From: a virus
IMG/VR virus record: IMGVR_UViG_3300044994_000109
Coordinates: 1 to 34,350 of that record
Length of the DNA stretch: 34,350 nt
Reading direction: 5' to 3' (one strand)
In this document: piece by piece, positions 1-34,350 of the stretch
Layout of the letters: the number at the start of each line of letters is the position of its first letter
Position numbering within the stretch: position 1 is the stretch's first letter
Made by a program: the position numbers and the translations under genes
The notes under the pieces: generated by a model
What the model saw: only the letters and a program-made list of their open reading frames with translations
The model's database searches: none
What the model was told of the DNA's origin: nothing

Positions 1-2
1 GG

Positions 3-52
3 ACGGAACCACCTGCCGAGAATGGGCGGCTGGTGGCGAAGCGTGGTTCCGT
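3..52. repeat. Inverted repeat at left edge of window
   Basis: The 10-base arms at 3-12 (ACGGAACCAC) and 43-52 (GTGGTTCCGT) are perfect reverse complements separated by 30 bases. A weaker inner pair, GCCG at 15-18 and CGGC at 27-30, could fold inside the loop. No gene covers it, and it lies downstream of the leftward operon, so it could be a structured 3' end of that transcript or a protein-binding site. There is no T-run that would make it a classical terminator. Confidence 0.5.
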
Positions 53-99
53 TACCTCTTTGGGTTCGTTGTGTGGCTGTTGGGGCTGCTTGAGGGTGG

Positions 100-243
100 T
101 TTCGGCTGTTTTTCGGCTGTTTTTCGGCTGTTTTTCGACGTTTTTCGACGTTTTTCGAGGTTTTTCGAGGTTTCTAGCCGTTTTTGGCCGTTTTTGGGCC
201 TTTTTGCCGTTTTTGGGGCCGTTTGGGCTGTTTTTCGTGGTTT
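100..243. repeat. Phased T-tract array, predicted curved DNA
   Basis: Fifteen runs of three to five T begin at 100, 109, 120, 131, 141, 151, 161, 171, 181, 191, 201, 210, 222, 231 and 241. The mean spacing is 10.1 bases, close to one helical turn. Between the runs the sequence is G/C (ggc, cgacg, cgagg, ggccg). A-tracts phased with the helix are known to bend DNA in one direction, so this block should be strongly curved. It covers the last codons and stop of the leftward gene at 174-506 and continues about 75 bases past it. Possible roles are a replication or packaging landmark, a binding site for a nucleoid-type protein, or a transcription end. Confidence 0.75.
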
Positions 244-506
244 CTGGGGTCCCGTGGGGTCGTCTCAGCGGGCCACACACCGGGTGGGATCACAACCTCA
301 CGCTCGTCAACCCAGATGTGGCGGCCGTGCTGGGCGATCTTGACGCAACCTTGGGTCGGGCCGATGAACATGAGGCGGGCTGGGGCGTCTCGGTGCTGAA
401 CAACCCACCCGGCTCGAGCAGCATCAAACCTCGTGTCGTAGACGCCGCTCACGTCTGCTGCCCCGAAGCGAGCCTCATCACCGCACCCGCCACATCGGCA
501 CGACAC
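174..506 (-). CDS. Hypothetical protein with N-terminal Cys motif and Lys/Arg-rich tail
   Basis: This is the last gene of the leftward operon, 110 residues with a GTG start at 506. The N-terminus carries a CxCxxC motif (Cys3, Cys5, Cys8), possibly metal binding. The middle reads like a compact beta-rich domain (around VVQHRDAPARLMFIG and WVDEREVVIPPG). The last 25 residues are almost all Lys, Arg, Pro and Gln and are encoded by the phased T-tract array, so their composition may be a by-product of a DNA-level signal. It overlaps the end of the RusA-type gene by 58 bases, which is long; a shorter form starting further in is possible. I do not recognise the family. Confidence 0.55.
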   Translation of the reverse strand: MSCRCGGCGDEARFGAADVSGVYDTRFDAARAGWVVQHRDAPARLMFIGPTQGCVKIAQHGRHIWVDEREVVIPPGVWPAETTPRDPRNHEKQPKRPQKRQKGPKTAKNG

Positions 507-1156
507 AACACCTCATCAACCAACGTCCCCGCCCACACCCACGGCTCAGGCGCCCCCAACAACATCAGCTCGGCAGCCAACCTCTGCTCCACCAGCGCAC
601 GCGCCGACAACCCCTCAACAGGGGCCCCACCAGACGGCACGTCCCCAGCAGACCCGACTCGCTCACCGAGGGCTTGTGTGGTCGATTCACCACCCAGTGA
701 CATCCCCTCGACAGGCGCAGCACGAACCTCACCAGTCGACAACCACGACTCTGCCACCCCCCGGGCCGTCCCATCAACCGGAACCACCCTCACCACCACC
801 CCAGGAGACCGATCCCCACCCCCAACCACCACCAGCACCGGCTCCCCCACCAGCACCCGACCACCATGATCATCATCGAACAACCCCGCATCCACCAACC
901 CATCCACAATCGCCTTCACCGTGGGCATCCAGTTCGACGGATCACGCCGACGCCTCCCCACCACCGCAAACGACACACCAACCTCCCACCTGCCCGACGA
1001 GATCCTCGGAGCCTGCTTCGAGTTGATCGCCTCACGGGCCGCCAACATCGAACGCAACCGCCACATCGACACCAGCTCGGCACGCTGCCGCCAACCCATC
1101 CGATCATTCGCGTTCAACACCACACCCGGAGCATCAAACCCGAACATGAACATCAC
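449..1156 (-). CDS. RusA-like Holliday junction resolvase with C-terminal extension
   Basis: The first 115 or so residues match the RusA family, dimeric metal-dependent nucleases that cut Holliday junctions. Seen here: an N-terminal LNANDRMGW stretch (14-22), a basic run followed by RDPSNWMPTVKAIVDGLVDAG (71-91) and an acidic DDD at 94-96. In E. coli RusA the catalytic acids are Asp70, Asp72 and Asp91; Asp72 and the DDD cluster fit two of these, while the middle position is Ser in a DPxN motif that I believe is common in phage members. E. coli RusA is about 120 residues, but this protein has 235. Residues 116-235 contain two APVEG(M/L)S copies (147 and 178) and a helical end, with no family I recognise. 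GTG at 1156 overlaps the previous stop as GTGA; ATG at 1153 is an alternative. Confidence 0.8.
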   Translation of the reverse strand: MMFMFGFDAPGVVLNANDRMGWRQRAELVSMWRLRSMLAAREAINSKQAPRISSGRWEVGVSFAVVGRRRRDPSNWMPTVKAIVDGLVDAGLFDDDHGGRVLVGEPVLVVVGGGDRSPGVVVRVVPVDGTARGVAESWLSTGEVRAAPVEGMSLGGESTTQALGERVGSAGDVPSGGAPVEGLSARALVEQRLAAELMLLGAPEPWVWAGTLVDEVLCRADVAGAVMRLASGQQT

Positions 1157-1560
1157 AGCTCCACCACCACCGTCTCCACCCCAGCACCCCTCGCCAACCC
1201 CACCATCATCACCGTCCCCTTCGACAACAACAAAGAACCCCTCGTGAACGCAAACACCACATCCGGGTTCCCCTCCTTCAACATCCTACGGTTCCGCACA
1301 AACCCCGCCCGCCGACCATGACGATCCCAGTCGGCAACAAACTCCACCACCTCAACCCCCCTGGAGCGCGCCCACCTAGCCGCCAACCGATCAGCACCCC
1401 GCGCCCCACCACAAATCACCACATCAGGCCGACGCACCATCGACTCCACATCCAGCACAGACCACAACCGCGAACGCTCCCACACCGCACGAGCATCCAA
1501 CACCTCACCCCACACCGCAGCCTCCCCCAACACCCTCGAACCGCACACCAACCACCTCAC
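1153..1560 (-). CDS. SLOG-superfamily DUF2493 (YspA-like) protein
   Basis: This 135-residue protein matches the DUF2493/YspA branch of the SLOG (Rossmann-like) superfamily, whose members are proposed to bind nucleotides or related ligands. Diagnostic segments are the N-terminal WLVCGSR, the central VVICGGARGADRLAARWA and the FVRNRRML helix followed by DVVFAF. I chose GTG at 1560, which overlaps the TGA of the upstream methyltransferase and puts WLVCGSR immediately after the start. A longer open frame reaching 1794 is an antisense-like extension within the methyltransferase gene and I reject it. The stop overlaps the RusA-type start (GTGA). The family is common in phage early regions; its function there is not established. 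Confidence 0.8.
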   Translation of the reverse strand: MRWLVCGSRVLGEAAVWGEVLDARAVWERSRLWSVLDVESMVRRPDVVICGGARGADRLAARWARSRGVEVVEFVADWDRHGRRAGFVRNRRMLKEGNPDVVFAFTRGSLLLSKGTVMMVGLARGAGVETVVVEL

Positions 1561-2162
1561 CACGCCACCTTCTCCAACACCAGCATCGTCGAATAGTTCC
1601 GCCTCGCATGAACCTGCCGCCGCCCCACAGGCTGAGCCCGATACGACACCAGATGCAACATGTCCACCAACCTCGCACCATGCGCCTCGGCGTGACACGA
1701 AAACTCGATCGTCTGCCAACGCACCCGACCCGAACACACCTGATCCTGACACTTCACCAACAACACCCCACCCACATCCAACACCCGCAAACACTCCACG
1801 ATCCCATCACGACACAACCGCATCCGATCCTGCCAGCGCACACTGTTCGCCACCCCATAAGCCGCATCCGGACCATGCGACCCACCAGTCCCGTTCAGCT
1901 TGTACGGCGGGTCGAACACCACATGACGAAACGACCCATCCAGCCACGGCATCGCACAAAAATCCACCGGGTACCCCACCGGGGAGCGCGCCACATCCAG
2001 ATCACTCGCAACAAACACAGCAGGACGCCACAAAGACCAAAACCGACCCAACCCGAACGTCGGATCCAACGTCGCCTCATCCGACAAGTAACCGAGGTCA
2101 CGGCACGCCACAATCAGCTCCGCGTTGCTCCTCCACGGCCCAATCGCCAACACCTCACTCAC
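1557..2162 (-). CDS. DNA methyltransferase, DPPY type
   Basis: This 201-residue protein has the hallmarks of an amino-group DNA methyltransferase. A motif I-like SAM-binding segment, DPTFGLGRFW (about 33-42), is followed by the catalytic DPPY motif at about 84-87. Then come GGVLLVKCQD (motif V region) and a C-terminal YSTMLVLEK strand. DPPY is typical of N6-adenine enzymes, though N4-cytosine is possible. Such phage orphan methyltransferases usually protect viral DNA from host restriction or mark it; I see no partner nuclease nearby. The start is GTG at 2162, overlapping the upstream small gene by 8 bases. Confidence 0.82.
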   Translation of the reverse strand: MSEVLAIGPWRSNAELIVACRDLGYLSDEATLDPTFGLGRFWSLWRPAVFVASDLDVARSPVGYPVDFCAMPWLDGSFRHVVFDPPYKLNGTGGSHGPDAAYGVANSVRWQDRMRLCRDGIVECLRVLDVGGVLLVKCQDQVCSGRVRWQTIEFSCHAEAHGARLVDMLHLVSYRAQPVGRRQVHARRNYSTMLVLEKVAW

Positions 2163-2322
2163 CCATCCACCTCCCCCGCTTCAACACATTCCGCTTCTGC
2201 TGCCGAGGAACATACGGCCTGCCGCGCATCAACCTGCACGGCTCACACCCCGCATCACACTCCACAGGCCCATCACCCCACACATCACCCACCGTGCAAC
2301 CCAGCCGACAAACACACACCAT
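2155..2322 (-). CDS. Small cysteine-rich hypothetical protein
   Basis: A 55-residue frame fills the otherwise empty gap between the exonuclease and methyltransferase genes. It contains VCVCRLGC near the start, then CDAGCEPCRLMRGRP and a basic end (RQQKRNVLKRGRW). The spaced cysteines suggest a small zinc-binding fold. ATG at 2322 lies 20 bases after the exonuclease stop, and the end overlaps the next start by 8 bases, like its neighbours. A competing frame beginning at 2345 lacks this Cys pattern. Family unknown. Confidence 0.55.
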   Translation of the reverse strand: MVCVCRLGCTVGDVWGDGPVECDAGCEPCRLMRGRPYVPRQQKRNVLKRGRWMGE

Positions 2323-2341
2323 CCCCGCCAGGCGATCCCAA

Positions 2342-2905
2342 TCATCCAAACCCACCAACCTCCAACCCGTACACCCACGCAAACAAACCCACCACATCCA
2401 TCATGTCCCCCAACGCCGTGTGCGCCCCATGAGCAGACCGCTCCACCCCAGCCGCCTCCATCACCTTCCGCAAAGTGAACGGCGGCAACAACCCCAGCTT
2501 CGCCGCCGCCAAAGCCTCCACATCAACCAGGTGGTAGTGCGGGCACAACACAAACCCATACCGCAAACAGAACCAATGCAGCACCCGCTCATCGAACTCC
2601 GGCACCGCACCAACCCACACCCTCCCCGCCGACGCGACCGCGATCTCCTCCGCAACCTGACGATTCAAATCATCAGACAACTCGTGCCGATACGGCAGCC
2701 ACCGCTCATACATCGCGTTCACACGAAGCGAGTTCGGATCAGCAGACACCAACTCGGACTCCGACACACACAACAACTCCACCCGCGGCTCATCCAACAT
2801 CAACCCGCTATCCTCAACCGTCGCCGTCACCCACGCCACCTCCCACGGAGGCGCGTTACGTGCCAACGACAACGTTTCGGTGTCACAAAAAAACAGCTCC
2901 AACAT
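2342..2905 (-). CDS. DnaQ-like 3'-5' exonuclease (DEDDh type)
   Basis: This 187-residue protein fits the RNase H-fold DEDD exonucleases. The ExoI motif is FFCDTETL (Asp8, Glu10). An ExoII-like segment, VGAVPEFDERVL, carries the central Asp near residue 104. The ExoIII motif HGAHTALGDMMDV supplies the His and Asp of the DEDDh type. Such proteins trim or proofread DNA and are common in phage early operons. I chose the ATG at 2905, which shares its A with the TGA of the upstream RHH gene (TGATG); the longer frame upstream is the RHH gene in another phase. Confidence 0.85.
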   Translation of the reverse strand: MLELFFCDTETLSLARNAPPWEVAWVTATVEDSGLMLDEPRVELLCVSESELVSADPNSLRVNAMYERWLPYRHELSDDLNRQVAEEIAVASAGRVWVGAVPEFDERVLHWFCLRYGFVLCPHYHLVDVEALAAAKLGLLPPFTLRKVMEAAGVERSAHGAHTALGDMMDVVGLFAWVYGLEVGGFG

Positions 2906-3063
2906 CACCCATCCCCCCTCATCTGATCCTCGTACATCGCGGCACGAATCAGGTTCCGCACCCACGCGTTCATTGACAACCCCGCCTCCCTAGCGCGCCG
3001 CTCCACAAACTCCCGCTCATGAATCGACACCGCCAACGCGATCTGAGTCGTGTTACGAGCCAT
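2905..3063 (-). CDS. Ribbon-helix-helix (Arc/CopG-like) DNA-binding protein
   Basis: This 52-residue protein has the RHH layout. A short strand (TTQIALAVS, 5-13) is followed by two helices (HEREFVERRAREAGLS and MNAWVRNLIRAAM). The SMNAWVRNLI segment resembles the Arc-type second helix. RHH proteins dimerise and place the strand pair in the major groove to repress promoters. The ATG at 3063 shares a base with the stop of the preceding gene, and the stop at 2905 shares a base with the exonuclease start. It is the third RHH-type protein within 1 kb and may autoregulate the operon. Confidence 0.78.
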   Translation of the reverse strand: MARNTTQIALAVSIHEREFVERRAREAGLSMNAWVRNLIRAAMYEDQMRGDG

Positions 3064-3236
3064 CACGACCCCAACTTCGACGCAAGCCAACGCATATCAG
3101 CCTCCAACTGCATCTGATCACCGGCGTAATGAGCGGTGCGGCGCATGTGCTCCAACAACCGCCACGCCAACGGGCGCTCCAACATGATCGGACCCGGCGT
3201 GTCCGCATCCTGGTCGTACAGCTTCACCTTGCCCAT
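3063..3236 (-). CDS. Small hypothetical protein (57 residues)
   Basis: The leftward frame between two TGATG junctions encodes 57 residues beginning MGKVKLYDQDADTPG. It contains RPLAWRLLEHMRRTAHYAGD and ends in ADMRWLASKLGS, so it is likely mostly helical. Both the start (ATG 3236) and the stop (3063-3065) share bases with neighbours, which supports translation. I do not recognise the family. Confidence 0.65.
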   Translation of the reverse strand: MGKVKLYDQDADTPGPIMLERPLAWRLLEHMRRTAHYAGDQMQLEADMRWLASKLGS

Positions 3237-3427
3237 CACTTCCCCTTCGTGAAGATCATCGCCAACAGCGCACGGTGATAGTCGCTCAACATCTCATCCG
3301 CCACCTGATCCGACACGTTCAGGTCGCGCAGCAGCGCCTGATAGCCGGCCAGCAGGTTCACCAACGAGATGTTCAGATCCATCAAGCTCATCAACGCCGA
3401 CTTCACATCATCACCCAAACCATCCAT
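3236..3427 (-). CDS. Small helical hypothetical protein, first gene of leftward operon
   Basis: This encodes 63 residues and is predicted to be largely helical (VKSALMSLMDLNISLVNLL, then DQVADEMLSDYHRALLAMI). I place the start at ATG 3427 rather than ATG 3439, because the -10 box of the likely promoter (TATGGT, 3440-3435) covers the upstream ATG. Initiation 7-8 bases later would give a leaderless message beginning at 3427. As the first gene of the operon next to the operator, it may be regulatory, but it has no DNA-binding motif I can name. Confidence 0.65.
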   Translation of the reverse strand: MDGLGDDVKSALMSLMDLNISLVNLLAGYQALLRDLNVSDQVADEMLSDYHRALLAMIFTKGK

Positions 3428-3434
3428 ATCGCAT

Positions 3435-3463
3435 ACCATACCGTATTCCTGTTAGGTTCACAA
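3435..3463 (-). promoter_or_regulatory. Probable promoter of the leftward operon
   Basis: Reading leftward, TTGTGA (3463-3458) and TATGGT (3440-3435) are separated by exactly 17 bases, matching four of six positions in both sigma-70 boxes. The expected transcription start falls on or beside the A of ATG 3427. The -35 box lies within the inverted repeat 3448-3486, so a bound repressor would block it. Confidence 0.6.
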
Positions 3464-3486
3464 CCTGTAGCACTTCACCTAACAGG
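3448..3486. promoter_or_regulatory. Operator-like inverted repeat in divergent promoter region
   Basis: Perfect 10-base arms CCTGTTAGGT (3448-3457) and ACCTAACAGG (3477-3486) flank a 19-base centre. A nested pair AGGTT/AACCT (3454-3458, 3462-3466) lies inside the left half. It sits between the leftward operon and the rightward RHH gene at 3506, covering the -35 of the former. The layout suits binding of dimeric or tetrameric RHH proteins controlling both directions. Confidence 0.65.
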
Positions 3487-3505
3487 GCCACTACCCTCGC
3501 AACCC

Positions 3506-3673
3506 ATGAACGGTCGCCCGATCTCGTTCTGGCTGCACCAGCACGAACTCGACTACCTCACCCAGCTCGCCAACGCTCGAGGTGTCAGCAGAAACCGTGC
3601 GCTGCGCGACCTGATCGAGCAAGCCCGTCAGTCCGACTGCGAAGCCTCCAGCCGCAACGACACCAGCTCTTGA
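3506..3673 (+). CDS. Ribbon-helix-helix DNA-binding protein
   Basis: This 55-residue protein has a strand (RPISFWLHQ, 4-12) followed by helices (HELDYLTQLANARG; SRNRALRDLIEQAR), the compact RHH repressor layout. ATG 3506 lies 20 bases after the inverted repeat at 3448-3486, its probable operator. TACCCT at 3492-3497 could be a -10 box, giving a message with almost no leader. It is divergent from the leftward operon, so it is a candidate switch repressor. Its last 46 bases overlap the convergent RHH gene at 3628-3858. Confidence 0.72.
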   Translation: MNGRPISFWLHQHELDYLTQLANARGVSRNRALRDLIEQARQSDCEASSRNDTSS

Positions 3674-3858
3674 ACCACCGGCTGCCCAAGAACCCACCGG
3701 ATCGCCTCACCCCAGGTGCGGTTGGGCATCGTGTCCCGCAACGCCAACAGCTGCACATGCTCCTCGGCTGTCACCCTGAACGCCACGGTGTGAGAGAGCC
3801 GACCCGACTCTGGCACCAGCTTCCAACCAGGCGGGACCGCATACGGAAGATCGGTCAT
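3628..3858 (-). CDS. RHH-like regulatory protein
   Basis: In this 76-residue protein an N-terminal arm (YAVPPGWKLVPESGRL) leads to HTVAFRVTAEEHVQLLALRD and TWGEAIRWVLGQPVV, consistent with a strand plus two helices of the RHH type. ATG 3858 lies directly after a -10 box (TACAGT, 3870-3865) with a 6-base gap, implying a leaderless message. The palindrome at 3878-3896 covers its -35 region, so autorepression is likely. It runs toward the rightward RHH gene at 3506 and the two overlap by 46 bases at their 3' ends. Confidence 0.68.
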   Translation of the reverse strand: MTDLPYAVPPGWKLVPESGRLSHTVAFRVTAEEHVQLLALRDTMPNRTWGEAIRWVLGQPVVQELVSLRLEASQSD

Positions 3859-3864
3859 GCACCA

Positions 3865-3896
3865 ACTGTAGACGGCGCGCTTGCGCCGCGCAAGCG
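3865..3896 (-). promoter_or_regulatory. Leaderless promoter with overlapping 19-bp palindrome
   Basis: Reading leftward, TTGCGC (3893-3888) and TACAGT (3870-3865) are 17 bases apart, and ATG 3858 follows 6 bases after the -10. The perfect 9+1+9 palindrome centred on 3887 (3878-3896) covers the -35 and half the spacer. A dimeric repressor here would exclude RNA polymerase. Confidence 0.62.
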
Positions 3897-3944
3897 GGCC
3901 TGTTTACATGTGTTTGGGCTCGGGGACGGCTGAGGCCCCCAGCC

Positions 3945-3974
3945 TTGACGACCAGGGGCCTCCGAAGCCATGAT
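3945..3974 (+). promoter_or_regulatory. Possible promoter of the rightward replication module
   Basis: TTGACG (3945-3950) and CATGAT (3969-3974) are 18 bases apart, upstream of the small gene at 4033 and the initiator gene. That gene has a strong ribosome site (AAGGAAAGG) ending 4 bases before its ATG, so this transcript would have a leader of about 50 bases. Support is the motif match only. Confidence 0.4.
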
Positions 3975-4032
3975 GGGACGAGCCAACGACCCGAAGGGGA
4001 GCATACCCCCTCGGCCAAGGAAAGGAAAGCCA

Positions 4033-4170
4033 ATGATGGGAACTTGTTGGTGCGGCCAACCCGCCGCCTACTACCAGCCAACCACTCGAGCCGTCGCCTG
4101 CAACCAGCACGCCGCCTTGCTCGCCCCGTTCGTCGTGTGGGTGCCAGTGGAGGTTCGGCGTGAGCGTTGA
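4033..4170 (+). CDS. Small putative zinc-finger protein (45 residues)
   Basis: The ATG at 4033 follows a strong Shine-Dalgarno sequence (AAGGAAAGG), which decides the start over upstream ATGs. The protein begins MMGTCWCGQPAAYY and continues ACNQHAALLAPF; Cys5, Cys7, Cys24 and His27 form a plausible CxC...CxxH metal site. The end overlaps the initiator start by 11 bases. Proteins of this type are common ahead of phage replication genes; the role is unknown. Confidence 0.6.
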   Translation: MMGTCWCGQPAAYYQPTTRAVACNQHAALLAPFVVWVPVEVRRER

Positions 4171-4861
4171 ATCCATCTCCACCGTGCTCAACACCCCCAC
4201 ACCGGACCTGACACCGACGCAGCGTCTCATCCTCGTCGGGATCGCCAACCACGACGGCGACGGTGGCGCATGGCCATCCATGGCGACACTCGCCAGGTAC
4301 GCCGGGGTCACCGTCCGGGCCGCACAGAAAGCCGTAGCCACCCTCGTCGAGTGCGGGTACATCACCCGCCACATCCAAGACGGCGGCACCCGGAGCACCC
4401 CCGATCATCTCCGCCCCAACCGCTACGAACTGCACCTGACCCCCCGTCCCACAGGACACCCCTCCCCCGTCCCACAGGACACCCCCCCCCTGTCCCACAG
4501 GACACCCGAACCATCCATAGAACCGTCCATGGAACAAAACCCCCCTCTAGTCCCCCCAAGGGGGGACGTTGAGCAGGACGGGTTTGACGCGTTCTGGTCT
4601 GCATACCCGCGCAAAGTGTCCAAGGCTCCAGCCCGGAGGAAGTGGGCAAGGATGACCAGCAGCGAACGTCAGGCTGCTCTCCAAGCGCTCCCGGCTCACA
4701 TCGAGGCATGGAAAACGCGAGGCGACATCCAGTTCGTCCCCCACCCAGCGACATGGCTGTCGCAGCGCAGATGGGAAGATGAGATGATCGTTCGATCAGC
4801 ACCCACAAAAGCAGCCAGATCACTCGACGTGATCCGACGTTTCTCTCAAGGCGAGCTGTGA
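4160..4861 (+). CDS. Phage replication initiator-like protein (winged helix N-terminus)
   Basis: In this 233-residue protein residues 15-90 look like a winged-helix/HTH domain: TPTQRLILVGIANHDGDGG, then WPSMATLARYAGVTVRAAQKA with a recognition-helix pattern and LVECGYITR. A Pro-rich linker (95-140) leads to a C-terminal module (142-220) with FWSAYPRKVSKAPARRKW and FVPHPATWLSQRRWED, the signature seen in phage O/DnaD-like initiators. GTG 4160 has GGAGG six bases upstream. The linker is encoded by DNA carrying three 23-bp iterons, so the origin probably lies inside this gene, as in lambda O. The helicase-loader-like gene follows immediately. Confidence 0.78.
   Translation: MSVESISTVLNTPTPDLTPTQRLILVGIANHDGDGGAWPSMATLARYAGVTVRAAQKAVATLVECGYITRHIQDGGTRSTPDHLRPNRYELHLTPRPTGHPSPVPQDTPPLSHRTPEPSIEPSMEQNPPLVPPRGDVEQDGFDAFWSAYPRKVSKAPARRKWARMTSSERQAALQALPAHIEAWKTRGDIQFVPHPATWLSQRRWEDEMIVRSAPTKAARSLDVIRRFSQGEL
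4442..4510. repeat. Three 23-bp iterons, candidate replication origin
   Basis: Three contiguous 23-base units (4442-4464, 4465-4487, 4488-4510) share the core TCCCACAGGACACCC at 4447, 4470 and 4493, each containing the dyad GTCC-caca-GGAC. Because 23 is not a multiple of three, each copy is read in a different frame and gives different peptides (RPTGHPS, VPQDTPP, LSHRTPE). The conservation is therefore in the DNA, not the protein. A 12-base direct repeat (4508-4519, 4520-4531) and a dyad at 4550-4567 follow. This is the architecture of an initiator-binding origin. Confidence 0.72.
4550..4567. repeat. G/C-rich dyad next to the iterons
   Basis: GTCCCCCC (4550-4557) and GGGGGGAC (4560-4567) are perfect 8-base arms around AA. 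It lies 40 bases past the last iteron, within the initiator gene, and could be part of the origin or an RNA hairpin. Confidence 0.5.
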
Positions 4862-5250
4862 TGACACGGGAAGAAGTTGCCTCGTTCCTCGCGGCGATGC
4901 ACGGCGCCTGGCCAAACACCGAAGTCGACGAAGCCGTCGCCTACGTCTGGGGTGAAGCACTCCGCTACATCGACTACGACGAAGGGCTCTCGGTGCTGAC
5001 CGACCTGATCAACACCAAGGTCATGTTCCCAACCGTCGCCGACTTCAACGCGGCGCTGTCCCAGCACAGGATCACCCAACGCCGTCGCGCTGAGATGGAC
5101 CACCGTCAAGTCGCAGAAGGGCACACCACCCCACCTTCACGCGGTGTCGCCATAGCCATCGAGGCATACAAGGATGAGTGCCGCCGCCAGGGTCGCGAAC
5201 CAAGCAGCGAGATCTTCAGTCGCTGGCTCGCAGTGACATCCACCGAATGA
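4861..5250 (+). CDS. Replicative helicase loader/inhibitor-like protein
   Basis: The N-terminal half of this 129-residue protein (TREEVASFLAAMHGAWPNTE, then WGEALRYIDYDEGLSVLTDLI and FPTVADFNAAL) resembles the phage G39P family, small helical proteins that bind the replicative helicase. The C-terminal third is basic and flexible. ATG 4861 shares its A with the initiator's TGA (TGATG). Position directly after the initiator fits a loader. Its last 35 bases overlap the convergent gene at 5216-5725. The helicase itself is not in this window. Confidence 0.7.
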   Translation: MTREEVASFLAAMHGAWPNTEVDEAVAYVWGEALRYIDYDEGLSVLTDLINTKVMFPTVADFNAALSQHRITQRRRAEMDHRQVAEGHTTPPSRGVAIAIEAYKDECRRQGREPSSEIFSRWLAVTSTE

Positions 5251-5725
5251 GCGCCGCCCACACCATCGGGTCGATGTCGTTCGGGTCGCAGTCCATCAGA
5301 GCGCCCGCTTGCAGATCGGCAGATGTGTACCTCACAGACACCACCGCACGCCGCTTCGTCCTCGCCAACCTTCTCGCCTGTTCGATCGTCATAGACGGGT
5401 TGATCACACCCGACTCGACACCCTCAAGCAGCTCTTCACGGTTCAGCGCACGCAACGCGAACAGCGCCTGCCACGGTTTCGGCAACCTGGCCAGCGTCTC
5501 CGCTGGGAGTTCGCGGTAGGCGAGGTAGATCGCGATGAGCCGTCTGGCTGTGTCGACCGAGAACGGCAGCTCGTTGGTCACCCACGCGTTGAAACCGTCC
5601 GGGTCGGTCGAGCGGGCCTCGAACAACAGGCCACCGACCGTGAGCACCATGCCGTCGATCGCCGAATAGATGCGATCCCGGTAGTAGCTCAGGTCGTGGC
5701 TAGGTTTCACCACATGGAGAGCCAC
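5216..5725 (-). CDS. DUF3102-like phage protein
   Basis: This leftward gene of 169 residues stands alone between rightward genes. The segment DGFNAWVTNELPFSVDTARRLIAIYLAYRELP (about 43-74) resembles the DUF3102 pattern of phage proteins (glycine, Trp, then fS..TA..). A basic helix, IEQARRLARTKRRAV, follows, so DNA binding is possible. The start is probably GTG 5725; a TACGGT box at 5738-5733 lies 7 bases upstream, suggesting a leaderless message. GTG at 5710 would remove the 12-base overlap with the divergent gene. The 3' end overlaps the loader-like gene. Function unknown. Confidence 0.65.
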   Translation of the reverse strand: MALHVVKPSHDLSYYRDRIYSAIDGMVLTVGGLLFEARSTDPDGFNAWVTNELPFSVDTARRLIAIYLAYRELPAETLARLPKPWQALFALRALNREELLEGVESGVINPSMTIEQARRLARTKRRAVVSVRYTSADLQAGALMDCDPNDIDPMVWAALIRWMSLRASD

Positions 5726-6190
5726 AACATCGACCGTATCAGCGTGTTCGGCTACGAGCTGTGCTCAGTCTGCCAAACACCTGTCGTCATGGAGGTGTCA
5801 GCGCGCACAGGCGGGCGGTGCACGAAGTGTTGGGCAAGCACAACTGTCGACAGGACCAAAGTGCTTGAGGTTGTCGGGCTCGGCCGCCGCGCACGGGTCA
5901 CGGTTGGGGCGTCCACGGCGAAGAAAGACAAGCCGCCGGCGAACACCAAGAAACTCGCGGAGCGATGCAAGCACAAGGCGCTGCGACGGTTGCGGGCGCT
6001 GTTCCCTGACCTGTACGACGTGCTGCTCGCAGAAGAGCGCGCCAAGCACGGGCTTGAGCCGTGGCCGATCGAACGCGCAGCCGTCACCACAGACGGCCTT
6101 GACGCAGAGGCGACCTTGGCGTTCGCTGAGGTCTACCATGCGCTGAGCGAACGAGGAGTTGATGTGGATGGCCTTGTCGCAGGCACCTGA
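5714..6190 (+). CDS. Hypothetical protein with N-terminal zinc ribbon
   Basis: This 158-residue protein has cysteine pairs CSVC (about 16-19) and CTKC (35-38), likely a zinc ribbon. A basic linker follows, then a helical stretch (KHKALRRLRALFPDLYDVLLAEERAKHG) of a kind I associate with actinophage hypothetical proteins. It directly precedes the portal gene and overlaps it. A terminase small subunit is conceivable from position alone, but nothing in the sequence shows it. ATG 5714 lies 7 bases after TAGGTT (5701-5706), a possible -10 box for a leaderless message. The longer upstream frame is antisense to the DUF3102-like gene. Confidence 0.65.
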   Translation: MESHNIDRISVFGYELCSVCQTPVVMEVSARTGGRCTKCWASTTVDRTKVLEVVGLGRRARVTVGASTAKKDKPPANTKKLAERCKHKALRRLRALFPDLYDVLLAEERAKHGLEPWPIERAAVTTDGLDAEATLAFAEVYHALSERGVDVDGLVAGT

Positions 6191-7712
6191 ACTTCACAAC
6201 ATCGTGCGGTTTATCCCGCCAGGCAGCCACGCGCCCGCCACGTCGGAGGTGTTCGCCGCGGTCGGACTCGAGCTGAGGTACAAGCCAGATCGCGACTATC
6301 TCGCCGACACCCACGCTGCTTCGCTGGTCAACAGCAGGGAACCGTGGAAATGGTACGAGAAGATCGGCGAGGTGTCGTACGCGATCGCCCGATCAGCCCG
6401 CATCGCCGGCTACGCCAAACTCCAAGTCCGCAAACGCAACCCTGACGGCACCGCCGGCGACCTCGTTGATGACGAACGAGCCCAGGCTGCGTTGGGGCGC
6501 ATCTACTCCCCCTACGGCGGGCTGCGCGGCTTGATCGAGCGGTATTACACGCTCCGCAAGGTTCCAGCCGACATGCACCTGATCCGATGCCGCAACAACG
6601 CCGGCCAACCTGACGGGTACATGGTGCTGTCATGCGACGAGATGGACCTGACCCAGCTTGACAAGGGGATCATCAAGTGGTGGACCACCCCGAAGCCGTC
6701 ATCGTCGTCGCGAGGACGCCCACATCACGTCGTGCAGATCGACGACTACTTGGGCAGGCTGTGGACGCCATCGTCGCGTTGGATCGACCTGCCTGATTCT
6801 CGGCTCAACACACTCGACACCGAGTGCTTCTTGCTCTATGAGCTGACCGAATCGCTCAAGTCAAAAGTGCTGTCGCGCTTCGCCATGTCCGGTCTCATGT
6901 TCCTCCCATCTGAGATCAATGACGTGAGGGTGTCGAACGCTCGAGGTGAATCACGCCAGGACAGGTTCATGGATGTGCTCGCCGAAGCGATGGCGAGGAA
7001 CGTCGCCGCTCGCGACGACGCCTCGGCCCGTATCCCGATCATCGTCAGGGGTCCAGGCGCTGCTGGTCAGCAGATCAGGTTCATCACCATCGACTCCGAG
7101 CTGTGGGAAACCGACATCAAACTGCGAGCAGAACTGATTGATCGCATCCTTCAAGGGCTTGATGTGCAGCACCAGGCTGTCATGGGTGTCGGCGACACGA
7201 ACCACTGGGCGGCATGGGCTGTCTCCGACGAGGAACGTCGCATCACCGTCCAACCTGACATCGAAGCGATGTGTTGGGGGTTTGAGCGGTTGATTTTCAA
7301 CCGCGAGCTGCTCGCCGCAGGTGTCCCCGAGTCCAAGGTGTCCAGCTGGATGCTGTGGTACGACCTCAGCGGTGCTGCTGTCAAGACCAACCAGCAGGAG
7401 GACGTTCGCCAACTTTATGACCGTGGCGAGGTGAACGGAGCGGTGCTGCGACGCGTCTCTGGTGCGCTCGACAGCGAAGCGATGGATGAGCGTGAACGTA
7501 TCCGTTGGGTCGGTGTGAAGATGCTCGATCCCTACCTCGCCCTGTATGGCACCGAGGAGGACATCGACTGGTCCAAGGTCGGTGCAGGGCGCCGCCGTCC
7601 GGGCCCGATCGGCCCAATCGCAGATGAACCCAATGTCGGGCCGGGTGTAGGCAACCCTGGCTCACCAGACGACAACGAGACGGACACCCCAAGGTCCGAA
7701 CGGCCCGCATAG
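6168..7712 (+). CDS. Portal protein
   Basis: This protein of about 514 residues forms the ring through which DNA enters and leaves the head. It carries an actinophage-type portal pattern: an early WKWYEKIGEVSYAIARSARI segment, a mixed central domain, a long helical region around LLYELTESLKSKVLSRFAMSG and the QAVMGVGDTNHWAAWAVSDEE segment near the C-terminal third. The tail ends in a Pro/Gly-rich disordered stretch. ATG 6168 is nine bases after GAGGAG (6153-6158); ATG 6162 is closer than usual. The capsid protease gene follows after 9 bases. The terminase normally found just upstream is absent. Confidence 0.82.
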   Translation: MALSQAPELHNIVRFIPPGSHAPATSEVFAAVGLELRYKPDRDYLADTHAASLVNSREPWKWYEKIGEVSYAIARSARIAGYAKLQVRKRNPDGTAGDLVDDERAQAALGRIYSPYGGLRGLIERYYTLRKVPADMHLIRCRNNAGQPDGYMVLSCDEMDLTQLDKGIIKWWTTPKPSSSSRGRPHHVVQIDDYLGRLWTPSSRWIDLPDSRLNTLDTECFLLYELTESLKSKVLSRFAMSGLMFLPSEINDVRVSNARGESRQDRFMDVLAEAMARNVAARDDASARIPIIVRGPGAAGQQIRFITIDSELWETDIKLRAELIDRILQGLDVQHQAVMGVGDTNHWAAWAVSDEERRITVQPDIEAMCWGFERLIFNRELLAAGVPESKVSSWMLWYDLSGAAVKTNQQEDVRQLYDRGEVNGAVLRRVSGALDSEAMDERERIRWVGVKMLDPYLALYGTEEDIDWSKVGAGRRRPGPIGPIADEPNVGPGVGNPGSPDDNETDTPRSERPA

Positions 7713-7721
7713 GAGGCGGAC

Positions 7722-8951
7722 ATGGCAATGCGAATCCAGTACGGCAAGCGCCCCAAGAAACAGGACGGCTTCTACAAGCCTGTGTCGTTCCCGAACATGG
7801 CGACACTCGACAAGTGGACCAGCGATGGCCGCATGATCGAATCTGCCGGGTTCGGCACCCGCGACCTACCGCAACCGATCCGGTTGCAGTACGCCGACAA
7901 CGGCGGGCACTCCGGCTCTGTCCCGGTTGGTGCGCTGCACGAGCTGTCAGTCAACGAAGATGGCGTCCTGTCGGGCGCCGGATGGCTGATCGACACCGAC
8001 GACGGGCGCATGGCGGCGTTCCTGTTGCATACGCAAGCCCTGCGTGGGAACTCGATCGAACTCGCCGATGTTGTCGCTGACATCGACCTCACCGAGGACT
8101 TTGATCTGCGGATCAGGTTCACTGAAGCCAACTTCGCTGGCACCTGCCTTGTGGGCAGGCCGGCGTTCGGTGACGCTTTCGCTGAACTCGACGACGACGA
8201 GATCACCGCAGCGTTGGCAGATGTCGATGAGATCGTCGCCGATGTGTCGTTCACACCGACGTTGCTCGCTGTCCAACCCGACGAGATCGTCGCGTCAGGG
8301 TTGGTGCAGCCGTGGGCTGATTTCCACATTCCGGAAGCCGACCGGCCGACAAAGGTGATCGTCGACGAGGAAGGTCGCGTGTTCGGTCATCTCGCGCTGT
8401 GGGATTCATGCCATGACGGGGTGGAAGGCCAGTGTCTGGTTGTGCCCCGCCCGACCGACAACTATGCGTCGTTCAACAAGCCTGGCGTGTTGACCGAGCT
8501 TGGCATCGTCGAGACCGGCCCCATCTTCCTCACTGGTGGGCATCCACGCAAGCGTCTCGGTGACAGCGACCCGGTGTCTGCGTATGGCGGCATTGAGAAC
8601 GCGTGGGCTGATGTTCGTGTTATCCCAGGACGGTTCGGCCCGTGGCTCTCTGGTCGTGTGCGCCCTGGCGTGTCCGACGATCAGGTGTATGCCGCTCGAG
8701 CGTCCAGAGTTTCTGGCCATTGGGTGAGAGGCCGGTTGAAGGCGATCGTGTCGGTGAACGCGGAAGGATACGACGTTCCTGGCAGCGGCTTCTCTGTTCG
8801 CACCGAAGGGGATCAGGTGACCGAGTTGGTTGCTTCCTTCCCGCCGTGCGCTAATGAAGCGGAAACGCCAGAGAGCCCTGTAAGCAACGATGTTTTGCTT
8901 GAAACGCGTCGTGACGTTCTGCGTCTGCAACTCGACATGCTCGATGGATAA
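7722..8951 (+). CDS. Capsid maturation (prohead) protease, two-part
   Basis: In this 409-residue protein the N-terminal half fits the U35/HK97-type prohead serine protease: HSGSVPVG (His63) and ALRGNSIELADV (Ser111) supply the expected His and Ser. The C-terminal half (200-390) has the GHLALWDSCHDGV segment and the RPGVSDDQVYAARASRVSGHW region seen in the larger actinophage capsid proteases. The enzyme would cleave scaffold and capsid arms during head assembly. A strong ribosome site (AGGAGG) precedes ATG 7722. The fused arm of the next gene's product is its likely substrate. Confidence 0.82.
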   Translation: MAMRIQYGKRPKKQDGFYKPVSFPNMATLDKWTSDGRMIESAGFGTRDLPQPIRLQYADNGGHSGSVPVGALHELSVNEDGVLSGAGWLIDTDDGRMAAFLLHTQALRGNSIELADVVADIDLTEDFDLRIRFTEANFAGTCLVGRPAFGDAFAELDDDEITAALADVDEIVADVSFTPTLLAVQPDEIVASGLVQPWADFHIPEADRPTKVIVDEEGRVFGHLALWDSCHDGVEGQCLVVPRPTDNYASFNKPGVLTELGIVETGPIFLTGGHPRKRLGDSDPVSAYGGIENAWADVRVIPGRFGPWLSGRVRPGVSDDQVYAARASRVSGHWVRGRLKAIVSVNAEGYDVPGSGFSVRTEGDQVTELVASFPPCANEAETPESPVSNDVLLETRRDVLRLQLDMLDG

Positions 8952-8954
8952 CTG

Positions 8955-8985
8955 TTGACCTTGCTAGGTAAACAAAGTCCATGAT
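8955..8985 (+). promoter_or_regulatory. Possible promoter for the major capsid gene
   Basis: TTGACC (8955-8960) and CATGAT (8980-8985) are 19 bases apart in the only real gap between the protease and capsid genes. A GTTGAC/GTCAAC inverted pair (8954-8959, 8987-8992) brackets it. The boxes resemble those at 3945-3974, but the spacing is long, so this is weak. Confidence 0.3.
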
Positions 8986-9020
8986 TGTCAACCAGAAGGC
9001 CAGACACCCAGGAGGCGGCT

Positions 9021-10688
9021 ATGTGGCCCGAAATCCCAAGTGACATCAACGCCTTGAGCGCTGCGGAGCTTCGCGCTCTCGCCAAGGCGATCAAGGCGAC
9101 TGCGAAGGAGCGCCTGGAAGGACAGCTCAGCGAGGAGTCGCTGGCCGAGGTTCGCTCCAAAGTTGACGAAGCCAAGAGGCTGCTCGCTGCGGCCGACGCT
9201 CGCGACGCTGCCGAAGCCGAACGCGCCGCTCTGCTCGCAGAGGTTGCCGAGCCCGAGGCTGAACCCGACCCTGAGCCAGAGGCCGAGGCCGAGGCTGAGG
9301 CCGAGGCTGAGGCTGAGGCTGAGCCCGAGGCGGCTGAACTTTCGACCACCACCCCCACCACGGAGGCACCCGAAGTGACTGCGAACAGCACGCCCCCTCC
9401 CACCTCGCTCGCCCCGGCGCCTAAGGTGGAACCCCAGGGCTTCACCCCATCAAAGCTGCTTGCCCGCGATGGCGTGGCTGGGAAGCGGGCCGGCGAGGAG
9501 TTCACATCGTGGACAGAACTTGCCGCCGCCGTCATGGAGAAGGCAGCCAGCCTGCGGCACAACACCTCCGAGAAGTTCGAGGTCGCCTACATCCCCGCCC
9601 GCTTCCCTGAGGGCTCACAGCTCACCGCGGACCCGCTGTTCAACCTGCGGCTGTTCGAGTACGACGAGATCCGTGCCGAGATGTGCGCCCCACCCATCCC
9701 CCTGTACGACCTGGCGTGCGAGAACACGCTGCGCCGGCCGGTGAAGGCGTCGTTGCGACCCTTCCAGCCCGATCAGCGTGGAGCGGTGTCGGTGTACCCG
9801 TCACCGAGCCTCAGTGACATCACCACCGGCTTCGGCCAGTGGACCAACACCCAAGACTCGAACCCCAACGCCGTGAAGGAGGCGTGCCAGACCATCGAGT
9901 GCGCCACCCCTGAGGTGTACCGCCTCTACGGCGTGTACCGATGCCTCACGGTGAAGAACCTGCTCGCGATGACGTTCCCAGAGCTGGTTGAGGCGTATCT
10001 GAACCGGCTCGGCGCCGCTCACGCCCGTCTCGGTGAGACGCTGCTGCTCGAGGGCATGGCGAACGGTGCGAACACGGTTGTTGCCCCGTCGCTCGGCTAC
10101 AACGCCACCACCACGGTCACGTCAACGATCCTCAACTACCTGGCTCTCTACCAGGAGCAGCAGCGGTGGGATTTGCCTGGCTTGATGCGCGCCTGGTTGC
10201 CACGGTGGGTGCTGCTGGCGATGAAGATGGATGTGATCCGCCGTCGTCGCACCGATGGGAACCCGGTGTCGGTTCCGAGCGACGAGCAGATCGTGACGAT
10301 GTTCCGCAACGTCGGTGTGGAGCCGACGTTCTTCATCGACACCCCGTCGTGGGCCACCCCGGTCCCGGCTGTCGCCACTGGCGGTTCGTTGAACTTGCTC
10401 CCCACGTCGGTGGAGATCTTGATCGCCCCGCCCGACAAGTTCGCTGTGATGGATCGCGGTGAGCTGGCGATCGGCGTCACCGGGAACAACATCTACCGCG
10501 ACAACCAGTCGAACGCCCGCAACGAGTTCACGTTCTTCTTCGAGAACTTCGAGGCGCCGATCGACACCACTTCCTGCCCGGCTGACATCCTTGAGATCCC
10601 CGGCCTCTGCTGGAACGGTGTCCAGATCGACGACGTGGTGATCAACTGCGAAGGCGGCGACTACCTTGGGGTCGGCTCAGGCGCCTGA
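9021..10688 (+). CDS. Major capsid protein with fused scaffold-like N-terminal arm
   Basis: The product has 555 residues. Residues 1-75 are charged and helical, probably a coiled-coil scaffold or delta domain. Residues 76-107 are an acidic Glu-Pro/Glu-Ala repeat, 108-140 a Thr/Pro linker, and 140-555 the predicted HK97-fold capsid domain with a long central helix (FPELVEAYLNRLGAAHARLGETLLLEG) and a capsid-like C-terminal region. ATG 9021 follows AGGAGG at five bases; an upstream TTG in the same frame has no such site. Fusion means each subunit carries its own scaffold, expected to be removed by the protease encoded upstream. A stable hairpin follows the stop. Confidence 0.82.
   Translation: MWPEIPSDINALSAAELRALAKAIKATAKERLEGQLSEESLAEVRSKVDEAKRLLAAADARDAAEAERAALLAEVAEPEAEPDPEPEAEAEAEAEAEAEAEPEAAELSTTTPTTEAPEVTANSTPPPTSLAPAPKVEPQGFTPSKLLARDGVAGKRAGEEFTSWTELAAAVMEKAASLRHNTSEKFEVAYIPARFPEGSQLTADPLFNLRLFEYDEIRAEMCAPPIPLYDLACENTLRRPVKASLRPFQPDQRGAVSVYPSPSLSDITTGFGQWTNTQDSNPNAVKEACQTIECATPEVYRLYGVYRCLTVKNLLAMTFPELVEAYLNRLGAAHARLGETLLLEGMANGANTVVAPSLGYNATTTVTSTILNYLALYQEQQRWDLPGLMRAWLPRWVLLAMKMDVIRRRRTDGNPVSVPSDEQIVTMFRNVGVEPTFFIDTPSWATPVPAVATGGSLNLLPTSVEILIAPPDKFAVMDRGELAIGVTGNNIYRDNQSNARNEFTFFFENFEAPIDTTSCPADILEIPGLCWNGVQIDDVVINCEGGDYLGVGSGA
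9246..9341 (+). repeat. GAG-GCY tandem repeat encoding the Glu-Ala tract
   Basis: About 16 near-identical six-base units (GAG followed by GCC, GCT or CCC) encode the acidic EPEAEA stretch of the capsid scaffold arm. Such simple repeats tend to change length between relatives by slippage. Confidence 0.75.
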
Positions 10689-10714
10689 CCCCTAGTCGGA
10701 ACAACAACTCCACG

Positions 10715-10748
10715 GAGGGGGATGGCCTACACTCGGGCCATCCCCCTC
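10715..10748 (+). terminator. Hairpin after the major capsid gene
   Basis: Perfect 13-base arms GAGGGGGATGGCC (10715-10727) and GGCCATCCCCCTC (10736-10748) close an 8-base loop. It starts 26 bases after the capsid stop and ends 26 bases before the next start. There is no U-tract, so it may be a partial terminator or an RNA-stabilising stem that raises capsid expression over downstream genes. Confidence 0.72.
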
Positions 10749-10774
10749 ATAGGTTCTCACGGTAAGGAGCGCAC

Positions 10775-11653
10775 ATGGCGACAGGTCTCGAGGTTGAGGT
10801 GAAGATCCCGACGCCGGCGACTCGCCCTGTTGGCCTGTTGACGCAGACCGCTCAAAGGATCCCCAACGACCAGTTGTCGGTGGCGGGTGTCAACCGCATC
10901 GGTGCGGGGGTGAGTTTCGTCCCGTGGGGTTGTGACCCGTTGACGGGCGTGGCTGCGGAGCTGTGTGACGACCAGGACCGCCCGGTCGGCTCCCTGCCCG
11001 AGTGGTTGACGCAACCTTCGTTCACTGTTGTCGACGGGTTGTCGTGCTCGACGCTGTGGGGTGTCGACGACATGCTCGACGAGCGTGTGCTGTCCAGGCT
11101 CAGGACCAGGGTGTCATCGGTGTTCGGCAGAGAACTGATCGACGGGGCCCTGTCGGGCGGCATCTCTCTCGCGTCGCAAGCTGTTGTGCTGTCGGCGACC
11201 GCTGGCTCTGTGCAGCAGCAGCTCTACCATCTCGAGGGGTTCCTCGCTGACACGCTTCGTGGCGAGCAGGGGATGATCCACGTTCCACCGGAGATCCTGC
11301 ATCTTCTGGTGAACACGGCGGGTTTCATGATCACCGATGGGGTCGTGTTGACACCAACGGGCCACATCGTCGTCGCCGACGCCGGCTACTCCACGTTCAT
11401 CGGCGACATCTCCCCCAATGGGCAGTCGGCGGGGCCTGGCGAGTTCTGGATCTACGCGTCCGGCCCGGTACTGTGGGCGGCGACAGACCCAACTCTGGTT
11501 GCGGGCAGGGACCACACCACGATTGACACGACCAGGAACGCGAGAGAGCGTCTCGGTGAGCTTCTCGGGTTGGTGTTGTTCGATCCGTGCTCGGTGGCCG
11601 CGGTGAAGGTTGATCTGTCTCCTGCTGGTGGTGTCGACGGCGGAGGCTCCTGA
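10775..11653 (+). CDS. Putative virion protein between capsid and fibre genes
   Basis: This 292-residue product begins MATGLEVEVKIPTPATR after a good ribosome site (AAGGAG). It has a central part with SVQQQLYHLEGFLADTLRGE and GMIHVPPEILHLLVNTAG, then TPTGHIVVADAGYSTFIGDISPNG and FWIYASGPVLWAA. I recall similar patterns in actinophage proteins encoded beside the capsid gene, but their exact role is not something I can assign. It could be a minor capsid, decoration or fibre-anchoring protein. The stop overlaps the fibre start (TGATG), implying coupled translation. Confidence 0.6.
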   Translation: MATGLEVEVKIPTPATRPVGLLTQTAQRIPNDQLSVAGVNRIGAGVSFVPWGCDPLTGVAAELCDDQDRPVGSLPEWLTQPSFTVVDGLSCSTLWGVDDMLDERVLSRLRTRVSSVFGRELIDGALSGGISLASQAVVLSATAGSVQQQLYHLEGFLADTLRGEQGMIHVPPEILHLLVNTAGFMITDGVVLTPTGHIVVADAGYSTFIGDISPNGQSAGPGEFWIYASGPVLWAATDPTLVAGRDHTTIDTTRNARERLGELLGLVLFDPCSVAAVKVDLSPAGGVDGGGS

Positions 11654-13137
11654 TGGTGTTGCCTCCGAATCGTCGTGACATGATCAAGGTGCGCGGTTGG
11701 ACCGCCGCTGAATGGTCATTCACCAACCCTGTGCTCGCCGCTCGCGAACCCGGTTACGCAGTTGATACCGGTGTGCTGAAGATAGGTGACGGGGTGACCC
11801 CATGGAACTCGCTGCCGGCGATCAACAGTGGCGGTGGTTCTGGGTGGCCGCTGACGCAAGATGTGTCTGGCGACGGGTATGGGATCAGTGATCTGTCGTC
11901 GCTGGATGTCGTGTTCAGGGTGTCGGAGGACGGCACAACTGACATCAACACTGGTGGCGGTGGCGTCGCCTGTGGGAGACTGAACGTGTCCGGTGGTGGT
12001 TCCGGTGAGTTTCAGGTGGGTTCCGGCGGACTGGTTGCGGGTGATGTTGTCTCGTCTGGCGCAGGCTCATCGTCTGAGATTCGAGCATTCTCGGCTGGTT
12101 CATCAACCGGTCGCGCGCAATCCACCAATAGTGGATCCGCAAAGCTGGAAGCAGTTGTCGGCTTCTCTGCGGGACTGGCTCAAGCGGGTGGCATTGGTTC
12201 GACAGCTTTCATCAAAGCCGATTCCGGTTCTGTTGTTGGCGGATATGCCAATGCAACCAACGGTGGTGTAGCGCATATCTACGCCGACCAGCCAGGCGGT
12301 GCGTTTGGCCAGTGTTTCGCCAACAGCGGTTCGGCTGCTGTTTATAACAGCTGCGACGGGGGTTTAGCAACCGGGTATTCATACAGTGGCGCTGGTGGCT
12401 CCACGTCGGTCAAATCGCTTGGTAAGGGATCGTTCGCAAATGGGTATGGGTACAGCGTTGGTGGGATCGCCACAGTCAACGCGGTCTCTTTGGGGACGTT
12501 CGCAACCGGGTACGCGTGCGGCACCAACGGCGGTTTTGGGTCCGTGGAAGCATCCACCTCGGGGTCATCAGCGTTCGGGTATGCGTACGGCTACGGCTCC
12601 AGTATTGTGGCACTTAAGGCGGTTGCGCCTGGGTCGTCAGTGTCTGGGTGTGCGTATGGCATTGATGGTGTTGTTGTGTTTCAAGCATCAGGCGCGGGTT
12701 CTTCGGCGTTTGGGTGTGCTTTCAGTTACAATGGGAACACGACAATCGACTCGTCTGGCTACGGCAGTTTCGCTTTCGGTTACACGTACGCTTACGGCAA
12801 TGGGTCTGCGATAGTGGAATCGTCCGGTCCGGGGGCGTTCGCTGGTGGTGCGGCACAGTCAAACTCCACCTTCTCTCAGATCGAAGCATCCGGTTTGGGC
12901 TCGTTTGCTTTCGGGAGCGCAGACGAAGGTGAATCGATCCTTGCTCAACAGACCAACGCAGTCCAGTTCGGCCCTGGGGTGAACAACCGCGCTGACTCAC
13001 TGAAGGTTGGTGACGGTGGCTTGTGGTTGATGGGGAAGGCAGGAACTCCCCCTTCGCCCACGAACGGGATGATATGGGTTGACGGTTCAGGCAACGTTGT
13101 CATCCATTCCGGCGGCGTCTCGGTCGTCATCGCATGA
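11653..13137 (+). CDS. Repeat-rich fibre/adhesin with Mtd_N-like N-terminus
   Basis: In this 494-residue protein residues 12-57 (WTAAEWSFTNPVLAAREPGY, then KIGDGVTPWNSLP) match the Mtd N-terminal domain that anchors phage receptor-binding proteins. Residues 100-425 consist of about 14 repeats of 21-23 residues with the consensus GxGSxAxGYAYxxxGxxxVxAS, rich in Gly, Ser and Tyr, likely a beta-roll or beta-helix like YadA/Hia stalks. The C-terminus is a short beta segment. The gene lies in the head region rather than at the tail tip, so it may be a head fibre. Its stop overlaps the sulfotransferase start (ATGA). Confidence 0.78.
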   Translation: MVLPPNRRDMIKVRGWTAAEWSFTNPVLAAREPGYAVDTGVLKIGDGVTPWNSLPAINSGGGSGWPLTQDVSGDGYGISDLSSLDVVFRVSEDGTTDINTGGGGVACGRLNVSGGGSGEFQVGSGGLVAGDVVSSGAGSSSEIRAFSAGSSTGRAQSTNSGSAKLEAVVGFSAGLAQAGGIGSTAFIKADSGSVVGGYANATNGGVAHIYADQPGGAFGQCFANSGSAAVYNSCDGGLATGYSYSGAGGSTSVKSLGKGSFANGYGYSVGGIATVNAVSLGTFATGYACGTNGGFGSVEASTSGSSAFGYAYGYGSSIVALKAVAPGSSVSGCAYGIDGVVVFQASGAGSSAFGCAFSYNGNTTIDSSGYGSFAFGYTYAYGNGSAIVESSGPGAFAGGAAQSNSTFSQIEASGLGSFAFGSADEGESILAQQTNAVQFGPGVNNRADSLKVGDGGLWLMGKAGTPPSPTNGMIWVDGSGNVVIHSGGVSVVIA

Positions 13138-13925
13138 CGATCCACGTCATGTCTGGGCTGCCGCGTTCAGGGACCACCTTGCTTGGCAACATCCTCGCCC
13201 AGCACCCCGATGTTCATGTTTCAGGGACATCGGCTCTGTACGACTGCGTAGAACAGGTTGTTGGGGCGTTATCCAAGTCGGATGAGGTCAAAGGTGACCT
13301 GGCGAACGTCCCCGGCTCATACGAGCGCTACTTGACTGCTCTGCGCGCTTTCATCAACGGCTGGTATCACGATCGGCCCGAGCCCCACATCGTCGACAAG
13401 TCACGGGGTTGGCTGATGCAACCTCTGCTCCTAGCGCAGCTCGACCCGCACGCTGCGATGATCGTCTGCGTCCGCGACCCGCGCGATGTCGTTGCTTCCA
13501 TCGAGCGGCAGCATCGCGCGACAGCCCTGTTCCACTCACCGCTGACGCGCACACTGGCCGAAACAACTCAGATGCTGATGGAACCGCGAGGTATGGTTGG
13601 TGGTGCTATTCGGTTCATCGAGGACTTGCTTCGCCGCAACATCCCAGTAGTTTGGGTTCGATACGAAACGCTGTGCGCGTCACCAGAGGCGACGTTAGCA
13701 AGACTGCACAAGGCGATGGGGGTCGACCCGTTCGATCACGACTTCGACAACATCGTCAACGTCGCCACCGACCTTGATGCCGTGCACTACAACAAGTTTC
13801 CCCACGTTGGCTCCGGATCTCTTAAGCCACCTGAGCAAACGTGGCAGACCGTGATCCCAGCAGAGCTGGCGCACCGCATCGCGATCTCATATCCGCTCTA
13901 TATGCAAACCTTCGGTTATGACTGA
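13134..13925 (+). CDS. PAPS-dependent sulfotransferase
   Basis: This 263-residue protein has a 5'-phosphosulfate loop GLPRSGTTLL (8-17) and a 3'-phosphate site VCVRDPRDVVAS (111-122, Arg114 and Ser122). A VRYETLCASPEATLARL segment (175-191) is also typical of sulfotransferases. The start motif followed by AQHPDV, and the closing TWQTVIPAELAHRI...FGYD, recall the Sulfotransfer_3/tyrosylprotein sulfotransferase group, but carbohydrate sulfotransferases share these motifs. It would transfer sulfate from PAPS to a hydroxyl group of a glycan or tyrosine. The ATGA overlap couples it to the fibre gene, and cysDNC downstream would supply PAPS. Confidence 0.9.
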   Translation: MTIHVMSGLPRSGTTLLGNILAQHPDVHVSGTSALYDCVEQVVGALSKSDEVKGDLANVPGSYERYLTALRAFINGWYHDRPEPHIVDKSRGWLMQPLLLAQLDPHAAMIVCVRDPRDVVASIERQHRATALFHSPLTRTLAETTQMLMEPRGMVGGAIRFIEDLLRRNIPVVWVRYETLCASPEATLARLHKAMGVDPFDHDFDNIVNVATDLDAVHYNKFPHVGSGSLKPPEQTWQTVIPAELAHRIAISYPLYMQTFGYD

Positions 13926-13936
13926 GAGGACTGAAC

Positions 13937-14197
13937 ATGGCAAAGCAGAAGGATTCACCGAATCGCGACGTGGCGGCGAAGATCGCTGCGCTTGACCCGG
14001 ACAAGGCGGAGAAGGTCGCGAACTTCATCGAACGGCTGCAAGCAATCGACAACAATCGACAGGAGATCCTTACCTCCTCTGAGGTGTCCGCTGCGTACGA
14101 GGCGCTCGACGACATGGGCAAGCAGCGCATCACTCGAATACTGGCGATGGAACGTGGCCGTGTGGAGCGTCAGCAAGAGCGCGAGCAGGGATTTTGA
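13937..14197 (+). CDS. Small hypothetical protein inside the sulfation module
   Basis: This 86-residue protein is highly charged and predicted to be helical throughout (PDKAEKVANFIERLQAID, EVSAAYEALDDMGKQRITRIL, ERGRVERQQERE). It begins at ATG 13937 after a GAGAGGA ribosome site, 11 bases past the sulfotransferase. I recognise no family. Lying between the sulfotransferase and cysD, it may be an accessory factor or an unrelated virion component. Confidence 0.65.
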   Translation: MAKQKDSPNRDVAAKIAALDPDKAEKVANFIERLQAIDNNRQEILTSSEVSAAYEALDDMGKQRITRILAMERGRVERQQEREQGF

Positions 14198-14206
14198 ACA
14201 GGGCTG

Positions 14207-15091
14207 ATGGTCGGCCGTCTGGTCGATGAAGCCATCACCATCATCCGTGAAGTGACCGGCGAATGCCGGTCGCCGGTGCTGCTGTTCTCAGGCGGCAAAG
14301 ACTCAGCGGTGCTGCTTCGGTTGGCTGTGATGGCCTTCGCGCCTGGACCCGTCCCGTTCCCGATCCTTCACGTTGACACCGGGCACAACTTCCCGGAGGT
14401 GTATCGGTTTCGCGACGAAACCGCTGCTGTTGCGAACGTGGAGTTGATCGTCGCTTCGGTTCAGTCGTCAATCGACAGCGGCAGGGTTCACGAACCAGGG
14501 CCGAACGAAAGCCGCAACAGGCTGCAATCGGTAACACTTCTTGATGCGCTGCGCGCCAACGGGTTCGACGCAGCGTTCGGTGGGGCGAGACGCGACGAGG
14601 ACAAGGCTCGTGCCAAAGAGCGCATCTTGTCGTTTCGCGACCGCAACGGCAGTTGGGAACCTCGGATGCAACGCCCAGAACCGTGGCAGATGTTGAACGC
14701 TCGCGTCAGGCCAGGTGAACATCTGCGGGCGTTTCCGCTGTCCAACTGGACAGAACTTGACGTGTGGCGGTTTATTGAAGCGGAGCAGGTGCCGCTCCCA
14801 TCGATCTACTTCGCCCACCATCGTGAGGTCGTCGAACGCGATGGGATGCTCTTGGCGGTTGGCGGGCCCATAACGGCAGAACCTGATGAAACCGTTGAGG
14901 TCGCTCAAGTCAGGTATCGGACGGTTGGCGACATGAGCTGCACCGGGGCGATCCGATCGTCAGCATCCACCGTTGCAGAGGTGATCGCAGAGCTTCGGGC
15001 ATCGCGAATCACAGAGCGTGGTGCAACTCGGATCGATGACACGTTCAGCGATTCGGCGATGGAAGATCGGAAACGAGAAGGCTACTTCTGA
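14207..15091 (+). CDS. cysD: Sulfate adenylyltransferase subunit 2 (ATP sulfurylase catalytic subunit)
   Basis: This 294-residue protein is close to the full CysD length of about 300. The PP-loop SGGKDS (28-33) binds ATP. Further CysD signatures are HVDTGHNFPEVY, GGARRDEDKARAKERI, FPLSNWTELDVWRFIE, VRYRTVGDMSCTG and the closing ATRIDDTFSDSAMEDRKREGYF. CysD with CysN forms adenosine 5'-phosphosulfate (APS) from ATP and sulfate. All catalytic landmarks I know are present and the frame is intact, so the enzyme is probably active. The stop overlaps the cysN start (TGATG). It is not a CysH or DndC PAPS-reductase-like protein, which share the PP-loop but not the C-terminal motifs. Confidence 0.93.
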   Translation: MVGRLVDEAITIIREVTGECRSPVLLFSGGKDSAVLLRLAVMAFAPGPVPFPILHVDTGHNFPEVYRFRDETAAVANVELIVASVQSSIDSGRVHEPGPNESRNRLQSVTLLDALRANGFDAAFGGARRDEDKARAKERILSFRDRNGSWEPRMQRPEPWQMLNARVRPGEHLRAFPLSNWTELDVWRFIEAEQVPLPSIYFAHHREVVERDGMLLAVGGPITAEPDETVEVAQVRYRTVGDMSCTGAIRSSASTVAEVIAELRASRITERGATRIDDTFSDSAMEDRKREGYF

Positions 15092-16296
15092 TGGATGTGA
15101 TCATGGTCGCTACGGCTGGCAGTGTCGACAACGGCAAATCGACTCTTATTGGACGGCTGCTGCATGACACACAGTCGATTTTGGATGATCAGATGGTCGC
15201 TGTCGCTGAGGCAAGCAGGAGGTATGGGTATGGCCACGTGAATCTGGCGTTGCTCACGGATGGGCTGAGAGCTGAGCGCGAGCAGGGGATCACCATCGAC
15301 GTTGCATACCGCTACTTCGCAACCGACCGCAGATCGTTCATCCTTGCCGACACGCCCGGCCATGAGCGGTACACCAGGAACATGGTGACAGGCACCGCTG
15401 ACGCCGATATCGCAGTCGTTCTCGTTGACGCCACGCGAGGTGTCACTGATCAAACTCGACGCCACATGGCTGTGGCTGCTATGGTTGACGTGGGGGTGAT
15501 CGTTGTCGCTGTGAACAAGATGGACTTGGTTGGGTGGGACGAAGGGGTTTACCTCAAGATCGTTGACACCGCAGACAGGTTCCTGTGGTCGTTCGACAAC
15601 ACGCCAGCCGTCATGCCGATACCGATGTCAGCGCTCAACGGCGACAACGTTGTAGACCGATCGGTGAGCAGCGACTGGCACACCGGCCCAACGCTGCTGG
15701 AGTTCCTCGATCAGTTTGTTGTCGAACGCCCATGCCCGGGGGCGCGTCTTGACGTGCAATGGGTGATCCGGCATGGCAAAGGGCGCTCCTACACGGGCCG
15801 GCTGTCGGGTGGATGTCTGGCTGTTGGTGACCGGGTGTTTGTGTTCCCATCTGGTGAGCAGTCAACAGTGACGGCTTTGCGTCATGCAGGGCGCCCAGCT
15901 GAAGTGGCGAAGCCGGGTCAAGCGATCAGCGTCGAGATCTTTGACGACCTTGACATCAGCAGGGGAGACACGCTGGCTGCGGCACCGCTGACATCGGTGA
16001 CGACCATCGCTGGGGCGGTGTGCTGTTTCGACGGCCCGATGCGTCGTGGAAGCCGCTGGTCGTTCAAGCACGGCAGCAGAACTGGCATGGCCACCATCGA
16101 GGCGATTGAACGTTTTGACATGGATGGCGGCCGTGAAATCGTCGACGAACTCAACGTGAACGATCTTGGCGAGGTCACCGTCGCTGTCCACCCTCCGATT
16201 GCAGCCCAGCCATATCGGGTGCATCGAGAAGCCGGGCGCATGGTTCTCGTCAACGAACAAACGAACGCTGTCGCCGCTGCCGTTATGTTGGCCTGA
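15091..16296 (+). CDS. cysN: Sulfate adenylyltransferase subunit 1 (regulatory GTPase)
   Basis: This 401-residue EF-Tu-like GTPase drives APS formation by CysD. G1 is GSVDNGKST (10-18), the switch I region is EREQGITIDVAYRYF (62-76), G3 is DTPGH (87-91) and G4 is NKMD (142-145), followed by two beta-barrel domains. The C-terminal LNVNDLGEVTVAVHPPI is typical of CysN. It is shorter than E. coli CysN (475) but complete, and it is not fused to CysC as in many bacteria. TGATG overlaps at both ends couple it to cysD and cysC. Confidence 0.93.
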   Translation: MDVIMVATAGSVDNGKSTLIGRLLHDTQSILDDQMVAVAEASRRYGYGHVNLALLTDGLRAEREQGITIDVAYRYFATDRRSFILADTPGHERYTRNMVTGTADADIAVVLVDATRGVTDQTRRHMAVAAMVDVGVIVVAVNKMDLVGWDEGVYLKIVDTADRFLWSFDNTPAVMPIPMSALNGDNVVDRSVSSDWHTGPTLLEFLDQFVVERPCPGARLDVQWVIRHGKGRSYTGRLSGGCLAVGDRVFVFPSGEQSTVTALRHAGRPAEVAKPGQAISVEIFDDLDISRGDTLAAAPLTSVTTIAGAVCCFDGPMRRGSRWSFKHGSRTGMATIEAIERFDMDGGREIVDELNVNDLGEVTVAVHPPIAAQPYRVHREAGRMVLVNEQTNAVAAAVMLA

Positions 16297-16904
16297 TGAT
16301 GACCGTGTGGATCACCGGTATCCCGGCTTCAGGCAAGTCGACACTGGCGAACCTGCTGCGGGACGCACTGGTGGATGCTGGCATGCCCACTCTTGTCCTC
16401 GACGGCGATGAGATGCGACGTGGGCTGTGCATAGACCTTGGGTTCTCCCGATCCCATCGCGCTGAGAACGTTCGTCGTATCGGTGAGGTGGCTTTGCATG
16501 TCGCGTTGAACGGGATCATCGCGATTGTGGCGGCCGTCAGCCCTTACCGTGACGATCGCGAAACTGTCCGAACACGCCACAAGGTGTGTGAGGTGCCGTT
16601 CATCGAGGTGCATCTCGACGTTCCGGTTGATGTGTGCATGTTGCGTGACCCTAAAGGGCTGTACGCCAAGCAGATGTCGGGGCGGATGTCCGGGTTGACT
16701 GGGTTGGATGCCCCATATGAACCGCCGCTTGCACCTGAGTTCAGATTCATGCAGGACACGCCAGCGGCAGCGGCTTGCGTCGCGATCTTCCAGCATGTCG
16801 TCCAAGCGGCGTGCTCTGATGGAATCGACGGGGACCGCCACGTCGAACATCGGCCTGTTAGGGTTCTTGGCCGTGACCGTCGTTGCCTACATCGGAAACT
16901 TTGA
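16296..16904 (+). CDS. cysC: Adenylylsulfate (APS) kinase
   Basis: This 202-residue protein converts APS to PAPS. The Walker A is GIPASGKST (8-16). LDGDEMRRGLCIDLGFS (35-51) and RAENVRRIGEVA bind APS, VSPYRDDRE holds the phosphoryl-acceptor-loop serine, and DPKGLYAKQ plus GLTGLDAPYEPP complete the family pattern. The usual kinase ends near residue 180. The last 20 or so residues (HRPVRVLGRDRRCLHRKL) are Arg-rich and unlike the family, and overlap the glycosyltransferase start, as if an original stop was lost. The start is ATG 16296 (TGATG with cysN); the next ATG is also possible. Confidence 0.92.
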   Translation: MMTVWITGIPASGKSTLANLLRDALVDAGMPTLVLDGDEMRRGLCIDLGFSRSHRAENVRRIGEVALHVALNGIIAIVAAVSPYRDDRETVRTRHKVCEVPFIEVHLDVPVDVCMLRDPKGLYAKQMSGRMSGLTGLDAPYEPPLAPEFRFMQDTPAAAACVAIFQHVVQAACSDGIDGDRHVEHRPVRVLGRDRRCLHRKL

Positions 16905-18489
16905 GCCACCGTTCTCCACCGAGAACCACGTCAAGCGCGCCCTGACCTCACTCGGGCACCAAGTTCTCACCATCCAAGAATCCGACCCTGACCAGTGGTC
17001 TGCTGTGTTGGATTCCGATGACTACGACGTGGTGCTGTGGACGCGAACATGGCACTCCGACCCGGAGTTCACCGCCGAGCGGTTCGCTCGAGCCAAAGAG
17101 CGCGGTGTCTCTGTTGTCGGGTTTCACCTGGACCGCTGGTTCGGCCTTGCCCGTGAACACGAACTCACCACGGAACCGTTCTTCACGCAATCCGACCTCG
17201 TTGTCACAGCCGATGGCGGTCACGACACCGGGTTCGCTGAGCTTGGCATCAATCATCTGTGGATGCCACCAGCGGTCGATCACGTCGAAGCATCACAGCC
17301 CGGTGTTCGACGCCAGGAGTTCGTCACCGATGTCGCTTTTGTGGGTAACTGGCGCAGCTACCACCCCGAATGGACGCACCGAACCGAACTCGTCGACTGG
17401 TTGTCGCGCAACTTCCGCCGCCGGTTCAAGGCGTTCCCGGTGCATCCGATGCGGCCTGTGCGTGGCACCGCGCTCAACGACCTGTACGCGTCAGTCGCTG
17501 TCGTTGTCGGTGATTCATGCCTCGTCGGGAATGCCACTCACTACTGGTCCGACCGCATCCCAGAAACCTTGGGTCGAGGTGGGCTGCTGGTCCACCCGGA
17601 TGTGGTCGGTCTGGATCAGCACTTCACGCCAGGTCAGCATCTTGGGACGTGGCCTCTCGGCAACTGGGATGCTCTTGGAGAGAAGATTGAAATGTTCCTC
17701 TCATCGCCGTCAACGGCGAAACAGGTTCGTGAAGATGGCAGGGCGCACGTCCTCAAGTGCCACACTTACAAGGAGCGCATGGCTCAACTGATGACAGTTC
17801 TCACCGAGCGCGACATGTTCCCCTCCTACCGCAAGAAGCGTGGTGTGACCAAGATTCGCTACACCAGATCGGGTGTGTCCGTGACAGTGAACCTTCGCGA
17901 GGGATCCGACGATGCGATCGTGTTCGACGAGGTGTGGCGAGAGAACGTGTATCGGGTGCAGCCAGGGTGGGTGGCTGGTGGCAGGGTGGTCGATATCGGG
18001 GCGAACGTTGGGGCGTTCTCCCTTTGGGCGCATCATCACGGCGCTCGCGTCGTCGATGCGTTCGAGCCGGACCCATCCAACGTGGAGCAACTGAGGCTGA
18101 ACACGAAAGGCACCGATATCAACATCATCCCTGCTGCTGTTCACGCCAACTCGGGTACCGCCAGATACATCTCCAGCGGGCGAACCGGAAGCGGCAAGGT
18201 TGAGGCCGCCGGCGACGCGGGGCAGCCGATACGGGCAGTCAGTCTGAAAGACGCCATCGGCTCAGCCGCCGTCGACGTCCTCAAGGTTGATGTCGAGGGT
18301 TCTGAGTACGACATCTTCCATGATCACACCGACCTGGCGCCCGTCAAGCACATCGTGATGGAGTTCCACCCGATCGACGCAGCGAGGTTCGGGTCGCTTC
18401 TGACCGTGCTGTGCCAGTGGGGGCATGTCGAGATCATGGGTTCACCCGTGACAGGCGGGATGATCTTCGCCCGGAGGTATCGCGTGTGA
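16873..18489 (+). CDS. Glycosyltransferase fused to FkbM-family methyltransferase
   Basis: The product has about 538 residues. Residues 1-320 are a GT-B glycosyltransferase of the CgeB-like type: VVAYIGNFEPPFSTENHVKR at the N-terminus, VAFVGNWRSYHPEW midway, and RIPETLGRGGLLVHP with TYKERMAQL in the donor-binding half. Residues 365-530 are a FkbM methyltransferase: VVDIGANVGAFSLWAHHHGA (SAM site), FEPDPSNVEQL and VLKVDVEGSEYDI. Together they could add a sugar and O-methylate it. I chose GTG 16873 because it puts the VAYIGNF strand at the start; ATG 16819 would overlap cysC by 86 bases. The stop overlaps the next gene (GTGA). Confidence 0.85.
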   Translation: MTVVAYIGNFEPPFSTENHVKRALTSLGHQVLTIQESDPDQWSAVLDSDDYDVVLWTRTWHSDPEFTAERFARAKERGVSVVGFHLDRWFGLAREHELTTEPFFTQSDLVVTADGGHDTGFAELGINHLWMPPAVDHVEASQPGVRRQEFVTDVAFVGNWRSYHPEWTHRTELVDWLSRNFRRRFKAFPVHPMRPVRGTALNDLYASVAVVVGDSCLVGNATHYWSDRIPETLGRGGLLVHPDVVGLDQHFTPGQHLGTWPLGNWDALGEKIEMFLSSPSTAKQVREDGRAHVLKCHTYKERMAQLMTVLTERDMFPSYRKKRGVTKIRYTRSGVSVTVNLREGSDDAIVFDEVWRENVYRVQPGWVAGGRVVDIGANVGAFSLWAHHHGARVVDAFEPDPSNVEQLRLNTKGTDINIIPAAVHANSGTARYISSGRTGSGKVEAAGDAGQPIRAVSLKDAIGSAAVDVLKVDVEGSEYDIFHDHTDLAPVKHIVMEFHPIDAARFGSLLTVLCQWGHVEIMGSPVTGGMIFARRYRV

Positions 18490-18638
18490 TCACGGTGGTC
18501 GAGTTGCGTTGCTCATCACCGACTTGTGCAGCGCATGCGATTGGTTCGATCGTTGATCTAGCGGCTTCCGGTTGGAAGCGTGAAATGCAAGACGGCGACG
18601 ACAGGCCCTGTTGGTACTGTCCAAGGTGTCTCAAGTGA
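18486..18638 (+). CDS. Small zinc-ribbon-like protein
   Basis: This 50-residue protein carries CSSPTC near the N-terminus and CWYCPRC near the C-terminus, a likely zinc ribbon. GTG 18486 overlaps the previous stop as GTGA, and its own TGA overlaps the next GTG in the same way, so it is firmly embedded between two glycosyltransferase genes. No enzyme motif is visible. Confidence 0.65.
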   Translation: MITVVELRCSSPTCAAHAIGSIVDLAASGWKREMQDGDDRPCWYCPRCLK

Positions 18639-19660
18639 AGTTGGGTGTGATCGGCCGGTGTGAGCAGCGGGGCATCGGAATCCAAACCTCCGAGTTCATC
18701 TCACACATGCCGGTCGACCGGGTGCTCGACATCGTGATCCATTCACGTTGGCGACGCGACATCAGCGCCTACCACAGCGTGCCGCACACGTCTGTCGCGT
18801 TCGATCATGCCCGCCTGCCTGAGCGTCAAGTGCGTGATTGGTTGTCTGGGCTGGATGTGGTGTTCTCCGTTGAGACGGTCTACGACTGGCGGTTGATCGA
18901 CTGGGCGCATGACGCGGGTGCGGTGGTGGTGGTGCAGGGCAACCCTGAGTTCTACCGCCACGGGACGGAGCTGCGCGACGCACCGGAGCCAGACGAGTGG
19001 TGGTGGCCGACATCGTGGCGCCTTGATCGTCTGCCTAGCGGCCCGGTGATGAATGTTCCGATCCGCGACCAGCCACCGTTTCTCAACGAGCCATCGACAA
19101 CAGCACGATTTCTGCACGTCGCCGGCCATCGCGCAGCAGGTGATCGCAACGGCACCGACATCTTCATGGCGGCACTCAGGTTCGTCACCGAACCATGCTT
19201 GATTCGCGTTGTTGGCCAGGACGGTGTGCTGCCGGATCTGCCAAAACTCCACCCGAACGTGCAGGTTGAGATGCACCCTGACGGGTTCGATGATCGCTGG
19301 GAGATGTACCGAGACATCGACGTGGTGGTGCTGCCGCGACGCTATGGCGGGTTGTGCCTGCCCGCCCTCGAAGCGCTCACGGTCGGGGCCATCCCGATGA
19401 TGCCTTCAGTGTCGCCGAACACCGACTGGCCGATCATCCCTGTTGACGGTCGTTTCGGGCCGAGCGTCAGAACCCCGGCTGGGCCGATCGCGACGTTCAA
19501 CGTCCACCCCAAAGAACTCGCAGAAGCCATGAACACCGCAACAGCGTCACGTGCCCACATCGAGCATTTCAGGGATCTATGCTCCGTCACTCGTCCGGAG
19601 CTTGTTTGGTCGGTGTGGAAGCCTGTTTACATGGCGCAAATGGAGAGTCTGCTGCGATGA
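18635..19660 (+). CDS. Glycosyltransferase (GT-B, GT4-like)
   Basis: This 341-residue protein begins LGVIGRCEQRGIGIQTSEFI, a typical GT-B N-terminal strand and loop. VFSVETVYDWRLIDWAHDAG and VVVVQGNPEFYRH follow, then a C-terminal domain with FLHVAGHRAAGDRNGTDIF, LIRVVGQDG and the donor-site region DVVVLPRRYGGLCLPALEAL, where the Glu of the EAL segment fits the GT4 E-x7-E pattern. It probably transfers a sugar from a nucleotide donor in the cytoplasm. GTG 18635 is chosen for its GTGA overlap; the next gene follows with ATGA. Confidence 0.82.
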   Translation: MKLGVIGRCEQRGIGIQTSEFISHMPVDRVLDIVIHSRWRRDISAYHSVPHTSVAFDHARLPERQVRDWLSGLDVVFSVETVYDWRLIDWAHDAGAVVVVQGNPEFYRHGTELRDAPEPDEWWWPTSWRLDRLPSGPVMNVPIRDQPPFLNEPSTTARFLHVAGHRAAGDRNGTDIFMAALRFVTEPCLIRVVGQDGVLPDLPKLHPNVQVEMHPDGFDDRWEMYRDIDVVVLPRRYGGLCLPALEALTVGAIPMMPSVSPNTDWPIIPVDGRFGPSVRTPAGPIATFNVHPKELAEAMNTATASRAHIEHFRDLCSVTRPELVWSVWKPVYMAQMESLLR

Positions 19661-20616
19661 TTTCGTTCTACGCGTCGATGCCGCACTTCGATCGCCACAT
19701 CCGCCCCATCTGGCGTCACATCCACCCGTCGCTGCGTGGCGAATACGTCTTTGACCGCTACGCCAGGCGCATCCCCGAGCACGACCTTGTTGTCGTCGCG
19801 TCTGCTGGCGACCTTGAGCGCATCGGGTTCCGTCGCGCCGTCTACGTCGAGCACGGTGCAGGCCAGTCGTACCTCGGTGACCCTGCTTCCCTAGCCCGCC
19901 ACCACTATCCGGGCGGCACGCACCCGGCCAACGTGGTCGGCTACATCGGACCCAACCAGAAAGTGATCGACTCGTGGCCCGCTGTTGCCGAGCGTGGCGT
20001 TCCAGGCGCTGCGGTTGGCTGCCCGGCACTGGATCGCTGGCACGGGTATCCAGTTCCGCCCGCATCGCCCATCGCGCCAACCATCGCCATCACCTTCCAC
20101 TGGGACGCCAGGGTGTGCCCTGAGTCCCGCAGCGCGTTCACCCATTACAGCGAGGAGATGCCAGCCATCGTCGAATCCTTGCGTCGGCAAGGTTTTCATG
20201 TGATCGGCCACTGCCACCCTCGCGATCTCAACCGTCGCCCCGGGTGGTGGAGACGTATCGGTGTTGAGTTCTGCCCAACCCCAGACGAAGTGTTCGCTCG
20301 TGCCCACATGCTGATCGTCGACAACTCGTCGATCGCTTTGGAGTTCGCATCGCTCGGCCGTCCGATCATCTGGCTGAACGCTCCTTGGTATCGGCGAACC
20401 ATCGACCACGGCGGGCGTTTCTGGTCTTGGGCACCCGCCGGCCAGATGGTCGACGACCCTGACGAGCTGATGGCGATGGACATGATCGACTACTACGTCA
20501 CCGACCCGTATCGCGAGCACCGTGAGCGCATCGTCGACGAGGTGTACGCCTTCAGGAACGGGACTTCTTCGGTTCGGGCTGCGGCGTTTCTCGCCAGGCT
20601 CCACCAGTCGATGTAG
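19657..20616 (+). CDS. CDP-glycerol glycerophosphotransferase-like / GT-B transferase
   Basis: In this 319-residue protein RAVYVEHGAGQSYLGDP (near 65) corresponds to the HGT-type loop of the CDP-glycerol glycerophosphotransferase family. The C-terminal MLIVDNSSIALEFASLGRPIIWLNAPW corresponds to the conserved TDYSS-to-RPIIF region. It may add glycerol phosphate or a sugar to a growing chain. No membrane anchor is seen. ATG 19657 overlaps the previous stop (ATGA). It is the last gene of the module; the adaptor gene follows with its own ribosome site. Confidence 0.72.
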   Translation: MISFYASMPHFDRHIRPIWRHIHPSLRGEYVFDRYARRIPEHDLVVVASAGDLERIGFRRAVYVEHGAGQSYLGDPASLARHHYPGGTHPANVVGYIGPNQKVIDSWPAVAERGVPGAAVGCPALDRWHGYPVPPASPIAPTIAITFHWDARVCPESRSAFTHYSEEMPAIVESLRRQGFHVIGHCHPRDLNRRPGWWRRIGVEFCPTPDEVFARAHMLIVDNSSIALEFASLGRPIIWLNAPWYRRTIDHGGRFWSWAPAGQMVDDPDELMAMDMIDYYVTDPYREHRERIVDEVYAFRNGTSSVRAAAFLARLHQSM

Positions 20617-20625
20617 GATCCCCCC

Positions 20626-21336
20626 ATGCCGCTCGAGGCCGCCTGCGAACCGTTCATCACAGCGGATGACTTCGCCGCATGTGAATGCGCGTGCGACGAC
20701 CTCGACCAAGCGACGATCGAGCGCCTCATCGAGGAAGCGTCAGACATCCTCGCCATCATCAGCATGGGGAACTTCGTCGGACGTTGCGAACGAGTGTTCC
20801 GCCCATGCGACCCGATGCCATGCCACTGCCGCCGCTGCCCCGCATGCCTGGACGGCGCGTGGATGATCCCAGGGGTCCTTCCCACGGTTCTCGAGGTGAA
20901 AGTCGACGGTGTGATCCTCAACCAGTCGGAGTGGGTTGTTGCGAACGGCATGTATCTGCTCAGGTTGGGCCCTGACGGGTTCATGGAGTGGCCGTGGGGT
21001 CAACCCCTCCACCTCCCCGACACCCAACCGGGCACATGGTCTGTCAAGGTCGCAACCGGCCATCACATCAACCAGGTTGTTCGTGACGCCACTCTGGAAC
21101 TTGTCTGCGAGTTCGCCAAGGGATGCTCAGGTCGCAAGACTCGCCTCCCAGCCAACGCAACTGGAGCGAACATCGGTGGCGTGGCGATCAGCCTGCAACG
21201 ACGCTCGGAGCAGATCGAGGAGTCCAAGATCGACCTGCCGATGGTGTCCAGGTTCCTCGCCATGTACGGCGGTTCGCCGCCGTCAACTGTGTGGTCACCT
21301 GAACTTGATCGACCCATGAACATCACCTTTGCATGA
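20626..21336 (+). CDS. Head-to-tail adaptor (connector) protein
   Basis: This 236-residue protein resembles actinophage head-to-tail adaptors: ITADDFAACECACDDLDQATIERLIEEASDIL at the N-terminus, then a beta part with VDGVILNQSEWVV and LYLLRLGPDG-like strands, and a helical VVRDATLELVCEFAKGCSG. It would dock under the portal. It has 12 cysteines, mostly at 7-23 and 53-73 (CERVFRPCDPMPCHCRRCPAC), suggesting disulfides or bound metal. The start is ATG 20626 with AGGA upstream. It resumes the normal head-neck gene order interrupted by the sulfation module. Confidence 0.75.
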   Translation: MPLEAACEPFITADDFAACECACDDLDQATIERLIEEASDILAIISMGNFVGRCERVFRPCDPMPCHCRRCPACLDGAWMIPGVLPTVLEVKVDGVILNQSEWVVANGMYLLRLGPDGFMEWPWGQPLHLPDTQPGTWSVKVATGHHINQVVRDATLELVCEFAKGCSGRKTRLPANATGANIGGVAISLQRRSEQIEESKIDLPMVSRFLAMYGGSPPSTVWSPELDRPMNITFA

Positions 21337-21626
21337 CACTTCAGCGTCACACACCCCTGCGCCGCACCATGTTTCGGCGCAAGGCGCCAAAGCCGTCACC
21401 CATGAAGCAGGCTAGAGAGGCTGTGGTGCGTCGCAGCTCTGGTCGTTGCGAAGCACTCACCCCTGTTTGCACCGGCCGGATGGAGCACGCACATCACGTG
21501 GTGCGTCGCTCCCAAGGCGGCAAGGATGAACCAGAGAACCTTCTAGCGTGCTGCGCCGCGTGCCATGGGTACATCCACGACCATCCGGCCGAATCTTTCG
21601 ATCGCGGCTGGTTGCGTCATCGGTAG
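21333..21626 (+). CDS. HNH endonuclease
   Basis: This 97-residue protein is a compact HNH domain: Cys39 and Cys46, the HAHHVVRRSQGG core (His54, His55), Asn69 in DEPENLLACC, then CAACHGYIH with Cys74, Cys77, His78 and His82. Small HNH proteins near phage packaging genes often assist DNA packaging; a free-standing homing-type nuclease is the alternative. ATG 21333 overlaps the adaptor stop (ATGA). Its location between adaptor and major tail protein is unusual for a packaging HNH. Confidence 0.85.
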   Translation: MTLQRHTPLRRTMFRRKAPKPSPMKQAREAVVRRSSGRCEALTPVCTGRMEHAHHVVRRSQGGKDEPENLLACCAACHGYIHDHPAESFDRGWLRHR

Positions 21627-21687
21627 ACCTTCGGCATAGGCCCGTGCGACGATGAAGGCACAGGCCCCTTCGTGAAAGGAACCCACG

Positions 21688-22410
21688 ATGGCAACCAACC
21701 TCGCTGGCGACATCTGCATCGGCCAGTTCAACGTCTGCCTTCTGCGCGCCGCACGCCTCGACGCCGACTGCAAACCGAGCGGTGGCGTCGATTCAGGCAT
21801 CATCACGCCAGGCATCGTGAACATGACCGCCTCTCCCGATATCGAGGAAGGAACCGTGTTTGAGCCGAAGAACGGGTGCGGGAAGATCGCTTGGACGTAC
21901 GAGGAACCCGATGTCGTGAAGCGGTACAACCTGTCAGGCAACTTCATCTTCCACGACTGGGAGATGATGGAGCTGCTGTTCGGCGGCAATGTGATCAACG
22001 GCCGCAGTGGTGGCCCATACCCTGGCAAGGTGATCGGCTACGCCCGCCCCCGGTTCGACGACCCCCCCACCACCGGTGTCTACATCGAGGTGATCACCAA
22101 GAACTCCGGTGAGGGGGTTGGTGACTGTACGTCGGAGACGGGCGGGTTCCCTCCCTACACCGGTCACATCTTCGGCAAGGTGCGCCTCACGCCTGGTGAG
22201 CGTTCCTTCGAGAACGACGTGGCGCAGGTGGCGTTCACCGGCAAGGCGACCTCGAACCCCAACCTGTTCGACGGCCCGTGGAACGACTACCCGGGCGCCG
22301 GGTACGCTCCAAACAGCCCGTACTTCGAGGTTGGCTACTCGCAGGCTGAGTACGAAGCGATCGAGGCACTCGCCCGTTGCGGCTACCAGACTCTGCCGAT
22401 GGGCTCCTGA
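21688..22410 (+). CDS. Major tail protein
   Basis: This 240-residue beta-rich protein has the size, position and segment pattern expected of the tail tube subunit: IVNMTASPDIEEGTVFEPKNGCG, a tube-type YNLSGNFIFHDWEMMELLFGG helix region, and VAQVAFTGKATSN near the end. It begins after a GAAAGGA site, following a 61-base gap, and ends just before a strong hairpin. This is the pattern for a highly expressed structural gene, shared with the capsid gene. The exact fold is inferred from context and pattern. Confidence 0.75.
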   Translation: MATNLAGDICIGQFNVCLLRAARLDADCKPSGGVDSGIITPGIVNMTASPDIEEGTVFEPKNGCGKIAWTYEEPDVVKRYNLSGNFIFHDWEMMELLFGGNVINGRSGGPYPGKVIGYARPRFDDPPTTGVYIEVITKNSGEGVGDCTSETGGFPPYTGHIFGKVRLTPGERSFENDVAQVAFTGKATSNPNLFDGPWNDYPGAGYAPNSPYFEVGYSQAEYEAIEALARCGYQTLPMGS

Positions 22411-22427
22411 GCATCCCCCACCACCAG

Positions 22428-22462
22428 CAGCGCCCCTCGGTTGTTCCGCCCGAGGGGCGCTG
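22428..22462 (+). terminator. Hairpin after the major tail gene
   Basis: Perfect 13-base arms CAGCGCCCCTCGG (22428-22440) and CCGAGGGGCGCTG (22450-22462) close a 9-base loop, 17 bases after the stop. It matches in design the stem after the capsid gene (13 bp, 8-base loop, no U-tract), so it probably reduces read-through or protects the 3' end of the abundant message. Confidence 0.75.
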
Positions 22463-22481
22463 TCGCGTGTAGGTTCATGTC

Positions 22482-23060
22482 ATGCCGTTGCCCCCAATCG
22501 ACTGCAACGAACCAGAACAGCCTTGTTGCGAAACGCTGTTCGGCATCGGCGAACATCTGTTGGGGGTGGTGCTTCCGGGGTTGCTCGAATGCATCGGTGA
22601 ACCAGCCTGCCCGGTCGACGACCTTTATGCCTACGTCACTCACGGCCCGGTGTCTGAGGATCCGCTGTGCAACAGCTTGACAGTGACATTGAACTCGATC
22701 AATCCGTCACCCGGTTCATCAACACCGCAGGCCACCACTTTGATCGCCCCGGCGTTGCGCGCCGAGTATGTGATCCGGTTGAGGGAGTCAGGGTTTCCCA
22801 CCGCCTACGACGATGGCGACACGATCTACGCACCTGACCCTCAACACATCCATCATGCTTCACGGTTCTCGTACGCCCACGGGGAGCGCATGTTCCGTGA
22901 CATCTTGATCGCCCACTCTCGACGGGAACTCGCTCCGTGCTCCTGCCAGGTGGTGCAGATCGGCACGTTCACTCCGTTGCCAGCGTCAGGTGGGTGCGTC
23001 GGATGGGAGATCGCCATTGTTCTTGACGTGCCACGTTCGTTGCCGCTTGGTGGGCCGTGA
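22482..23060 (+). CDS. Putative tail terminator or neck protein
   Basis: This 192-residue protein has a Cys-rich N-terminus (CNEPEQPCCETLFG, Cys37, Cys44) and ends with a beta segment, CVGWEIAIVLDVPRSLP. From its place between the major tail and gp10-like genes it may be a tail terminator, but I see no decisive motif. ATG 22482; the stop overlaps the next start. Confidence 0.55.
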   Translation: MPLPPIDCNEPEQPCCETLFGIGEHLLGVVLPGLLECIGEPACPVDDLYAYVTHGPVSEDPLCNSLTVTLNSINPSPGSSTPQATTLIAPALRAEYVIRLRESGFPTAYDDGDTIYAPDPQHIHHASRFSYAHGERMFRDILIAHSRRELAPCSCQVVQIGTFTPLPASGGCVGWEIAIVLDVPRSLPLGGP

Positions 23061-23650
23061 TGGCGACCTCGGTTATCTCTGGCGTCAGGGTGCAGTTCAA
23101 CGACAAGTCGCGCTTTGCCAGGAATCTCCGCAAGAAAGGCGCTCGAGCGTTCGCATCGCGCCTCCAACGGATCGGTGACGCGATCGCCCAGGAAGCGTCC
23201 GCGATTGTGAAAGAGGAGTTTGTTGTCGACCGCCCGCCGTGGCGTCGTCGTCCTGGCCCGAGGTTGCATGGCAGCTTCTACTTCAGGGTCGACAAAGCGG
23301 ACTCGTTTCCCCTTCGCGGCCGCGTGCTCTCAAGGGCAGCGAAGGTGAAAGTGAACTCTCTCAACTACGGGTCGCGACCCCATCAGATCTCGTCGAGCAA
23401 GGGTTTGTTGGTCCCGATGGTCAAGACCCGTGTGGTGTTCCGTTCACTGTCTGGCAAGAGATCCTCGACGACGTTGCTGTCGTTCGGTGACGCCAGCTTT
23501 CAGGCCCACCCAGGGTTGCGTGGCGAAGCGTGGGGCAAGAAGAAGTTCTGGTCGGTGTACCATCCGGGCACGAAGCCCACCAAGTTCTTGCAGCGTGCCG
23601 AGCGGCGCGTCAAAGACAGGGTGCGTGCAGGAGGGTTCAGAAGGGCCTAA
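23060..23650 (+). CDS. HK97 gp10-like neck/tail completion protein
   Basis: This basic protein of about 196 residues has RFARNLRKKGARAFASRLQRIGDAIAQEASAIVKEEF, the helix that opens HK97 gp10-like proteins, followed by a beta domain ending in WSVYHPGTKPTKFLQRAERRVKDRV. The HPGT..T.FL pattern near the end is typical of the family. GTG 23057 and ATG 23060 both overlap the previous stop; I favour ATG. Confidence 0.7.
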   Translation: MATSVISGVRVQFNDKSRFARNLRKKGARAFASRLQRIGDAIAQEASAIVKEEFVVDRPPWRRRPGPRLHGSFYFRVDKADSFPLRGRVLSRAAKVKVNSLNYGSRPHQISSSKGLLVPMVKTRVVFRSLSGKRSSTTLLSFGDASFQAHPGLRGEAWGKKKFWSVYHPGTKPTKFLQRAERRVKDRVRAGGFRRA

Positions 23651-23651
23651 C

Positions 23652-24047
23652 ATGCCGCCCATGGCTACCACACGCAAGGTCATCGACATCGACGCTGAGA
23701 TCCGTGACGAACTCGCTGAGGCGAGAGCGTCGATCCACTCGGTGAGGATCAAGTTGTTCGGTGAGGAGTTCCGTGTGCAGACGGACCTCAACCTGTACCG
23801 AGTGTTCATCACCGACGAGTCTGGCGACCCGCTCGACTTCCTGCACTCCATCATCCACGCCGATGACCTCGCCCGTTTCAAGGACACGTTGAAGCGCCAG
23901 TCTGGTATCAACCAGACGGTCCTTGCGAAGATCGTCGAGAAGATCGTCGAGGCTGCAACCGAACGCCCTATCAAGAGTTCGTCCGGCTCAACGCCTGGGC
24001 GAACCAAGAGGGCCTCCACCGCGAGGTCCGCGGGCGTCGCGTCTTAG
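23652..24047 (+). CDS. Tail assembly chaperone, zero-frame product
   Basis: This 131-residue protein with a beta-rich N-terminal half (IHSVRIKLFGEEFRVQTDLNLYRVFIT), the helix DLARFKDTLKRQSG and a disordered basic end corresponds to gpG-type chaperones that coat the tape measure before tail assembly. It sits immediately upstream of the tape measure and overlaps a second frame that is open from 23867 to 24328. A share of ribosomes should shift by -1 to make the longer product. Confidence 0.75.
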   Translation: MPPMATTRKVIDIDAEIRDELAEARASIHSVRIKLFGEEFRVQTDLNLYRVFITDESGDPLDFLHSIIHADDLARFKDTLKRQSGINQTVLAKIVEKIVEAATERPIKSSSGSTPGRTKRASTARSAGVAS

Positions 24048-24328
24048 CAGGCTGCGACGGCCTTGACGGCCTGACGATCGCCGCCTATCTCGACGCCGTT
24101 GAGGTGCTGTTGTGCTCCAACGGCGGGGCTTGGTCGAACCCGATGGAGTATCGGGCAAAGGTCCGCCACCTGATCGCCACCGGCGAACTTCCACCAGACG
24201 AGGACGCATCAAGGTCAGCCGCAAAGCCCGGCGGTAAGCCGGCTCTGGTGGAGCCACCAAGGTCAGCCCTTGCCCAACTTCAAGAGATGAACGCACGCAT
24301 CGCGGAGCGCCAGCGAGCCGCAGAGTAG
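23867..24328 (+). CDS. Tail assembly chaperone, -1 frameshift extension
   Basis: The -1 frame is open from 23867 and encodes a coherent sequence: YQEFVRLNAWANQEG, VRGRRVLAGCDGLDGLTIAAY, VEVLLCSNGGAWSNPMEYRAK and a charged end. The gpG-T type fusion would have about 225 residues if the shift occurs at C_CCT (23966-23969), giving ...ERP-YQEF.... No canonical X_XXY_YYZ heptamer is present in the overlap; at C_CCT_ATC only the P-site tRNA can re-pair. An independent start at GTG 24104 would give only the final 74 residues and has no clear ribosome site. Confidence 0.68.
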   Translation, partial: PRPFQGHVEAPVWYQPDGPCEDRREDRRGCNRTPYQEFVRLNAWANQEGLHREVRGRRVLAGCDGLDGLTIAAYLDAVEVLLCSNGGAWSNPMEYRAKVRHLIATGELPPDEDASRSAAKPGGKPALVEPPRSALAQLQEMNARIAERQRAAE

Positions 24329-24338
24329 GATTCGCCGC

Positions 24339-27300
24339 GTGGCAGCGGACGCCGTGCTTGATGTCCAAGTCAACATCGCCAACGAAGAAGCGTTGGCGAA
24401 CAGTCTCGCGTCTGCGTTGCAGAAGCGCCTCACACCGGCGTTCCGTCAGATCGGTTCCGATCTAGCCGACTCGCTTCGCAAAGCCATCGGCGACGGCTTC
24501 AAGAGCATCAAGTCGTCCAATATGGCGAGCAGTTTTGACGCGATCGCCGCCAGCGCCAAAGAAGCTGGCGCGTCTATCGGTTCACTTGGCGAGTTCATCG
24601 ATGCGCTGTCTCGACGCCAAGGTGCTATCAGGCGGATCCTCACCGACGAAGCGGCGGAGGCGTCTGCTGCTGGCGACATGCTCCAAAAGGACTTGAAGGC
24701 GCTTGCCGACGAGTTCGCCCGCATCCAGGGGACGATGACACAGGAGCAGCGCCGCCAGTATGAGATCCGGTTGAAGCTGCTGACGCAGAACCGGATGCAG
24801 GAGCAGACCATCTCTATTCGGGCTCTACAGGCGCTGGTGGATGCCGAGCGGAACGCTGCCGTGATGCTGCGTGAGCAGCAGTCGAACCTTTCGCGAGAGC
24901 GGATTGAGCGGCTTCGCGCTGATTCGCGCCGTGAGGTGGTTGAACGCCAGTTCGCTGGCGCTCAACAGCTCATCGAGGCCCGTCGTCGTTCTGCTGCTCT
25001 TGTCAACATCCAAAAGACCGCTTCGCGTTTGATCGTCGAAAGCGTCCGCATCGCAGGTCAACAGATCCGCGCTTTGGAGCGCGGCATCGGCAACTCCGTC
25101 GCCTTCCTGGCGAGGGGGGTTGAGGCGGCTCTGCGCGGAGTTGGCCGTTCTGTCGCCGGGCTGGGTTCGATCTTCCGTCGACAGTCGAAAGAGGTGGATG
25201 AGGCGAACAACGAGATCGTCGCATCCACGCGAAGATCGTTGACGATCCAGGAACGGATAGTCACAGAGTCATACACACGCCAGGAATCGGTCATCAGGTC
25301 GTTCGCGTCGAACGCTTCGTCGGCGATCGGTGGGATCGGCCTCGGGAAGCTGGCGTTCGGGGCTCTCGGTGGAACATTTCTCGCCGACTCACTTCGCAGG
25401 GGCTTCGACCGGTTCGCCACCATTCAGGAAGCCACCCGAGGGTTGACGATCTTGTTGGGTGACGCAGCGAAGGCAGGAGAGCTGCTGGACAACGTGTTGA
25501 ACGTGGTTCGCGGCACCCCGTTCCCGCTTGACCAGTTCGCCGACGCCGCAGCGCAGCTCGTCACGTTCCAGGTGGAGGCGAGGAAGATCCCGCGCATCCT
25601 CCAAGCGATCGCCGACGCTGCTGCCCTCAAGGGGTCGAGGGCACCTGAGTTTGTGGACCGCCTTATCGACGTTTTCGGTCAAATCTCGACCCAGGGGCGT
25701 ATCACCGGTCAGGAGGTCAACCGTCTTGCTGATGCCGGCGTGAACGCTTTGGCGATCCTCGGCAACGCTTACGGCAAGACGACGCTGGAAATCAGCGAGA
25801 TGATCAGCGAAGGCATGGTGCCAGCGAAAAGGGCGCTGCACATCTTGACCGAGGGGATCATCAACGGCACCGAAGGCGTGAATGGCTTGACGACTGCTTT
25901 CGGCGGTCTTGCCAAGGGGCTTGGTGAGACAGCCCGTGGTGCCATCGCTAACTTCGGCGCTGCACGTGCCCGGTTGGGTGCGGCGATCATCAAACCGTTC
26001 GGCGACGCGATCGTGGTGTTGTTCAACGGGTTGTCGAAGATCGTCGATCAAGTTGGTCGAGCGTTCGCCGCCGTTGCATCCACTATCGCTAACGATGTCA
26101 GGTTCCGTGCTGCTCTGGCTGCGTTCAAGGAGTTCACTGACGGGTTGAAGGATCGGGTCGACGACCTCCTGCCGATGTTCCGGCTCCTGGGTGACGCGCT
26201 CCGGGTCGCCGTCGCCGCTTTCACTGTGCTCGCCAGCCCGAAGATCATCAAACTTGTCGTCAACTCCATGTCTGCGATCTGGTTCGCTGTCCGCAGGCTT
26301 CTCACCCCATTCAACATCCTGGCGCTCAGCGTTGGGCTTGTGGTTGCCGCAGCGAAACTGCTTTCGTTGCGTTTCGCGGACCTTCGTGATGCTGCGAGTC
26401 GTGTCGGGTCGGCGATCGTCTCAGCGCTGTCATCACCGCTTGAAAGCCTGAAGGCAGCGTTCGGCGCCGTTCGCGATGCGGTCACCGACACGCTCCGCCC
26501 AGCCCTGGTTTCTCTCGCCAAGTCGGGACTCGAGTTCATCACCGCCAGGCTCAACGACCTTGAGAAGTTCATCCGCACGCGCGTCGCCCCCGCTCTGGAG
26601 CAGTTCGCCAACATCATCCGGGACAAGGTCGCACCGGTGATCCGTCGTGGGCTTGCCCGGGCCCTCGAGTTCGTTCGCCCAGCCTTCGATGCCGTCAAGC
26701 GCAGAGTGGAACCCTTGGTTGAGGTGATCGGAACGAATCTCGTCCGTGCGGCCGGGTTCGCGAAGCGCGCTTTCGGTGCCGTCGTCGATTTCCTTCGCGA
26801 TGAAGTGATCCCAGTCATCTCTGACACCCAACGCGCTGTGGCTATCGGCACTTCGATCATCGCGCTTTCGCTGATCACGCGTCTCGGCCCGGCGGCGGTC
26901 GCCATCGGCGCCTTGGTGGCAGGGTTCGCGCTTTTGGAGCGAGCGACCGGGTTCAGCATCGTCAAGGCTCTTGAGCCAGCCATCGAAGGATTCAAGAGGC
27001 TTGGTGAGTCCATCAAGGCTGCTTTCAGCGGCGACTTCTCCAACCTCACATCAGGGCTCTCTGCGGCTGGTTCCGGCATCCTCAAAAGCCTGCGTAACAT
27101 CGGTCGTTCTCTGGCTGAGGCCCTTGCGCCGGTCCGTGAACGAATCAGCGAGTTCTTCAAGGAGGCGTTCTCGGAGGAGAACTTGAAGAACGCTGCACTC
27201 AACGTGCTTCGATTCGTGGAGAGAGTTGGTCGCATCCTTGGCGACATCGTGTCCGACAAGAGGCTGCTGGCAGCGGTCGCGGGGATCGGGCTTGCAGCAG

Positions 27301-30300
27301 CAGCGTTGGCGGCGGCTTTCGTCAAGGGATTCGCAGAAGGTGTCATCAACAACCTTTTCGAGATCCGCGACGCAGTGGGCCGTCTGGTTGACACGTTGCG
27401 GAAGGAGTTGTTGTCGGCGCTTCTCGGTTCGTTCACCAACGCGTTCGCAACAGCGTTGTTCGCCGGTCTGATCGGCGTTCTGGTCGTGACATGGAAACGG
27501 GCTGGCGCAAAGTCGGCGCAAGTCTATTCAGTTGGTTTCTTTGAGGGTGCAGCCAACACACTCAAGCAGCTGCCGTCGTTCTTCGGGACGTTCTTCGGTG
27601 GCATTGAGAAAGCCGCTGAGCGATCGCAGAAGAACATCCGGTTGGAGTTTCAGCGCACCAACCGGGAAATCAGGCGTCTTGGAGGCAGCCCTGTGGCGGC
27701 TTTCAGGACGGTCGACGAATCGGCGCTTCGTGAAGCCAAGGATCGCTTGAGTGCCATGCGGGAAGAACTGACAGCTGGGCAACAGGCTGCGCTCAGGTTC
27801 CAAAACACTGTTCGTGAGTTCGGCTCAGTTATCCGCACCGCAGGCTCCGGTGTGGTTGATGTGTTCAAACGTGACTTCAAAGGCGCGCTTGTCAGTTTCG
27901 AGGTTGCCGCTAAGAAAGTCGGCACGATGATCTCTGACGCGTTTGCACGCGCCAAGGCCGCTGGTGTTTCGGGGGCCGAGGCGCTTGGCATCGCGATAGG
28001 CGCAGCGTTCGGTGCGGCGCTCTCGGGTCAGATCGCCGGGCAGGCGGACAACCTGGTAGGCGCCCTGGTTGGTCTAGGTGGGGTTGCCACATCAGCGCTC
28101 GGTGCGCTCGCCGTCCCCGGCATCGGCCCAGCCCTCGCCGGTGTCACCGCGCTTGTCGGTGGCCTGTCCTTCGCGTTCGCTCGCAACGCGGCTGCGGCGA
28201 AACGCGCCAAAGCCGAAATCAAGGAATACGCTGACGCGCTGCGTGGCGTCGAAGATCCCGCCGAGCGTGTCAAGAAGCTCGCCGAGCAGCTGTTCACTGA
28301 GATAACTGGCAACGAGAAAGCCAGCGCCGCCCTGATCCAGCTCGGTAAGAATGTCGATGACATCGCCGAATCGTTTGCCAAGGGTGTCAACCCTGCGGAA
28401 CAGTTCGAGCAACGAATCCTCGGCCTTCTTCGGACGCAAGGGTTCGCTGAACTTCTCAAGGACGTTGACGATGTGAACGAGGCGTATAACCGCATCAGGT
28501 CGTCATTTGTGCGTGCTAATCGCGACGGTATCACGGCGACACAAAAGACCGATGAAGCGTTCAAGTCGATCGGGTTTTCGATTGATGAAGTGAGAGCCCT
28601 GTTGAAGTTCCTTGGCGCAGAGTTCGATCAGTTCCAAAAGAGCGGAGCCGAACTTGAGCTTGAGCAAAAGCTTCGTCGTGGGGCTGACGCCGGATCGGCG
28701 TTGTCGGCAGCGATCGCTGCTGCCAGAGAGAAGTTTGTTGGCTTCCAGGAGGAAGCCGTCAGGTCGGAGTTTGATAAGAAGATCGCTGATAGCGAGCGTA
28801 AGGTTGGTGACCTCACCACGCAGTTGAACGACGCCAAGCAGGCTGTGTTCGACCTGTTCAGCGCAGCGATCGGCGGCAATGATCTGGAGCGAGCCATCGA
28901 CGATGCCGTCTTGGCGATCCCCACCCTGACATCGGGGCTGCAACAGGCAACACAGTCGCCGTTCAGTGAAGCCGCAACCCGTGAAGCAATCCGCGGGTTC
29001 ACCGATCGGATCTCCGAGGCGGTCGGAACCGGGGTCCGAACTGGGGCTGTCACATCAGCCGAAGAAGCTAAAGACCTGATCGCCCCGATCCTCGCAAGCC
29101 TGGCATTCGCGCCTGATATCGACCCTGCTGCCAAGCAGAAGATCATCGACGACGTGTTGGCTGCGCTCGAAGCCCCCGATTTCACAGCGTCGATCGAGAA
29201 GGTCGAAGGGTTGGATGAGGCGCTCACCACAGCGCAGGAGGAGGTCGACAAACTCAAACTTGAGTTCGATGTTGAGCTGATGAAAGCCCAGGCTGAGGAC
29301 GCTGCGACGAAATCCGCGATGGAGGCTGCCGCAGCACTCGCAGCGCAACGCGTCTTGTTTGAGAGAGCGGGCATCAACATGACCGAAGGGTTCTCTGAGG
29401 GCCTGGTGCGACCTGGCGCGCTCGCGACATTGCGCGCCAGGGCCCGTGAACTCGCTCGAGCGGCTATGGATGAGATCGCTAAAGAGACTGAGCAGAAGTC
29501 GCCGTCGCGCGCTGCGATGAGGCTGGGCGCGAACGTGACAGTCGGGTTCGCGATGGGTATAGAGAGCATGACCCAGGTAGCCCAGTCTGCTGTTGGGGCC
29601 GTTGTTGATCAAGGTGTGGTCGGTGCGCTGCGTGGGGCTGCGGTAGGGGTCGCCAGGAATGAGGCGCGCAGTTTTGGCGCCGCGATCGGCAAGGGTGTTT
29701 CGCAAGGGCTGGCTGACGAACTCGAGGTGTCCAGGATCATTTCTGAAGCGTTTGACTCGGCGTTGGCGTCCGTGGCCACGGCAGCGCAGAAGCAGGCCGA
29801 AGCGATCGCGAGCGCTGCTGCCGAACTGTTCTCTCGCGGCCCTGGTGCTGGCATACCTGGGTTTGGTGATCAGATCAAACTCGGTGACCTTCGTGCTGGC
29901 GTGACCACCAGCCTTGCCGGTATTTCCGCTGCCGCCGAGGCATCAGCGAAAGCCATTGAGGATGCAGTGAAAGCGTTGTTCGACGCTGGCGGGAACACCA
30001 GGGCTCTGTCGGCTGCTCAGCGGGCGTTGTTGGAGCAGGTGCGGGTGAGTGGCACCGGCCCGAGCCTCGATATTCGCACTGTTTCTGGCGTCTCGAACAG
30101 GCAGGCGATTCTTGCCGCTGGTCAGTCGGTGAAAGACTACGCAACGGAGCTGATCCGCCAGGGCCGCCCGTTGAACGACGTGATTGAAGCCACGAAGTTC
30201 TACCGTGAGCAGATCGTTTTCACCGCTACCGCCGCCGGTTTCTCAGCCGAGCAGGTTCGCGACCTTCTCCGCCAACTCGGATTGGGTGATTCTGCGCTCG

Positions 30301-30560
30301 CCGAGTTCGCGAGACAGGTCAAAGCGTTGGAGGAGGAAGCAAAGAAAGCATCGAAGGCGACGAAAGAGTTGCAGGAGGAGGAGGAGAGGCGCAGGGCCGC
30401 CGAGCAAGCCGCGGCGGCTGAAGCGGCCAAGATGCAGAGGCTTCAAGACCCCAGGTTCCAGCGCCAGATTGTGCAGAATGTCCAGGTGACTCTCCCGACA
30501 GGTGACCCGAGGGCTGCGGCGTTGGCTGTGGCGAATCGTATTGCGATGACAAGCAGGTGA
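24339..30560 (+). CDS. Tape measure protein
   Basis: With 2,073 residues this is the largest gene. The N-terminal third is helical and charged. Residues 360-520 match the TP901-type tape measure core (ATRGLTILLGDAAKAGELLD, TPFPLDQFADAAAQLV, GQEVNRLADAGVNAL). Hydrophobic segments lie near 625-678, 834-871, 976-998, 1026-1051 and 1207-1281. SPSRAAMRLGANVTVGFAMG (about 1720) is a common late tape measure motif. It sets tail length; at the usual 1.5 angstrom per residue the tail would be about 310 nm, which is long. GTG 24339. I see no lysozyme or peptidase domain. Confidence 0.92.
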   Translation: MAADAVLDVQVNIANEEALANSLASALQKRLTPAFRQIGSDLADSLRKAIGDGFKSIKSSNMASSFDAIAASAKEAGASIGSLGEFIDALSRRQGAIRRILTDEAAEASAAGDMLQKDLKALADEFARIQGTMTQEQRRQYEIRLKLLTQNRMQEQTISIRALQALVDAERNAAVMLREQQSNLSRERIERLRADSRREVVERQFAGAQQLIEARRRSAALVNIQKTASRLIVESVRIAGQQIRALERGIGNSVAFLARGVEAALRGVGRSVAGLGSIFRRQSKEVDEANNEIVASTRRSLTIQERIVTESYTRQESVIRSFASNASSAIGGIGLGKLAFGALGGTFLADSLRRGFDRFATIQEATRGLTILLGDAAKAGELLDNVLNVVRGTPFPLDQFADAAAQLVTFQVEARKIPRILQAIADAAALKGSRAPEFVDRLIDVFGQISTQGRITGQEVNRLADAGVNALAILGNAYGKTTLEISEMISEGMVPAKRALHILTEGIINGTEGVNGLTTAFGGLAKGLGETARGAIANFGAARARLGAAIIKPFGDAIVVLFNGLSKIVDQVGRAFAAVASTIANDVRFRAALAAFKEFTDGLKDRVDDLLPMFRLLGDALRVAVAAFTVLASPKIIKLVVNSMSAIWFAVRRLLTPFNILALSVGLVVAAAKLLSLRFADLRDAASRVGSAIVSALSSPLESLKAAFGAVRDAVTDTLRPALVSLAKSGLEFITARLNDLEKFIRTRVAPALEQFANIIRDKVAPVIRRGLARALEFVRPAFDAVKRRVEPLVEVIGTNLVRAAGFAKRAFGAVVDFLRDEVIPVISDTQRAVAIGTSIIALSLITRLGPAAVAIGALVAGFALLERATGFSIVKALEPAIEGFKRLGESIKAAFSGDFSNLTSGLSAAGSGILKSLRNIGRSLAEALAPVRERISEFFKEAFSEENLKNAALNVLRFVERVGRILGDIVSDKRLLAAVAGIGLAAAALAAAFVKGFAEGVINNLFEIRDAVGRLVDTLRKELLSALLGSFTNAFATALFAGLIGVLVVTWKRAGAKSAQVYSVGFFEGAANTLKQLPSFFGTFFGGIEKAAERSQKNIRLEFQRTNREIRRLGGSPVAAFRTVDESALREAKDRLSAMREELTAGQQAALRFQNTVREFGSVIRTAGSGVVDVFKRDFKGALVSFEVAAKKVGTMISDAFARAKAAGVSGAEALGIAIGAAFGAALSGQIAGQADNLVGALVGLGGVATSALGALAVPGIGPALAGVTALVGGLSFAFARNAAAAKRAKAEIKEYADALRGVEDPAERVKKLAEQLFTEITGNEKASAALIQLGKNVDDIAESFAKGVNPAEQFEQRILGLLRTQGFAELLKDVDDVNEAYNRIRSSFVRANRDGITATQKTDEAFKSIGFSIDEVRALLKFLGAEFDQFQKSGAELELEQKLRRGADAGSALSAAIAAAREKFVGFQEEAVRSEFDKKIADSERKVGDLTTQLNDAKQAVFDLFSAAIGGNDLERAIDDAVLAIPTLTSGLQQATQSPFSEAATREAIRGFTDRISEAVGTGVRTGAVTSAEEAKDLIAPILASLAFAPDIDPAAKQKIIDDVLAALEAPDFTASIEKVEGLDEALTTAQEEVDKLKLEFDVELMKAQAEDAATKSAMEAAAALAAQRVLFERAGINMTEGFSEGLVRPGALATLRARARELARAAMDEIAKETEQKSPSRAAMRLGANVTVGFAMGIESMTQVAQSAVGAVVDQGVVGALRGAAVGVARNEARSFGAAIGKGVSQGLADELEVSRIISEAFDSALASVATAAQKQAEAIASAAAELFSRGPGAGIPGFGDQIKLGDLRAGVTTSLAGISAAAEASAKAIEDAVKALFDAGGNTRALSAAQRALLEQVRVSGTGPSLDIRTVSGVSNRQAILAAGQSVKDYATELIRQGRPLNDVIEATKFYREQIVFTATAAGFSAEQVRDLLRQLGLGDSALAEFARQVKALEEEAKKASKATKELQEEEERRRAAEQAAAAEAAKMQRLQDPRFQRQIVQNVQVTLPTGDPRAAALAVANRIAMTSR

Positions 30561-31876
30561 CCATGCACCATCACGGTCAGCTTTGGCTGCTTGGAGCGAA
30601 AAACGAACCGATCGAGCTGTTCAACCATGCCCGCACAGCCGCGTACCTTGCTAACAGCGCAGTGCTCGGCTGCGGGAGAGTGTCGAACATCCTTGATGCT
30701 GGCGGTTGCGACGCGTACACGTATCTGCCCACCTGCACCACTCCACCTGCGAGAACGTGGACACCCACCACGTTCACCAACCCGGTGTCTGATCAGGCGC
30801 CTTGGTACAACTCTGGCTTCTCGGCGTCTAGCCAGTTCCTTGGTTTCTGGATCGACGAATGGACCGGGCTCGACGATTCGCATCTCTCGAGAACGGTGCA
30901 ACCCATAGGCTTGCGTGGCGGTGGTGGAATACTGGGCCCCGTGGCGGCAACAGAGCGCGTGATGGCGTTCAATGTGCTGTTGTTTGGTGAATCCGAGAGC
31001 GCCCTGGAGTACGGGTTCCGTTGGCTCGCTGGCGTGTTGAGCGCTGCGTGCTCGACGTGCTCGTTGGACACGATCATGTTCAGACGGATCTGCCCGTCGA
31101 TAGCGAACATCGAGGATGGGTTGACGTTTGCTCATAAGGTTGGGATGGTTTCTGGGTTGGCATGGGAGGAGCCGCCGATCGAGTCGCAAGGGTGCTTCAT
31201 GCGGAAAGCGTCGTTCACGCTCGCCGCTGGCGACCCTTGCCTGTACGGCCCGGACAGCCAGATCGTCACCAACGCGACATCCATCAACATCGCCAACTGC
31301 CTGAACTCCCAAGCGTCTACTTTCGGGTCAGCGAACTTCCCCAAGGCGTCCCGCAAACCGTGTCAGCCTGTGTGCTCTGATCTGCATCAGAACTGCTCGG
31401 CGTCGTGGTCGATCACCCCCAACTTTGTGACCGCTGGCGCGTTGAGGGTCATGCTGTCGAACCCTTCCGGCACAGCAACCGTCCCCGAGATGCGAGTCAG
31501 CGTTCTCGCCAACATCTCCGGTATGGGTATCGCCGGGCGTTGCACTCTGCCGGTGTTGGGGGAGGTGAACTTGCGCCCGATCCCACCGAACGGGACCATC
31601 ATCTACGATGTTGGCAGACGCAAGTTGCTGTACGGTGACCCTGCCGCCGCTTCGCCGGTGAACGCTGCGCCGTTCCTGTTGCCGAACCCAGCCGGTGTTC
31701 CGCGCTGGTTCGCGTTGGGCTGTTCGCCGATCCTGGTGGTCGTGTCGCTGAACAGCTTGTGCTACGACGTGGGCACGTCCCCGTACGCGACGTGGAAAGG
31801 GCCCGATGGGACTTCGTTCTCGGTGCAGATGCCGGTTGTGTCGATCGAAACAGCCGAACGGATGGGTTGCAGCTGA
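30557..31876 (+). CDS. Minor tail protein, distal-tail (Dit) position
   Basis: This 439-residue protein lies directly after the tape measure, where the distal tail protein is encoded. It is beta-rich, with a first half consistent with a Dit-like ring (WTPTTFTNPVSDQAPWYN, MAFNVLLFGESESALEYGFRWLAG) and a second half around LRVMLSNPSGTATVPEMRVSV. There are many cysteines (for example CSTCSLD, CQPVCSDLHQNC). GTG 30557 overlaps the previous stop as GTGA; ATG 30563 is possible. The role is inferred mainly from position and size. Confidence 0.68.
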   Translation: MTMHHHGQLWLLGAKNEPIELFNHARTAAYLANSAVLGCGRVSNILDAGGCDAYTYLPTCTTPPARTWTPTTFTNPVSDQAPWYNSGFSASSQFLGFWIDEWTGLDDSHLSRTVQPIGLRGGGGILGPVAATERVMAFNVLLFGESESALEYGFRWLAGVLSAACSTCSLDTIMFRRICPSIANIEDGLTFAHKVGMVSGLAWEEPPIESQGCFMRKASFTLAAGDPCLYGPDSQIVTNATSINIANCLNSQASTFGSANFPKASRKPCQPVCSDLHQNCSASWSITPNFVTAGALRVMLSNPSGTATVPEMRVSVLANISGMGIAGRCTLPVLGEVNLRPIPPNGTIIYDVGRRKLLYGDPAAASPVNAAPFLLPNPAGVPRWFALGCSPILVVVSLNSLCYDVGTSPYATWKGPDGTSFSVQMPVVSIETAERMGCS

Positions 31877-32997
31877 TGTTGGGTTGCCCGTCCACCTACG
31901 AAGTGTTTGTCACCGGCCGCAACGCTAACGACATCCTCATCGAGATCCCGTGGTCGAACCTCTCATGGGAGAGAGTTGTCGACGACTGCTCCGGCGCGTC
32001 TGTCACGTCACCGGACTCTGTTGGCGGGCTCTACTGCTGCTCGGAGATCGGTGGCGTGCGGCCTTGGCGCAACGGGCTGCGGATCGAACGCGATTCAGAG
32101 CTGGTGTGGTGCGGGCCGATCACCTTGATCGAGCGATCCGTCAACGAATCAGGCGTCAGCTGGACCATCAACGCTGAGGACAAGATGGCGTGGATGAAGA
32201 AGCGGCTGCTGCGGCTTCCTCTGCTGTTCACAGACGGCACGGACCCGGCCTTCGCGTTTCGCGCCATCATTGAGCAAGCCACGAAGCTCGACAACGAGTT
32301 CGATCTTCAATGCCCGTTCTTCACCAGCGGGCAGCGCATCTTTGTCGAGTACCTGCCGACAAACTTCGTGTATTGCTTCGATCTGTTGCAAGAGATCGCC
32401 GACGCAGCGCTCGATTACACGATGTTTGGCCCAGAGCTGCTGGTGGCAGCAGACCTTGGCGTGGTCATGTTGCAGCCCATTCGTTCTCTGGGCCCAGTCA
32501 AACCTGTCGGCCTTGTCACCGACGACTGGTTCTCCACCCTGCCAGGGTTCTCGCTCAACGGGTTCGACCAGGCGAATGTGATCTTCACCCCTTTGCCCGA
32601 CTCTGGTGAGCAAGGGTTTCGTGTGTGGGGGTACGCAGCAGACACCACGCAGGGAGACGGGGTGCTCGATGAGGTGAACACCTCTTTCGGTGACAACCTG
32701 CTCGACCAGGAGTGGGCGAACATCGCCGCAAAAACGATCCTTGATCTGCGTCGCGACACACCGTTGACGATCAACGGTGGGGTGTTGTCTCAAGATGCCC
32801 CGGTTCTCATGTCACAGCTGATTCCCGGCGGCTTGTGGAATCTGAACTTGGCTGACGATGGATGCCTTGGGGAGTTGACGCAAGTTGCTCGCCTGAAGCG
32901 GCTGTCGGTGTCAGTGACGGCAGACAACGGCTCGTATGAGGAATCGGTGGAACCGGAGCTGATTCCTCTCGGCACCGAGAGGCTGGTTCAGCTGTGA
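31876..32997 (+). CDS. Minor tail protein, baseplate hub (Tal-like) position
   Basis: This 373-residue protein shows the pattern of actinophage tail-tip hub proteins: IEIPWSNLSWERVVDDCSGASV, CCSEIGGVRPWRNGLRIERD, LVWCGPITLIERS, ISWTINAEDKMAW-like strands, and FDLLQEIADAALDYTMFG midway. The family begins with a beta-barrel like gp27/Tal and sits at the tip. The start ATG 31876 shares its A with the previous stop (TGATG); the upstream in-frame extension is antisense-like and rejected. Confidence 0.75.
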   Translation: MLGCPSTYEVFVTGRNANDILIEIPWSNLSWERVVDDCSGASVTSPDSVGGLYCCSEIGGVRPWRNGLRIERDSELVWCGPITLIERSVNESGVSWTINAEDKMAWMKKRLLRLPLLFTDGTDPAFAFRAIIEQATKLDNEFDLQCPFFTSGQRIFVEYLPTNFVYCFDLLQEIADAALDYTMFGPELLVAADLGVVMLQPIRSLGPVKPVGLVTDDWFSTLPGFSLNGFDQANVIFTPLPDSGEQGFRVWGYAADTTQGDGVLDEVNTSFGDNLLDQEWANIAAKTILDLRRDTPLTINGGVLSQDAPVLMSQLIPGGLWNLNLADDGCLGELTQVARLKRLSVSVTADNGSYEESVEPELIPLGTERLVQL

Positions 32998-33533
32998 GCG
33001 ATCGCAAAAGCACCTCGCCGTCGCTGGCTTTCGGTCAACGGCTTCAAGATATTGAAGCGTCCGTGAGGCGCATCGAAACCAGGGTCACATGGTCCGGTAG
33101 GCGGGCGTTGTCGACATCAGACCCTGGGACGTTGATCAATGTTCCAGCAGGCACCATTTCTAATCCGTGGTTGGTTGCCCAGTTGGGTGGCACGATCATC
33201 GGCCCGATCAGCCTTGCCCCCGGTTCGTGGTCGATCACTGTGCAACTGCTTATGGTCGACCAACCGCAGTGGACGCCGCCGTGGTCGGCGGGCTTTCGGG
33301 CTCTGATGGCGGTTTGGAACCAGACAGCCAACATCAACGTCACTGAACGGATCTTCTATGTTTCCAGCGATGACGCCAACCTGGGCGTACCTCAACAACA
33401 GGACATCGAGTCGTTCGTGACGCTCACAGAGAGGTCCAACATCAGGGTGATAGCCGAGGGTTACGCCCCGAATAACGCGGGATACGCTGGGTTGAGGTTG
33501 GCGCCGCTGCTGTTCCGCGCCATACCTGTCTGA
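32994..33533 (+). CDS. Putative tail-tip protein with C-terminal jelly-roll-like domain
   Basis: This 179-residue protein has an N-terminal coiled-coil-like piece (FGQRLQDIEASVRRIETRVTW, 13-33) suggesting a trimer. A beta domain follows with LAPGSWSITVQLLMVDQP and ALMAVWNQTANINVTERIF, ending in LRLAPLLFRAIPV, reminiscent of TNF/C1q-like folds. GTG 32994 overlaps the hub gene's stop. It may be a receptor-binding or fibre-linking protein. Confidence 0.55.
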   Translation: MSDRKSTSPSLAFGQRLQDIEASVRRIETRVTWSGRRALSTSDPGTLINVPAGTISNPWLVAQLGGTIIGPISLAPGSWSITVQLLMVDQPQWTPPWSAGFRALMAVWNQTANINVTERIFYVSSDDANLGVPQQQDIESFVTLTERSNIRVIAEGYAPNNAGYAGLRLAPLLFRAIPV

Positions 33534-33565
33534 CCTTCACTTGGCCGGCGTGCCATCATGGCGTT

Positions 33566-34081
33566 ATGCCTTTGTGCTCGTCCTACGGTTGCGGATGCGG
33601 GGTGTCGGCAGGGTCCGGCATCACCGTCACCGGCACCGGCCAGTCAGGTAACCCGTTTGTTATCTCAACAAGCCTGTCGGGATTGGGGTTCGCGCTTGGC
33701 CGTTGGCGTCGTGTCGCGACGCAGACAATCCCCAACAACACCAACACGGTGATCCAGTGGGACACAGAGGACGCTGACCCGGACGGCATCTACACCCCGT
33801 CAGGAGGGACCTTCACCACAACCGCAGAAGGTTTGTATGTGATCGGTGTGCAAGTCGCTTGGGTTGCGGCGCCGAACAACATACACCACGTTCGTTTCTT
33901 TAGCCCTTCCGGTGTTTCGCAGGATGAATCGTACGCGCCAGGCGCGGCGGGTCTGAACCGTGCCGGGTTCGCCGCCTACCTTCCTTCTGCGGCCACGTTT
34001 CAGATTGTTGTCAGCCACACTCATGGCAGCGACCGCACAATATCGGGCGCGTTCCTTCGAGTCGCCAGGTTGGGGACATGA
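33566..34081 (+). CDS. Putative receptor-binding protein with C1q/TNF-like domain
   Basis: This 171-residue protein has a short N-terminus with three cysteines (CSSYGCGCG) and a Gly-rich segment. Then comes a jelly-roll-like sequence: DGIYTPSGGTFTTTAEGLYV, IGVQVAWVAAP, FAAYLPSAATFQIVVSHTHG and GAFLRVARL, which fits C1q/TNF-type phage domains. Such domains usually form trimers that bind host sugars. The start is ATG 33566, and the stop overlaps the next gene (ATGA). Confidence 0.58.
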   Translation: MPLCSSYGCGCGVSAGSGITVTGTGQSGNPFVISTSLSGLGFALGRWRRVATQTIPNNTNTVIQWDTEDADPDGIYTPSGGTFTTTAEGLYVIGVQVAWVAAPNNIHHVRFFSPSGVSQDESYAPGAAGLNRAGFAAYLPSAATFQIVVSHTHGSDRTISGAFLRVARLGT

Positions 34082-34197
34082 TCAAGCTGATGATGCTTGG
34101 TGTCGCGGCGTTCACGCTGGGTTGGGTGATCGGCGGTGCGGCGATCATCGTGTGGGCCGGTCGCGAAGTGACCCGACGTATGGTGGCGGTCAGATGA
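34078..34197 (+). CDS. Tiny single-pass membrane protein
   Basis: This 39-residue protein has a hydrophobic stretch from about 5 to 27 (MMLGVAAFTLGWVIGGAAII, then VWA) followed by a basic end (GREVTRRMVAVR). ATGA overlaps join it to the genes on both sides. Because it directly precedes a probable endolysin it may be a holin-like lysis factor, but it is shorter than known holins and this is inference. Confidence 0.55.
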   Translation: MIKLMMLGVAAFTLGWVIGGAAIIVWAGREVTRRMVAVR

Positions 34198-34350
34198 CTC
34201 GCCTGTACCTGTACGGCTATCACGGTGGGCGGCGGTCGCTGGCGGACATGGAGACACGCCCAGCGTGGAACCGGCTGCACCCGGAGCTGCGTCGGCGTCT
34301 GGTGGCGTTGTTCGACGCGTCGCAGGACGCCGGCCGCGAGGTCGGGTTTG
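34194..34350 (+). CDS. Probable endolysin, D-Ala-D-Ala carboxypeptidase (M15) type, cut by window end
   Basis: Only the first 52 codons are visible; the frame is open to the edge. The start MTRLYLYGYHGGRRSL and especially LHPELRRRLVALFDASQDAG resemble the N-terminal helix of actinophage M15-family endolysins (LHPEF.RR..AL..A...G), which cut peptidoglycan peptides. The metal-binding motif would lie beyond the window. ATG 34194 overlaps the previous stop. Confidence 0.5.
   Translation, partial: MTRLYLYGYHGGRRSLADMETRPAWNRLHPELRRRLVALFDASQDAGREVGF

Follow-up and report, generated by a model that had tools for sequence, protein, structure and literature searches.

A diverged tandem repeat of 15 phased T-runs with a strong predicted curve at the 3′ end of a leftward operon in an uncultured virus

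Bent DNA has been described at sites where phage genomes are packaged or organized. In lambda cosB, A-tracts spaced at 10–11 bp intervals in I1 and I2 bend the phage DNA in packaging (PMC4856287), while at the pac site of SPP1/SF6, weak DNA-binding domains arranged in a ring select intrinsically bent DNA (PMC4737164). In phi29, protein p6 organizes a segment of the phage genome by helically phased bending in a nucleoprotein complex, in which the DNA follows a right-handed superhelix on a protein scaffold (PMC10899789). Outside phages, bacterial 10-bp T5 minisatellites combine T5 with five G/C-rich bases and are mostly intergenic. Here, we analyzed an array of 15 phased T-runs, which has the T5 plus G/C-rich unit of these minisatellites, the 10–11 bp tract spacing of lambda cosB, and a predicted bend in common with SPP1/SF6 pac. 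It differs from lambda cosB, where few tracts cause bends of ~28–34 degrees, in having 15 tracts and no visible cos site or small terminase; similarly, a terminase gene or cleavage site as in SPP1/SF6 and a protein resembling p6 were not identified in the sequence analyzed. As phased A-tract DNA, the array is of a known kind; its length is unusual for a phage. The bends described so far at phage packaging sites are short. A-tract periodicity, and with it curvature-related periodicity, is reported to be generally absent from phage genomes (PMC3431218), which makes the array an exception.

The window, i.e., the whole stretch of DNA analyzed, is an entire linear virus record (34,350 bases, 61% G+C) and represents part of the genome of an uncultured virus. 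Its best protein relatives are from actinobacteriophages with ~25% identity, and the host is probably an actinobacterium. The rightward genes encode portal, major head, tail, tape-measure, and minor tail proteins. Because no terminase was found among the window genes scanned, the record is probably incomplete at its left end. We note that genes for PAPS-reductase-like, elongation factor-like, and glycosyltransferase/methyltransferase proteins lie between the head and connector/tail genes (14207–18489) and that GAG/GCT-type tandem repeats are present within the major head protein gene (9246–9331). The features relevant to the array are listed in Table 1.

Table 1. Array of T-runs and surrounding features (window coordinates)
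Feature	Position	Strand	Remarks
Flank between window end and array	1–99	none	G/T-rich on +; without recognizable gene
Array of 15 phased T-runs	100–243	none	Diverged 10–11 bp tandem repeat; T5 + ~5 G/C-rich bases on +
11-bp units TTTTTCGGCTG	100–130	+	Nearly exact copies, recent duplication
Sub-blocks TTTTTCGACG x2 and TTTTTCGAGG x2	131–170	+	10 bp
Diverged units	171–243	+	G/C-rich spacers (GGCC, GGGCC, GCCG, GGGGCCG, others)
Last leftward ORF	174–506	-	110-aa orphan; stop at 174 inside array; possible N-terminal zinc knuckle
Leftward operon upstream of array	449–2965	-	Extreme G/T-rich sense strand; whole operon including ORF 174–506 is 174–2965
RusA-like resolvase	449–1156	-	
SLOG/YAcAr protein (SLOG-like)	1153–1794	-	
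DNA methyltransferase	1557–2162	-	
Small ORF	2155–2397	-	
Exonuclease	2342–2965	-	
Replication initiator	4160–4861		Gene in window
Portal protein	6159–7712	+	PHROG 776, E 2.3e-64; anchor for synteny comparison

Each of the 15 T-runs is either T3 or T5, and their centers are 9–11 bp apart with a mean spacing (slope) of 10.07 bp and a residual standard deviation of 0.65 bp; the periodicity of the T signal peaks at 10.1 bp. In 20,000 dinucleotide shuffles of bases 1–300, the longest chain of T-runs comprised 8 runs and was reached 3 times, while the longest chain elsewhere in the window is 2. The array thus has the A/T runs of 3–6 near the helical repeat over several turns that characterize curved DNA. 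TRF independently flagged head-to-tail copies, as in a minisatellite, with a period of 11 at 100–157 and a period of 10 at 108–214. The phase resultant was 0.92 at 10.1 bp and 0.46 at 10.5 bp. The first-pass annotation, which was made from the sequence alone, had reported fifteen T-tracts at 10 bp with a spacing more regular than coding constraint would give, and both points were borne out by the shuffles and by the codon statistics described below. Permuting the order of the intervals gave equally good phasing (fraction, 0.43), which does not support active maintenance of phase; rather, the regularity needs only a unit length close to 10.

Adjacent units are often identical (CGGCTG repeated, CGACG twice, and CGAGG twice), which speaks for local duplication. 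When all spacers are compared, their mean identity is 0.40, approximately the value expected from composition, and 10 of the 14 are distinct. After removal of duplicates, T columns 4–5 matched the consensus in 18/22 cells versus 25/44 for the spacer columns; with a P value of 0.057, this borderline difference is suggestive, but not proof, of constraint on the T-runs. The observation that the spacers diverged while the T-tracts stayed suggests that recognition, if any, would be of shape and not of sequence.

Using a dinucleotide wedge model with Bolshoy/Shpigelman parameters, we obtained a ratio of end-to-end distance to contour length of 0.43–0.59 over the array compared to a window mean of 0.967 (standard deviation, 0.036). 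All of the eight 154-bp segments with the highest curvature overlap the array, which in this model is the most curved stretch of the window, with a predicted curvature far above background. In a planar vector sum, for which we assumed 18 degrees per T5 and 9 degrees per T3, the A-tracts add up to ~117 degrees at 10.5 bp per turn and to 216 degrees at 10.1 bp per turn. Both calculations agree with the strong bend predicted in the first-pass annotation, and the array should form a strong static curve. Because the spacing is slightly short for a planar bend, the modeled path would be superhelical. Based on these data and on the location of the array, we tentatively favor, at a level somewhat short of even, the interpretation that it is a functional curved boundary or docking element that was born by duplication at the 3′ end of the leftward operon. 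Several observations count against a functional curve. The period of 10.07 bp falls short of 10.5 bp, which halves the planar bend, permuted intervals phase equally well, and the comparison of T columns with spacer columns is no more than borderline.

The array overlaps the last leftward ORF, whose C-terminal end, HEKQPKRPQKRQKGPKTAKNG, is rich in Lys, Arg, Pro, and Gln and is encoded by the array. The 110-aa protein had no family match, and its core was without relatives in our searches. All Lys codons in the tail are AAA (6/6), while the other leftward genes use AAG only (AAG, 9/9; AAA, 0/9) and AAA accounts for 60/217 overall. In addition, the array continues for 74 bp past the stop codon. 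The exclusive use of AAA together with the extension of the array beyond the stop codon argues that constraint acts at the DNA level. The Lys/Arg tail is a by-product of the DNA, as had been suggested when the tail was described as dictated by the T-tracts. The converse, that selection maintains the basic tail and the DNA pattern follows, has in its favor that the tail resembles nucleic acid-binding tails; we consider it extremely improbable and largely refuted because half of the array (100–173) lies beyond the stop codon. A 10-bp period also shifts the reading frame with each unit.

At the level of gene order, the array lies at the 3′ end of the leftward operon, in agreement with the initial placement at an operon end. 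Across 300–3000, the operon has a GC skew of −0.3 to −0.6 and an AT skew of +0.2 to +0.47 on the + strand, and this pattern is absent from the rightward genes; the sign of the skew flips near base 260. In Mycobacterium phage Yahalom, a terminase gene on the + strand is followed by leftward RuvC-like genes and a portal gene on the + strand. Similarly, in 29 related loci with both genes, the terminase gene is rightward and 0.6–5.2 kb upstream of the portal gene, with leftward ORFs in between in most of them. This synteny of terminase, leftward ORFs, and portal suggests that the array is probably located where two convergent operons meet, i.e., the leftward operon and a rightward terminase side. 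Only 99 bp of the window lie to the left of the array (bases 1–99), and they are all that is visible of the side on which relatives carry the terminase gene. Within them, the periodicity of the array had no significant extension (993/1,000 shuffles were as strong), no known gene end was identified, and a terminase C-terminus was rejected since there was no match in any frame. A terminase gene to the left, for which the first-pass annotation had proposed to look, is plausible from the synteny in the 29 relatives, but no terminase fragment was recognizable in bases 1–99.

A terminase gene to the left, which is probable from gene order, would also fit a role of the array as a pac-like site at which packaging starts and which the small terminase subunit wraps. 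Bent DNA is recognized at the pac and cos sites described above, and the portal relatives include mycobacteriophages from a cluster with circularly permuted genomes. Nevertheless, a pac-like role appears very unlikely to us. A pac site should be conserved in relatives that share the packaging genes, but the array was found in none of the examined flanks of ~80 distant portal relatives, in which the longest chain of T-runs is 3; relatives with the same synteny are among those lacking it, and no terminase gene was found in the window itself. Judged by the genome organization of SPP1, P22, and lambda, the array would moreover be located downstream of the large terminase gene and not at the gene for the small subunit. 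The absence of the array near the portal genes of these ~80 relatives likewise weighs against the favored functional curve.

The convergent layout in relatives is equally expected if the array were a termination zone between converging operons. In that case, the leftward RNA would contain a C/A-rich, G-poor Rho-loading (rut-like) tract, and the rightward RNA would have U-runs following G/C stems. In terms of composition, the RNA after the last leftward gene is C-rich and G-poor as in a rut site: the C/G ratio of the leftward strand rises from an operon mean of 0.41 to 1.8 at the end and to 2.7 in the best 78-nt windows, and YC dinucleotides occur every ~10–11 nt over part of the array. Three terminator-like sites are present on the + strand at 79–130, a number not above that in local shuffles (1.8 ± 1.3), which does not support an intrinsic terminator. 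RNA folding gave z scores of only −1.9 (+ strand) and −2.7 (− strand), long-range RNA pairing of the spacers had a weak z score, and an Rfam search of 1–6200 returned no matches. Moreover, a rut site needs no helical phasing of T5. We regard a termination zone as distinctly unlikely.

To what extent similar arrays exist elsewhere bears on the question of whether any function is needed. A search with a three-tract pattern identified 33 viral stretches of mixed kinds, and a search of a cellular genome collection with a four-tract pattern identified 24 stretches with comparable 10-bp T5 arrays, which are distributed over many unrelated phyla. Of the latter, 18 are intergenic compared to ~6 expected, with no consistent neighboring gene and no consistent rule for orientation relative to genes. 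These scattered cellular and viral matches suggest that similar arrays arise sporadically. By this reasoning, the array could be a minisatellite without function that arose when an intergenic T5-G/C unit was duplicated by slippage, with the helical phasing as a chance outcome of a unit length of 10–11 bp. The adjacent identical sub-blocks, which would reflect ongoing duplication, the random order of intervals, and the absence from relatives fit this possibility, as does a contig from the same virus that is interrupted within the array in the manner expected for a repeat. On the other hand, the bacterial T5 minisatellites (e.g., L222, L235, and L236) and most other long arrays in public genomes, including cellular arrays of similar length, are mostly near-exact copies (spacer identity, 0.8–1.0), whereas in the window array the spacers have diverged to composition-level identity while the T-runs remain exactly T5 or T3; the array also sits exactly at an operon end. 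On balance, we view a minisatellite without function as a serious possibility that is only slightly less probable than the favored curved element. Independently of function, the array is real, rare, lineage specific, and duplication born. Matches of enterobacterial prophage-like sequences to TTTTTCG repeats (L098 and L099) were rejected as unrelated.

The contig in question, IMGVR_UViG_3300044993_000223, is the sole close record. It has a length of 13,897 bp and is identical to window positions 215–14111. Its start within the array is suggestive of either a break of the assembly at the repeat or copy number variation. Searches for close relatives using the RusA-like protein, the replication initiator, the portal protein, and the core of the 110-aa protein identified only this contig and distant relatives, and a search by exact pattern for a leftward extension of the window was negative. 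A candidate relative (L239) was rejected as a chance match in a tail protein. The start of the contig at 215 and the end of the window 99 bp left of the array are what a collapsed or chimeric repeat near a contig end might produce; yet many units are mutually different and the contig independently confirms 215–243, the only array bases backed in this manner, and an assembly artifact is hardly credible.

Returning to the favored boundary or docking element, we suggest that repeated duplication of a 10–11 bp unit of T5 and ~5 G/C-rich bases built the curved segment, at which the leftward DNA metabolism operon would very probably meet rightward transcription from the terminase side. The curve itself would be the feature in use: the array may separate the converging transcription units and/or be wrapped by a shape-recognizing protein, candidates being a host protein of the HU/Lsr2 type or a phage protein, and the basic tail of the 110-aa protein would have come along with the DNA. 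The full version of this proposal, namely that the 15 T-tracts serve the phage as a boundary or docking site encoded in DNA shape, either between converging operons or in packaging, and are recognized by shape and not sequence, we rate as unlikely. If it has a function, the 15-tract array would offer a readily testable example in which a boundary in a phage genome is marked by DNA shape and not by sequence. If the array is no more than a minisatellite, it illustrates how a protein can acquire a basic tail that a short repeat forces on it.

The array does not resemble iterons, i.e., identical protein-binding repeats near an initiator gene, as its spacers differ. Better candidates are present inside the replication initiator gene, where three 23-bp direct repeats (93% match) followed by 12-bp repeats at 4440–4535 form a candidate lambda O-like origin with iterons. 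Among the sequences recovered in the pattern searches, two viral contigs contain an 11-bp T6 array beside a DnaA box-like TTATCAAC (L111, 2097–2121 in T-strand orientation; L130, 10619–10643), and four viral contigs (L110, L115, L122, and L126) have in common a block of three copies of CACGGTTTTT with near-identical flanks. In a planctomycete sequence (L222) and a Crocinitomicaceae assembly (L233), long exact or near-exact 10-bp T5 arrays are located near the start of the sequence.
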